Translations under genes and position numbers: made by a program
Shown here: in pieces, positions 1-64,000 of the stretch
Numbering within the stretch: the stretch's first letter is position 1
How the letters are laid out: each line of letters starts with the position of its first letter
The notes under the pieces: generated by a model
Told to the model about the DNA's origin: nothing
Databases searched by the model: none
What the model saw: the letters and a program-made list of their open reading frames with translations, nothing else
Assembly (NCBI GenBank): GCA_016490735.1
Contig: JAEMWC010000761.1
Location: 320,001 to 384,000 of the forward strand
Source: Pachyseris speciosa
Taxonomy: Eukaryota > Cnidaria > Anthozoa > Scleractinia > Pachyseridae
Direction of reading: 5' to 3'
Length of the DNA stretch: 64,000 nt

Positions 1-202
1 TATAAATTTTCTAACTAACTTAAACTTAAATCTAAGTAAGTAAGTAAGGTTCCAAAAATTAAGTTACTTTAAAGGAGAAATAAACTTTATTTGTAAACTC
101 TACATGCATGAAACTGGAAAACACTTGATTTGTTATTTAAACTTGAAAGAGTTTCATTGCCTATAAATTGCCTTGTAAGTAATGCAGTTGCATGAAAAAA
201 GA

Positions 203-1460
203 CTAATTGCTACGAACTGGCCCATTTAAATGTCCACATGCTCTTAAAAGCTGTTCAACTGATGTTCGTTTCTCTATGTAGCTCTCCCAGTGGTCCAAAC
301 TTTTACTTTGTAAGGAACAGTAGACCTTGCGTTGGATTCGTTTTAGTTTCCTTTCAGAAACCAACCTAATATGAAGTGCAGAGAGCCTTGCTTCCCTGTG
401 TAAAAGTTCAATTAACAAATAAAACGGCATCTGCCACCTTCCAGCTGCTCTGCGATTTAACGCATGGTGCCACCCTTCGATATCATTGTTGGAACGGACT
501 GCCATCATAAAAATACTCCAGTGGGCAACAGGTCTAGGATGGTTTTTAGGACCTGCAAACAAGTACATAACAGGATTTTCATTACTTTTACAAGTAAAAG
601 GGTACCTGATATAGAATAGCCAGGTAATTCCTTAGTGAATTTGATGAAAGATTCTTCATGTTATAATTATTGGGTCGATACTATGATGCCCTCAGTTATC
701 TCATTTAACCTTTCCTGGAATTCGATATGATAAACTAAGGGCGAAAATGATCATTAAGCAGAAATGATCATCATCATCATCATTATCAGCTGGGATGTGT
801 TCATGATTCAACTCAAACTCTAGGTCTGTCGGTTCGTGTGGTCTTCTGTTCTGGCGTAGTCGATTGGCTGCCCTGGCTAGGTGTTCAGGTTTGCTAAGTG
901 CTGGACAGGGCCCATCGCCAAGTTCATCCAGAAGGACCTAAGCAAGTACAGTAGCAAGGACAATATTAAACTTATAACCCCATGAGTTTTGACACACTAT
1001 TCATTAACTTTCATACGGAATATGATACTTTGGCTATTGTCGATTTAGAAAAAAATGGCTTTTGCCCTAGGGGGTAAAGAGTTAAGAGCTGTACTGAGTG
1101 TATGATATGTGTATGATATTAGTGAACAATTCACCTATTTGCTTACCTCATTAACAATAGCAGATGCTGATTTGAATGGGTCTGCCACTGCTTTCTCCTT
1201 GACAGAGGCCATGATTTTTGCAGCTGCTGCTGTCCCAACTGTTGATTGGTGGTTGTGGCTCTGGGTTCCCTGCTGAAAGTCATTACCCCGCTGGACCACT
1301 ATGGCTTTGCACTGATTTCCTTTCGGGCGTACAGTGCACTGCCAATATGTGGCATTTGCTCTTCTCAGCTTCATATTGTAGCTGTAGCCGTCACTGTCCA
1401 CAAGTTTCATCTTTGCCCGTTGTGTGCCTGCCTCCACCAACTGATAGGTTGTGGGTGAGG
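203..1460 (-). pseudogene. FLYWCH/MULE-type transposase-derived gene, three exon-like blocks
   Basis: Three blocks read on the minus strand as pieces of one gene. Block 1 (about 1147-1460) encodes a FLYWCH-type zinc finger (VDSDGYSYNMK, a W and C pair, QSHNH) and ends at a good splice donor, GAG|GTAAGC, at 1147. Block 2 (about 776-937) starts after an AG acceptor and encodes DELGDGPCPALSKPEHLARA. Block 3 (203-552) starts after TTTGCAG and encodes RSNNDIEGWHHALNRRA, a segment found downstream of MULE-like transposase catalytic cores. FLYWCH fingers bind DNA and are common in cnidarian MULE-derived genes. The catalytic DDE part is not visible here, so this is a fragment or a degraded domesticated gene. 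Family assignment is from memory of related cnidarian proteins. Confidence 0.55.
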
Positions 1461-1560
1461 CGACCGGTTACCATTCAAAGACCTCAAGATACAAACAGCA
1501 GCCGATGTGGATTACACTTTGCCGCCAGCCAGCTCAAGGGGCTGTCTGTTACGTGATGAT

Positions 1561-2550
1561 TTTGTTCTTTTCAAGTTTTTTTTATAATTGAAGAACTGTT
1601 CCTATTTCTAATAACAGAGTATTTACTCACCAAAAACTTTCAAAATTCCCGCTTTATAAATGGCTTGCGTGCCGGCTGTTACATCCATGATGATGCCCTC
1701 ATTTCGTTCAACATCCGTGCCAAAATCTTCAGCCTCTCATTTACTATGATAACGCTGTTGTCATTCTCCCTCTAGACCCTTCTTCGCGAAAGAGAAATAA
1801 CAATTATTCGAACGACAGCCCAACCGAAAAGACAATTCGAAGATGGGCGCCAAGAGAGAATGAATAGAGGTTCTTTGTTCGATAAAAAGCACGAGGATAG
1901 TCACGTGAAAATTCACACACTGTCATCGGCTGTTGCCGTGTAACATCCGCTGGACTGATTGCCGTCTTCAGTGATACCTATTCCGTTTGCTTTCCTTGCT
2001 TCCATCGATAATTTCAACACGAATCATTCAGATCTCGGGGATTAATGAATCCCTTGATGGCGAAGATTTTGACGTAAACACACTTTATGAAGAGATTCAT
2101 CTTCAGTTGAGTGTAAAAGATGCTTTAGATGTTTGTTTTCGAACGTTGTCGAGGAAGCAGAGTTGAATGAGTTCGTGAGGGTGAGAAAAATTCATCGCTT
2201 AAAATCTTAACTTTAATGCCTAAGTTTCATGAGCTTTTCGGATAAGTCACTGCGTAGTTGCGTGACTTAAGGATTGTATTCTATTTTATGTAATTGTCTT
2301 TTTGTCTTTATTAGGGCTATATTGTGTTTCGTAGCACTTTGCTTATTAGGCTTAGTCACTTTCCTTGACAGAATTAAAGTCTTGATCTTAAAGAATCACA
2401 AAGCTTTCGAGTCTTTGTTTAACTTAAAGTGGTGGAACTTTTTTTAAGCTGATATTGATTGACCTCAAAATTCGGAAATTTGCATTCTGATGTCTCAGTT
2501 TACCATTGATTCCCAGACATTCCCAGCAATTTCAAATGCGATTTCTGTTT
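1561..2550. other. No gene recognised
   Basis: No ORF or structured RNA that I can support. It lies upstream of the minus-strand FLYWCH block and could hold its promoter, but no motif decides this. Confidence 0.4.
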
Positions 2551-2554
2551 AGTA

Positions 2555-2712
2555 TTAGAATTCCTGGGAATTCCTAGGAATTCCAAGTCATTCCCAATTG
2601 GATCAGTAAACATTCCTAGATATTCTAAGAACTTCCAAGCCTTTGGCTTTATCGTAATTTGCATGACTTGGAATTATTTAGAATTCCTAGGAATACCTAG
2701 GAATTCCAAGTT
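2555..2712. repeat. Cluster of GGAATTCC palindromes
   Basis: The motif (G)GGAATTCCTAGGAATTCC and close variants recurs in two bunches (about 2558-2600 and 2671-2712), separated by an AT-rich stretch that also carries half-copies (TTCCAAG, CATTCC). The units are palindromic and overlap. No coding potential. Confidence 0.7.
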
Positions 2713-3052
2713 TTCTGGGAATCCATTTCGCAAGGGTACAATCAGCCTATCGCTCCCCATGGCTTCTGTCCTCAGGAATTCCTTTAATTTACCGACCAAT
2801 GATTTCGAGCTTACTCTCAAGTGGTAAGGCCTAAAAGTTCTCTTCCAAGCTTTCTTCTACATTAGGTAACTCCTGCTTCACATTCAGCTTTCCCTCTGCA
2901 GTTTTCCGCTTTACCTTGGATTCTTCAAGCTCCATTTCAACTGCGCTTCAAGCTGGAGTTTTCTCCATTATTTCTGTAAATGCTGTCTTTCCTTCTTGTG
3001 TCTCTGCAGTACTTCTGTTTACTATTTATCATTTAGTTTTTTGGGGTGCAGC

Positions 3053-3200
3053 AGACGCGTTAATTTCCTTCAATTAAAAAATTTACCCCTTCTTTCGCGT
3101 TAATTTCCTTTATTTGGAAGCGAATTTACCTTCAAATCGCGTTAATTTAAGTCGCGTTAATTTCCAATACGTTAATTAACATGAGCGTTAATTTCCTATA
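3053..3200. repeat. Irregular short repeat of CGCGTTAATTTCC
   Basis: Five to six copies of (C)GCGTTAATTTCC(TT), some shortened to ACGTTAAT, spaced 15-40 nt apart over about 150 bp. The sequence between copies is poorly conserved, so this is not a plain tandem satellite. Spacers are unequal and not unique, which argues against a CRISPR array. Confidence 0.7.
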
Positions 3201-3234
3201 ATAAGGTATGATGCACAGGGGACCTTTTTACAGA

Positions 3235-4800
3235 TATTGCACATATTCTTATTTAGGATTATAACGACAAGCGCAGTACGAAATTGTAATTGCATTAATT
3301 TTCAATATACTTGCCCCACTTTCGAAGGTGGGTGGGCAATTTTGGCCGTTTCATATTCTAATGCATGGTTTAGTCTTATTACATCTGCAAGAATAAATAT
3401 ATATTTTCGCAATCAACAAAATATGGTTTACAAACAAATCTTTACAATTTATTATACCAAAGATTATGTCTTTATTAGAAAGAGCTCCAGTTTCGATATC
3501 CTGGTTGCCCATCCATTTTAACTTCTGCCCGGAAATTCTTGGTGTAAGGGCAATATACAAACATGTTCGAGAGATTCTTCTGCTTCTCAGCAAAAAGAGC
3601 AAGCTGGTGATGAAATTTTACCAATTTTGCTAAGGAGGACATTCTTGCTAAGGAGGCCATTTGCTATTGAAATTCGCACGATTTTGTGTCCGGCTGTAGA
3701 TTTTTTCCAATCTAATTCATCAGATATACGCATTGAACATTGTATTTGAGTTGAGCTGTAGGTAGAGCAATGTTTCTATTTCGACTTTCCTTATAAATAA
3801 TCTTCGATACAGCTTTGCTAACACATTCTTACCATTTAAATATAACTGACCCTGATTTTGTAAGTTGAAGGTCTGCATAACAGAATGATTACACGTTTTT
3901 AAGAAATTACACCATTCAATTGGAAGAGCTTCACTTACACATGTAAGTTTGAAGGCATCCAATGGAGAGATATACAATTCTCGTAGTTTGTATTTCGTGA
4001 TAAGCTTATTGTCTTCAGAAATCAGGTCCCCTATTCTAAGAATACCTATATTTGCTAAACTGTTATTATAGAAAGACTTACCATCAATACAAATAGCTTT
4101 ATTATTCCATAAAATTATTTTATCCCGAAACCCGTGTGAGTCTACTGAAATGGGACTCAAAGCTCTGCATGACGTCGCACTTGTTTGCTGATGGGATTGA
4201 TGGCAGAAAGTGACAACTGCTAATGTGGGATAAATTGGCCACAATAGTGGCAAAAGAACGTTGATATAATAAACAAAATCTCTTAAGCAAAGGTGGGGTT
4301 AAATATCGGCAAAGAGCCGAGGAAGTCAAGGCAAAGCCTGCAAAAGAGGCCGGAGCATGGGGAGGGGGTGGGAAACTTCTTTTACAGTACCGGAAATCTG
4401 GGTTCGGATGTTAACACGATGGGAATGAAGGCGAGAAGGACCACACGATGAACTGAACTCTCCTATAACCATGTTGTTATTCGATATGATCTCTTTTGAT
4501 TGGGTTAAGTCCTATGATTGACAACGCTCCTTGCCCCATGCGGCAGCACGCGTAAATACCTAAATAAGGCAGGCCTCAAGATAAAATCATATGATTAGGT
4601 CATAATGTTGGCCTTTTTGACTGAACTATATCTGCAGGGTGTTGTACGCTACCTTGGTTTACTACAGAGCATTCTGCGAAGTATTTAGGGCATTCTTCAT
4701 AAAACGTTGCACTCTTGATGGGCAAAGTTTTTTCCATCAAAGTCGCAACATAGGATAAATTTACCGCCAATAGGAGCGTGTACCCACAAAAATCGAACAT
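3235..4800 (-). mobile_element. 3' part of an L1-Tx1-type LINE (fragment)
   Basis: Minus-strand ORF pieces at 3351-3660 (LFIYCPYT-like, GNQDIETGALSNKDIIFGI), 3720-4140 (IILWNNKAICIDGKSFYN, CVSEALPIEWCNFLK) and 4612-4800 (SATFYEECPKYFAECS) match the region after the reverse transcriptase and the C-terminal end of Tx1-clade ORF2. Between 4131 and 4611 the LINE reading is interrupted by about 480 bp of unrelated DNA. The next upstream LINE segment lies at 9262-9475, on the far side of a large inverted-repeat element, so both pieces come from one insertion. Frames are broken. Confidence 0.7.
4131..4611. other. Insertion-like non-coding block inside the LINE fragment
   Basis: The LINE frame stops at about 4131 and resumes at about 4612 with little LINE sequence missing. 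The block holds a purine-rich run (GGGGAGGGGGTGGG) and no gene that I recognise. I could not define clean ends or a target duplication. Confidence 0.35.
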
Positions 4801-5275
4801 TGACCGGCAAACTTCAAAATTTCAAAGTCGCTCAAACTCTGGCTGTTGGTAGTGCATATTGAGTTATTCATTGCTATGTAGTTCATTTGTCAAATAACTT
4901 TTTATCTCGGCAGAAAATGACGAGAACCGATTTCAGGGCCAAATACAAGAAAACTGGTCTTGAAAATTAGTCATTTTGAAACAGACCGCTTGCCTTAACT
5001 ATAAATCTAGAAGACACCTACTTGATATCAACTTATTCTTCAACTATTCCTGGTCTTATTTACTAATTTCCATGAATATTGAAACAAATAGTGATACCGA
5101 GAGAGATCTGTAAGAAATCCACCTGCTTCTCTATTGAAATCACAAGGTAAATGGAAAAATTAATTTTCCCTACTACCTTTACCGCAAATAAGATGAAATT
5201 TAGAAATTTAATTTTAGAGAAAATGGGCTTTCTACTGATATAATCTTTTTTCTGGGGAAATAACAGTGCTCTTTA
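4800..5275 (+). repeat. Left terminal inverted repeat of the 4.4-kb element
   Basis: Pairs with 8795-9255. The inner end shows TGGGGAAATAACAGTGCTC against GAGCACTTTTTCATTTCCCCA on the other side. Confidence 0.65.
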
Positions 5276-5694
5276 AGAGACCGCTCAAAAACGCGTAAAT
5301 TCACGAAATCAAACAACTAAAAGATTGCGTGACGGATCGTGACAGATAGAGCAATTGTTATTGTCGGGTTATTTTAGCCCTACAGTGGAACTTGATAAAA
5401 GTACATTTTGATTTGTGATGTTGATTTGTGTTATTTATCATTCTGTTTGAAAAAAAAAAAAAGGTTTCACAGCATTTTTGTTTCATCAAAGCTTCCCCTC
5501 ACTGGTCACAGTACTGTACGTACCACTGATCATTTCTTTCATTTGATGATGGTGTTTACGATTGACTTTACGAGTTTATGGATGTAAATGAATGCTTTCG
5601 CATATTTTTTTTCACATATTTATTACTAGGAGGTGTATAGTTTTGTTGATCCTTCAAATCCTTAAAATGACAATTTGTTATGGTTGTCAATTAT
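5276..5694. other. No gene recognised
   Basis: AT-rich DNA with a poly-A run near 5450. Nothing else that I can support. Confidence 0.4.
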
Positions 5695-6076
5695 AAACAG
5701 GTTCCATAATTTTCCTTATAGCCGTTTCATGCACAGCTCTGTAAAGCTAACTAGCACCACTGCAATGGCATTTACGAGCTCTTTTCAGAGTATAACCGGA
5801 ACAATCTGCTGGAATGATAGGTTAGATAAAAGCAAAATTCATGAAATAACTTCTCTACGCAGTTGCTCAAAGGATATTAGGGAAAATTGTTCCCACTGGT
5901 CATTTTCTGGAGTAACCAGAGAGAGTGAACTTATTCTTGCTAGTGTTGGTGTTTTCAGTGAGGAGGAGACTTCCGTACAGAAATTTGACACAATATGCCC
6001 ATACCACAGACATGAACTCGGGCTTGGCTGGCGGCCAATAACGAAATGCCTCATTCAACACCTACGCTTATCTTAA
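5695..6076 (+). pseudogene. Captured exon-like fragment, CPxHR-type motif
   Basis: An open stretch follows an AG acceptor-like site (TATAAACAG|GTTCC). Its 3' half encodes LILASVGVFSEEETS and ICPYHRHELGLGWRP, resembling the C-x2-HR-x2-LG-x-xW segment seen in many uncharacterised cnidarian proteins. It lies inside the long inverted-repeat element, so it is most simply a fragment carried by that element. The start is arbitrary and function unknown. Confidence 0.3.
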
Positions 6077-7420
6077 CACCAAAATGATACGGAAATGACT
6101 GCGGAGACACAAGCACTAGAACACGAAACGCTCTATGACAAGGCCATGAAAGAATACGCGACTATACTGAATTGACTGTAGTGCGAGTAAAGTTCCAACG
6201 GTAGTACATGGAAGTAAATCATCACTAACAACCGGTGGGATGGGCATTGAAATCAACACTATCACATCGCCCAAAATTTACCGACAAGCAAAAGTGGTAC
6301 CTTAATGCCAAGTTCACATTGGAGAGAGAACTGGGAAGAAGGCCGACCTGACCGATGTGTCTAAAGCCACGAGAACTGCGAAAGATAGCAAGAGAGAGAC
6401 TATTCTGTTACAGCGATTTTCTCACGAGCCACGAAAGGAGCAGTTACTTCTCTTGCCTTGCTGCTAAGCGAAGTGTCCATGTATATCAGCTTGTTCAAGC
6501 ATAGTTGGGACTAGACTCCAGGAGAAGACCTTCACGGTGTGCTTAGTAATGATTTTTTGTCTGAAGTCAGTATTCAACATTAACATCCGATCATCTATGA
6601 CTCCTACATCATCTGTGAGTTAGTGATGGGCTCTGTTTCTAATCAGTGTTCCTAATCAGTGTTTCGAAGTAGCTGTGAAGCCTTCGGACTTGACATATCG
6701 GAAATTATGGTCAGGCGGAAAAAGCCATTTGTGGAATTGTTCTCAAACCTGGTGCAGGGCTGCAGCTGTCACACTAGCAGCACTCATAATGTATACAGTA
6801 TTCGTTATTAGTGTCCGATGCAGATGGAGACCTCCCGGGGGGGGGGGTGTACTTCCTTGTAATAGGCTAATGGAGATGTGCCGCTGGATGGGCACATTTT
6901 CACGACCGGATTGGCAATAAAGGGCTTTCACGTGACGTCATAAAAAAATAAAATTCAAAAGCAAACCGACTTTTGCATTTTTATCTTCATCACGTAAAGT
7001 ACATTTTAGAAATGTATCTGATTGCACGTTTTCTGCTCGGTAGCTTGCTTTGTTTTGACAGGAGCCCATAACTAGGAACGTACAACTCCCATACTAAGCC
7101 GATCTATTTTTAGACTATCTTTTCACACGAAAAAGGGCAACGAGGACGGCAACGGCCACGAGAGCGTCACAACAATAGTTTTAATGAGCGAAACACAAAG
7201 CCTCAAAGGCTGAATTTTAGAGTTTTTCACAGTGCGTGACATAAAGATATCTGCTCACAAGCTTGCCGCTTACACGAAAACATCGATTCACCTTGTGGTT
7301 TTGAGTTTTGAAAAGCCAACATGGTAAGAGAAGCGTCTATGTGTATGTTTGAAAGCTCAACAGAGACAGCAAAGCCTTTGAGATAGCTAAATTAAGAAAC
7401 ATGTGTTTTAACTCATTTCC
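6077..7420. other. No gene recognised; contains a G-run
   Basis: Interior of the long inverted-repeat element. A CCTCCC-(G)n-TGTACTTCC motif lies at about 6830-6855. No credible ORF on either strand. Confidence 0.4.
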
Positions 7421-7424
7421 GGCT

Positions 7425-7461
7425 GCCATCTTGGCGTCCCTCAGAAGGACACCAAGATGGC
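7425..7461. repeat. Short hairpin with paired CCAAGATGGC sites
   Basis: GCCATCTTGGCGTCC and GGACACCAAGATGGC face each other over a loop of about 7 nt. CAAGATGGC is the core of the animal YY1 recognition site, so the hairpin presents two sites head to head. Only the sequence match is seen. Confidence 0.5.
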
Positions 7462-7848
7462 GTTTCCATACAAAATATTACAATTCTGAGTGGCACATTT
7501 TGCCAAATAACTCGAGTACGGGATATCGCACGGCCTTGAGACTTTGACATGTTGTTTATTTATTACTCTTCTATAATATCACAATTTCTTGACTTTATTT
7601 ATTTATTTATTTATATTTATTTGAACAAATATTTTAAAAGAATGTTCCCAGTTTAGCAAGGCTATCTATTGAATGGTTGGAGCGTGACTTGACTCACTTG
7701 CTTGTGGTTGCATTTCAGTGAGTTACTAGAATGGTGTCGCACATTTTTGGTATTTTGGGAGTAAGAAAATTCTGGCAAGTAGGGATTTAAAGATGGGAAG
7801 ATTCACATAGAGTAAAATGGTTGTCACCGTATTTAGTGCACCAATGAT

Positions 7849-8255
7849 TTCAAAATGGGTGTAATAAAATATTTTAACAGCATTTTATTACACCCATTTT
7901 GAAATCATCGGTGATCCTTGCCATCTGATTGGCTCTCAAAAGTGCAATTTATTCCCAAATTGCATTTTTTTTTTTACTCTAAATCACATCCTTTTCCGTA
8001 ACTCATAAAAATGAAAATGAAATAATACTAACCTATCAAATTTCATGGATAAACAACTATTAATATTGACAAAAGACTGTGTGATTTCAAAATGGGTGTA
8101 ATAAAGTGGTAATTGAACTTCGTGTCATGCAATTTTGGTCTGAAATCATACTTGTGATTTCAAAGCAAACCCGCGATGCACGCTCGTTCGATTTTGAAAT
8201 CACGCATATGATTTCAGACCAAATTGCACTCCTCTCAGTTCAATTACCATTATTA
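7849..8255. repeat. Nested palindromic MITE-like unit
   Basis: GATTTCAAAATGGGTGTAAT and its reverse complement face each other at 7849-7908, and the same block starts again at about 8082. From there GGTAATTGAACT... and ...AGTTCAATTACC (about 8108-8250) form a second, larger palindrome, with TGGTCTGAAATCATA and TATGATTTCAGACCA inside it. This is typical of a foldback or MITE element. No coding capacity. Confidence 0.6.
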
Positions 8256-8259
8256 CCAA

Positions 8260-8794
8260 TCAGTTCGCATTACATTCCGTTCTTGAAATCACAAGTTACA
8301 TGGTTTATTTTCTTTGTCTTGTATTAATTATCATAATCTGGAACAAAAGAAAGTGAAAATGGAACTCGTTTGAAAAACAGAAGCTCACCCAAGGAGGAAA
8401 AAAATGAACCACAACACATATGTAGCTCCAAAATGAGTGAGTCGGAATGTTAGAAAAACAACAAAACTTTGTAAGATTACCCTTGAAATAACATGGATAT
8501 CTGGTCCAACTATAATTCACATACTGAAATTAAAGATCAGTTTTAATTCTTACTTCACTCCACCATAACAGAAGGGGAACGCAGCAAAGAAATATGTAAA
8601 ATGTTTAGATTTTCAAAAGAACGTGCTTGTGATTGTAACAAACCAAGGGAGGGAACTTCGAATTTACCTTTCCTTTGACTTCTGTGGCACTGAAAGACGT
8701 ACTGCGATCAAGGTATGTCATGCAATCCACTAGCCATGTGTATTATTTTTTGTGCTGTTTACGCCATTTCTGCGCTCTCTCACGGAGCACTTTT
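8260..8794. other. No gene recognised
   Basis: Interior of the inverted-repeat element between the MITE and the right repeat. Only short chance ORFs. Confidence 0.4.
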
Positions 8795-9255
8795 TCATTT
8801 CCCCAGAATAATTTTTCCATTGGTTGAAAGGCCATTTATTCCTAAGTTTAATTTTTAAATTTCGTTTTAATTGTGATAAAGGTAATACGGTAAATTATTT
8901 TCTCAGTTTAGCCTGTCGATTATATAGAGAGACAGGTGGATTTCTTTCAGGTCTCTCTCAATATCATAATGTCTTTCAATTTTCATGGAAATTGTAAAAT
9001 AAAACCTGAAAAAGTTGTAGAACAAGCTAATTATAAGTGGATGTCTTCTGGCTGTGAAGTCAAGGCAAGCAATTTGCTTCAAAATGACTAATTTTCAAGC
9101 CGAATTTTCTCATATCTGGTCCTAAAATTCATTATCGTCATTTTCTGCCGAAACAACAAATTGTTTGACAAATGAACTACACAGCGATGAATAACCTAAT
9201 ATGAACTACTACTAGCCAGAGTTTGAAAGATTTTGAGTTTCCACATTTTTGCCGC
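8795..9255 (-). repeat. Right terminal inverted repeat of the 4.4-kb element
   Basis: Reverse complement of 4800-5275 with scattered substitutions and small indels. Confidence 0.65.
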
Positions 9256-9261
9256 TATTTT

Positions 9262-9475
9262 CCGATTTTGCTTGATTCTTGCAGACATTCACTCTTAAGT
9301 AGTGCAGAAGTATAGTTTTCCAGTTTCTGGGTTGCTCACTTGCGAGTCGGTTGCAACAAAGTATTCTCCGAGTTTTAATTATATCTTCTATATCACTAAT
9401 AAGTGCTAGGCGCTTGATTTTGTCTTTTTCCCTTCCAAATAAAGACAAAGATAATTTTATTGGCCTCATTCACAA
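9262..9475 (-). mobile_element. L1-Tx1-type LINE fragment, 5' continuation of 3235-4800
   Basis: Encodes GREKDKIKRLALISDIED and a following NWKTILLHYL segment, close to KGKDKIKRLALISGYSDG in the second Tx1 copy at about 23.5 kb of this window. That gives an internal family match. The reading breaks exactly where the long inverted repeat begins. Confidence 0.65.
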
Positions 9476-9615
9476 AATCTTTATCTAAGCAGATCATGCT
9501 TGCTCGATATAAGAATACTAATACTAACACTACCACTACTACTACTCATGATGACTATGACGATGACGACAGTGAGGACAATGGTGATAATGATGTTGTT
9601 TGTGTTCTCCTTTAG

Positions 9616-11142
9616 GCTCTTGAAGATTTTACGGAAAACGACAACTACCTGTTTAACCTAGCCGGATGGATGTTTGATGAAGCAGGACAGGAGGGAACTG
9701 GGATGCCATAGAGAAGGTGTTTGGCCATGAAGCCTTAGAACAATATGTCTTGCAAATTTAACTTCTTTCAGTGTTGCAACAAGCAGGTACAGACGACTTG
9801 GAGTGACAAGTCAAAACATACTTTCAAGACTCTCGTCAGAAACATTTTTGAAGCGCCTACACCTTACAAGTATGATCAGGCCAAGAAAAAACTCGTAGAA
9901 TTCTCTGAACAGAAACCTGGGAAACGAGGTCATGTCCTTTGCTGGTTCCAGTGGTGGCACAAGAGAAGAACCCACGTATTTAATGCATTTAAATGTGGCA
10001 CTCCACTCATCCCACACATCAATTTAGCCAATGTCGGTCACTCACAGTAGGCAAAAAAAGGATCTTACCGTCTAACTCTAGCTATGGCAGCTGAGGAGGA
10101 CGTCAATTATGCTGTCAAAAAAGCTCGAATCATACAGTTATGGAAGCTATAAAGGTGGTCAACATTGATCACGTCAAAGTAATAGAGTTGAAGCAAGCTA
10201 TTCACAGCAAATGACAAGAGCCAAAGATTTTGCTGAAGAATTTTCTGCAGGTGTAGTGGATAATAACTTGTATCATCTCCATGGATGCAAACTGCTTCAC
10301 AGAACGACAGCCCCGAAGAAGAAATGCCACCACATTAGTGTTTTCAGCAAAGAAACTGACTTGTCATCTTCATCATCTGTGACGGATGATACACAGGAAC
10401 CTCCGGAAAAAAGTTCCAGTATTGAAAAACGTCATGGCCATTTTAGACCAAATGCGAGTAAAGACTTTCAAAGGTCCATGGAACTTGTGAAGAAAGAAAA
10501 GTTTTCTCTTATTGACTGGCAAGAAACAACAAAATACGCAAGACAATTCACCATAAGATCAGGACTTAAAGTTTATAGGATAAACATTTGTCAAAATCCG
10601 AACTGCGATTGCCCATATGCCAGCTGCACAACCACTTGTAAACATGTTTTGTTTGTTTTACTTCACTTTTTTAAGTTTCAAGAGGGGGACTATCGCCTTT
10701 ACCAGAAGGCACTCACAAAAAGTGAGGTACAGGACTTATTCAGACTTAAAATATTCCAGTGAAAAAAGCCCAACAAGTACCAATGTTACCGCCAGTTTCA
10801 ATGCACACAGTGCAGTGAAAGAAAAACAAATATGGGAAGTATGCTGGATGCAATCCCAACCTCGTCATAGACCAAAATGTGCTAGTCCGAAATGCCAGAA
10901 GCAGTTTCCCGAGGGCGATTTATGTAGTTCAGTATGCCCTTTACATTCCTCCCCACGAGACTGTCGATGGACAAAAATTTGCAGTTTCCCGTGCTTTTCG
11001 GTTTGGTCTTCACAAGGAATGTATCAGCACTCAGCCGGTGCAGAACAACTTAGTTGTCCCTCCAATGTCTGTTACAGTTAATGAAAGCGTTAACTTTACT
11101 CCAGAAGAGTATCAACAGTTAATCGACGAGGACATTGTTTGA
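9616..11142 (+). pseudogene. SWIM zinc-finger, MULE-type transposon protein (C-terminal half)
   Basis: A block opens after a TTTAG acceptor at 9615 (ALEDFTENDNYLFNLAGWMF) and continues with breaks through 9745-10050 (SKHTFKTLVRNIFEAPT), 10211-10762 and 10879-11142. The 10211-10762 ORF carries a SWIM zinc finger: NPNCDCPYA...TTCKHVLFVLL, with the C-x-C...C-x-H ligands. SWIM fingers bind DNA or proteins and are common at the C-terminus of MULE transposases. The tail (KFAVSRAFRFGLHKECIST) matches a recurrent cnidarian transposon protein. At least three frame changes and stops make it a pseudogene. Confidence 0.55.
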
Positions 11143-11559
11143 GAAACGACTCCACGAATACCTGGCAGTTTGGATCACGTCAGCTTTACTTAGAGGCCGA
11201 CCATTTGACTTTTGAGGGGAGGGTAAGGGTGATTTCATCTGGGTAAATTTTTCCAAACTTGTGATGAAAACATTTTTCTTCCCTGACATACAAAGGTGTA
11301 ATATTTTTCCCCAGAAATTTAAGTCATGAAAGATATTTTTCCTCAGCTATTTCCTTGCAAACATTTTCCCCTCGAAATCAGTCAGCAGGATATTTTTTCC
11401 CCAAATCACCCATACCCCTCCCCCCCCCCCCTTGCCCACCTCAACAGTCATATGTCGGCCCTTAATATTAAAATTTATCATTGTTCACTTGGTACGTTAA
11501 AGTTGGTTACAACTGGTATAACCTGTTATGGCCAGGTCCCCCTTTTTTTCAATAGAAAC

Positions 11560-12450
11560 TGTACGTCTGTCGTGAAGCGCCAGAACAGCTGGCATTCTTC
11601 CTCTAATGAATTTTGCCGTATCATAACCAAATTACAAGACCAGCAGCAAGGAAAGTTTGGGAGGTATGCCATTATCCAGTACAAAGTTATAGCTAAGGCA
11701 AAAGATATGGTCACATGGAAATTCCAAAAATAACAAGGTTACTTGCATACAAAACCAAGTCTTCTCTCCAAGATTTAAGATTATGCAGAGGAGAAATCCG
11801 CCAGACATGTGATCACAAAAGTGCAAGAAGATTCTGGACGAGTTTCCAATGTGGTATCAGTATCTGACATTCTCCGTAACAGGAAGCAAGTCTATAACCA
11901 GGCAAAAATTAACCAGGTTACTTGCATACAAAACCAAGTGTTCTCTCCAAGATTAAAGATTATGCAGAGGAGAAATCCGCCAGACATGTGATCATAAAAG
12001 TGCAAGAGGATTCTGGAGGAGTTTCCAATGTGGTATCAGTATCCGACATTCTCCCTAACAGGAAGCAAGTCTATAACCAGGCAAGCAAATACCAAATCGC
12101 ATTCCTTCAAATAGCACTGGCCGACAGAAGGCAACCGATTTCCCTCGGTTGATTGCAAAACTTGTAAGCGATGATTTTCTCAAAAATGTTTCATTTGGTG
12201 TGTGATGTGGAAAGGGCAAAGGGGCATCACCTAACACCTTTGCAGCAAGAAATATTCATCTTAAATAGTTGAAAACATTTTGTTCAGGAACTAAATCAAA
12301 ACCTCATTGTGGTATCGATATGACCTACAACTTTGGTCCTTTTTACTTAACAATGCTAACTTTTGCACATCCTATGTTCGTTCATCACAATGCACGTGGC
12401 AAGCACCAAAAATCTTAACAGGCACAATGACAAGTGCTAGTAGGGATGCG
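11560..12450 (+). pseudogene. Degraded N-terminal part of a MULE-type transposon protein
   Basis: Interrupted frames encode GRYAIIQYKVIAKAKDM, SARHVITKVQEDSGRVSNV, SVSDILRNRKQVYNQ and, near 12310-12400, a CGIDMTYNFGPFYLT-like stretch. This matches the [15 protein letters not shown] block at about 60.0 kb, the first catalytic Asp region of the same family. An internal 180-bp tandem duplication disrupts it. Confidence 0.45.
11734..12085 (+). repeat. Two-copy 180-bp tandem duplication
   Basis: 11734-11913 and 11914-12085 are near identical, both starting CA(A/G)GTTACTTGCATAC and ending CTATAACCAGGCAA. It is a recent local duplication inside the MULE remnant. Confidence 0.8.
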
Positions 12451-12775
12451 GGAGATTACGAGTACCTGGCTTTTTTTAATTAATTAATTTTTACATTGAA
12501 TTACTGTTTTAGTTACGCTACTATAACTACATAAACCTAGTTACAGAACTTATACTTACACTACTGTTACACGACAAATTACAAAAATTACACAGCCTAC
12601 TTACAGAAATATTGGCTACACATGCTACTACAGTGCATACAAAGTATAGCTACACGATAAATTAATAAAAATTTATTCTTATGATTTTCCAGTTCTCTTC
12701 GTGAAAATTAATCCTATCTCTCCTCTTAGCGATATAATTTGTTTCAGTTTAACAATGAATTGAGATAATAGAGGC

Positions 12776-13074
12776 TTAGATTTTCTTAGTCGACTTGAAT
12801 ATTACTTGCTTACAAATAATAAGGATATGACTAAGAAGAGTGCAATGTGGACTTTCGTTGGTATAACCTAACATGATCTCGCTATCCTTTAACTCAATGA
12901 TTGTAAAATTGAATTCATTCAACCAGGAAATAATTTGCATCCAAACGTTTTTGTTGAATTGACAGTGTAAAAACAAATGCTCGAGGGATTCTTCACAGTC
13001 TCCACAAAACGTGCACGACGAAGTGTCCGATGACTTTATTTTATATAAGAGTTTGTTGGTATATACAATGCGAT
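12776..13074 (-). pseudogene. LINE ORF2 C-terminal zinc-binding region
   Basis: Encodes NRIVYTNKLLYKIKSSD, then CTFCGDCEESLEHLFLHC, the C-x2-C...H-x3-4-C zinc-binding tail (zf-RVT type) of Tx1 ORF2. Upstream coding continues across the CR1 insertion at 16326 (RIFQYKLLN), so the boundary at about 13075 is the insertion point. Confidence 0.7.
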
Positions 13075-16000
13075 TTGCATCCAAACGTTGGCACGGCGTC
13101 ATTACGGGCGGTTGCGTGTTATTTCGCTCTGTTCACGTTTGCTACTTTCTACATTAAAAAGCAAGCTTTCTGCAGTTCGAACGTGCTATACGATATGGAG
13201 CAAAACCAAGGTCTACAAGAAACCTTTATCCACTCTTCAATTTGGTCATACTGCCGAATAAATGGAACTGGGCTTCGAACAACACAAACTTCACTAATTC
13301 ACCTCCCTCTTCTCCTATCTGGCGATATCGAAACTTGCCCTGGTCCGAGCGACAGATGTGGCTTGTATCTAAGAGCTTTGAAGAAAAACCAAAGCAGGAT
13401 GTCTTGCTCGCAGGGTCATTTGAAGTTTCACCTGAAATGCTTCTGCCCTGATGACAGCGGAGTCAAGTGTAATTCTTGTCTTTTTAACAACAACAACACC
13501 CAAGATGGAGCTGATCAAGATCAACAAGAAAATGTTCATCGATATGACATCCCTGAACTTAGCGAACTTGTCTCTAAAAAGGGCCTTAAGATTCTGCATC
13601 AAAACATTAGAGGCTTGGTGGCAAACAAAAGTATCATCTGCCAAATCCTGGATGGCTTTAGGAATGTACACATTTTCTCGGTCAGTGAAACACATTTATC
13701 CTCTGAAAGCGAAGCAAAGTCAAGGGCTTCTGATCAAGGTGGAGGTGTTGGTGTTTAAATTTCTTCATCTATTCCCTTTCAAAGACGAATGGATCTCGAA
13801 CAAGCGGATATTGAATGCATCTGGATTGAAATATTATTTCCTAAAACCAAAGGCTTTCTAGTTGGAATTATTTACCGCCCTCCGGATTCTTCTAGACATC
13901 TCTGCGAGGATTTCAATTGCAAATTCGAATCCATGCTTTCGTCAGTATCAGCTGAAAACAAAGAATGTATTCTCTCAGGTGACATTAACTGTAACTATTT
14001 GGTGTCCTCGGATCACAAAGAAATTAAATCCATTCTCACCTACTTTGGTCTGAAACAACTCATTAGCAGCCCCACGAGAATTACACGTGAGTCCAAGACC
14101 CTAATTGATGTTATTTGTCGCAATGTACCTCATAACATCTCTTCGGTGAAAGTAATCCCAGCTGGCTTGAGCGGTCATGAACTCATTGGATGTGCTCGCA
14201 AACTGAACAATGTTAAGTTCAAAGGCCGACTATGTCCTTGGTTGACTCCAGATGCCAGAAAGGAGATGATTCTCAGGGATGGTTTGCTCAGGAAAGCCCG
14301 CTGAACTAATCAGGAAATCGATTGGTCTTCTTATAAACGCCAACGTAACAGAGTATCTGGCCTTGTTAAAAAATGTAAAAGCAGATATAATCGAGATCTT
14401 CTTAAAGATTGTGCGGACTCTCCAGATAAATTTTGGGCAGCCATCAAGAAACTCTATCCAACCAAGCTGCCTTCTCAACAAGGTTTGGCATTTGTGATAA
14501 ATGGATCAAAGTCAACTGACAAAAGCTTCATTGCAAACAGTTTTTGCGAATATTTCAGTACCGTTGCCAGAAATCTGAAAAGCAAATCAATTTTGCTTCA
14601 TGACTTTGTCTGGAACAAACCTGCTGAAGAGAATCTTCCCAATCAAGTTACGGAAAGTCAATTTACTTTTAAAGCTGTGAAAGAGTTAGAAATTCTTAAA
14701 GAGCTAAAAAATCTTAAGTGGAAAAAAGCGTCTGGACTGGATAATTTCCCCCCGGGATTGCTCAAAGATGCTGCTCCTGTTTTAACTAAGCCTTTGACAT
14801 TATTTTATCATCAATTTATCTCTTGAAACTGGAGTTGTGGCCACAAATCTGGGTCTCTGACTGAGATTGACAATTACAGACCTATCTCAATTCTCCCTAC
14901 TTTGTCAAAGATCTTGGAGAAAATAGTGTACAAGCAACTGATGGCTCATCTAGAACGTCATAGTCTACTTTTTGAGTACCTATTTGGTTTCCGTTCGAAC
15001 TGCTCAACGGAACTAGCTGTTACTTACTTCACTGATCTCATTAGAAAGGAGAGCGACAATGGAAAGGCAACAGGAGCAGTTTTCATTGACTTATCAAAGG
15101 CATTCGATACCATCAGTCACTCTGTTCTATTAAGTAAACTGTCCCGTTATGGCGTATACGATATGGAACTACAATGGTTTACGGATTATTTATTTCTCCG
15201 CAATCAGATCGTTCAATTTAATGGTGTCCTTTCTAAGCCAAATCCAATTAACACTGGAGTTCCTCAAGGAAGTATTCTTGGGCCTCTCCTTTTTCTCATC
15301 TTCTTTAATGATGTGCATAGTCCTCTTCGTCATTGTAGGATAATTACTTATGCTGATGATACAGTGATTTTTACATCCTCAAGTGATATCGATGTGTTAC
15401 AAAGCAGCCTTTCCCAGGACCTAGATAATCTCTCTAACTGGTTTCGTGATAATGAACTTATCCTTAATCTGAAGAAGGGTAAATCCGAGGTGATGCTGTT
15501 TGGTATCGGAAAATGGTTAAATTTGTTTCAAGGCTGTCAAGACAAGCTATCGGTCAATGATTCTCCCATCAACACCACTACATGTTATAAATACCTCGGC
15601 GTGCATCTGGACCCAACACTTACTTTTGAAACGCATTTTCAAAAATGTACAAGAAGGCAGCAGGAAGAGTGAACCTCTTACGGCGCATCCATTCCAGCAT
15701 TGATGCTCTTAGTGCCCAACGAATTTATCAATCAATGATTATGCCAATATTTACGTATTGCGGTTATAATAGTGTTGGATGGTCAGAGTCCCGCAAACGC
15801 ATGATCCGTTCCATTGAGACCCGAAGCCTAGAAATTATTTCCCCAAAATGCAGTCCGCAGAACTGTGATCTTCGATTCTTAACTATTGACAACGTTTTAC
15901 AAAAGAGAGCGTGCTGTTTTGTATTTGACTGCCTTAATGGAACTGCATGTTATCCATTTAAAGATTACTTTCATCAATTCCATCATAACGCTTTAAACAC

Positions 16001-16290
16001 TAGAAACAATGGGAAAACAGTAAAACTACCAAAGGTCAAACTGGATTTTGCGTGCCGTGGTTTTTATTTTTTAGGTGCTTCGATTTTTAATTCATTGCCG
16101 TTAAGTTTAAGAAACATTTATTCTAGAGTTTTATTTAGGAAAGCCTTGGATGATCATTACTTGTAATTTCTATGATAGTTTTTGATGTATTTTTAGCTTA
16201 GTGCACTTTTAGTTTTTTTTAATTCTTAGTCAGCAGGACCCCGCTTATAACAGTACTTTGTACTGAAGGGTTATCCTGGATAAATATTCC

Positions 16291-16322
<32 letters not shown>
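13075..16322 (+). mobile_element. CR1/L2-group LINE inserted in the Tx1 LINE
   Basis: Nearly full-length 3.25-kb non-LTR retrotransposon on the plus strand. The left edge is where the Tx1 reading stops (GCGATT|TGCATC), and the right edge is a 3' (ATT)n tail at about 16291-16322, followed at once by resumed Tx1 coding. CR1-group elements end in short microsatellite tails and usually make little or no target duplication; here only ATT could be shared. No poly-A. Confidence 0.8.
13195..16166 (+). pseudogene. CR1-like ORF2: degenerate 2A-like motif, zinc finger, endonuclease, reverse transcriptase
   Basis: From ATG 13195 one frame runs to 15672 with only three in-frame stops (TAA 13756, TGA 14302, TGA 14824), then a frameshift near 15665 into 15645-16166. 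In order: LLLSGDIETCPGP, resembling a 2A peptide; a Cys/His finger (CSQGHLKFHLKCFCPDD...CNSC); AP endonuclease (ILHQNIRG, SVSETHL, GIIYRPP, SGDINCNYL); reverse transcriptase (DNYRPISILP, FIDLSKAFDTI, GVPQGSILGP, YADDTVIF); and a C-terminal region (YLGVHLD, RIYQSMI). The usual SDH of the endonuclease reads SGH. RT provides target-primed cDNA synthesis. This copy cannot make it intact. Confidence 0.8.
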
Positions 16323-16325
<3 letters not shown>

Positions 16326-16326
<1 letters not shown>

Positions 16327-16716
16327 GCAATTTGTATTGAAAAATTCTTGTTCTTATATCTAAAGTCACTTTGTGTGGAATTAAATATATCTCTTTCCAG
16401 TTGAGATCTTGGTCGTTGTATATAGAGTTGTACTTTAGTGTGGCAGTGGGGTGTACGCGTATATCCTCTATCCAATACAGCTTTTTACTAGTGAGTTGAC
16501 TCAGGTTAATATCACTGGTCTCTGAGTGGAAGGTAAACTCTGAAAAATCCGTAGAATCCGAATCTGGGATTTGAGAGCGACATTTGGTTTCTAAAATATA
16601 ACAAGGCCCTCCAGGATTCTGGGAGTGCTTTTGAAAGTCCTAATATCAAAAGATAATTGTCTAAATAAAGGCCCTTTCTGTAAAGAAATTTCCAAGGTTT
16701 TAATTTTCTGTTCGGA
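16326..16716 (-). pseudogene. LINE ORF2 post-RT region between CR1 and BEL insertions
   Basis: Encodes KPWKFLYRKGLYLDNYLLI and, toward the CR1 junction, RTRIFQYKLL with stops between. It is the continuation of the segment ending at 23103 on the other side of the BEL element. Confidence 0.65.
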
Positions 16717-16721
16717 AGGAG
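16717..16721. repeat. Target-site duplication of the BEL element (left, AGGAG)
   Basis: AGGAG precedes the left LTR and is repeated at 23098-23102 after the right LTR. Confidence 0.85.
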
Positions 16722-17004
16722 TGTTCTGACAGTTTTCCCGACAGCCCTCAAAGTCCGTAAAATCGATGCAATGCCAGTTCGACTCCGCAAAAATCCCAAA
16801 TCCACTTTACTTTTGTACACGCGAGAAAACATAATTGCGCCATTAAAATTTAAATCATTTGAATTAACCAATGAGCGCGCGTGCCTGAAATTGCAACAAT
16901 AGAAATGAAACAAAGTCTGTAACTGCGCACGCTAGGGCGTAAGTGCCAACTGAGTTCTTTCAAAGTTTGTTATCATTTCCGTAAATGCAGAAAAGGTGGC
17001 AACA
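16722..17004 (-). repeat. 3' LTR of the BEL element
   Basis: A 283-bp copy. Compared with the 5' LTR (22781-23097) it lacks a block of about 30 bp after AAAATCGAT and has scattered substitutions. TG...CA ends are present. Confidence 0.85.
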
Positions 17005-17016
17005 TTTCCCCCTCCC
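17005..17016 (-). promoter_or_regulatory. Polypurine tract of the BEL element
   Basis: On the minus strand GGGAGGGGGAAA lies directly before the LTR start TGTTGCC, the expected site for plus-strand priming. Confidence 0.8.
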
Positions 17017-17131
17017 GGATTTTCCGTGGGAAATTTTAATGTCAAAGTCACTTTAAACTTGGAAATTCCAACGGAGAAATCCACGAAATCGGTCTTCTGT
17101 ATGTTCCATCAGTGGTCTTAACGTCCATGAC

Positions 17132-18499
17132 TCAGACAAAGCCATCCGTTCCTGGGTAAGTCTCCACAATCCGTCCCAGCTTCCATTGTCTTCTTGGCAT
17201 GTTTGGGTCTATCACCAAGACTACTTCTCCTTTGTTTACATTTCTTTCCTTTTCCTGCCACTTTTTTCTCGTACTGATACTGGTTAGATATACCTTCATC
17301 CAGCGATTCCAAACATGACAAACTAATTCCTGGATACGTCTCCATCGTCTACGTGGATTGAATGCTGTTGTGTCTACATTTTCAGGGGCCAATTCCCCAC
17401 CCATGTGTCCTATGAGAAAGTGATTTGGGGTCAATGCAGGCTCGTCGTTGGGATCACTGCTTAACGGCGTCAGTGTTCTGGAATTCATCAAGCTCTCCAC
17501 GCCAGTAAAGATCGTTTGCAACTCTTCGTTGTTTAAGTCTGCGTTTCCTAGGACTGCGTTTACAGCCCGTTTGACTGATCTGATCATTCGTTCAAAAACT
17601 CCTCCAAAATGTGGAGCTTCTGGTGGGTTCCAGTGCCAGTTAATGCCTTTGTTAGACGTCATCCTTTCGACCTTTTCTTGGTCAAGTTGCTCCACTAACT
17701 GATTGATTTCGTTGCATCCACCAATGAAGTTGGTGCCATTGTCACTCAGCATATCCCGAGGCCAACCTCTTCTTGCTACCATGCGAGTTAAGGCGTTAAG
17801 GAAGCCATCTGTATCCAACGACGATACCATCTATACATGGCAACAATGTGTTTGGAGGCACAGAAACAAACACAGGTATCGTTTAGCTCGAACCTTCCCA
17901 GAACCTTGTACTGTTAAATATGGTCCAGAAAAATCGACTGCGCAGTTGGTAAATGGCTTCATGGTAGCTTCTAATCGTATTGTAGGTAGGGGAGCCATCT
18001 GTTGCGTAGCTGGTACTCCTCTGAATCTCCTCCGACACTCATGACATTCCCTGATCACTTTATTTACTGTTTCTCTTCCATGTACCACCACGTACTTCTC
18101 ACGAAGATGATTGAGTGTGTAATTCAAGCCCATTTCATGTCCTTCTGTTTCATGATGATATTTTACAAGCAGTTCCGTAACAGGGTGTTTCTTTGGTAGA
18201 ATGATCGGATACTTCATTTCATCTGTTAGGTCATTAGAATATCGGAGTCTTGTATCTGAGCGTAGGATACCGTCAATAACCATTGGTGTAAATGAGAGAA
18301 TAGAACTCTTCTTTGGAACTTTTTTCCCACTGGCTAATGCCTTGATCTCTTCAGGAAATGCGTCATTTTGTGCTTCATTAATGATCTGACTCTCCGTTCT
18401 CTTCAATTCGTCACATGTTAGTTCTCCGGTAGCGTGCTGTTCAACAGGTTTTCGACAATTGTCTGTGAATCGGTGAACCCAACTTCGTACTCGTACCAT
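17132..18499 (-). pseudogene. BEL/Pao integrase and C-terminal domain
   Basis: Two abutting same-frame ORFs (18499-17831 and 17830-17132). The first shows the HHCC zinc-binding region (YHHETEGHEMG...CHECRRR) and the start of the catalytic core (NCAVDFSGPY). The second continues with SDNGTNFIGG, NPPEAPHFGGVFERMI with the catalytic Glu, and a DUF5641-like tail (NHFLIGHMGG, RRQWKLGRI). Integrase joins the cDNA to target DNA. A single stop at about 17831 separates the halves in the same frame. Confidence 0.85.
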
Positions 18500-19085
18500 G
18501 GAAATTCAAAATTCGAGCTTGTTTGCTGGTTTTGTTCTGTACCATTTGGAAAAACGGGTAGGGTCCAGCCGCCACTGACTTTCTTCTTGACTGTTGGTCG
18601 CAAAACTGCTTAGCACGTCTTGTTGGGAACAACTTCGTTCGTTGACGGACTTCAGTTTTCAGCTCCTCAAGGGACTCTGCAGATCTTGTAAAACTCCGCT
18701 CAGGCCAGTTGTCATTTTCTTGACTAAGAAACGCTGGCCCATGCCACCAGCATACGTTATCACTTAACTCCTCAACTGTCAGTCCTCGTGTACCATAGTC
18801 AGCTGGATTTAACTTTCCAGGAACATAACACCATTGATTGGGGTTGGAATCTTCGTGTATCTCTCCTACTCGATGTGCAACGAAAGGCTTGAAGTTTCGA
18901 CTTTGACTATGAATCCAACAACCGACATTACAGCTATCAACCCAGTAGGTTGCCTCGTTTCGTTGAACTCCAAGAGCCTCGCACACTTGTTTGGTAAATC
19001 GTAAACCAATGACTGCTCCCATAAGTTCCAAACGGGAAATACTCAGTGCCTTGAGTGGTGCCAATCTTGTTTTTGCTGTGACCAA
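18441..19085 (-). pseudogene. BEL/Pao RNase H-like region
   Basis: Encodes LSISRLELMGAVIGLR, VDSCNVGCWIHS and VPGKLNPADYGTRG, the Pao-type RNase H/connection segment between RT and integrase. It overlaps the integrase ORF in another frame because of a frameshift. The preceding 280 bp up to the RT ORF are broken. Confidence 0.8.
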
Positions 19086-19367
19086 ACGTTTGCCAATGGA
19101 TCCGTCTTCAAATTCGTATCAGGCATAAACAGCTGCTGCATAAGCTTTCTCTGACACGTCAGTGAACGTGTGAACTGTTAAATGTTTCTCATTGCTGTGG
19201 GAATCTTTAAGGCATCGCGGAATCTTGATTTTTTCGACGTCGGGTAACTCTCCAAACCATGTCTTCCAGGTGGATCAAAGATGGTGGCGGTCTTCTTTAG
19301 TACGTTTCTTTTCGTGAATACGAATTCATCTGATGGAGCTGAATACCGGAACGAAAACCTGTCTTCT

Positions 19368-20222
19368 TCACCTGTCTTCTTCTTCGATCCACAAAATTCC
19401 TAGCATCTTTGTTACTGGGAACTCCGTCTTGCTCAAATCGATTTCAGCAGCTCTGTCTTGTTCCCGAATATCTTCGATCACCTCAGATCGAACATGAACA
19501 TGAAATCCAGCCAGGTCTCCTAGCTCCGTAATTTGCTTCCTCATCGTCTTAGCCTCTTCTATACTCTTAACGGACGGCATCAGATCATCCATATAACAGT
19601 TATCTTGCACTGCCTCCGCTGCCAAAGGGAACTGTTCTTTGTGGTCACGTGCGTGTTGCTGCCAAACATACTGAGCACAAAACGGACCATAGCACCCACC
19701 AAATACAAATCGCTGAAACTCGTATGTATCTGGCTGTCTACTTGGATCGAGATTTCGCCATAGGAATCTGTGGTAAGGCCGATCCACGGGCTGTAGCACC
19801 AACTGATGGTACATCTGACTAATGTCATCAGCAAGGGCTATTAACTCCTTCCTGAACCTCACTAGTATGTCAAAGATGTTACTTTGTAACTTGGGACCTG
19901 GTAAAGTCTCTGTGTTAAGACTTCTTCCTTGGTACATTGCTGAGGCGTCAAACATGATCCTGACCTTTGTCGTTGCCCTGTCTGGTCGAATCACTGGGAA
20001 ATGAGGTAATAGCCATTCAGATTCACTTTTTTCTTCAGTGGGTAGGATGCGTCGAATATAGTTCTTCTGTAGGTACTCGTCAATAACTTGTTGATAAGCA
20101 GTTGCTGTCTTTTCTTCTTTAGCCAGTTTGCGTTCGACTTGCCGTAGCCTTCGTTCAGCCAGGAGTCTATTGCTGACTAGAAGTGGTCTTTCTTTTTCCA
20201 TGGAACTGCGACTTGATACCAT
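19368..20222 (-). pseudogene. BEL/Pao reverse transcriptase
   Basis: RT core with VRIMFDASAMYQGRSLN, ALADDISQMYHQ, FVFGGCYGPFCAQY and the active-site motif YMDD (NCYMDDLM). It copies element RNA into cDNA. The frame differs from the protease ORF upstream, so at least one frameshift lies between 20222 and 20375. Confidence 0.85.
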
Positions 20223-20374
20223 TTCCCGTCAAAGATTCTCGATTCGCTGACCTTTTCCCATGCTGTTTGCTCATCTGGAGTGAGCTGCTGCTTAGAAGGT
20301 AGGATTCCAATGTGCTCTAGATCTCAGAATTTTCTCAGTGTGACGTTTACATCAGCGTCCTGAAAGGTCAAAGA

Positions 20375-21394
20375 TTATTCAGACTGCTGAACACGGAAGG
20401 TTCTGATAAGTCCCGTGTGGTTCTCCTCGCTTACGTCCTCTTTATCGAGCCGTCCGATCGCTGTCCATCCCAGTGGGCAGAGCCTTGCACTCGGTTCGTT
20501 GACTTTGCCTGGAACTTCTTTTATCGTGGTCGTCAATTCGTGATTGTCTGCTCCAAGAAGGACATCAATCATTCCTCTTTTTGCAAGCTGCGGAAACGTT
20601 ATGTCTCTCAGATGGAACCATTTGTGTTTTATTTCCAGCCAATTCATAGGCTTCATTCCTCTGCAAATCTTTTGAGACGTCTTTGCTGAAATGGTTCGAT
20701 TCACTTTGCCATCGACACTCTCCAATCCGACTTGAAAAGTCATTGACATAAACTTTACTTGCTGGTCATTCGCGACGTTAACGGTGATGGGTTCCTTATG
20801 GCCTTTTACTCCCAGTTCCTCTACTAGATCTTCGTTAATGTACGTTGTGTCACTTCCTTCGTCAATAAAACAGTTCACTAGCAGTCTTTTGTTTCCTCCA
20901 TTCTTCAGTATCAATGGGACCGTCTGAAGAGCTACTACCTTTTCGCGGGTCTGTGCTGCTGTTTCCATTGTGGCTGTATGAGTACTTGAATCCCGCTCCG
21001 TGATCTGAGAAATTGTACTTTCTTGGGATATATGGCTCTGATTTGCATTGATGTTACCCTGTCGTCCTTCTACGTTTTCTTGAATGGCTGTTATAGTTTC
21101 GTGGGTCGACACTTGGGTTAGAGGACTTGTTCCACATGAACATCCTTTTCCTCTTGAGGGGTAGTTGTCTGCATGGAGTAAACAGTGATGAGTATCGATG
21201 CACCCGTCGATTTTGCATTCTCGGTAATTTGAACACGAGTTTCCGAGATGATCATTACCCAGACATCTATAACAGAGCCCCAGGCACTTGGCTGTCTCCC
21301 ATCTTCTCTCTACTGGTCTTCCTTTAAACACGTCGCAGTGCCAAATAGGATGACTGTGACCACAGAGCTTACAATTCTGAACCTTTGGTTCCAC
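20375..21394 (-). pseudogene. BEL/Pao zinc knuckle and aspartic protease region
   Basis: N-terminal CCHC-like knuckles (CKLCGHSHPIWHC, CYRCLGNDHLGNSC) followed by a DUF1758-type retropepsin fold (FIDEGSDTTYINEDLVEELG). The catalytic motif reads DEGS where DSGS/DTGS-like is common in Pao. It shares a frame with gag, separated by several stops at about 21400-21570. Confidence 0.8.
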
Positions 21395-21568
21395 GCCGCC
21401 CCTATTTGAGACAAATGATTTAGCGCTGTTTTCGCTTCACTTCCAGGGCACCGTTTTCTCTCCCGCCTTTTCGTCGGATCCGATTCCGTTTCGTATCTCA
21501 GAAGCCTACATCCGATATTCCACCTCTTCTGCAATCCAGTCTTTCAACTTCTCGAGCAACTCAGGCTC

Positions 21569-22576
21569 CTAATTTTCCTTTATCCATCTGTAGTACTGAG
21601 CCAGCAATTTCTCTGGTATTTTCTCGAGCATGATAGTGTACAAAGTTCCGTCTTGTAAGTCTGATTGACGGTCATTCTCTTTCAGATTAATAACAGCTCT
21701 TTCCAAAGCATCCGCAAATTTTTCTAGCGCTTTAGCGTCATCCTCTCGAAGTATCTTCATCTTCTTTAGCTCTTCTAAATGCCCTTGCACTTGACGTCGA
21801 CTTCCTCCGTACTTCCTTTGCAGCCTAACTTTTGCCGTCTCGTATGCCGCTTCAGAGTAGCCCAGTCCCTTGACCGTCTCTGCCGCCTCTCCAGTCAGAC
21901 ATCCTTCCAACCTCAACATCTTAAACTGTGCGGAAAGAGAAGACGAATCTACACAGCTTGAAAATGCAGCATGCCATCTGGGAAATTCTAGCTTGTTTCC
22001 GCCAAATACAGGGATCTTGATCCGTTCTAGTTGTCCGTTCACCGCGTTGCTTGAGTTAAACAAATCCCCCACTTGTGGATTACTTGTATGTCTTGTCGGT
22101 GTCTGTGAATGCGAACGTTCTGGTGAGTCGATGCATATGGGTCTTCTTTCTTCACACGGGACTCGGTTGTCCTCTCGTTTGTCTTCACCGAAGTGCTGTG
22201 ATTCACACATACGCTGAGCTTTCTCCTTATCTTCAGAACCACCATTCCGCGCCATTCTACTTATACTACTATTTACTTGTGCTAGCATGATGACGCGAGC
22301 TTCACCAAGCTCTTGGTCTACTTGCTCGCTAACTTCTTCCATTTCCTTGCTCGTCTTCCTTTCATTCTCCTCGTCTTGTAACTTAGAATAAACAGTTTCT
22401 AATTCCTCCAAAATCCTCATCACTTCATCTCTCAACCTCTCTAAGCGTTCTATTACCTCCACTATCTTGCGTCTATCATACTTCTCATCTGATACCAATA
22501 CAGCTAACTGATTTAACATCCAAGTTAAATTCGACTTAGCATTCTTTTTCTCTCGTTTCAACACTCCAACTACCAT
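21569..22576 (-). CDS. BEL/Pao gag, DUF1759 type
   Basis: 335-codon ORF starting at ATG 22576, near the 5' LTR. The N-terminal half is charged and coiled-coil-like (EVIERLERLRDEVMRILEEL). The C-terminal half is the capsid-like DUF1759 region (IKIPVFGGNKLEFPRWHAAF, LRLEGCLTGEAAETVKGL). It forms the element's virus-like particle and packages RNA. It ends at an in-frame TAG. Further in-frame stops separate it from the zinc knuckle, where the family normally continues as one polyprotein. Confidence 0.85.
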   Translation of the reverse strand: MVVGVLKREKKNAKSNLTWMLNQLAVLVSDEKYDRRKIVEVIERLERLRDEVMRILEELETVYSKLQDEENERKTSKEMEEVSEQVDQELGEARVIMLAQVNSSISRMARNGGSEDKEKAQRMCESQHFGEDKREDNRVPCEERRPICIDSPERSHSQTPTRHTSNPQVGDLFNSSNAVNGQLERIKIPVFGGNKLEFPRWHAAFSSCVDSSSLSAQFKMLRLEGCLTGEAAETVKGLGYSEAAYETAKVRLQRKYGGSRRQVQGHLEELKKMKILREDDAKALEKFADALERAVINLKENDRQSDLQDGTLYTIMLEKIPEKLLAQYYRWIKEN

Positions 22577-22759
22577 ATGTAATTGACCAATTTCGTCTTC
22601 GTACCTTTCTTGTCCGTCTCAATTGTGTTCGTTGTCCATTTCGTCTTTATTCCATCCAGAAAAAACAGAAATCCGGTTTGTTTCACTTCGTAGCGCCGGC
22701 GGCCGACTCGTCACTCCAAACCCAAAATATTGCAAAACTGACCCGAAATAACCTCTACA

Positions 22760-22777
22760 ATCCGGCTCGAAGGACCA
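22760..22777 (-). promoter_or_regulatory. tRNA primer binding site of the BEL element
   Basis: TGGTCCTTCGAGCCGGA lies 3 nt inside the 5' LTR. TGG is complementary to the CCA end of a tRNA, and this sequence resembles primer sites of other BEL elements. Confidence 0.75.
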
Positions 22778-22780
22778 AAA

Positions 22781-23097
22781 TGTTCTGACGGTTTTCCTGA
22801 CAGCCCTCAAAGTCCGTAAAATCGATTAGAAAACCCCTCTAAATGCCGAAGAAAAAATACAATGCCAGTTCGACTCCGCAAAAATCCCAAATCCACTTTA
22901 TTTTTGTACGCGTGAGAAAACATAATTGCGCCATTAAAATTTAAATCATTTGAATTAACCAATGAGCGCACGCGCCTGAAATTGAAACAATAGAAATGAA
23001 ACAAAGTCTGTAACTACATGCACACCAGGGCGTAAGTGCCAACTCAGTTCTTTCAAAGTTTGTTATCATTTCTGTAAATGCAGAAAAGGTCGTAACA
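22781..23097 (-). repeat. 5' LTR of the BEL element
   Basis: A 317-bp LTR, longer than the 3' copy because of a block at about 22829-22860 that the other lacks. Followed by TSD AGGAG at 23098-23102. Confidence 0.85.
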
Positions 23098-23102
23098 AGG
23101 AG

Positions 23103-24126
23103 GATGTCCTTAATTTTGAGATTCCAGTCATAAATGACTTTTTACAAAATTGAGGTTTATCATCGATACAAAGATATTTATTATTCCATAGTATCTGTTC
23201 CATAATCTGGTCAGGCGAAGATCGTTGTTTCTTGGTGGCTGTAGCCCAGGCATCAAAACACTCACGATAAAACTTTGGAAGGGATTTAGGTAGGTCAGCA
23301 ACATCATAATTACAATGAAGAAGGAATTTATCCCCATAATTTTTAAGATGGTGCGAGAGGATTAATTTCCATTGACTGTAATAATTATCAATAAACTTTT
23401 TAAGGCACTTAATTCTTTGAGTTTTGATTGTAGATTTCAGATGGGGCATTTTAAGTCCTCCATCACTATAGCCACTAATCAGTGCGAGACGTTTAATTTT
23501 ATCTTTACCTTTCCATAAAAAATTAAACAATACTGTGTTAAGTCTTTTTAAAAATTCTTTATCAAAGGTTAGCACGGAAGCCTGGAATAACAAAAATTCT
23601 TTATCAAAGGTTAGCATGGAAGCCCGGAACAACAGTTTCAGCATCGCAAATGTTTTAATAATTTGAATCTTACCAGAGACTGTAAGATTTCTCCATTGCC
23701 AGTTATTTAAAGTTTTTTTTAAGATTTTAGAGTAGCCTCGAAATTTAATTCGTTTTTCAGACGTGAATTGTAGGTAAAATAAAATTCCTAGAATTTTCAT
23801 AGGCTTGTTAACCGTTTCTACATTCAAGTTTTCGTTACAACTGTGGCTGCTACCAAGCCAGTAAGCTTCCGTTTTGTCTTTGTTTAATTTCAAGCCAGAA
23901 ATCCTTTCGAATGCCTCTAGAGTACTAAACAGGTGTTCTAAGGAGTCTGTCATGTAAAAATGTTGTCAAGTCGTTAGCAAAAGCAGCGAGTTTAACCTCC
24001 GCATTGTCTATCATAATGCCTTTAATACAAGGATCGTTTCGAATTTTGATTAGAAGTTCCAAACCTATAATGAAAAGGTATGGCGACAACGGATCCCCTT
24101 GTCTAACACCTCTTTCTTTCTAAACT
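23103..24126 (-). pseudogene. LINE ORF2 reverse transcriptase, C-terminal part
   Basis: Encodes the end of the RT (FERISGLKLNKDKTEAYWLG, with AAFADDL-like residues just upstream near 23970), then WKGKDKIKRLALISGYSDGG and NKYLCIDDKPQFCKKSF. A 48-bp in-frame local duplication occurs near 23570-23640 (LFRASMLTFDKEF repeated as LFQASVLTFDKEF). Tx1 clade by resemblance. Confidence 0.75.
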
Positions 24127-24127
24127 G

Positions 24128-24419
24128 AAACACATAGAATGCATTGAACATTATATCGCTAAGAGGAGAGATAGGATTAATTTTCACAAAGAGAAATGGA
24201 AAATCGTAAGAAAATAAATTTTTATTAATTTATTGTGTAGCTATAGTTTGTATGCACTGTAGTGGCATGCGCAGCCAATATTTCTGTAAGTAGGCTGAGT
24301 AATTTTTGTAATTTGTGGTGTAACAGTAGTGTAAGTATAAGTTCTGTAAGTAGGTTTATGTAGTTATAGTAGCGTAACTAAAACAGCAATGCAATGTAAA
24401 AATAAATAAATAAAAAAAA
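24128..24419 (+). mobile_element. Short LINE 3' end inserted in the Tx1 RT
   Basis: About 290 bp that matches, in reverse orientation, the 3' end of the host LINE itself (12480-12780: ATCGCTAAGAGGAGAGATAG, CCAATATTTCTGTAAGTAGG). It ends in an A-rich tail (AAATAAATAAATAAAAAAAA) and is flanked by ACCTCTTTC on both sides, a probable target duplication. It is a 5'-truncated copy of the same family. Confidence 0.75.
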
Positions 24420-24900
24420 ACCTCTTTCGACTTTAAACATTGGCGATGAGCAATCGTTATTTGTGACACAACTTGATATGTTGGAGTAAAAAACAGACAT
24501 CCAATTAATAAAGGAATCACCAAAGTTAAAGGATCTTAAGGCATTCAAAAAAAATTCCAGCTTTAAGAGTCCAATACTTTTTCAAAGTTAACTTCGACCA
24601 TTAACCCAGGTACTTAGTTAATCCTCTTATATTCTATGATGTCATCAATTGACTGAACGGCATCAAAAATAGTTATATTTTTTTATGTACGCATATTGGT
24701 CTTCATTAATAACAAAAGACAATACTTTTTTCCAATCCCAATGCCAGAGATTCCAAAGCAATTTTAGTGTCAACATTTGATAAAGAAATGGGTCGCCAGT
24801 TCTTGATGTAACATCTATCTTTTCATTTTTTTTCAATGAGTCATATTATTGCTTCTTTTTGCGAGTTAGATAATTCACCTTGTAAAATTCATTAATAATT
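24420..24900 (-). pseudogene. LINE ORF2 reverse transcriptase, N-terminal part
   Basis: Broken minus-strand frames encode LQGELSNSQKEAI, TIFDAVQSIDDIIEYKRIN and VPGLMVEVNFEKVLDS, the finger and first palm motifs (normally VDFEKAFDS). The ORF upstream breaks at about 24900 where the Crypton-like segment begins. Confidence 0.65.
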
Positions 24901-25548
24901 CATAAGTATGAAAACCAACAGAAATGCACTATTCAGGTCACGTGCATGGTTCTGTAAATAGTGATAAAGTTCAACTATCTGAAAGCACGGGGAGGGTTTG
25001 AAAGGGTAGCGGGGAAAAGCTGGGGTTGATGAATTAATTAATACAATACTTAAATGAATTATATACAACCCCTTGTGATTGTAACGAAGTATACAACCAC
25101 ATGCTCTTGTATGAACAGTCATTTTTAAAAACACAACAATTGAGACATGAGTCACATTTAATTTCTTTCTATTCAATAGAGGCCCTATTTTTCAGTCATC
25201 CAAAAATGTATGGTACAGTTATTAAAAACTGGACACTAAACAATAGAAGAAACATCACTTTGCGCCTTTTGCTCCCCTTGCACTTTACTCTGATTTGCTG
25301 AGGCAGGTAAAACATCAGTGCTTCCTTTACTTTGTAAACTATCTTTTTGACAACATTTGTTTTTGGCCTTGAACTACAGTCAGGAATATCGAGACTAGCT
25401 ACTGTAACACTTCCTCTGATATGTCATCACCTACAGTGCTTGACAAAATATCACTCACAACACAAGTATCTTCTTGTTTCATTTCCAAACCAGAAAAGAA
25501 ATTGTCAGCCTGAAATTGTCTGGCGGAGCAAGAGCATCACTAAAAATG

Positions 25549-25743
25549 TTAACTTGCTTCTCGCTTGGCTTTGGGTAACGAAATTAAGACTCTGAATCTA
25601 TGACCTGTGCATTCCCTTGTCTGCTTTTCATTCACACCATTGCGAAAAAGCCTTGTGGCGCACGTTATACTCAGACAATGAGCAGTCTTTTTACATAACT
25701 TATCAGGGAGCATTTTACTCAGAGCACTTACGCCTACTGCCAT
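25549..25743 (-). pseudogene. Tyrosine recombinase C-terminal fragment
   Basis: Encodes KMLPDKLCKKTAHCLSITCA, then TRLFRNGVNEKQTRECTGHR. This matches the H-x2-[RI]...TGHR part of Crypton-type recombinases and of vertebrate DUF3504 descendants (QRICH1, ZMYM). The first motif has HCLSI where HxLR is typical, so the catalytic Arg is lost. Too short and damaged to act. Confidence 0.55.
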
Positions 25744-26405
25744 CTAATCACATCTCTCCTGGACCGAAAACAAATGCTTCAATACTACTGGCACAGATTT
25801 GAATCTTGTCTAACTACAAATGAAACAAACTTTGAAAATTAAACAAATATTCGTAAATAATAACAATCTTTGTCCAAACAATCAACGATTCCAAACAATG
25901 ACAATTTCACGAGTAATACTAATACAAGTCATGCACGCTTTCCTGACACATCAACGATACTCTGACTTAAAAATAATCATTTCACAAGTTGTTTACAATA
26001 TTCGCGTCAGTGTTGTATCACTATTCACAAACTCTCTGCTTCGCCTCGAGTTTGTACGGACTTTTATTCACAAGTTGCTAAACTTGGGAAAACGAACGAG
26101 TGAATAAGAATCTGTACAAAACACTTTCTATGCTGTAATTTGTTTGTTATATATACAACGAGAATTAAACCTATGCTTCAAATCAGTTTTATTTTTCCCA
26201 ATTCAATAAGCTTACATGAAGAACAGTAAAAAATTGAGGACTGATCTACATGACCTTGCGTAATATAAAAAAACATGTCCAGTTTCCAGGACAGCAACAA
26301 GTAGATAAAGAGCCTACACAAGCTTAAATATCACTTCCTATTTAGAATAACTGAAAAATAAGGGAGAATTTGTAAATACAAAGAGTGAAATGTTTTCGCT
26401 TGTCC

Positions 26406-26636
26406 CTAATCACTGTCAGATTCAATCATGTGATGGTGGCGCTTCACACTGTGCAACGACAAATTCGCATTCTGTTGACTTACACTGTTTATAGAAATGC
26501 TGAATGTTCCTCCTTGAATGTTCAGCCCCTTGGTTTTATTCGATTGCGTCCCAATAAAATCATTTAACGGTAAATCCAGTGGAACAAAATGGGAAGCTGA
26601 AGCCATGTTTTTGAAACACAAACTTTGAGCGGGCAC
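26406..26636 (-). CDS. Short ORF, possible N-terminal exon of the Crypton-like gene
   Basis: 76 codons: LDLPLNDFIGTQSNKTKGLN, then IQGGTFSISINS, ending in MIESDSD. The DFI-x-Q-x-NKT pattern resembles N-termini of Crypton-derived proteins, but I am unsure. CCAAT-like sites (GATTGGCTAAGC, GATTGGTTAT) and a palindrome pair lie just upstream at 26680-26795. Confidence 0.3.
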   Translation of the reverse strand: MPAQSLCFKNMASASHFVPLDLPLNDFIGTQSNKTKGLNIQGGTFSISINSVSQQNANLSLHSVKRHHHMIESDSD

Positions 26637-26720
26637 TGAGATGAAGCCTGCGCTTCTCGGAAGCCATTTGAGTGCTTTTCTCTGATTGGCTAAGCGATTC
26701 TATTCTGGATGGTGATTGGT

Positions 26721-26794
26721 TATATTTTCACATGTGAAGAATGCTGTACGCAAAGCTGATTGGACATATCGCTTTTTTCACATGTGAAAATATA
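26721..26794. repeat. 18-bp perfect inverted repeat next to CCAAT-type sites
   Basis: TATATTTTCACATGTGAA (26721-26738) and its exact reverse complement (26777-26794), 38 nt apart. Each arm contains the palindrome TTCACATGTGAA. The location fits an upstream regulatory region for the minus-strand ORF. Confidence 0.55.
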
Positions 26795-26924
26795 GCACAT
26801 ATTGAATTCTATCTGCAAGGTTTATTGCCTAAAATTCTCGCTATATATATAATAAATAGTGATACAACACTGTCGCTCATATTGTAAACATTACATGTAC
26901 ATACGAGTAATTCAAGGAGTCGGT

Positions 26925-27655
26925 CATTGAATGGCCAAGCAGATTCCAGAATTTTTTGTAGAATTCAGAGTGGAGGGATTTCTGCTTTTTTGAAATCATC
27001 TTGTAGATCATCACTTATAAGCCAGAAGTCAATACGACGTTGTATAATAGGATTTCTTTTTCTCCAGGTAAACTGCCTTTTATCAGGATTTAATCTCCAA
27101 ATGTCGATAAGATTATATTTGAGCATGATATCTTGAATATTTTTTACTGTAGATTTTGTTTCAATTTGGTCTCGGGAATTATCAAGATCAGCGTGTAAAC
27201 GAACATTGAAATCTCCGCCAATTATGACCCTACATTCTATATCTTAATTAACATTTTGAACAACAGACAAAATTTCTTGAAAAAAGACTATTTGTTGGTT
27301 TACTTTGGTAGGAGCATATAAATTAAGCAGCAGAATAGGCGATTCTTGGATGGTCATTTCCAATAATATCTATCGGCCATCATCGTCTATTACGGTATTC
27401 TTTATTTCGTACTGTAGCTGCTCATTAATAAGGACAAGCACACCTCTGCTATGATTTGAACTATGACTAAAAATCATTTCTCCACGCCGATGAAATTTCC
27501 AATCGTTTATGATCTCAGGTGTGCTATATGTCTCTTCAAGAAACGTTATATCCCATTTTTGGTTTTCAATCCATGTGAATATGGATTTACGTTTGTGGAG
27601 GTCTCGAATGTCTCGAGTGTTAAGAGACGTAATTTTGAAATTAAACTCTCCTATG
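26925..27655 (-). pseudogene. LINE ORF2 AP endonuclease domain
   Basis: Minus-strand frames, with stops in the distal half, encode ITSLNTRDIRDLHKRKSI, KWDITFLEETYS (the catalytic Glu region), HSSNHSRGVLVLI and NTVIDDDGRY. This is the APE-type endonuclease at the start of Tx1 ORF2, which nicks target DNA. Confidence 0.7.
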
Positions 27656-27659
27656 TTTT

Positions 27660-28060
27660 TGTTTCAGGTATTGTCTGAAAGAGCATATAGGTGGTAGTGA
27701 ACGAAAAAACCATTCTTTTGTAATAATAATTAGCTGATGATTGTACGACTGCAGCGTATCATAGTTTTTAAGGCTGATAATTAAGTAGGTTACATAATCA
27801 CACACATGCTTACAACACGAACAAACAAAAGAGACTGAGAATGCTGCACTTACCATTTGCCCCAAAGCGAATTGTAAGGGCGTCCTTACGCCTCCTGAGA
27901 ATATCATTCCTGCATGACATTAGGTGCTCCTTCATTACAACATAAATCCTACATTAAAGTACAAGCTCAATGTGAAGCGCGGGTATTTAGAAGAAGAAAA
28001 AGTGATTAGCATGAGCTAGTTTTTAAAAGCAAAGAGCGAAAAAGCTAAATAAATAAGTAA
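27660..28060. other. Spacer between LINE ORF1 and ORF2
   Basis: About 400 bp without a supported ORF. Longer than the usual inter-ORF spacer, so it may include a small unrecognised insertion. Confidence 0.35.
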
Positions 28061-28064
28061 ATGT

Positions 28065-28310
28065 TTACATCTTCTCGTGACAGGGAGTAAACTTCCCATT
28101 GACATAAAACTTGTCAGGGAATTTCTTACTAAAGTATACATTGTAGCCTCTATCTTTAGCGTCTTTAAATTTTTTGCTCTGCGACTTTCTTAACTTATAG
28201 AGATCTTTGGGAATGTCTTCGAACACACTGAAGTCTATATCCTTTAAAGTTTTCATAGCTTAACGTAGAACCATTTCATGGTCAGCACAGCGTAAAAATC
28301 TTGCAAACAT
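28065..28310 (-). pseudogene. LINE ORF1 C-terminus
   Basis: Encodes ARFLRCADHEMVLR, one stop, then LKDIDFSVFEDIPKDLYKLR and KKFKDAKDRG...FPDKFYVNGKF, the conserved end of L1/Tx1-type ORF1 RNA-binding proteins. The element is truncated here: upstream sequence switches to Helitron coding at about 28310. Confidence 0.7.
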
Positions 28311-28498
28311 TCTGCCTCGTCCTCCTGAAAGATCTGGTATAATTCTCCTAAAGTTTAAAAAGTGATAGTTATGCCAAAAGGACAACACAACAAAATAAAA
28401 GGTGCAATATGCAATGTACCAGTAGAGTGTGATCAAACATGTAACATACTGCCTTGTCCTCCTGAAAGATCTGGTATAATTCTCCAAATGTTTAAAAA
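28308..28498 (+). repeat. 143-bp direct duplication in the Helitron N-terminal region
   Basis: CGTCCTCCTGAAAGATCTGG and following about 45 bp at about 28315 recur at about 28458 (coding PPERSGIILLKFKK and PPERSGIILQMFKK). The first copy is cut by the LINE end. Confidence 0.65.
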
Positions 28499-28543
28499 GA
28501 AAACTTCTGTTCAGAGGGCATGTTTATTTTGAAGGTGTTAGAC

Positions 28544-28796
28544 ATGAAGGAAACTTAACGATAAAAACGTTACATGACGTTTCGACGACCTCATGTCATC
28601 ATTGATGAATGTACAGAAATAGGTGTGTATTCACATTCTTGTCATTCACATACACACCTATTTCTGTATATATGTAGTGTCAACTAAGTTAATGTATCCA
28701 CATTCGAGAACGATGACATGAGGTCGTCGAAACGTAATGTAACGTTTTTATCGTTAATTTTCTTTTTGAAATGTTTTTCTAAATCGATCTTTAACA
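28544..28796. mobile_element. Foldback/MITE element with a 10-bp target duplication
   Basis: A 253-bp insert with arms at about 28549-28600 and 28711-28762 (AACGATAAAAACGTTACATG, GTTTCGACGACCTCATGTCAT and reverse complements) and an inner AATAGGTGTGTAT palindrome. GGTGTTAGAC flanks it on both sides (28534-28543, 28797-28806). It interrupts Helitron coding, which resumes as RPEFVILALNWLKA. Confidence 0.75.
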
Positions 28797-29506
28797 GGTG
28801 TTAGACCTGAGTTCGTAATATTAGCACTCAATTGGTTAAAAGCCGAAAATTCATTATATAAAAATATACAGATTCATTGTGGAAATATTGCTATAAAACT
28901 AAGAGATAGGGCACAGAATGAAAATGATGACAGCACTGTACTAGCAAACTCTTCAACAAATTGTTTACACAATACAATTTCTGAAGAAGCAGTTACTGGC
29001 GAAGATAGTAATGATTTGCTTTCAAATTCAGAGGTAAATGGTAGCTAGATTCCTCCAATAACAGCAATGAAGGTTTAAATTAAGAGGATGCAAAAGACCC
29101 TTTAAATCAGCACAGGTCAGCTGCCAGTGAGACATGTTTACAGTCAGTTATTCCACATTATCCTATTCTCAATGAAGAAAACAACTCTACTGGTAGAGAA
29201 ATATACAACATTGCACCCGGTGAAAACAAACACCCAGTGTCTTTAATTTTAATGACTGATAAGCTTTGTGAAGAGCATGCATTTCCAGTACTATTTCTAA
29301 AAGCCGGATTTGGCTACACTGCTGAAAGACAAATTAAACTAGCACCAGTAAAATATTTCAATGCCAGACTGTTACATAACAGTGGAAGGTTTGCAAAAAA
29401 ACCCAGCCTAGTTTATTATTGAACAGAAAAAAGTATCTGACAGTATAAATATTAAATATGTGACTGATCATCGCAGTTATCAACAATAAAGCCTGGAAAA
29501 AATTCA

Positions 29507-29578
29507 GGCTTGTACGGGATTTGAACCCACGACCTCTGCGATACCGGTCCAGTGCTCCACCAACTGAGCTAACAAGCC
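29507..29578 (-). repeat. tRNA-like SINE head (Thr GGT-like)
   Basis: 72 nt folding as a cloverleaf: acceptor GGCTTGT/ACAAGCC, D-stem GCTC/GAGC, T-loop TTCAAAT with GGG/CCC stem. The anticodon-loop position reads CCGGTAT (GGT), but the anticodon stem is mismatched and U33 is C, so it is a tRNA-derived repeat rather than a working tRNA. Confidence 0.7.
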
Positions 29579-29790
29579 ATCTGGGAGCTGGCCGTTTTGT
29601 TGGTTTGTAATATACCAGTGAGTGGTGAATATATGAGAATGAATATATGAAAATCATATATTTGAACTGCGGATTAATGATTAAATATGTGACTGATCAT
29701 CATAATTATCAACACTAATTAACCAGTAGTGAAAATATATTCACCACTCACAGGTATATTACGAACCAACAAAACGACCAGCTCCCAGAT

Positions 29791-29862
29791 GGCTTGTTAG
29801 CTCAGTGGGTAGAGCGCTGCACCGGTATCACAGAGGTTGTGGGTTCAAATCCCGTACAAGCC
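29791..29862 (+). repeat. tRNA-like SINE head (Thr GGT-like), second copy
   Basis: Same 72-nt design as 29507-29578 with a few substitutions (AGTGGGTAGAGC in the D arm), again with a poor anticodon stem and CCGGTAT loop. Confidence 0.7.
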
Positions 29863-31184
29863 TGAATTTTTTCAGGCTTTATTTTCACTGCTGCTTAAGT
29901 AGTGTTGATAACTGCAATGATCAGTCACATATTTAATCATTAATCCGCAGTTCAAATATATGATTTTCATATATTCATTCCCAGTATAAATATTGCTCTT
30001 AAGAAAGTCCATGGCCAAAGTGTAACTTTATCACAAGTCTAATCAAACAATCAAATATTGCAAAATCTTATATCTCAAGACCAGTCTTACTTATTTCTGA
30101 GGCAGATACCAGGCTCTCCACCATACTGGCAAAAGTTCATGTACGAAGTTGTTGGTATGGTAAAACAACGTGGTATACCAACATGGTTCATGACATTATC
30201 ATGTGCTGACCTACAGTAAGATGGCCAGAAGCTTTTCAAAGTATTGCCAGAACAAATGGAAAAAACATGACGGATGAGGAGGTAGAAGCTTTATCACATG
30301 AAGAAAGACGTAGACTTCCTAATCTCAATCCTGTTATTGAAGCAAAACACTTTTACTACAAGGTAGACACATTATTCACTGAAATTTTACTAATGCACAT
30401 CCAATTGGAAAGATAGTATATTATGCTCTTCGTATAGAATTTCAAATGAGAGGTTCTCCTCACCTACATGCATTAATATGGACATCTGACTGCCCCAAAC
30501 TAACACGAGACCAAGCAAGACTAAAATGACTATGTAAACCAACATGTCCAAGCATACCTACCAGATAAAGATACTGACCGTGAATTGTATGAATTAGTAA
30601 AAAAAATACCAAAGACATAGTCATAGCAAATCATGTAGAAAATATAAAAATATTGCATGCACTATTGAACCTGAACCTTTACCTAATGATTTGATGAAGA
30701 GATAAACGCAGCTGCATTGAAAAGAAGAAAATAAATTCTTTCTCTAGTAAAACAGAAAATTGATGAAGTCCTGAATCCACGCAAACAAGAATACAATCCT
30801 ACTTTAGGCCAAGAAGACATATTCAAAAGTGTTGTTATTAGTAAACAGGACTATGAATGTGCTCTCTCAGTATCGCCTGATTGTGATTATGAATTACACT
30901 TAAAACGACCTTTAGACAGCTGTTTCACTAACAACTACTTCATTGTTGGTATGAAAGGATTTATTGCCAATGTGGACTTATAACCTGTTTTCAACCATTA
31001 TAAATGCATTACATATGTATGTTCATATTTTACTAAAGATGAGACTGAATGTTCACAAGCTATTGTGAATGCTGCAAAAGAAGCAAGAGAAACAAATCTA
31101 AGTGTTAAAGATGGATTGAGAAAAATTGGTGCTGCACTTCTATCTATTAGAGAAGTAAGCTGACAACAGTGTGTTTACAGGTGT

Positions 31185-31904
31185 ATGCCTGAACTTTGGT
31201 TGAGAAAGATCTTTCCAAAGACAATTTTCATTAGCACAGGCCTACCAAACAAGATATTAAGAGTAACAAAGAGTCAACAAGAACTTGATGAATTAGAGGA
31301 TGGCAGTACAGACATCTATAAATCAAATATCATTGAACGTTATAGCATAAGACCCAACAATATTCCATCAGTCAATGACATGTGTCTAGCAGAGTTTGCA
31401 GCTTACTACTACAAAGACTATAAGACTGATATATCTGAAACAATAGATGCTCAACCAGAGATTCTCACTGACGACATCATTACACAGCTATATCAAAAAA
31501 CAAATGATGACTCATCTTCCCTCCAAGAAAAGATAATATTGATGAATGGCAAAGAAGTCATGAAATGCAGGAAAGTAAAAGCTGTCATTAGATATCACAC
31601 TCCAAACAAGACAAAAGAACCTGAACAATATTTTCACCACCTCCTCATGCTTTACTATCCATGGAGACAAGAAACTGACCTCATTGGAACATAACAAACT
31701 TACATGTCAAAATTCTATGAACCTGATGTCCAAACTATGGTACAACATCATAGAAACATATTTGAACCAGATTCTGAGGCTGTCACAGAAGCACTTGATA
31801 TACTATGGAAAAATGACCTCAGACTACTGCATTCATACGTGAATGATCAAGAAAATGAAGATTTACAGTCACAATTAGAAGATGATTCGAACAATACTGA
31901 ATAA
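31185..31904 (+). pseudogene. Helitron region between Rep and helicase
   Basis: ORFs 31185-31694 and 31704-31904 in neighbouring frames: PELWLRKIFPKTIFISTGLP, NIIERYSIRPNNIPSVNDMC, LAEFAAYYYKDY, YFHHLLMLYYPWRQE. This linker is characteristic of cnidarian and other animal Helitron proteins upstream of the PIF1 domain. One frameshift at about 31695. Confidence 0.7.
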
Positions 31905-32139
31905 TTTAATAACCATCTATCAGAACATCTTGGTCAACCAATTATATCAAATGAACAAGCCTCTGGAGGTGCAATAACATCATACACTCAGCCATTAAAC
32001 ATTTCTGGTGATGACCTTCGTCAAAGTGTAAGATCATTAAACACTCAGCAACGCTATGCATATGACAAAGTACTGTCCTGGTGTAGAAACAAAGTTAAAA
32101 ACTTGAATAGCTTAAAACAAATTGAAGTACAACCAATCC

Positions 32140-33085
32140 ATATGTTCCTAACAGGGGGTGGAGGTGCTGGCAAATCACATGTAATTAACTCAGTATATCA
32201 TACTGTAACAAAACGTTTACACATGGAATAAGTAATCCCGAGAAACCAACTGCATTGCTAATGGCTCCAGCAGGTGTTGCAGCTATCAACATAAATGGTA
32301 CTACAATACATACTGCATTAGCAATCCCTAAAGAATCAGGTGACAATCTTCCACCAATGTCAGACCAAAAAAGAACACGAAAAAGAATCACACTTTCAGA
32401 TTTGAAACTAGCAGTTATTGATGCCTCGATGAACCTCGATGGTGGCAAACACTTCTCTACTGCACATTCACCAACGATTAAAAGAAATATTTGCTACGTC
32501 AAACAACCAGCTCTATGCTCTTTGCTGTAGGAGATTTGTATCAGCTTCCACCTATTCGTAGGAAACCTGTATTTGAGAAGTTTAAAAACGACGTTCACAA
32601 TTTGTGCCATCCTTGGTTTGTTTTTAAGATGATAGAGCTAACTGAAAACATGAGACAAAAAGATGATCAACTATTCACAGAGTTATTAAATAGATCCAGA
32701 ACTGCCTCACAAACTGAGAGTGATATTCAATGTATACAGTCAAGGTTGGTGAATACGACAGATACTGATTATCTAGAACATGAATTGCATATCTTTGCTT
32801 AAAATGGTCCTGTAGATCAACATAACAATAAACACCTTGAACATTTAACAACACCTCTACATAGTTTGAAAGCCACAGATCAATATCCACCAAATGTTGC
32901 AAAACATGATATTGATAGAGTGTTAGCAAGAGGAAGATCAGAAACAGGTGGCCTGGACTCAGAAATTTTGGTCAACGAAAATTGCAGTCATGCTAACCAC
33001 AAATATAGATATCAATGATAGACTTATGAATGGACAGATGGGTGTCATTAAAAAAATAGCTGTAAATCAAAACACAAACAAGCCA
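32140..33085 (+). pseudogene. Helitron PIF1-type helicase, N-terminal part
   Basis: Walker A reads FLTGGGGAGKSHVIN at about 32148-32190. Next come APAGVAAININGTTIHTALA, a Walker B-like AVIDASM (normally IDEASM, the Glu deleted) and AVGDLYQLPPIRRKPVFEKF, ELTENMRQKDDQLF. It unwinds DNA during transposition. Frames change at about 32230 and 32490. Coding reaches VIYI at about 33100, where a (TA)n tract and the insertion block begin. Confidence 0.75.
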
Positions 33086-33089
33086 TCTG

Positions 33090-33120
<31 letters not shown>
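33090..33120. repeat. (TA)n tract left of the Polinton-bearing insert
   Basis: TATATA repeat. A matching (TA)n at about 53599-53632 lies where Helitron coding resumes. Confidence 0.8.
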
Positions 33121-33124
<4 letters not shown>

Positions 33125-33141
33125 AGGTTAATTTGGGAACA

Positions 33142-33147
33142 GAAATC
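33142..33147. repeat. Polinton target-site duplication, left (GAAATC)
   Basis: Directly before the element's AGTAGTATAG terminus and repeated at 53152-53157. Six bp is the Polinton norm. Confidence 0.9.
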
Positions 33148-33210
33148 AGTAGTATAGTGTTTGGGGGTACGAAATCAATTGATCTCGTTTTCCCCAAACA
33201 CTATACTACT
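33148..33210. repeat. Terminal palindrome of the left Polinton end
   Basis: AGTAGTATAGTGTTTGGGG at 33148-33166 and its exact reverse complement at 33192-33210. The centre CGAAATCAATTGATCTCG is itself almost palindromic. The terminus can fold into a hairpin and contains the same GAAATC as the target duplication. Confidence 0.85.
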
Positions 33211-33443
33211 GCCTTCTGGTCTCGTATTCTGGAATATATAGTTATTTAATTTGATGGAATATATAGTTATTTAATTTGATGGAATATATAGTTATTTAAT
33301 TTGATGGAATCTATAGTTGTTCAATCTGATGGAACCAAGGTCTGCACACTTCATCTATAGTTTATTAAAATGCGTGACATTCTCGGAAAAATCACCAAGC
33401 GTGACATTCTCGGAAAAATAGGAAATGAGTCATCGCCTATAGC
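33148..33443 (+). repeat. Left terminal inverted repeat of the Polinton
   Basis: Matches 52831-53151 inverted. It contains a 63-bp terminal near-palindrome (33148-33210), then three identical plus one variant 25-bp tandem units (33231-33330), then a duplicated GCGTGACATTCTCGGAAAAA. The right copy has one extra 25-bp unit. Confidence 0.9.
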
Positions 33444-33508
33444 TATTATTTCTCACGTGGAACCATCCGATGGTTACATAAAAATAAAATATCACATAAT
33501 ATTATAGA

Positions 33509-34072
33509 ATGAGTTGTAATTCAGTAATCCACAATGAATTAAAGAATATGGGAGAATTGTCATGTTATTTTTGTGATCAGCTATTGGTCAAAGTTGTTAA
33601 AAGTGTGAAAGCACCTTGCTGTGATAATCAGAAAATGTTTAACGATGATGGTGAAAATGTTTGTCTAAATTGTGGTTCAGTTCATGGTTATGATTATTGT
33701 AAAGAGTACGTTGACTTTCATAATAATATGTATAAAATAAAGCGAAAATCTGTATATCATCGGAAGTACCATATTGAAAATGTGATAAATGGTATATGTC
33801 GTAAGAATGGACTTCAAATTTCTGTAAAAGATAAAGGCAAAATATTGAAAATATTCCAATAGATAGACACTGTCCTTCCTTTGGTGAATAAGAATCGTAA
33901 AAGGATGATAAGTACGAAATTTATGCTTAAGCAAATATTTTTAATGCTTGATCTTCCATTTGATAAAATAATAGTTACTAGATCAAAAAAGACGCTTGGA
34001 TTTTATGATCGATATTGGGTTGAGATTCTATTGTTGAGATTTGATAAGATTATTAGTATTATCAAGCAGTGA
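33509..34072 (+). pseudogene. VLTF3-like late transcription factor with an in-frame amber stop
   Basis: ORF 33509-33862 (117 codons) ends at TAG 33860-33862, and the same frame continues to 34072 with related sequence. The first part has Cys pairs at residues 19/22 and 52/55 plus CC at 37-38, suggesting a zinc ribbon, then KSVYHRKYHIENVIN. The second has KFMLKQIFLMLDLPF and KKTLGFYDRYWVEI. This pattern is that of poxvirus late transcription factor VLTF3-like proteins in large DNA viruses, which activate late promoters. The identification is by motif memory. It is the only plus-strand gene in the left arm. Confidence 0.55.
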
Positions 34073-34547
34073 ATTTTTCATCATATTTCAGTAGGTACTT
34101 ATCAATAATTGGACTATTATCAGTCACATAATCATCGATATTCTTCATTGAGATTTGTATACTTGAAGCATCAAAATCACCACTTCTCAACTTGTCTTTT
34201 ATTGAATTGAGTAGATGTTGATAGCTTTGATAAGCATATGTGCAATTCTGGATTTTCAAATCTAGGTTTTTATGCTTCATCCACCCTTGTATCAAAAGTG
34301 CTGCTGTACTGATGGCTACCAAACTAACACCACCTGTTGCCACACTTGTGGCGAGACCCCCAGTTGCAAAGATGATGGACAAGGAATTCCCCAGTAATTT
34401 CCATTTTTTGAACCGTTTAACAGCCTGTTTATGAGCCCAACACTTTCTGTGATATGTTCGGTAATAGGATTTTAATTCATTTACCTGATCTTCTGTTAAT
34501 TCACCTGAAATATGGTTCCAGTTGAATATGCTCTTTCTGTCTTTCAT
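34062..34547 (-). CDS. SLATT-like two-transmembrane protein
   Basis: 161 codons. A basic amphipathic helix (YYRTYHRKCWAHKQAVKRFK, residues 28-47) is followed by two hydrophobic segments (about 51-70 and 72-90, rich in G/A/S/T) and a C-terminal helix (YAYQSYQHLLNSIKDKL). This helix-TM-TM-helix order is that of SLATT domains, predicted pore or membrane effectors in bacterial and viral conflict systems. The match is architectural only. Alternatives are a holin-like exit protein or a capsid membrane protein. Last gene of the minus-strand cluster, overlapping the end of the VLTF3-like frame by 11 nt. Confidence 0.45.
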   Translation of the reverse strand: MKDRKSIFNWNHISGELTEDQVNELKSYYRTYHRKCWAHKQAVKRFKKWKLLGNSLSIIFATGGLATSVATGGVSLVAISTAALLIQGWMKHKNLDLKIQNCTYAYQSYQHLLNSIKDKLRSGDFDASSIQISMKNIDDYVTDNSPIIDKYLLKYDEKFTA

Positions 34548-34556
34548 ACAATATGC

Positions 34557-34976
34557 TTATATAACGATTCTGTTCAACACGCAGTACCACAAACCAGACA
34601 ATTGTCCACTTAGAGGTGACAATTTGTTAAATTTCGTTGTCATGAAACGGGGGAAAGCATAAGAATATCCTCTGTCAAGTGAATGTTTGACGTAGAATCG
34701 ACCGAAAGCATCATGTAATATTGCATGTGTTTGCAACACATTAATCCATCCAAGAGTATGCTCCAGCAAATGTGTCAGGCAACCATCACCATATCCAATT
34801 AATCCAATGTCTTCATGCTCCAAAAGGATATCTCTCACCTCAACATACTTGTTAAAATGTTTGTGATATAGAAACTGATAAACCAAAGCTGATTTCAAAA
34901 TCCTCTTGTCAACACCAGGGTTTTTCCGTTCGGCATCCCGAGTAAACCATCTCACATATCTAATTATTTTGTTCAT
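34557..34976 (-). CDS. Orphan Polinton protein, 139 aa
   Basis: Starts at ATG 34976, overlapping the end of the upstream fibre gene by 17 nt, and ends 10 nt before the SLATT-like gene, so it is part of a compact minus-strand cluster. His- and aromatic-rich middle (THLLEHTLGWINVLQTHAIL, HDAFGRFYVKHS). No TM segment or metal motif is certain, though several His could bind metal. I do not recognise it. Confidence 0.7.
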   Translation of the reverse strand: MNKIIRYVRWFTRDAERKNPGVDKRILKSALVYQFLYHKHFNKYVEVRDILLEHEDIGLIGYGDGCLTHLLEHTLGWINVLQTHAILHDAFGRFYVKHSLDRGYSYAFPRFMTTKFNKLSPLSGQLSGLWYCVLNRIVI

Positions 34977-36003
34977 TTATATTATATCGTTGGATTAAAA
35001 TTTGATGATGATCTGAAATTGTTTTTTCGTCTAATATAGAATCCAAGTACACACAGAAAAAAATAACACTACCATCAAGAGGTGCGATGGAGCTAGGATC
35101 CAAATCACCAAAAGTCATTTGCCGACTACCACTTCTGTTAGCCGCTGTAAAACTTCCAATATGTTTTTTATTCCAATAGATTTTACTTGTGTTTGTTTTT
35201 GGAGAAGATAAATTATCCCAGTGAACAGACAAGCAGTGCCAAACATTTATTTGACCCAAATCATTTACTGAATAATCTGCTATTTTTCTGAAACTTTGTA
35301 TAGATGCTGCTGAACCAAAATATACACAATTTGATTGATCAACACCACTTATAACTAAATTTGAACCATTGTAATAGCTGACAAACTTATCATAACCTCT
35401 ATTATCATGACCAAAAAGACCATTTTTCTATGGACTTCCACCTGTATTTGAATTTAATTTATAAACAATGAAGATATTAACAGCATTATTATTTAAATTG
35501 ATTTGACTTATCATTCTCTGTGATCCATTAAAGTCTAAATAATAACGTCCATTATGTTTCTCAGCCTTGGTACAAACAGTGGGTCTTATGTTCAAAGTCG
35601 GTTGCGTTGCATTATTTTCTTCATTCGAGAGATCGTACAATGTTTCAACTTTTCTGTCTGCATTCATATCTAGAAAATTATTATTCGCTCTGTCGATTTG
35701 ATAAGTACATTTAGAGTATAATCTGATGAATTCAGAAACCCACAAATCCAAAAAACTATCTCTGACAATATCTGAAACTTGTGATTTGATTACAACATGA
35801 TCAGAATCATTGCCTGCTTTTACATTAGTCAAATGTTTGTTTCCAAGATCATAGTGACCATCTTGTGTTAATGTAAAACCATTTCCATTATCACCTTTAT
35901 CACCTTTAGGACCAATTGCACCAGCATCACCTCTATCACCTTTTGGGCCTCTTTCACCAGTTCTTGTATTATCTTGATTTTGTGGAGAATTAAAAACTCC
36001 CAT
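34960..36003 (-). pseudogene. Collagen-like fibre protein 2 with lectin-like C-terminus, one amber stop
   Basis: The frame starts at ATG 36003 and runs to 34960, broken only by TAG at 35428-35430. The N-terminus MGVFNSPQNQD is followed by a short Gly-X-Y collagen segment (GERGPKGDRGDAGAIGPKGD), then a linker GFTLTQDGHYDLGNKHLTNV shared with fibre protein 1, then a beta-rich domain (FIVYKLNSN, VISGVDQSNCVYFGS, IYWNKKHIGSFTAANRSG, VIFFCVYLD) that looks like a laminin-G/concanavalin-type lectin fold. Likely trimeric spike for cell attachment. A TCTA promoter motif lies 12 nt upstream. Confidence 0.7.
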
Positions 36004-36019
36004 ATAATATTATTTTAGA
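36004..36019 (-). promoter_or_regulatory. TCTA late-type promoter motif of fibre protein 2
   Basis: On the minus strand TCTAAAATAATATTATATG: TCTA (36016-36019) with 12 nt before the ATG. It directly follows the stop codon of the upstream fibre gene. Confidence 0.6.
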
Positions 36020-39000
36020 TTAATTCATAATTACTTCAAGTGTGAATGCTGTATCAAATTCTCCACTATTGGGATGTGAATAATCAATGATTAAATAGCC
36101 TCTCGATAATGATTTGTTGACGTTGACCGTTGTGATGTTTCTACTCATAGAAGAATGTCTGTATTCAAAAATTGTTGCTGGTAATGGCAAAGGCCTACCA
36201 CCTTCAGCTTTTGTCTTGAAATAAAATATTCCGGGTTTTGTTCCTTGTATTACATACATATTCTTAATGTGAAAGTTATTGTTGTGAATGACTAAAAAAT
36301 CAGAGCCATTTATCAATACAGGCTTTAAAGCATTCTTATTATGTCCTTGTTTGGCTTTGACAAAGCAATTTAAATATTGTATTTGACCGATTATTCCATT
36401 CCCATTCAAATTTAGATCACCTCCTAATTTCGGCCTGTAAAGAGCAAATCCACCCAAATCGAAAGCCGTTTCCATGATTACGCCAGTGACACTTGAACGA
36501 AATAGATTCAAACTATTATTATGAATTCTATACCCATTCAGATTTAAATCACCACCAAGTTTAGCCTCTTTTATTAAATAGCTGTTCATATTAATATTAT
36601 TTAGCATTGTCAATTCGCCATTGTCTCCACCAAACAACCATTTTTCATTTTCTTTCACATCAAAACCATTCAAATCTAAATCAGTTTGTAATTGTATTGT
36701 TTCATTCACGATTTTATAAGCCTCTGTGAAGTCGTAAACACTTGATGGAACGTCTGCTGCTTCACCTTCAACACCATAAACAACACAATGGATATTATAT
36801 TTGACAGGATAAGTTGGGTTAGCATTAATATGAATCGTACAATACAAATATTCAGGTGGTGAACTTGAAGAAGGTTTCTCAATCCACAACAAATGTCTGG
36901 AATGATCTTCATTTCTGTTGTCAAATTTCTTTGTTACTATTTTATGGATAGTTATTCCGCTATCAGTATTGAATGCAAATCCACTGAAAGACATACCATC
37001 ATAATCAGGAAACAACCATTCAAGAATGAAAGTGTATTTACCATCCCTCAAAGGATATAAATTGAAACCAATCATGGCTATATATGATGAATCACCTTCT
37101 CTGTCCAAGTCTACATCAATGACCTTTTTTGAAATCAAATGTAATGAACGAGGTAAATTGACATATCCATTGACTGTCAAGCCATATTCAGAGCTAATTT
37201 CATCGATATCATTCATCAAATATTCGAAAGCATTCTTTGGATGAGAAGCAGATGAAATATGACTTTTATCTAATTGATCTAAATTTACGGCATCGGTTTT
37301 ATTTGTTCCTTCTTTTAAGTTTGCGAGTGTGTTATCACCCATGTCAATATCACCAGCCATTTGACCTCCGACAAGTTTAAGAAAAGGGGCCTGGTCAACA
37401 TATCTTTTGTTGGCAGCATCTGTGTTAGCAGTTGGTGTTGCACAGTTGATCACTTTGTTACCAGCAAGATTTAAATTAGCAGTCATTTCTTGTGTTCCAT
37501 CTCGAAGTAGAGTTTGACCGATACTGCTTTTTGATGCGAGATTAGTGTCAATATATGATTTATTCACAAGATCTGCTGGTTGGTTTCCTATCCCATGACC
37601 TGTAATAATAAACCCCCAAAATCCTGATTGCCTGTCATTATAACACTTCCATCTTTTTTAAGAAATTGAGAAACATCAATACCGGCAATTTCAGCATCAA
37701 CATACTTTTTGTTCACAGCATCTTGTGGGTTTGAGGGGTATCCTGCAGGTTGATGATTTTGTTCAATTTCATGTCAATATTACTACCAAACACAACATGA
37801 CCATTATCAATTTCATAAGGTGGGTCATGCACAAAGTAAGACAAATTGGTATGATAGCCATAGGCCCCATAAACGATGATATGTGTTTTGGTGTTAGACG
37901 CAGGAGCTGTGCTAAAAAGTAAAACCTCAATTAACGCTTGACCGCCACCAGTTTTTTCGATTCGGAAAAGCTTCTTCATATAACCATCAACATACGGGGT
38001 TTTGAGAAAAGGTTTTTGAAATGGCTGTCCGACGTCACGTATGTTCAATGTGCGAAGATCGAGCCCAATTGTAGCTTGGCGTGGGTCTGATGGTGAGTAA
38101 AACTCAACAACAAAAGTGTACTGACTGTTTCTCAAAGATGAAACATTAAAATGAATTTTGGATGTAAAGTTGCCTCTTCGTTTGATGAAAAAAGACAATG
38201 ACGACTTGTTTATGTGATAAGGTGATCTGTCAAAATTCTCAATTTGAAGGTTTTCCACACCACTGACTGCAGAAGACTTGGATTTGTCTTTTAACAGAAA
38301 AGCGAATGGGTTGCGTTGAGCTCCTGATGCTGAAAAAACAAGGTCATCAACATACTTTTTGTTGGCAGAATCTTTATCAGAGTTTGGAGATCCAACATTT
38401 GTTATTTTATTGTCACCCATGTCAAGATCACCAGTCATTGCATTTGTTCCATTCAATAATAATGTGTCTGCTCTGATATCTTGTATATTTTGTACAACAA
38501 AACCAAAATTCACCGCATCATAACTACTAACTGGAGATGATAAGCTAGGGAATGGTATATTTTTTATTTTATTGTTGCCCATGTCAAGATCACCAGTCAT
38601 TGCAACACTTCCATCTTTTTTAAGAAATGGAGAAACATCAATTCCAGCAATTTCAGTATCAACATACCCCTTTGTGGCTGAATCATTGTTTGCTGTTGGC
38701 GCTGCTACATTAGTCAATTTGTTACCTCCAATATTCAAATCAGAAGTCATTGCAACGCTTCCATCTTTTTTCACAAAGTTATTATTGAGATATGTTGTAC
38801 TCACTTTACCTATTACACCATCATCAACGTATTTTTTAGTTGCACAGTCTTGTGGAAGTATAGGGCGTGCAACATTGACTATTCTATGAAAACTCATTTT
38901 AACCTCACGATCAAATACAATTCTTCCTCCTTCTATTTCAAAAGCTGGGTCATGAATATGTGATAAAATGATATTAGAAAATCCATAAACACCATAAACT

Positions 39001-39749
39001 ATGACGTAATGTTTTTTATTATTTTGTAAATATGGTGAAATCAACAATAACTCCATTGATGTGGAACCATGACTTGTTTTTTCAAGGAAGAATATTCTCT
39101 TAAGATAACCATCAACAAGATGAGTCTTTGGAAATGCTCTTTTTATTGAATCCTTTCTTTCAATTATATTTGATGACAGATTGTCGTCATCGACTGTTGC
39201 ATTATTTGGGTTACCATCAGTATAAAACTCAACAACTAAAGTGTACTTTGAAACTTCCAATTGTGACAAATCAAAACGAAGAACAGTTGTAAGACCAGCA
39301 GTAGGAATAACAAAAGACAAGGCTTTTTTATTTATTGAGTAAGGGCTTTTATTATAGACTTCTAATTGTAGATTATTCGCATTTCTAAGAATAGTTGTTT
39401 TTGATACATCTTCAAGAAGAAATTTAAATGGATTAACACGTGTTCCTTCAATTGATAAAACAGCATCATTAACATATCCCAAGTTAGCAGAATCATAATG
39501 ATTTACTGGATCACCAACATTTGTCAAACGTTTATTTTCAATGTCATAATTACCATCTTGTGTTAATCTAAATTCATCACCTTTGGGACCAACAGCTCCA
39601 GTAGCTCCTTGTGGACCAATTGCACCTGTATTACCTTTTGGACCTCTATCACCTTTTTCACCTTTGGGACCAATTGGACCAGCTGGGCCTCTTTCACCAG
39701 TTCCAGTTTTCATTTTATCTTGATCTAGTGGAGAATTAAAAACTCCCAT
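36020..39749 (-). pseudogene. Collagen-like fibre protein 1 (long, repeat-rich), two frameshifts
   Basis: ATG at 39749. The N-terminus MGVFNSPLDQDK is followed by about 14 Gly-X-Y triplets (residues 16-58), then alternating repeats of the type MTGDLDMGDNKITNV...DSANKKYVDD (six or more copies) and larger beta-rich blocks (KYTLVVEFY, TSMELLLISPYLQNNKKHYV). These recall phage tail-fibre shafts. The 678-codon frame is shifted near 37745, and again in a G-run near 37612, before continuing as 37567-36020. The original protein would be about 1240 residues. Likely receptor-binding fibre. TCTA lies 13 nt upstream. Confidence 0.7.
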
Positions 39750-39766
39750 TATATCATCTTGTTAGA
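39750..39766 (-). promoter_or_regulatory. TCTA late-type promoter motif of fibre protein 1
   Basis: Minus strand TCTAACAAGATGATATAATG; TCTA at 39763-39766, 13 nt before the ATG, touching the TAA stop of the upstream ORF. Confidence 0.6.
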
Positions 39767-40003
39767 TTAATCTTCTTCATCACTGCTTTCATCTTCCAAG
39801 AATTCAGGTGGTATGGTTTCATAGATGACAGGTAGTCTCTTATTGTTTTTCAATACTTTTTGTGTCCTCCTGTATACTTCCATTTTGATTTTTTCAGCGA
39901 TTTCAAATGGTGTTTCAACATTAGAAGGATTGATTAATTTTTCGATTCTTTCTGTTTTTGGATTCTCCTGTTTTTCAACATTTTGGAAATTATTGATTGC
40001 CAT
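39767..40003 (-). CDS. Small acidic-tailed Polinton protein, 78 aa
   Basis: Between the ATPase and fibre 1. A basic/amphipathic central helix (AEKIKMEVYRRTQKVLKNNK) and an acidic end (EFLEDESSDEED). No known domain. The TCTA motif and tight spacing (16 nt to the ATPase stop) place it with late structural genes. Confidence 0.75.
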   Translation of the reverse strand: MAINNFQNVEKQENPKTERIEKLINPSNVETPFEIAEKIKMEVYRRTQKVLKNNKRLPVIYETIPPEFLEDESSDEED

Positions 40004-40019
40004 ATAATATTAGATTAGA
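40004..40019 (-). promoter_or_regulatory. Double TCTA motif upstream of the 78-aa gene
   Basis: Minus strand TCTAATCTAATATTATATG: two overlapping TCTAA units, the distal one exactly 12 nt from the ATG. Confidence 0.6.
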
Positions 40020-40658
40020 TTAAACAACACCATAAAAATTTCTCTTGATTGTTTTCATCGGCTTGTCAACATAACAGAAGGAATATGGTTTTTTGGTTGC
40101 TTCAATGTATTTCTTCTTGTCGATTCCAAGCTCCTGTGCAATCAGATTCCTTTCTCTTGATGATGGGAAATCATAGAGGCAAAAGTGGCTGCAATTCAAT
40201 CTGATTGATTTTGGACAGCCATAGAATGATTGTGTGAGATATATGACTGAACAGTTCTTGTGTCTTCCCTGAATGAAATAGCTGATTATCTGATCTTGTT
40301 TCTTGTCAGTCACGAAATCATCAAAAACAACCAATCGCTGCAAATCTGTGTCTTTTATTTGTTCAACTGGCAATATCTCTTCTTGACTGCAAACCAAGGC
40401 AGGATATCCAATGTGACCGCTTATTTCATCCATTACTTTCCGAAGATATTGATATTTGTCTTGATCTAAATTTTTTGCATAAAGATGTATCTGATCATAA
40501 TAAACCAATGGTTCCATAATCAGATGCATGAACAATGTTGTCTTTCCAGATCCAGAATTACCAGCCAGCAGCATCCTGAAAGTGTCTTTTGGCATATACG
40601 GATACAACTGTCTGAATGAATTCTTTGAACCCTGAATATCATAATTAGGGATTTCCAT
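40020..40658 (-). CDS. DNA-packaging ATPase (FtsK/HerA type, Polinton ATP)
   Basis: 212 codons. Walker A GNSGSGKT at residues 33-40, Walker B LVVFDDF at 109-115, and a YLTQSFYGCPKSIRLNCSHF segment with the sensor Gln region typical of A32-like/HerA packaging ATPases. It would pump element DNA into preformed capsids. Length and order (first gene of the minus cluster) match Polinton ATPases. Intact frame, with TCTA 12 nt upstream. Confidence 0.93.
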   Translation of the reverse strand: MEIPNYDIQGSKNSFRQLYPYMPKDTFRMLLAGNSGSGKTTLFMHLIMEPLVYYDQIHLYAKNLDQDKYQYLRKVMDEISGHIGYPALVCSQEEILPVEQIKDTDLQRLVVFDDFVTDKKQDQIISYFIQGRHKNCSVIYLTQSFYGCPKSIRLNCSHFCLYDFPSSRERNLIAQELGIDKKKYIEATKKPYSFCYVDKPMKTIKRNFYGVV

Positions 40659-40694
40659 ATGTAAATAGTTTAGATTAGTCTAACACAATTGTAT
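40659..40694. promoter_or_regulatory. Divergent late-type promoter (back-to-back TCTA)
   Basis: TAGATTAGTCTA at 40671-40682 is a palindrome giving TCTA on each strand, each exactly 12 nt from an ATG: the ATPase (minus, 40658) and the plus-strand gene (40695). This is the switch point between the two gene clusters. Confidence 0.7.
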
Positions 40695-41144
40695 ATGGAT
40701 ATAGAACGAATGAAAAGGCTTCTTAAAAGTGGAATTGAAGCTGGAAACAAAACAAGAGAAGTTCGTGATGTTATCAAGACTTATGAATACAGAAAACAGG
40801 ATGCATATGATACAACATCAGAATTGCTGAAACCCTCTATTGATGTCCAGAAGAGTGTAAAAGAAAGTGTCGACAAAAAACAGGATGAAGTCATTGAACA
40901 GTTGAAAAAAAATCAACAGGCTTTAACACAAGGACTTGATGATGTTATTGAAGCTAATCGCAGAGCAATTGTATTTGGTCAGGAACTTCCTTTAGCAGTT
41001 GAAGGACCTGAAGAAGAGGTTTTGACACACAACATATTAGCGATCGATAACAATTTCGATAGAGATGATAGAATCATATTAAGAAATCACAATCTTTTGA
41101 AACCATCCGAATTAACTCAAGTCGCCCCACAAAAACTTCTTTAA
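40695..41144 (+). CDS. Coiled-coil Polinton protein, N-terminal part
   Basis: I place the start at ATG 40695 (MDIERMKRLL), not the TTG two codons earlier, because TCTA lies exactly 12 nt before it. Rich in charged helix (SVKESVDKKQDEVIEQLKKN), likely coiled coil. It stops at 41144 after APQKLL. A second ORF at 41246-41500 with plausible continuation suggests the gene originally extended to 41500 and is frameshifted in a poly-A stretch near 41190. No known domain. Its position before the capsid genes suggests a structural or assembly role. Confidence 0.65.
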   Translation: MDIERMKRLLKSGIEAGNKTREVRDVIKTYEYRKQDAYDTTSELLKPSIDVQKSVKESVDKKQDEVIEQLKKNQQALTQGLDDVIEANRRAIVFGQELPLAVEGPEEEVLTHNILAIDNNFDRDDRIILRNHNLLKPSELTQVAPQKLL

Positions 41145-41245
41145 GAAAGGGAGAAAGCTGCCGAAAAAGCCAAGGATATGGGAAGAAGAAAAAAAAATCA
41201 TTCACTCCAGAAGAAAATGAATCTCATAAAAGAGAAATACAAACT

Positions 41246-41500
41246 TTGAAGAAATATAGAGATACGATTTCAGATGTATTAGCTTCTTACAAATACAAAA
41301 CAGGGAAAGGAATGGGTTCAAGGGATGCATTTTTGGGAGACATGCTTTCAAGACTGCAGTTACTTGGTGGGTCTATTTCAGCCGGCAACAACAGCAAAAA
41401 TGTTCAAAATGAATTCACAAAAATATTGCATACATTGAACAGACTGGGAATCCTGAAAACCGGTGAGTTGAATAAAATAATGATGAAATATCTAATGTAA
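41246..41500 (+). pseudogene. Probable C-terminal part of the coiled-coil protein
   Basis: 84 codons: RDTISDVLASYKYKTGKGMG, FLGDMLSRLQLLGG, TLNRLGILKTGELNKIMMKY. It lies 100 nt after the previous stop, with poly-A and KKAKDMGRRKK-like coding between, so it looks like the tail of the same gene after a frameshift. It ends 7 nt before the minor capsid ATG. Confidence 0.5.
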
Positions 41501-41506
41501 AAGTAT
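41491..41506 (+). promoter_or_regulatory. TCTA late-type promoter motif of the minor capsid gene
   Basis: TCTAATGTAAAAGTATATG, 12 nt from TCTA to ATG, overlapping the last codons of the preceding ORF. Confidence 0.65.
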
Positions 41507-42292
41507 ATGACAGAAATTTCATTACGATTCAACAGTAAAAACAGAGACAAAATTGGTGTCAGCAAGAGTCATGATTTTGAAAAAAGATTCAATACACCTC
41601 TTAAATTAACGAATGATTTGAAATATGAAATGGCCGTGAATGTTATCAATATGACATACAGTTGGTACAATATCAGAGATGTTTTTGAAAATAATCAAAT
41701 GAAATACAGCTATGACAAAGGTGTAAACTGGGAAACAATAACATTCGTTAACGGGATGTATTCATACGACGATATCAATAGTTACATTCATGAGTATATG
41801 AGAAAAAATAACCATGTACTGAATCCATCTGAAACAGACAAATCAAAATTCCTGTATGGTATTAACATGTATTTCGTTTTGTCAACATATCGCATTTTGA
41901 TTGAACTCAATGAAAATTATCGTGTGGATCTGAGGAATCTTGATTTCAGAAAACTTATCGGTGTCGATTCAAAATTAGTTCCAGCCACAGAATATGGAAC
42001 AAATCTACCTGATATTACAAGAGGAGTAGATGAAATTTATATCAATTGTGATATGGTGATAGATAGCATTGTTGATGGAAATAGCACAAATACAATCGCA
42101 GTTATACCAGTCACAGATCTCGTTAGAAGTTTACCTTTCACTTACAAACCTCGTTTTCTTTCATGGAATCCTGTCTCAACACATACAATCAGCTCAATAC
42201 GCTTTTATGTCACAGACTCTTCTAGAGCTCCAGTCGATTTAAATGGGATAGATTGGTATATTGAGTTATTCTTGAGAGATGTGGAATTATAA
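41507..42292 (+). CDS. Minor capsid (penton-like) protein
   Basis: 261 codons, intact. Begins TEISLRFNSKNRDKIG and contains KYEMAVNVINMTYSWYNI, TFVNGMYSYDDINSYIHEYM, DEIYINCDMVIDS, then a C-terminal WYIELFLRDVEL. This is the pattern of the Polinton minor capsid protein, a single jelly-roll penton subunit that caps the vertices. Its place between the assembly gene and the major capsid gene is standard. Assignment is from family knowledge of Polintons. Confidence 0.85.
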   Translation: MTEISLRFNSKNRDKIGVSKSHDFEKRFNTPLKLTNDLKYEMAVNVINMTYSWYNIRDVFENNQMKYSYDKGVNWETITFVNGMYSYDDINSYIHEYMRKNNHVLNPSETDKSKFLYGINMYFVLSTYRILIELNENYRVDLRNLDFRKLIGVDSKLVPATEYGTNLPDITRGVDEIYINCDMVIDSIVDGNSTNTIAVIPVTDLVRSLPFTYKPRFLSWNPVSTHTISSIRFYVTDSSRAPVDLNGIDWYIELFLRDVEL

Positions 42293-42305
42293 AACCTAAT
42301 AGTAT

Positions 42306-42554
42306 ATGAAACGGTTTGAGTTTAAAAAATATGAACAACATGGTGAAGGTATTGTGACTGATATGATCAAAACAGCTGGAAAAAAAGCAGCTGAAAAAGC
42401 AGCCACAACAATTGGTGAACATGCTGGCAAAAAAGCTGGTGACAAAATCATAGAACTTTTGAAAAAGAGAAAGTTTGGAACTGAGAGTGTGAGCCAGACT
42501 GGTGGTTTAATCAAAAGAAAGAGAGGCCGACCGCGTAAAATAACTTTTATCTAA
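42306..42554 (+). CDS. Small basic AT-hook protein between capsid genes
   Basis: 82 codons with an Ala/Lys-rich amphipathic middle (GKKAAEKAATTIGEHAGKKA) and an AT-hook KRGRPRK at residues 72-78. It probably condenses or anchors element DNA in the capsid, comparable in role to adenovirus core proteins; the role is inferred. Its stop codon overlaps the TCTAA motif of the major capsid gene. Its own upstream sequence has CCTAATAGTATATG rather than TCTA. Confidence 0.7.
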   Translation: MKRFEFKKYEQHGEGIVTDMIKTAGKKAAEKAATTIGEHAGKKAGDKIIELLKKRKFGTESVSQTGGLIKRKRGRPRKITFI

Positions 42555-42565
42555 CACAATAATAT
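42550..42565 (+). promoter_or_regulatory. TCTA late-type promoter motif of the major capsid gene
   Basis: TCTAACACAATAATATATG, TCTA to ATG spacing exactly 12 nt. The first 7 nt equal those of the 40695 gene (TCTAACACAATTGTATATG). Confidence 0.7.
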
Positions 42566-43849
42566 ATGTCAAACTATCGTGACTCAAAATATATCGAAAG
42601 ATATGAAGATGTAGTGTTCGAACTAGAGACAGCACTTATTACTGTAGTAGCAAATAATGCTCATCAGAGGAAAACAGGTTACCGTTTCGTTGTTGATAAC
42701 AGTGGAGAGACTACACCATTTGACTGGTATAATGCCCGTTTTAATGTTATTTTCAAAGAAAATAAGCTTGCAGATGGAGCTGACATTGCTGGTGCAGATC
42801 GAAATGGTATTGTTAATTCAGTTCACGCTCTTATTAACACCATTAATGTGAAAATGAATGGTATTGATGTTTATGAATGCCGTAATGCAAACCAAGCCAC
42901 AAATATTAAGTCATTGCTTGAGTATTCACAGGGTTATGCTGTAAGTCAGGGAACCAATGAGTTCTTCTATCTTGACACCAGTAGAGGCGCTGAAAACAGA
43001 GTGGCACAAGCTGCTTATAACAAAGGATTCTCAGATCGTAAAGCTTTACTTAATGGTGGTGGTGAAGTAAATGCAGAGATAGCATTGAACAGATACGGTT
43101 TTTTCAAGAGCTTTTGGGATGAAGTCATGCCTAACTCAAAAGTAGAGGTGAACCTGACACTTGAGAGTGATGACAATATGATTTGGCAAGCTACTGATGA
43201 ATGTCGTGTGATACTAACTAAATTCCAGCTAATTGTTCCTCGTATTATTTTCAATTCTACGGGAAAGTCCTTATACATGAGTAAGTATCTTGACAACAGA
43301 AAGTGGACTTACATGAGAGAAATGGTTGAGAGAGGCAATTCAACAAGACAACAGACAGCCAATTTCCGTATTTCCACAGGAATAAACAAACCCAGGCATG
43401 TCTTTGTATTCATCATCAATGATGCTAATGATTCTGATCAGACAGCCAATAAATTTCTCTATAACACCTTTTCAGTTGCAAATAACCAAACTTTGACTGA
43501 TTGTTATCTTGAGGTTGGCAATGGTAATGATTATCCAGAGGTACATTATAAACCATCAACAGAACCAACAAGAGTATTTAGAGATGTTTTGAAATATGTT
43601 CAAGCTGTAAATGATTTCAGTGAAAGTACCCTTCTTAACAGGGGCAATTTCGGTACAATATTCCCTTTCATTTATTTTGATTTGACGAAACAGAAACAGG
43701 ATATCAAAGATGGAATGACAAAACTGACTTTCAAATACACTTTGAGTGGTGTGACAAATGCTGATTACAGTGTGTATGCACTTGTGCTCTATGAACAGGA
43801 TATTGAGATGAGAAAGACTGATGGAAAGTTAATTCTGAGATCTATGTAA
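42566..43849 (+). CDS. Major capsid protein (double jelly-roll)
   Basis: 427 codons, intact. N-terminal YRDSKYIERYEDVVFELETA, then FDWYNARFNVIFKENKLADG, SVHALINTINVKMNGIDVYE, EVNLTLESDDNMIWQ, FSESTLLNRGNFGTIFPFIY and a C-terminal DYSVYALVLYEQDIEM. This is the conserved Polinton major capsid protein, whose double jelly-roll trimers form the icosahedral shell. The length fits the family. It is the best preserved long gene of the element and is under the TCTA motif. Confidence 0.92.
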   Translation: MSNYRDSKYIERYEDVVFELETALITVVANNAHQRKTGYRFVVDNSGETTPFDWYNARFNVIFKENKLADGADIAGADRNGIVNSVHALINTINVKMNGIDVYECRNANQATNIKSLLEYSQGYAVSQGTNEFFYLDTSRGAENRVAQAAYNKGFSDRKALLNGGGEVNAEIALNRYGFFKSFWDEVMPNSKVEVNLTLESDDNMIWQATDECRVILTKFQLIVPRIIFNSTGKSLYMSKYLDNRKWTYMREMVERGNSTRQQTANFRISTGINKPRHVFVFIINDANDSDQTANKFLYNTFSVANNQTLTDCYLEVGNGNDYPEVHYKPSTEPTRVFRDVLKYVQAVNDFSESTLLNRGNFGTIFPFIYFDLTKQKQDIKDGMTKLTFKYTLSGVTNADYSVYALVLYEQDIEMRKTDGKLILRSM

Positions 43850-43953
43850 ATGGAAATAATTAAATAAATTAATTAAATAAATAAATAAAAATAAATAAAT
43901 TAAATAATTAAATTACATTGTATTAAATACAATTTAGTATAAACATATATTAT
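43850..43953. repeat. (AAAT)n spacer before the next gene
   Basis: Short AT-only tract (TTAAATAAATAAATAAAAATAAAT). No TCTA precedes ATG 43954; the start is preceded by ACATATATTATATG. Confidence 0.7.
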
Positions 43954-44799
43954 ATGACTACTTATCATCCTCATGGAGTAAGACTTTCAGGAAGTCAGAA
44001 GGAAAGGCTTGCAAAAGCTATACAAACAAATTCACCGGTAACATTGAGACTTGCACATGGAGATCTCACTGGAGGTGATCAAATGATGTTGACAAAAACA
44101 CAGATAAAAAAATTAGCCAAAGCACAGAGAAATGGAACAGGTGCTGATGTAAAGATATCCAAAGCACAGATCAGAAAATCAGTCCAAGAAGGAGGTTCTC
44201 TTTGGTCCAGTCTTTTTTCACTTGGAACAAGACTATTGCCTTATGCAGGTAAAGCAGTAGCTAAGGCAGCTCCAGCATTGGCTACAGGTGCTCTTTCTTC
44301 ATTAGCAAGTCTCGGTGTTGATAAACTATTTGGGAAGAAACAAAAAGGAGGATTTCTTATTCCTAATGCCAATTTATCCCAATTATTGAATGTAGGAAAT
44401 TTATTGAATACGAGACAGATGGCTGATGTTATCCAAAAAATGCAGTATGGTGGAGACGTTGTTATAAAACCAACAAAAGCGCAGACTGGAAAGGGTATTG
44501 GAACAATACTCGCCAGCATTGGAATTCCTTTCGCTATAGAAGCAATCAGAAAATTAACTGGAAAAGGTTTGCATGTTGAAAGCAGCCGTCCAAGACGGTC
44601 ATTACCAGTTCATGTTCCAGATTCCATTGCAAAAAATAAAAGTGGTGGGAAACATGCTATGATGCCATGGCAATCCCCTCCTGTTTTTGGTACATGGGAT
44701 AACCCAATAGGCATGGGAATGAAAAAAAAAAAAGAAAAACCAAAGGAAAAGGACTTCTACTGGGCAAAAACAGTCCATTCAATTCAATCCCCATACTAG
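43954..44799 (+). CDS. KTQIKKLAKA-repeat Polinton structural protein
   Basis: 281 codons. The N-terminus has repeated MLTKTQIKKLAKAQRNGTG / VKISKAQIRKSV segments, the middle a Gly/Ala-rich hydrophobic part (LLPYAGKAVAKAAPALATGA), with several GG sites. LTGG|D fits the adenovirus-protease pattern [MIL]-x-G-G|x, so the protein may be matured by the neighbouring protease. An A12 run near 44720 is followed, in another frame, by KNSPFNSIPILGTIL ending at TAA about 44811. That ending recalls other Polintons, so the printed C-terminus is probably shifted. Function unknown; membrane-active or cement roles are possible. Confidence 0.7.
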   Translation: MTTYHPHGVRLSGSQKERLAKAIQTNSPVTLRLAHGDLTGGDQMMLTKTQIKKLAKAQRNGTGADVKISKAQIRKSVQEGGSLWSSLFSLGTRLLPYAGKAVAKAAPALATGALSSLASLGVDKLFGKKQKGGFLIPNANLSQLLNVGNLLNTRQMADVIQKMQYGGDVVIKPTKAQTGKGIGTILASIGIPFAIEAIRKLTGKGLHVESSRPRRSLPVHVPDSIAKNKSGGKHAMMPWQSPPVFGTWDNPIGMGMKKKKEKPKEKDFYWAKTVHSIQSPY

Positions 44800-44809
44800 G
44801 AACCATTTT

Positions 44810-45268
44810 GTAAATAAACCCTTATCCAACTTTGATTTAATTAATTGGGTTAAACAACTTGGAATAAAACATTTTAGAGGAGTATTTTCAAGAGACAATA
44901 TGCCGAGACAAATAAAAAAGAATGAATGTGGGATAGTCAATCTTGATTCCAAAATTGGACCTGGTACTCATTGGGTTTGTTATAGGAATTTCAAAAATGA
45001 TAGATACTGTGAATACTTTGACTCATTTGGTTTAATGATGCCAACAGAAGTACAGAAATACATGGCTACAAGTGGAAAACAACTTGAATACTCTGGTGAT
45101 GAGATACAAGAAAGGGATTCAGTATTGTGTGGATATTGGTGTTTGTACTATCTTCTTGAGAGACAAAAAGGCAGATCTATTCTGAATACAATACATAATT
45201 CCAAATTCAGTCCAACAGATACGAGTGTCAATCACAGATTCATTATAGATTACTTTGAAAATATCTAA
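44810..45268 (+). CDS. Ulp1/adenain-type cysteine protease (Polinton PRO)
   Basis: The first ATG is at 44900 (122 codons), but same-frame coding upstream (LSNFDLINWVKQLGIKHFRG from about 44827) belongs to the family, so the real start was farther 5' and has lost its ATG. Catalytic residues in the 122-codon ORF: His24 (GTHWVCY), Asp41 (YFDSFG), Gln70 (DEIQ), Cys77 (VLCGYW). It would cleave capsid precursors during maturation. Ends at a TAA that overlaps the TCTAA motif of the next gene. Confidence 0.85.
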   Translation, partial: VNKPLSNFDLINWVKQLGIKHFRGVFSRDNMPRQIKKNECGIVNLDSKIGPGTHWVCYRNFKNDRYCEYFDSFGLMMPTEVQKYMATSGKQLEYSGDEIQERDSVLCGYWCLYYLLERQKGRSILNTIHNSKFSPTDTSVNHRFIIDYFENI

Positions 45269-45280
45269 CTTAATGGTATA
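45264..45280 (+). promoter_or_regulatory. TCTA late-type promoter motif of the zinc-ribbon gene
   Basis: TCTAACTTAATGGTATAATG, 13 nt from TCTA to ATG 45281. An earlier ATG at 45273 is in a different frame. Confidence 0.5.
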
Positions 45281-45438
45281 ATGGTAAAATCATATTGTGT
45301 GAAACAGAAGAAGCAGACTGAGTGTGTACCAGGAAGCGAAACATACAAAAGACTAAAAATGGAAGAACCATGATGAAATGCAAGTGTGCTGAGTGTGGGA
45401 TCACAAAGACTAAGTTTGTCAAAGGGAAGGGAAACTAA
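45281..45438 (+). pseudogene. DUF5679-like zinc ribbon (frameshifted)
   Basis: Too short for most ORF callers. The start encodes VKSYCVKQKKQTECVPGSE and stops at about 45371. A frame change near 45357 leads to NGRTMMKCKCAECGITKTKF and a TAA at 45436. YCVK...NGR...K-x-C-x2-CG is the DUF5679 pattern found in Polintons and giant viruses. The first Cys pair is damaged (CVKQ instead of CxxC). It may once have been fused to the PLA2-like ORF that follows within 50 nt in an adjacent frame. Confidence 0.5.
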
Positions 45439-45482
45439 TTAGCCCGTCTGAAGGGGCGGGCATACTAGATTCGGCTGCAGAT

Positions 45483-46119
45483 ATGGCACTAACAGGATTT
45501 TTGGAACATGGAGTCCCTTATTTAGCGAAGAAGGGTGTTGAAATGGGTAGATATTATGCATCAGAAGCAATGAGAAATCCAAAGCTGCAAAAGAAATTAA
45601 TTGACAAAGGACTTTCCCTCGCAAAGCCTGCAATCACAAAGGTTGGGTCAGAAGCTTTGAAACAACTCTCAACAAAAGTGAGACCAAATATTCGTTACAA
45701 AACAGATATCAAAGGATTAGATTATGGCGGTGCTATTGACATTCATAAGGTTATTGACAAGCTTCCTAAACCGAAAAGTGGATGGACACCCGGAAAGTAT
45801 AAATACATGGGACCTTATAATCCCCTCGATAAACAGTTAGAGTATGATAAAAACATAGGTGAGGTCACAAAATGGAATGTCCTGCCTTACAATAAAGTAG
45901 ATGAAATAGCAGCTTATCATGATATTTGTTATGATATGAAAAAATAAAGGTGAATGTGATAGAACAATGGTCGAGTCACTAGATCAAATACCATATGGTG
46001 AGATGCCAAAATGGGGTCAAACAGCTAGATTCTTAATTGACAAAAAACAGAAACTTGGTCTTGGTGTTTCAAAAAACGGAAAAAGCCGTCGAGTGAAGAA
46101 AACTGGCAAGAAAAACTAG
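45483..46119 (+). pseudogene. Phospholipase A2-like capsid-associated protein, one frameshift
   Basis: ORF 45483-45947 (154 codons) has an amphipathic N-terminus (GFLEHGVPYLAKKGVEMGRY), then YMGPYN at residues 108-113 (calcium loop) and the catalytic pair HD in YHDICYD (145-151), the signature of parvovirus VP1-type PLA2 domains. The frame shifts in a poly-A run at about 45942 and continues to about 46119 with a basic end. In parvoviruses this activity breaches endosomal membranes; here the role is inferred. An adenovirus-like basic tail follows. Confidence 0.65.
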
Positions 46120-46166
46120 CTGATGAATTACATGCACCCATAAAACGAAATTTCACTCGGCGGCGT

Positions 46167-47039
46167 GTGATTGTAAATAAAATTGATGAAATATGGGCAA
46201 GTGATCTAGTTGAAATGCAACAGTTCAGTAAATGGAATAAAGGTTATCGATATCTTCTTATGGTTATTGATGTCTTCAGCAAATATGGTTGGATTGTCCC
46301 ATTGAAGGATAAGAAAGGTGAATCTGTCACTGAAGCATTCAAAACAATATTCAAGGAAGGCAGAAAACCACAGTATTTATGGGTCGACAAGGGAAAAGAG
46401 TTTTACAACAAACACTTGAAGGACTTGCTAGAGAAACATAGTGTACAGATGTACTCAACTGAGAATGAAGAGAAGTCATCAGTAGTTGAAAGATGGAATA
46501 GGACAATGAAGTCCAAAATGTGGAAACAGTTCACTGTTCAAGGTAATACACAGTATTTAGACATGTTACCAAAATTAGTGAAACAGTATAATAATACCAA
46601 ACATTCAAGCACAAAGATGACACCCGTTGAAGCATCTGATAAGAGGAATGAAGGAACTGTTTACTTCAATTTGTATGGTGATATGAAAACATTAAAACAG
46701 AAACCGAAATTCAAAATAGGTGATAAGGTTCGAATATCTAAGTATAAACGGAATGTGTTCGACAAGGGCTATACACCAAATTGGACTGAAGAAGTGTTTA
46801 CAGTTGATAAGATCCAGTACACTAATCCAATAACATACAAAATAAAGGATCTGAAAGGTGAAGATATTGAAGGGAGTTTTTATGAAGCTGAATTATTGAA
46901 AGCCAGACAGGATGTTTTCCGTATTGATAAAGTCATTCGCAGAGATTACAAGAAGAAACAAGCTTTGGTGAAGTGGAAGGGTTACAGTGACGAATTTAAC
47001 AGTTGGATACCATTCAAGGATTTAAAAGACATATTATAA
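46167..47039 (+). CDS. RVE-family integrase with chromodomain (Polinton INT)
   Basis: The retroviral-type catalytic triad is D13 (ASDLVEM), D74 (WVDKGKEF) and E109 (SSVVERW), a D-x34-E spacing, counted from GTG 46167. An open same-frame extension upstream (KPSSEENWQEKLADELHAPI, from about 46080) belongs to the family, so the true start lies earlier, overlapping the PLA2-like end; no ATG is visible there. The C-terminal 45 residues form a chromodomain (VIRRDYKKKQALVKWKGY, WIPFKDL) that may steer insertion to modified chromatin. Intact otherwise. It joins the element ends to target DNA, giving the 6-bp duplication. Confidence 0.92.
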   Translation: MIVNKIDEIWASDLVEMQQFSKWNKGYRYLLMVIDVFSKYGWIVPLKDKKGESVTEAFKTIFKEGRKPQYLWVDKGKEFYNKHLKDLLEKHSVQMYSTENEEKSSVVERWNRTMKSKMWKQFTVQGNTQYLDMLPKLVKQYNNTKHSSTKMTPVEASDKRNEGTVYFNLYGDMKTLKQKPKFKIGDKVRISKYKRNVFDKGYTPNWTEEVFTVDKIQYTNPITYKIKDLKGEDIEGSFYEAELLKARQDVFRIDKVIRRDYKKKQALVKWKGYSDEFNSWIPFKDLKDIL

Positions 47040-47132
47040 AGAGAAAATTATCTAACATATATGTGAGTAGACCCTACAGTAGTACATACTGTCATTTGCT
47101 ATTATGTAGCCAAGAATATTATTATTCCTGAC

Positions 47133-47192
47133 TATATTTAAACACAGGTCGAAAATGAATTAAAAAATAAATTATTATAATATAATATACAA
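47133..47192 (+). promoter_or_regulatory. Shared early-type upstream motif of the BRO-nuclease gene
   Basis: TATATTTAAACACAG then GTC and GAAAATG, ending 35 nt before ATG 47193. The polymerase gene has the same motif at the same spacing (48295-48318). No TCTA near this start. Confidence 0.5.
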
Positions 47193-48032
47193 ATGCAAAA
47201 ATATTCCTACAATAATAAAGAATTGGATGTATCAATAGATTGCTATCTTGATGATAACAATGACATTTGGTTCAGAGGAAGAGACATAGCTATTATTCTC
47301 GACTATAAAAATCCACAAAAGGCAATCAAGGATCATGTTTTATCTGATGATAGAATCTTAAGAGACCACAAAATAAGCATAAATTCACGATGTAACAAAA
47401 CGGTCCCTCGTGCTGAGGCCACTGATTCACGATGTAACAAAACGTTACCTCGTGCTGAGACCATTGAAAAAACTTTCAAATGTTTTTTTATAAATGAATC
47501 AGGATTTTATTCACTAATACTGTCCTCTAAAAAACAGGAAGCAGCAAAATTTAAACATTGGGTTACATCTAAAGTGTTGCCATCAATCAGAAAACAGGGG
47601 TATTACAATCAGTTCAATGACAGAAGCAATAATATGCTGATGATTGAAAGTGAAGATGATCTGCACTACAAGATTGTGTCATTCATCAGAAAGAAATATG
47701 AAGACGCATTAATGGTGGCGGGATTAGGTGAAAATCAAATAAGCCCGAACATGCGAATCAGAAGTTATAAGAAAGGATATATGGCTGGACAGTGTGATTT
47801 AATGCTGATGAATCCCACAAGAAAACACAGTGCTCTTTGTCTTGAATTCAAAAGCCCAACAGGTGTGTATAAAGTGTCAGACAAACAGTCTGATATGAAG
47901 CTAATGTATGAGAAAAACAACTGCAAATACATCATGAGCAATAGTTTCGAAGACTTGATTCATGAAATAACTAAACACATGGAAGAGAGCAAATTATACT
48001 TATCAAGAAGAGAAAGATATTTAAAAAAATAA
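47193..48032 (+). CDS. BRO-N domain fused to a VRR-NUC-like nuclease
   Basis: 279 codons, intact. Residues about 8-140 form a BRO-N domain (DIWFRGRDIAIILDYKNPQK, INESGFYSLILSSKK, FKHWVTSKVLPSIRKQGYY), a DNA-binding module of baculovirus BRO proteins and phage antirepressors. Residues about 155-260 resemble a VRR-NUC/PD-(D/E)xK nuclease: AGQCDLMLMN and LCLEFKSPTG give the D...ExK residues. The BRO part holds an in-frame 42-bp tandem duplication (SRCNKTVPRAEATD / SRCNKTLPRAETIE, residues 65-93). Possible roles are Holliday-junction or genome processing, or regulation. Confidence 0.75.
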   Translation: MQKYSYNNKELDVSIDCYLDDNNDIWFRGRDIAIILDYKNPQKAIKDHVLSDDRILRDHKISINSRCNKTVPRAEATDSRCNKTLPRAETIEKTFKCFFINESGFYSLILSSKKQEAAKFKHWVTSKVLPSIRKQGYYNQFNDRSNNMLMIESEDDLHYKIVSFIRKKYEDALMVAGLGENQISPNMRIRSYKKGYMAGQCDLMLMNPTRKHSALCLEFKSPTGVYKVSDKQSDMKLMYEKNNCKYIMSNSFEDLIHEITKHMEESKLYLSRRERYLKK

Positions 48033-48050
48033 TTTATATAACTATATATT

Positions 48051-48248
48051 ATGGAGAATCAAAATGTTAAGAGAGGTCGGGGAAGGCCTAGAGTTCTCAG
48101 TGATGAGGAAAGAAAAAAACACAAGGCTACCTATATGCTAAATAAAGAATGGTTCTGTAACATATGTAAGACAGGACGTAACTACACAATGGCAGGGAAA
48201 TCTTGTCATATTAAAACAAAAAAACATCAAAAAAATATTCTTCAATAA
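48051..48248 (+). CDS. Small AT-hook plus U1-like zinc-finger protein
   Basis: 65 codons. AT-hook-like KRGRGRPR at residues 7-14 and a C2H2 finger C36-x2-C39-x13-H53-x5-H59 of the U1/matrin type. A putative DNA- or RNA-binding regulator between the BRO-nuclease and polymerase genes. Spacing (18 nt and 104 nt) suggests the early cluster. Start ATATATTATG, no TCTA. Confidence 0.75.
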   Translation: MENQNVKRGRGRPRVLSDEERKKHKATYMLNKEWFCNICKTGRNYTMAGKSCHIKTKKHQKNILQ

Positions 48249-48294
48249 TTACAATTCAAAAGGATCCAGTAATTGGATCAATTGAATTCTCAAC

Positions 48295-48352
48295 CATATT
48301 TAAACGCAGACGGAAATGTTTTAAAGAAATAATAACTATAGATATATTATAA
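48295..48352 (+). promoter_or_regulatory. Shared early-type upstream motif of the polymerase gene
   Basis: CATATTTAAACGCAG then AC and GGAAATG, ending 34 nt before ATG 48353; compare 47133-47157. Confidence 0.5.
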
Positions 48353-51300
48353 ATGGAAAAAATTATCGAAACTAGTAGTAATATGGACAAGAAAAGTCTC
48401 AAAAAATTGAGCAAATCTAAGCTAATCGAGTTGTTGTTGAAGCAACAGAAGAAACCAAAAGTTATTATAGTTGATGACACAAAACCTGTACCTAAACCAA
48501 GAACAAGACCAATTCCTGCCCCAAGGACGAAAAGACCAACAGTGAAAGAATTGGTTGATTATTTTGAGAGGAAAAGATTACCAGCTCCACCTGCTGAATG
48601 GTTGGAAGAAATAGAGCAATTGAAAAAGAGACCAATTCCCGCCCCAAGAGCCAAAAAGCCTGTGCCGGTTCCAACACCCAGAACAAAAATAGAGCAAACA
48701 GAGAAAGCTCTGAAGGGCTTCACAAAATCTTTTGAAATCAGTATAAAAAATAACAAAGACCCGCTTGCGCAACTGCAAAACACAAGAAAGGCTGTTGCAT
48801 ATAATATTATAAAATTGTTGAATGAAGTGAAAGGACTGAAATTTGTTGAAACACTCAAGGTAACATTTACAAAAATGACTGACGGACAATTAGAGTTTAA
48901 AACCGCATATTTCAACAGTGTAGCTCAAACAATTGTGAATAATCTGCAAGTAACTGAATCACTACAGTTGTCAAAAGACCAAATAATGAATAAGATTGCA
49001 GTTTGGGTATCTGAAGGTTCAGGTTGGACAATTGAATCTGTTGACAGCCATTACCTCAATGTTGTGAAATATGCGCCAATGAAGGGCTCCTCATACATTA
49101 AACTACCGAATGAACTCAGAAACAGTGCAAAGGGTTTAATTAACTTGAAAAATGAGGATAATGAATGCTTCCGATGGTGCCACATCAGACACCTGAACCC
49201 ACAAGAGAAATACCCACAGAGGGTCAAAAAATCAGACAAGCAATACATTGAAAAATTGGATTATACAGGGATTGAATTTCCAGTGACTACCAAACATTAC
49301 AATAAGATTGAAAAACAAAGTGAGATCAACATCAATGTATTCGGTTATGAGGAGAAACAACCTTATCCAATATATGTATCAAAAGAGAAATATGCAGACT
49401 GCTTGAATCTGCTTCTAATAACTGAAAATGAAAACAAGCATTATGTGCTAATAAAAGATTTCAATAAGTTCATGTACAATCAAACAAAGCACAAAGAAAG
49501 AAAACACTTTTGTATGCATTGCTTACAGTGTTTCAGCTCTGAAAGGGTTCTGAATGATCACAAGGGCAACTGCATGCAAGTAAATGGCACACAGGCAATA
49601 AAAATGCCAAACAAAGATAACAACATACTGAAATTCAACAACTTTCATAAACAACAGCAGGTACCATTTGTGATCTATGCTGATTTTGAGGCCATCACTG
49701 AAAAAATACACGGTTGTCAACCCAACAATGATAAATCATACACTGAAGCCTATCAGAGCATACTGACTGTGGCCACGGCTATAAAGTAGTTTGTTGTTAT
49801 GATGATAAATACAGCAAACCAGCAGTAATATACAGGGGTGAAAAGGCTGTGTACAAATTCATGAAAGCTATGCTGGAGGAGGTCAAATATTGCAAGAATG
49901 TTGTGAAAAAAAATTTTAACAAACCATTGAAAATGACTAAAGATGATGAAGAGAAATTCCAAAAAGTCAAAGTTTGTCACATTTGTGATAAAAAATACAC
50001 TGACAAAGATATCCGAGTTCGAGATCATTGTCACATCACTGGTAAATACAGAGGTTCTGCTCACCAAGATTGTAATCTGAAACTCAGAGTGAACCCAGAA
50101 GAAATAAAAATACCTGTTATATTCCACAATCTGAGAGGCTATGATAGTCATTTTATTATGCAGGAGATTGGAGCCATTGTTAAGAAGCACACTTACAAAA
50201 ACAAGAAAGGTGAAGACTGTCAAATGAACATCAATGCTATCCCAAATAACATGGAGAAGTATATGGCTTTCATGCTTGGCAACCACTTGACCTTCATTGA
50301 TAGTTTCCAGTTCATGAGCTCCAGTTTGGAAAAACTTGTAGGCAATCTACCAAAAGAAGCCTTAAAATTCACCTCACAAGAGTTCAAGGGAAAGGATCTT
50401 AATCTGATGGCACAGAAAGGTGTTTATCCTTACGACTACATGGACAGTTTCGATCAATTCAATCAGAAGCTGCCCTCAAAAGAAGAATTCTATAGCATAC
50501 TGAGTGATGAGCATATATCAGATGAAGACTATACGCATGCTCAGACTGTTTGGAAAGCATTCTCTTTGAAAAACATGGGTGATTATCATGACCTGTACCT
50601 TAAAACAGATGTACTCCTACTGGCTGATGTATTTGAAAACTTCAGAAAAACATGCCTTGAGTACTATAAACTGGACCCGTGTCACTATTTCACGTCTCCA
50701 GGGCTATCATGGGATGCCATGCTTAAAATGACTGACATTAAACTAGAATTGATGACTGATATTGATATGTTCCAGTTCATTGAAAAGGGTCTGCGCGGTG
50801 GTATCAGCTATATTGCCAACCGTTACGGTAAAGCAAATAATAAATACATGAAAGAGTATGACGAGAAGGCGCCCTCGAAGTACATCGTGTATCTTGATGC
50901 TAATAATTTGTATGGTTGGGCTATGAGTCAATATTTACCAAAAGGCGGATTCAGATGGATGACACAAAAACAGATCAATAATTTAGACCTGGCTGTCTAT
51001 AAAGAAGATAGTGCAAAGGGTTTGATACTTGAAGTTGACCTCAAATACCCCCAAGAGTTACATGATCTACATAATGACTACCCACTTGGGCCGGAAAAGA
51101 TTAAAGTGACTGGGGACATGCTATCAGATTATTGTAAAAACATAGCAAAGAAATACAATATATCAACTGGTCTGGTACATAAACTAATACCAACATTAAG
51201 CAACAAAGAAAAATACGTGCTCCATTATAGGAACCTCCAATTATATACTGATCTCGGTTTGAAAATAACTAAAATCCATCGAGTGTTAGAATTCAATCAG

Positions 51301-52152
51301 TCCGCGTGGCTTAGGCAATATATTGATGTCAATACTGAAAAACGTAAGAATGCTAAAAATGCCTTTGAGAAAGACTTTTTCAAGCTGATGAATAACAGTG
51401 TATTTGGCAAAACGATGGAAAACCTCAGAAAGCGAGTAGACGTCAGATTGGTGACTGATGAGAAGAAGCTATTGAAAATGGCTGCTAAACCGACATATGT
51501 TAGCAGTAAAATCTTCAATGAAAATCTAGTAGCTGTTCATAAGATAAAAGAAACACTTACTTTAAACCGGCCAGCATACGTGGGGATGTGTATTCTAGAC
51601 CTTAGCAAGACACTGATGTACGATTTCCATTACAACTACATCAAAGAGAAATATGGAGATGAAGCAAAATTATTATTCACAGACACAGACTCACTGACCT
51701 ATGAAATTGGAACCCATGACATCTATAGAAATTTCTGGAAGGATAAAAATAAATTCGATAACAGTGACTATCCTGAAAGCTCGCCATTCTCCGATAAGAC
51801 CAATAAGAAAGTGGTTGGTAAGATGAAAGATGAGGCTGCTGGAGTCCCAATATGTGAATTCGTAGGACTGAGATCGAAGATGTATAGCTATATTAAAGAT
51901 GATCAGAAAGGAGGAAAAACAGCAAAAGGTATAAGGAAGAATATTATTAAGAATAACATCAAACATGAAAATTATAAAGAGACACTATTTGATAATAAAC
52001 AGATGCATCATAGAATGAAAACAATCAGAAGTCAGAACCATCAACTTGGAAGTTATGAGATAAATAAAGTATCACTCAGCTGCTTTGACGACAAGCGGTA
52101 TATTCATGATAATGGCGTGACAAGCTATGCTTATGGACATTATGAAATCTAG
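48353..52152 (+). pseudogene. polB: Protein-primed family B DNA polymerase, one frameshift
   Basis: About 1266 codons in two frames: 48353-49789 and 49849-52152, joined by coding in the second frame from about 49753, consistent with one lost base. Order: Lys-rich start, Pro-rich linker (KPRTRPIPAPR), a palm-preceding N-terminal region (WCHIRHLNPQEKYPQR), finger (FCMHCLQCFSSERVLNDHKG), exonuclease I (YADFEAI), a zinc-like CHICDKKY...RDHCH block, exonuclease II (NLRGYDSHF), polymerase A (LDANNLYGWAM, about 50891), B (MNNSVFGKTMEN, about 51388) and C (FTDTDSLTYE, about 51677). It replicates the element from protein-capped ends. Function is lost unless the shift is an assembly error. Confidence 0.93.
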
Positions 52153-52830
52153 CTGTTGACGTCACGCCATATGATTTTTGTGAGTTTTAAATCTTTGGGG
52201 GGTTTCCCTTTCGAATGAGTCATCAAACTACGTCAGATTTTTCGCTTTTTACACATGCGTATTATTTTTTATCTTTGTAAATTTCATTTATGTACCACAA
52301 GCATAAAAATGAAAATACAAACGAAAATATAAGGGTTGTTTCACACAGATAAAGTGTGGCTTGTATACAGAGTATCTAACGATTGGAAAAAGCGGGGGCC
52401 TTTCGTTAGCGAAATGTATACAAGCCACCCCGTGGAATAACGAAAAACCCCCGCCGTTATTCCATGGGTTGAAAAAATAAAAAAAAATAAAAAATGAAAA
52501 ATAAAAAATGAAAAAATCACCCTGAGATGGTGTCGGATTGTTGGGTAGAGCTATAGTGAAGCTTCGGTTTCTCAGAAGTGCCGGTTCAATCTCAAGCCGG
52601 AGGGTGAAAAAAACAAATAAACAAATACTTGGCCTCAAGAGGGTCTGATAGGGCCAGAGCGGAGTGGAGGTGGGAAAGACATAAATGATAGTGCTCTGGT
52701 GGTGTGGAGGTGGGAATTAAAAAAAACAAAACAAAAAAACCTCTCATGAGGGACGGGTGGTGATTCAAATTCCAAATTAAGTCCCTCATGAGAGGCTCTG
52801 GTGGCCACCAGTTTTGCTATTTTTTTCTGC
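52153..52830. other. Non-coding right subterminal region of the Polinton with hairpins
   Basis: No gene. Contains GTGGCTTGTATAC / GTATACAAGCCAC (52355-52367, 52416-52428), then TGGAATAACG / CGTTATTCCA (52432-52441, 52454-52463), an A-rich stretch, and CCTCTCATGAGGGAC / GTCCCTCATGAGAGG (52740-52754, 52781-52795). Possible transcription terminators for polB or replication/packaging structures. Confidence 0.55.
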
Positions 52831-53151
52831 AGCTATAGGCGATGACTCATTTCCTGTTTTTCCGAGAATGTCACGCTTGGGATTTTTCCGAGAATGTCAC
52901 GCATTTTAATAAACTATAGATGAAGTGTGCAGACCTTGGTTCCACCAGATTGAACAACTATAGATTCCATCAAATTAAATAACTATATATTCCATCAAAT
53001 TAAATAACTATATATTCCATCAAATTAAATAACTATATATTCCATCAAATTAAATAACTATATATTCCAGAATACGAGACCAGAAGGCAGTAGTATAGTG
53101 TTTGGGGAAAACGAGATCAATTGATTTCGTACCCCCAAACACTATACTACT
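52831..53151 (-). repeat. Right terminal inverted repeat of the Polinton
   Basis: Inverted match to 33148-33443. It has four identical plus one variant 25-bp unit (52944-53068), one more than the left end, and the same 63-bp terminal palindrome (53089-53151). Confidence 0.9.
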
Positions 53152-53157
53152 GAAATC
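53152..53157. repeat. Polinton target-site duplication, right (GAAATC)
   Basis: Exact copy of 33142-33147. Confidence 0.9.
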
Positions 53158-53184
53158 ATCAACTAAGTAATTAAGTGAAAATGT

Positions 53185-53255
53185 GGCTCAGCCAGGAGTC
53201 GAACCTGGGTCTCCAGATTACCGGTCGGATGCCTTAACCACTAGGCCACTGAACC
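53185..53255 (-). repeat. tRNA-like SINE-type head
   Basis: 71-nt cloverleaf-like sequence on the minus strand: acceptor GGTTCAG/CTGAGCC, D-stem GCC/GGC, perfect T-stem CCAGG/CCTGG with loop TTCGACT. The anticodon loop is CCGGTAA, but the stem is mismatched and position 33 is C, so it is a repeat-derived pseudo-tRNA. Different from the 29.5-kb family. Confidence 0.65.
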
Positions 53256-53425
53256 AACCACACTGGGTTGACACATATTTTTACTGTACAACACATACAC
53301 AGTGTGGCCTTATTTTTATGGTAAGGTCCTAGGAGACAATTTCACACATTTTCTGCAACCAGGATCACGTCACTACTCCCCAGTCGATCAGCGATGCACG
53401 GCCAAATCCCCCTGGAAATTAATTA

Positions 53426-53594
53426 AGTACAGTAAGGTAGGGAGGGGATATATTAGCAACTGATTGCCTTAATTAACCTTGTCTGTTTGTATTTCTCAGA
53501 AATCGCTAATGAATCGCCATCCAAACGGGAATAGGCTGGTGATCTTAAGTAATTAAGGCAATCAGTTGCTAATATATCCCCTCCCTACCTTACT

Positions 53595-53599
<5 letters not shown>
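53426..53599. repeat. Perfect 50-bp inverted repeat beside a (TA)n tract
   Basis: 53426-53475 and 53550-53599 are exact reverse complements (arms start AGTACAGTAAGGTAGGGAGG), with a 74-nt loop. AATTAACCTTGTCTGT just inside (about 53471-53486) is also the inverse of GACAAGGTTAATT at 33121-33133, left of the Polinton. Both belong to one foldback-like insert that was in the Helitron before the Polinton arrived. Confidence 0.75.

Positions 53600-53632
<33 letters not shown>
53600..53632. repeat. (TA)n tract where Helitron coding resumes
   Basis: Mirrors the tract at 33090-33120. TA-rich target or slippage. Confidence 0.8.
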
Positions 53633-53637
<5 letters not shown>

Positions 53638-53639
53638 AA

Positions 53640-54038
53640 TTTGATCACTCCCTAGCAGGTATCACAGTTATAGAAAAATGGGCAGATAAATATGCTACAG
53701 AAAATGCTGCTCAACCAGTACTAACTAGAATTGAGGTCAGACCCGGGAAACCATCTTCTCCAGAAATACAAAGAATGCAATTTCCTATCACTCTAGCATG
53801 GGCCTGCACTGTACAAAAAGTTCAAGGATTGACGGTAAATGAGATTGTAGTGTGCTTTGACCTGCATAGGCACAACCATTTTAACAATGGACAAATTTAT
53901 GTAGCCTTAAGTAGAGCAAGATCTTTCATGTTATTGGCCAATTGGAAAACAAACACATCAGAGCCAATCCAAAATTACATGCAGGATACGATAGATTACG
54001 ACAACAAGTTGATACTCCATCTAGTACTTCCACTATAA
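53640..54038 (+). pseudogene. Helitron PIF1 helicase, C-terminal part
   Basis: SLAGITVIEKWADKYATENA, then QFPITLAWACTVQKVQGLTV, VCFDLHRHNHFNNGQIYVAL and SRARS, the final helicase motifs (V and VI). Continues the reading that stopped near 33085. Stop at 54036. Confidence 0.75.
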
Positions 54039-54059
54039 GGGATGCTCAAAACCTTCAAG

Positions 54060-54665
54060 TATGTCTCTTGAATATACTTTCCTCAAGAAAACATAGTATT
54101 GACATCAAGCATGATAAGTCTCACAAAGTGTGATATCTTAGCCCTAATAGAAACTCAACTATTATCCTACAACTCAGATAATACAATCAGAGAAGCTCTA
54201 CACCCTTATGCACTCCACAGACAAGACCACCCTACTGATAAATATTCAAGTTTAGCTATTTGCAATAAAGAAAATATTAATGTTCTGCAAAAAAAATAGT
54301 TTCCAGCAATCAATGGCTTAATGTTTAATGTACGCAACTATTACAAAAGCCAACGGATAGCATTCCTTTTAACATATAGGAAAAACAATTCCAACACAAC
54401 CCAATACGTTTAGTACATGGACAACATTCTTAGGACAAATAAAATTGATATCATCTTAGGAGACTTCCACATCATTTACTTCAATGAATTTAGCATCATA
54501 TCACTCAAACACCTAATGAATTCTCATGGATACATTCAAATTGTAGCCAAAGCTACATTTATTTCATCTGGGAGTCTACCTGATCACAAGTATTTGTAAA
54601 GGTGCAAAACAAAGTTATTCCTGTCTATTATTCAGATCATGATCATGAGAATAAAAATCCAATAA
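54060..54665 (+). pseudogene. Helentron-type EEP endonuclease domain
   Basis: Broken frames encode DILALIETQLLSYNSDN, the ETQL catalytic-Glu region; ILRTNKIDIILGDFHI, close to the GDFN motif; ISLKHLMNSHGYIQIVAKAT; and a final SDHDH. An exonuclease/endonuclease/phosphatase domain at the end of the helicase is the mark of Helentrons. At least three stops. Confidence 0.65.
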
Positions 54666-55696
54666 AAATATGAAACCACAAGAAACCATGTTTAATTTAT
54701 TATATGCCTGGAAAATTACTAATTCACATTATTAGTCTTCATTTTTTAAGAAAACATTTCTAAATGAGGTTGCAGTCAAAAGCAAGAGGTACAGGTAGCT
54801 TTTACTCGGGCCAATCTAGTTTAAACTTGCATATCATAGCAGCAAACAATTAACCACCCCCCTCCTACATTACCAAAAAAGGAAATCAAGTAAAAAGATG
54901 AAAAAAGGATTGAATGACAGCCAGGAAGACTTGATGTTTGACGTAGGTACAATATTTAAGAATATTATCAAAAGACTTTGTAAATTCGATAATCTTATTC
55001 TAATGGTATTACACCATTACGTTTCTCGATATTTCTATTATCATGCTAAGTTTATCTCATTTGCAGTTGCTATATCATAACCATGGTAAGTGAACTCTGC
55101 GGCTTTTATGCAAACTAGTTAGCATTACCCACAGTACAAATTATTCACCTAAAGAAATCGAATCAATAGTGCCAGTCGTAACTCAGTTCATATGTACTTT
55201 TTTAACCATTTCAAAAATACTTGGCTGACAAAATAGTACGAGTATACTTTAAACTATGCACTGCTGGAAAACAAATTACAAGGAATCATACGAACAAAAA
55301 TTGACATTGATTGATATAAGCTTAGTACGTAAAAAAGAATTTAGTTACAACTAATTTAACTTTGACACCTTGTTTTGAAATCTAAACTTTGGCATGTACT
55401 TCAACTTGTTGTTCATGTAACTTTAAGTAATATAATGGTTATGTCAAGATTAAACAGAACACAATCTATTACTACAGGAAGCACCACAAACAAAGTGAGG
55501 GGGGCTGCAGAAAAAAATTAAAAAATTATTATGTCTACACAATTTTTAAAGTGTCTCAGGGATTATAAACATCAAAGCATGCGCCCAAATCAAAAACAAT
55601 ACACGTGGTTTACTGACATTTTCACAAACAAGCAGTTCATCATTTCTTTGACACCCTCCGTTCCCGTTTGAGCCTTGTAGGTTTCAGCAAGGAAAA
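54666..55696. other. No gene recognised
   Basis: AT-rich. It presumably includes the Helitron 3' region, but I could not identify a CTRR/terminal hairpin with confidence. Confidence 0.35.
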
Positions 55697-56740
55697 TGTC
55701 TTCCACAACACCTAACAAGAGTTTAAAACGACCATCTACCAGTAGCATTATAGGTTATGTCCATCACCTTTTGCCCGAGAAAAGGAACAAGAAAAACACT
55801 ATGGACTACGCTGCAAACCTCGGCAAATGAAACGAAAGAAGCTCTCATTTACTCTAAACACAAACGGCAGCTGTTTTCTCAAAGGCAAACGAATTCGACA
55901 CCGATTAAGCTTACAGATTTCACGTTTACTGAAAACTGAGAGAAAATTGTGGTCAACAACATGACATTTGTCTTGGTACCACAATTAATAACCTTCCGAA
56001 TACGCGTTCCAGTATTCGGAAATCAGAACGGCAGAAGAAGACCTGTTGTCTGTCCTGGAAATCCTCAACAGCAACAATGAGTGGGACAAAGTAGCCGTTC
56101 GTGGAAAGATTGCAAATATCACAGAACCGGCCAAAGTTGGCAAAAACCAGCTCAATTTGGCAACTGTGACAATCGTCGACCAGACTAGAACAATACCGAT
56201 TGACCTGTGGGAAAGGACACTCATACCAAATAAGTTCTTTGCTAGTGTGCATCTGGTCTGGATGAAAGAAACTTTCCACAACATTGAAGACCAAAATTAA
56301 AGCAATCAACAATGAAAAATTCGAAAAAATTGAAGTCTTCCGAACCAAGAAATCAGCAAAGGAGACCGTCATGATCAAAAGGGATCACCACCATCACAAA
56401 GTGTGACAAGTTTCAAAGATATCCGAAATGCACAAAAAAGATCCCACAAACTACATGCTCAAGAGTTGAAAAGTGCCACAAATGCGGGACCATGAAGGCA
56501 GAAAAGTGTCAAGTGAGCCTTTTCCTCACAGTAACAGCAGAAACCACGGAGAAGGAGCAGTCGCTTCATTTGACTGATGAAATACTTGCATCGATTTTAA
56601 AACATGATGTGTCGTCAATGGATGAAAGCACCATTGCAGAAGAACGTTTGTTTCTTAAGAACAATTCCCTGACATATGATGTTGACAGTCTCGTTATTTC
56701 ACACGTGGAACATACATCAGTGGCATCATCAATCAAATAA
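55697..56740 (+). pseudogene. RPA-like OB-fold single-strand-DNA-binding protein (copy 1)
   Basis: ATG 55697 (MSSTTPNKSLKRPSTSSIIG, then YVHHLLPEKRNKKN). After a frame change come LYSKHKRQLFLQ-like and TPIKLTDFTFTE, then 56046-56300 with an OB-fold core (KVAVRGKIANITEPAKVG, LATVTIVDQTRTIPIDLWE), then a Cys-pair zinc region (CTKK...CHKCGTMKAEKC). Same family as 62320-63987. Such proteins accompany some Helitrons and could assist strand displacement; that link to the adjacent Helentron is inference. Four or more breaks. Confidence 0.5.
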
Positions 56741-57246
56741 ACATTGACAAGTTTGAACTTTTATAATGCAACTAATCAGCCCGAGGCCATTTTTGCAAAC
56801 TGCGCTGTGCAAACATTACATTTTACACGCCCTAAACATGCACATTAAACCGTTTTAAGACAGACAGAACATGGAATTGAGTATTCTATTGTTTTAACCT
56901 TAAACGCCTTTGGACAATTTACAGTAAAATTTCTGGGGCACCCTCGGTTACAATCACTGCAAAAAGCACAATTACGTTAGCATAGCATAGCATAGCTTGG
57001 ATGGATGCTTTATCTGTTGTTGATTCATTTCTAGTTTTTGTCTTGATCATGTCAATCATATATTGGAAGAGAGTTAACTTGTTTCTCTCACTGCTGAACC
57101 AATTATAGCTAGACCCAATTATGATAATTACACTGTATAACTGAAGTACCCCACCTGTAGGTCAGTCCTGAAGAAAATGTTATTTCTGATTTCAAATGTG
57201 CAACTGTTCTTTCTAATCACATTCCTTTTTGTTGTGTCTATACAGT
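56741..57246. other. No gene recognised
   Basis: Contains a short (TAGCA)n stretch at about 56975-56996 and nothing else notable. Confidence 0.4.
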
Positions 57247-57412
57247 TCAGCTTATGCAAAGAAATGTCATGCACTCTGGCTAAAGGAAAGCGAGCTGCAA
57301 AACCAAACAGAGTGTATGACTGGAATAAAATACTGTAGTTGGAAACAAGTGTAGCTCTGTTGAAAGAAAAACTAAGAAGAAGCTGTGCTTTTCCAATATG
57401 CCAGTTGCAGGT
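57247..57412 (+). pseudogene. Exon-like block with donor site, possible MULE-gene 5' exon
   Basis: Preceded by CTATACAG and followed by GCAG|GTAAGTT. Encodes MSCTLAKGKRAAKPNRVYDW, one stop, then TSVALLKEKLRRSC. I read it as a 5' exon of the plus-strand MULE relic at 59.5 kb, with the SAP gag-like ORF inserted between. Weak evidence. Confidence 0.3.
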
Positions 57413-58124
57413 AAGTTAAAACGATAATATACAACACATGTAGATGCATTTTAGCCTCACTGTTTTCCTTAAACACTTTTCCTTTTGCCATCACCTCCCC
57501 TTAGAATTTCCATTGACCTTCTGTTGGGGAGGTATGGATATTTTCCAGAAGTGCACAATGCACTAAAAGTTTAATATCAGGTATTTGTGATGCATACAAC
57601 CATACCGCCATCTTTTATACCACATAACAAAACCATGGATGACTGAAAAACCATGGATGACTGGTCAGATCCGTCTAGGTTCAAGTTTATGGTAGCATAA
57701 ACTGATGTTAATAAACCTAAGATTATGCCCTACAATGCACACAGATTGTCACACTAGCAATAATCATGTCTCTGTTCACACAATGTTCAACATTTGAAGA
57801 AGCTTTTGTACTAACTATAGATACTAGTCCAAAGTACAAGAAAGAACAATGAACAGTAACTAGTTGTTTGATTACAATGTATCCTTCCCCTTTTGCAAAG
57901 TCTACTGTAACTTAGCATGATAGTTTTTCTAGAAAACAAAGGTTCCATTCGTCTTATCACATGCTCATCATGCACATGTGCTCCTCTATATCCCGTACAT
58001 CGTCCTTTCCCAGCGAGTTCTCGAGGGCTTCGGTTCATTCAACTGCTATTTTTGCGATTTTACACCTCGGACTGCTCCCACACAACTCACTACGCTTTGA
58101 TCGATTCTCAAATCCAAGCTCAAC
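57413..58124. other. No gene recognised; small direct duplication
   Basis: AAAACCATGGATGACTG occurs twice in tandem at about 57630-57664. Nothing else that I can support. Confidence 0.4.
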
Positions 58125-59093
58125 ATGCCCAGGGTAAGAAGGAACACACTCCGTCGCAATGCTGTAGTGCATGGCGCCAACGCACCAGCAGAAATGACTG
58201 ATTACAGCGCCATGTCAACCGAAGCCCTTCACCTCTTGCTGGGAGAACGTCAACTCCAGCAAACTGGTAATCGCCACGAACTTATCTTGTGGCTCCAACG
58301 TAATGCTAACCAAAGACCGCCAGCTTCACAGTCAGAAAGTGCTTCGACTACCTCCAGTGTCACTGCTGGCATTCCACACGCAGAATTGGCAGACTTGATT
58401 GGGTCCATAGTGGAAGAGAAAATGAACCGCCATACAATCCAAGATGGCGGAGCCAGCACCCAACTCACCCAGCCCAGTCCTCCGCCCAACCTCCCTGGGA
58501 GCCTCATGGCCAGTCCCTCTCAACTGCAGCAAGATGGTGGGCAATTCAATACATCGGGTAACCTTCCACACACTGCTCTTTCTTCTGGTATCGCTTCACT
58601 CTCTTCTTCCATCGACGTTTCCGATCCAGTCCAAGTCGCATCGCTCCACCCGAACGTCCGATGCTTTCCCTCGCCAGCCACCCGACAAAAGCCACCTCGA
58701 TGGCCATCATGAACGGTGAGTACGTGGACTTTGCTACCCTTTTACCAATGTCCTCCCTTCTCACCGACACCATCCATTCCCACCTTAACCTTAAGGTGGG
58801 CGATCAGGGTCTAACTATTCCCCTTCCCTCCTCTTCCAAATGCCCCCAAATCACCTCTATCGATAGGTGGCTCGATGCCTTCACTATCTATTTTGCCATT
58901 CTAGTGTTTGTGTATCCCTCTCGAGCTGCAAATTGCAGAGCGATTAAGTCATTGCGCTTTCATCACAAAGTCAATTGATGAACAAAAGCATGTCTTCCAG
59001 TTAGGATATTACAATGCCTTCCTTTATCTTCTCGTGGCTTTCTCCTTGGTCTATGGTTCTCTTTTGCTGAACTTTAAGGTTTCATCTATCTTG
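58125..59093 (+). pseudogene. SAP-domain gag-like protein of a retroelement (truncated)
   Basis: ORF 58125-58712 begins MPRVRRNTLRRNAVVHGANA and has a SAP-type motif (MSTEALHLLLGERQLQQTGN, then RHELILWLQ), a Ser/Gln/Pro-rich middle, and a frame change near 58690 into EYVDFATLLPMSS...IDRWLDAFTIYFAI. A second shift near 58920 leads to TKSIDEQKHVFQLGYYNAF. SAP modules bind AT-rich DNA. This layout recurs in cnidarian retroelement gag-like ORFs (DIRS- or LTR-type; which one I cannot tell). No RT follows, so it is a fragment. Confidence 0.45.
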
Positions 59094-59096
59094 TGA

Positions 59097-59522
59097 GATT
59101 GAGACAGTACTGCACACTTAAAATTTTTGAAAGTGTTTTATCTACTGCGTGAAGTTTCACTTTACATTTTTGAAAAGTGTTGTATCTACTGAGTGAATTT
59201 TCAAGCGGTTGTTTATTAAACAAATTATTAAAAGATAAAAAGGCTGTAGTTGTCCATGGAGTGCTAATGCGATTTATTTATTACCACCCTTTAGTCGTGG
59301 CTTTTGACACTACCCCTTTAATACGGCATTTTTATTTTGGCCCATCAGTGACCGTATTCACGGGTTCTACTGTAGACGTTTTTCCTTGATATGACTGTTT
59401 CTGGAATTCGTTGTTGTTTGTAGCTCTTTTTGCATGAATTTTCTTTTCTTTTCTTTTTTGCTTCTTCATTAATAATAACAATAACAATAACAATATTAAT
59501 AACAACTCTTTTTCATTGTTTC
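59097..59522. other. No gene recognised
   Basis: AT-rich, with a CAATAA-type simple repeat at about 59475-59500 before the next exon-like block. Confidence 0.4.
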
Positions 59523-60310
59523 AGGTGGAGATGCAAAGCAACACAGGTTCACCTTGGTGCAGTAGGTATTCAGTGGTGTAGAGCGGGAAGTGAAAGTAAA
59601 GCCTCATGGTAACAGCAAAAGTGGTCACCCCTATTATCATACAACAGAAGCAACAAAAGAGCAACTTCAGCAACTTGTGGAAACATATGTGCCATAGGAA
59701 GTTTTCCATAAGAGTCTGGAGGAAAGTGGTGGTATCATGAAGTTAAAATCTGCTGCTGGGCATGCGAGAAATGTTAAGCAGGTAAAACATATAAAACAGA
59801 ATAATCAGGATAAGGGCGACGAGTTCCCGGATCTCATACAAATCCTGAAATAGGATGCTAGAGATCCCAAAAACGCTTTCGTTAGAAACGTAGATAATTC
59901 CTCAGACCCTTGTGTCGTCCTAGCCTCCAACCAGCAATTAAGAGATATCGAACGATTTTGCACAAATTTGGCAATATTCTGCACCCTTGGAGTTGACGTA
60001 ACTTTTAATTTTGGCAAATATAACGTTACACTAACAACCTATCGACACTTGCTCCTAAAAACCAAGGAAGGTTGTCACCCAGTGCACATCGGCCCTATAC
60101 TTCTCCACGATGGAAAGGTGCCTGGAAGTTATTACGAGTTGTCTTCCACAATGGTTAAGCTGCATAAACCAACTCAAAATGTCATTTATGGAACTGACGG
60201 CGAAAAAGCACTAGCCAAGGGTTTTGATAGGCCACTTATGCATCTCCTGTGTGACATACACATGAAGGACAACATCTCAACTAAATTGGCTGACCTACAT
60301 GTAGGTGTGC
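59523..60310 (+). pseudogene. MULE-family transposase core fragment
   Basis: Opens after TTTCAG at 59522. Frames with one in-frame TAG near 59850 give YYRTTEATKEQLQQL-like, [20 protein letters not shown], then [20 protein letters not shown] (first catalytic Asp), [29 protein letters not shown] (second Asp) and [11 protein letters not shown] (the C/H motif of MULE transposases). It is the N-terminal complement of the SWIM-bearing fragment at 9.6-11.1 kb. The third acidic residue lies in a missing exon; a donor-like GTAGGT follows at about 60301. Confidence 0.6.
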
Positions 60311-61440
60311 ATTATTTTATTAGCAATTTGCTTTTTTCTATAAGAAAGGGGGGAATATGTAACAAGGTCTGTTTTTGGTAGGCTTAGCTCAGAGGTTCAA
60401 CATCACAAGGTATGTTAGCTTATGTTCTTCTCTGCCATTAATAAACTGTGAGTTGTCTGTTGCATGTGGTCGTTGCTCAGTTGACAAACACTAAGAATGA
60501 ATGGAATGAATAACAGGCAATTTGATCACGCGCATTTGGGCCTCGATGACATGAAACCTGATCACAAGCTTTCGACCTTTGATCACAAGTCAATCACAAG
60601 ACATGTGGCATGTTGAGCATTTTGACCTTTGATCAGAAGACATTTGATCTCAAAGCGTGGCATAGGGGTGGCAGCGTTGTTCATCTTTGAATCACCAGGT
60701 TAGTAAATTTTTAAAGGTTTTTGTAGCTACTGCACAGGCGCGAGTAGCTACAATGCTATCGTTTTGATGGATAGAGTCGATTTTACAAGGGCTTTAGGAA
60801 CATCTTCTATTCTCCTGCCCTTGCATTCCGAATTCTATTCTCCTGCCCTTGCATTCGGAGACCTTCAGATCACGATCGATTTTCTTGGCGCACGATAATG
60901 CCAGTAGTAAATTTGATAAGCATCCAATTTCGATAGACTTTACAGGTTATAAAAACATAAACAAACTTATTGTTTACAGCTTTTCTTACTTTGAATCTGG
61001 TAGTACGTCTTTGTGTGTCAAATACATAAATACTAGTGTAACAAGCGGATTCACCAACCACTTTCCGTAAAAGTGCAATCTCTTTCCATAAAAATATCGA
61101 CTGTGAAACGTCGGTTTCGCAACGTTGCATTTCTCCTCGTGTTCCCTACTGTGAATGGTGAATGCTCTACCTCCTGTTGACAAAAGGTAAGATTTGCCAT
61201 GTTTTCTTGTTATTTTCTGCGTATTATTAGGCAAAGCATTCAAGTATTATGGCCAGTGTTCTCTCGTAAAGTGTTTTTCAGGGGTATTGAAGGTTCAAAC
61301 GAAGTTTGGACTTCAAAAACATCGCTGAGTGTGAGTCGCCAAGATTTTGTCGAATGTGGCAGCCGAGTGATTTCTGCAGACAAACAGCCTGAATCGCCTA
61401 ATTCCATCTTTGGAACTAGCTTTTTCCCTCCAGGGAACCA
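60311..61440. other. No gene recognised; minor repeats
   Basis: Holds TTTGATCACAAG-like repeats at 60520-60650 and a two-copy 30-bp tandem (CTATTCTCCTGCCCTTGCAT) at about 60806-60858. Confidence 0.4.
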
Positions 61441-61614
61441 ATAAATTTGCCTTTACAGGCAACATGAATTTCCTTCTAAAGGGAACCAAACTTGCCTTTT
61501 CGGGCAACATAAATTCTCTCTGGAGAACCAAACTTGCCTTTTCAGTCAACATAAAATCCGTCCGGGGAAACAAACTTGCCTTCTCAGGCAACATGAACTT
61601 CCTTATGGGAATAG
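61441..61614. repeat. Four imperfect about 48-bp tandem copies
   Basis: Units share (C/A)AACTTGCCTTTTC(G/A)GGCAACATRAA and diverge by 15-25%, with inner inverted halves (TTGCC...GGCAA). Confidence 0.7.
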
Positions 61615-62319
61615 ATACGGTCCTTCGGGAAATGATTCTGAATTGAAAACTAACGCTACAGTCGGTCCATTATCATGGTGAACACTGACAATGGGTTTTT
61701 TGATTGCCATGCTGAACATGCAGACCAAAATAGGTTGCTAGACACTGACATAAACTTGATTACTGTGTCTTATTTGAGATGGGAGACTTAATTTTCTGAT
61801 CATAAGACAGTTTATGCCCTTATAAATGGTTTTTAGTCAAATTGAACAACTCAAGTTGTTATGAGACAGTTTCATCGGCTAACACATTCATTTATGTTTT
61901 TCATAGTCTGGATCACTCATCAACCATTAAACATCGCTCTTGCACTAACTTCATTCTTCTTGCTTCATAAGGAAAGAAAGCTGAAATATCAACATGTTTT
62001 TGTGTTCTATTGAAAAATCAAATAGACATAGTATTAAGGGCATTGTTTTGTTTGTACCCTTGGAAACATTTTTTTATTCAGGACAAGCACAAGTTTCACA
62101 ACAGAAACTCAACAGCTCATTCCCTCTTACAACAAAGTTTTTTTAAAATAATATCTTCTAGAAACAAAATATTTCCAAATATGAATTCAAATAAGCATTT
62201 CAACTGCATAACTTTATACTGGTAGAAAAAAGACTGATAAAACATTCCCTGACTGGCCTGAATGCATAGCTTGCCACATCTTATAATCACCTTTCAATTT
62301 TCAGCTACATAAACATTAT
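61615..62319. other. No gene recognised
   Basis: Only short chance ORFs. Lies upstream of the RPA-like gene and may include its promoter. Confidence 0.35.
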
Positions 62320-63987
62320 GTCGCAAGAACAACCACCATCATCAAGGTAAGTGCATATCTGCCACCCCAACCCCTCTGAAATGTCTTTTTCTTGAAGCGT
62401 ATTCAATAATACTATTATTACCAATACCATTTCAAAAGGTCCACTATTTTGTTGTGCCCTTCCCCCCTCCGAAAGGTCTTTTTTTTCAAACACGATTCAA
62501 CATTCTTAATACCATTTCATATGTACATTGCTCATTTTAATTGGCTTATGGTTCAACAATAATCAAATGAAATTCTGATTGCATGCCGGCTCTATTATTT
62601 TGTTCTCATTCTCTTTGGAGTGGCTATTTTGTTCCTTTTTCCACTGTTTTTATGTGTCTCAGCCTTCTGGTCACCTTTGTTCTAACTTCTGATCCTCGTA
62701 CTTCTACTGTCTGACTGTCTGGAATTTAATCCTGTTAGCAGTGGATACTTAACACAATCAGAAAAAAAGTTTTCTTTATGACCCTTGCCAACATGTATTC
62801 ATTGTCTCTGATAACAACTCTCCCTTTTTTCAGCAGATCAACAAAGCAATTCTCAGGTAAGTCATATATTTTATTCCTAATGTATTCCCTAACAAATCCA
62901 TGTGGGTCTCATAGATATTATACTAGCTTAAGTCAGCCATATTGAACTAAGATAATATTCTATACAATAAATTTGAGTCTGCATATGGTGCCTTTATGTT
63001 GTTTTTGTGGATTACAACATTTAATTCATTTGTTCATTATTTATTCACTCATCTATGTATTTATTTATTTATTTATCCAGTTATTTATTTATTTATCTAG
63101 TTATTTAATAAATTGAATGATCTTGTCATATCTTCAGATGAATCAACTCTTACAGGATACGTACATTTGATTAGTCCAGTCCAAACTTCCCACAAAACAC
63201 AGGAATAAAGTACTTCGATATGGCCCTGCAGACATCCCAAAACGAATTGGTGCGGCTAGTTTGCTATTCTCCAGAAAAAAGAACGATGTTACAACAGTCA
63301 CAAGAAAAACAACTTCCTGTAAAGATAACAAGTGCCAAAATGTCTCCAGACAAAAGGTTCTCCGCCAGAGATGAATACACAATTTCAAAGAAAGCAAAGA
63401 TCATACAAACAAGTCTTGAATTTTCATATAACAATGCTGTTAGTAATAGATATGTATCAGTCGAAGGTGCTCTCAAAGCAGACTTGTATCAAACTATAGA
63501 TGTGGAAGTTAAAGCGTTGCACAAGTCTCCAGTAAAGGAAACCCTATTTCAAGGAAATTGCACAAAATGCAAGACAGATGTCATTGTTGCAGACCCTACC
63601 AACTCTGCCAAATTGGTTCTCTGGGAGGATATTATTGATAAAGTTGATTCCGGCAAGAGTTACCGATTTAATAACCGTAAAATTGGCATCTTTGATGACC
63701 ACAAATACATAAACATGAACGAATTTACAAAGATCACAGAAATCGAGGACATCAAGAATGTAAATTTAATGTCGCCTCAAATTCAAGAAAATATGATAAC
63801 TGCAAAGTGTATAGGCGTGGAAGTCAAAAAGAGTAGCTCCTGTATTTTGTGCAACAGAAAACTTGATGACTCTCAGTTACAACAAGAGACTATAAAATGT
63901 CAAAATTGCCACATTACAATCCTCAGCAGTGTTGCGAAAAAAAGCTGGTATGCCAACTTCTTTTGCAAGTGGATAATAAGTTGTTGA
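62320..63987 (+). CDS. RPA-like OB-fold protein, multi-exon (copy 2)
   Basis: Likely exons: 62320-62346 (ATG, MSQEQPPSS) ending at AAG|GTAAGTG; a mini-exon of about 24 nt ending TTCTCAG|GTAAGTC at about 62859; and 63138 onward after TCTTCAG. Exon 3 starts ESTLTGYVHLISPVQTS, has a one-base disruption near 63205, then runs open 63220-63987: LVRLVCYSPEKRTMLQQSQE, OB-fold-like VSVEGALKADLYQTIDVEVK, CTKCKTDVIVAD, VLWEDIIDKV and a C4 zinc ribbon (CILCNRKL...CQNCHITI). Presumed single-strand DNA binding, nuclear. Better preserved than copy 1. It could be a domesticated or element-borne gene. Confidence 0.5.
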
Positions 63988-64000
63988 CATACACTGCTTT

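Follow-up and report, generated by a model that had tools for sequence, protein, structure and literature searches.

Most particle-building genes of a Polinton in the genome of Pachyseris speciosa bear the word TCTA at a fixed distance from their start codons, and its replication genes are mostly without it. We propose, with a probability of roughly 0.6, that TCTA marks a viral late-promoter class, which would be read by the element's own VLTF3-like factor after an early phase served by host RNA polymerase II (Pol II). Directly supported are the position of the word, its conservation, the functional split between gene classes, the VLTF3-like family and its linkage to the major capsid protein (MCP) gene.

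The Polinton and its genes

The window, i.e. the whole 64,000-nt stretch of DNA analysed, contains an element with both terminal inverted repeats (TIRs) and a 6-bp target duplication, hallmarks of Polintons/Mavericks. Genes are named below by function or by start position.

33148..53151, no strand: whole Polinton, delimited by the TIRs and the target duplication GAAATC on both sides
33146..33444 and 52831..53153: arms of the terminal inverted repeat
42566..43849, forward strand: MCP, double jelly roll by predicted structure

A Pfam domain scan recovered an rve integrase and an A32-type packaging ATPase, and the structural model assigns the MCP to the double jelly-roll type, another Polinton/Maverick hallmark. 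A candidate C5-type protease matched Peptidase_C5 under the curated cut-off (E 0.0061). PolB consists of two ORFs, the first without a Pfam match and the second matching Endonuclease_7 only; the name is presumptive and leans on the initial annotation and a DTDS motif. The Endonuclease_7 domain begins the second polB piece (49849-52152), as it does in a related fragment described below (L009:1091-3352), there under the cut-off. RNA polymerase families had no match among the 19 element ORFs scanned. Genes flanking TCTA are separated by 11-17 nt, and a 36-nt spacer lies between the divergent ATPase and 40695 genes.

A 161-aa ORF (34062-34547, reverse strand) gave an SLATT_1-like match under the cut-off (E 2e-4), a domain known from bacterial defence systems. 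PIF1-like helicase pieces flank the Polinton at 32491-32802 and 53775-54038 (the right one recognised by eye), from which the Polinton may sit inside a Helitron. The host genome holds thousands of candidate Polinton copies.

TCTA occupies a fixed position before particle-building genes

The word was seen directly at all the sites given by the initial annotation, with a gap of 12 nt to the ATG at six genes and 13 nt at two.

36016..36019, reverse strand: TCTA, gap 12 to fibre 2 (36003)
39763..39766, reverse strand: TCTA, gap 13 to fibre 1 (39749)
40016..40019, reverse strand: TCTA, gap 12 to the 78-aa gene (40003); another TCTA at gap 7
40671..40674, reverse strand: TCTA, gap 12 to the packaging ATPase (40658)
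40679..40682, forward strand: TCTA, gap 12 to 40695; this motif and that of the ATPase stand back to back in the 36-nt divergent spacer
41491..41494, forward strand: TCTA, gap 12 to the minor capsid protein, mCP (41507)
42550..42553, forward strand: TCTA, gap 12 to the MCP (42566)
45264..45267, forward strand: TCTA, gap 13 to the zinc-ribbon ORF start 45281

The zinc ribbon listed there with TCTA at gap 13 is the CxxC-bearing ORF 45281 (forward strand); 48051, which has TATA at gap 12, was rejected for this role. The PLA2 frame at 45483 was rejected as a separate gene start, its frame being open upstream of the listed ATG. A GC-rich hairpin 5' of 45483 is kept in copies; it was dropped as a terminator, the reading frame being open across it.

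TCTA stood at gap 12-13 in 8/16 gene starts (33509, 34547 -, 34976 -, 36003 -, 39749 -, 40003 -, 40658 -, 40695, 41507, 42306, 42566, 43954, 45281, 47193, 48051 and 48353, with a minus for the reverse strand). At the element's TCTA rate of 0.0033 per base and strand, this gives a binomial P of 4.9e-14, or 8e-10 once all 4-mers and 64 positions are allowed for. The 16 do not include 44900 and 45483, whose frames stay open upstream of the ATG listed for them, or 37567, which begins with GTG. The shuffle control suggested with the initial annotation gave the same picture: against the six occurrences of TCTA observed at gap 12, none of 1,000 dinucleotide shuffles had more than two, and counts above 5 did not occur for any 4-mer at any position. 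The shuffled set, 17 upstream regions, differed slightly from the 16 starts: it included 44900 and 45483 but not 45281. Of the element's other ATGs (866), 0.35% had TCTA at gap 12 and 0.23% at gap 13.

The longer form TCTAA-N8-TATATG, also put forward by the initial annotation, matched exactly five times in 64 kb, each time at a gene start of this element; with two mismatches it was not enriched over the whole window (37 found vs 32.4 expected). TCTA followed by ATG at 6-10 nt was rarer than in shuffles (33 vs 56). The bare motif is not enriched, and the signal therefore lies in its position before real starts.

The positioned word is kept across copies

Close copies were taken around the MCP (30, L012-L041, the window's own included) and from two other regions (20 each, L042-L061 and L062-L081), and were dropped from a count when the start could not be matched or the ATG was absent. 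TCTA preceded the MCP gene in all 30 copies read (30 examined), or 50/50 with the second set below added and the window's own included. At gap 12-13 it preceded mCP in 27/29 (30 examined), with one more at gap 11 and one without, and, with 20 examined each, the 78-aa gene in 10/11, the ATPase in 12/12, 40695 in 19/19 and the zinc ribbon in 12/12. Fibre 1 had it in 12 of 15 (20 examined), nine at gap 13 and three at gap 12. Fibre 1 and the zinc ribbon retained TCTA although their flanking sequence is quite different between copies.

A second set was baited with a foreign MCP (P0057), 62% identical to that of the window. From the 98 placements listed, some of which are also among the close copies, 20 were picked by differing frame lengths and contigs. 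Their MCP genes had TCTA at gap 12 in 20/20. The 45-nt stretches upstream of these genes took 15 forms, and two of the stretches were identical to the window's, so the set is mixed rather than uniformly distant. In twelve copies read for other late genes, TCTA was at gap 12 in 9/11 fibre, 9/11 ATPase, 10/11 mCP and 3/8 40695 starts; the 78-aa gene was read in none, and one 40695 reading was dropped (internal ATG). Exceptions included TATA at gap 12 in two fibres and one ATPase, and TCTA at gap 10 in one ATPase and one mCP. At gap 12-13, TCTA was found in 0/20 VLTF3-like starts and in 0/10 starts of BRO (2), Zn (4) and polB (4), the latter being 10 read of 30 sought, with one BRO reading doubtful; one Zn start had TCTA at gap 14. 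Related copies with the same genes, a comparison proposed with the initial annotation, thus keep the positioned word: it stood at gap 12 in 51/61 capsid, fibre, ATPase and 40695 starts vs 0/30 others (gap 12-13), with a Fisher P of 8e-16 that is descriptive because the copies are related.

Replication genes carry another box, and the classes leak

Upstream of BRO and polB, and before some other genes, different words were found.

47135..47147, forward strand: early-type TATTTAAACACAG before BRO (47193)
48297..48309, forward strand: early-type TATTTAAACGCAG before polB (48353)
48337..48340, forward strand: TATA, gap 12 to polB
43938..43941, forward strand: TATA, gap 12 to 43954, a late-word variant
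42288..42291, forward strand: TATA, gap 14 to 42306

The early motif TATTTAAACRCAG has two exact matches in 64 kb, those before BRO (47135-47147) and polB (48297-48309); with three mismatches it was not enriched (48 found vs 61 expected). It is near-exact in close copies and variable in the second set (TACTTAAAC, TATTTAAAA, TATATAAAC or none). In the window, TATA, which the initial annotation does not mention, is found at gap 12-14 before 34547, 42306 (14), 43954, BRO (13), 48051 and polB (12). Close copies have TATA in the place of the late word before 43954 (27/28, 30 examined), 42306 (28/28 at gap 14, 30 examined), polB (10/10, 20 examined) and 48051 (9/12, 20 examined; seven at gap 12 and two at gap 13). 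Directly before BRO, TCTAAC was present at gap 12 in 4/19 close copies, two of which also had the TATTTAAA box, indicating that promoter pieces get exchanged. A TCTAAC word also lies about 140 nt upstream of BRO in the window (47050-47063), as though an intervening promoter piece had been inserted. The two promoter classes described in the initial annotation do track gene function and are kept across copies. Their separation is leaky, with TATA at the late position, TCTA before BRO in those four copies, and 40695 without TCTA in 5/8 second-set copies read.

The left-terminal gene belongs to the Pox_VLTF3 family

By its sequence, the left-terminal gene 33509 is a member of the Pox_VLTF3-domain family, an assignment that is new here and absent from the initial annotation. 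The gene is interrupted in the window copy.

33509..33862, forward strand: VLTF3-like late transcription factor, first piece, with a zinc ribbon and conserved KSVYHRKY
33881..34072, forward strand: second piece in a separate reading frame, matching the end of the Pox_VLTF3 profile (E 0.032)

The window's own pieces are below the Pfam cut-off for Pox_VLTF3 (PF04947), which was exceeded in 7/8 full-length homologues scanned; the homologues also have the zinc ribbon. No stop was present in 145/150 genomic copies scored, and at least 16 copies were located 7.3-9.6 kb before an MCP. The protein is about 186 aa long, and its model resembles the TFIIB cyclin fold; structural matches in BFVD include VLTF3 and TFIIB names. 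The top BFVD match was M4QPM5, an unnamed protein of Tetraselmis viridis virus S1, which we take to be a Polinton-like virus. No convincing hit came from searching PDB sequences with the VLTF3 and MCP profiles. Family and linkage together make the protein a candidate reader of the late word, with no giant virus needed.

Twenty VLTF3-like genes (L102-L121) were without both the late word and the polB/BRO box. ATCTCA was found within 40 nt of the ATG in 17/20, with ATATCTCATATAATAGTATAGA exact in 8. In 9/20 copies TGACGTCA lay 34-45 nt before the ATG, vs one occurrence in 265,682 nt of other fetched pieces; the window's copy is without it at that place. We take TGACGTCA to be a CRE/ATF site, a type of site also used by adenovirus early promoters, and host control of the first viral gene is a possible reading of this CRE-like sequence.

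In scans with few short patterns each, in which absence weighs little, viral contigs yielded no relatives of the MCP, the polB piece or VLTF3, and genome contigs and phages no MCP relatives. The VLTF3 scan of genome contigs gave 11 loci. Ten were in Lokiarchaeota and matched 23-26 residues within the zinc-ribbon stretch. The eleventh (L009:3363-3833) is on a contig that is probably misbinned in a bacterial MAG of the Gastranaerophilales and represents a Polinton fragment, with a VLTF3-like ORF, BRO, an 83-aa ORF and a polB-like ORF that shares 52% identity with that of the window. No capsid gene was seen in the fragment, TCTA at gap 12-13 was absent from the five gene starts read, and an ATPase search of the MAG found nothing.

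Proposed mechanism

In the model that we favour, the late class would consist of a TCTA (less often TATA) core in AT-rich DNA 12-13 nt before the ATG and would serve the capsid, minor capsid, fibre, packaging-ATPase and zinc-ribbon genes. PolB and BRO would be driven from other upstream sequence, with a TATTTAAA-type box some 50 nt upstream of the ATG, and VLTF3 from a conserved core centred on TCTC/TCTT, which TGACGTCA precedes in those nine copies. VLTF3, polB and the nuclease would be transcribed first, by host Pol II with host factors. The VLTF3-like protein, with its zinc ribbon and one putative TFIIB-type cyclin fold, would then recruit a polymerase to TCTA, presumably host Pol II. Transcription would start within about 16 nt before the ATG, leaving late leaders very short or absent. 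The action of the protein on TCTA, the timing, the start sites and the choice of polymerase are what we infer. The 11-17-nt gene spacing and the 36-nt divergence of the ATPase and 40695 place initiation in the last 16 nt or inside the neighbouring gene. Since Pol II TATA boxes work from 25-30 nt upstream of the RNA start, TCTA is more likely an initiator-like or viral-type element.

A fuller, autonomous version remains tentative, and we lean against it as a whole: a host-controlled (CRE-like) terminal gene for a one-cyclin TFIIB/VLTF3 protein, then TATA-type replication genes, then TCTA capsid genes read by this factor through host Pol II into nearly leaderless mRNAs. If true, the late switch known from giant viruses would not be confined to Nucleocytoviricota and would act on a polymerase of the cell. 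Polintons have been positioned close to the root of many DNA viruses of eukaryotes; a conserved late word with a linked VLTF3-type gene offers a testable link between them and giant-virus late transcription. The positioned TCTA also supplies a sequence rule to separate gene classes and fix start codons.

Alternative explanations

TCTA could instead be the late promoter of a giant virus in the same host, whose polymerase would transcribe the Polinton capsid genes, as with virophages. TCTA is the late core of CroV and mavirus-type EMALEs, and among EMALEs only the TCTA-bearing type 4 answer to CroV (PMC8547959, PMC10945749). Such a hijack is unlikely, given that the element family possesses a VLTF3-like gene of its own, free of stops in most copies. 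We consider it just as improbable that TCTA/TATA is an ordinary Pol II core element working with no viral factor, the split following gene position. TATA does occur at the equal position before several genes, early ones included; yet a TATA box sets the RNA start 25-30 nt downstream, for which a distance of 12-13 nt to the ATG is too short, most capsid starts have TCTA and not TATA, and VLTF3 has different words.

Less probable still is an RNA-level signal for translation re-initiation or polycistronic RNA processing, as could be imagined from the 11-17 nt that separate several genes and from the place of the motif after the upstream stop codon. The ATPase and 40695, as first genes of two diverging runs, both bear the motif; fibre 1 and the zinc ribbon retain it behind other neighbours; and most late genes have no AG acceptor between TCTA and ATG. 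Chance, or plain descent among young copies with MCPs 95-100% alike, is already disfavoured and can hardly account for the P value of one element alone, for the shuffles, or for second-set MCPs in which the motif is invariant while third positions of the first codons differ by 0.15 and the flank by 0.48 per site (ungapped, so inflated).

Comparison with known systems

We found no description of a promoter code or VLTF3 for animal Polintons, or of the timing of capsid production, in literature mostly outside subscription journals; a term search of the accessible text of PMC11071308, PMC11071296, PMC10120064, PMC7805220, PMC8097293 and PMC10328495 gave no VLTF or Polinton promoter code. One source calls VLTF2 and VLTF3 undetectable outside Nucleocytoviricota (PMC11253617). 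Adintovirus-like insertions of Amoebidium have VLTF3 with capsid genes and an adintovirus-like (Polinton-type) polymerase, resembling the present element with its presumptive polB, but this host is unicellular and the accessible text reports no promoter code (PMC11244446).

The comparison with CroV and mavirus drawn in the initial annotation is right as to sequence: late or virion genes of CroV/ChlorV (late promoter) and mavirus (EMALE type 4 promoter) are preceded by TCTA within AT-rich DNA (PMC5294985, PMC8547959, PMC13196603), as are the putative late genes of the window's Polinton. Unlike those systems, the Polinton resides in an animal-type genome rather than a protist with a giant virus, and its family has its own VLTF3-like gene; the likeness is one of sequence.

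VLTF3 (A2L) has a late-gene role in poxviruses. The Polinton homologues share the Pox_VLTF3 domain and zinc ribbon with the poxvirus and Nucleocytoviricota proteins, but the Polinton protein has some 186 aa and belongs to an integrase-bearing element without a recognised RNA polymerase gene. Late promoters of beta- and gammaherpesviruses use a viral TBP mimic. If our model holds, a viral general factor would in both cases send host Pol II to an altered TATA-like late word, through a TBP mimic in those unrelated viruses and a putative TFIIB-type protein in the Polinton.
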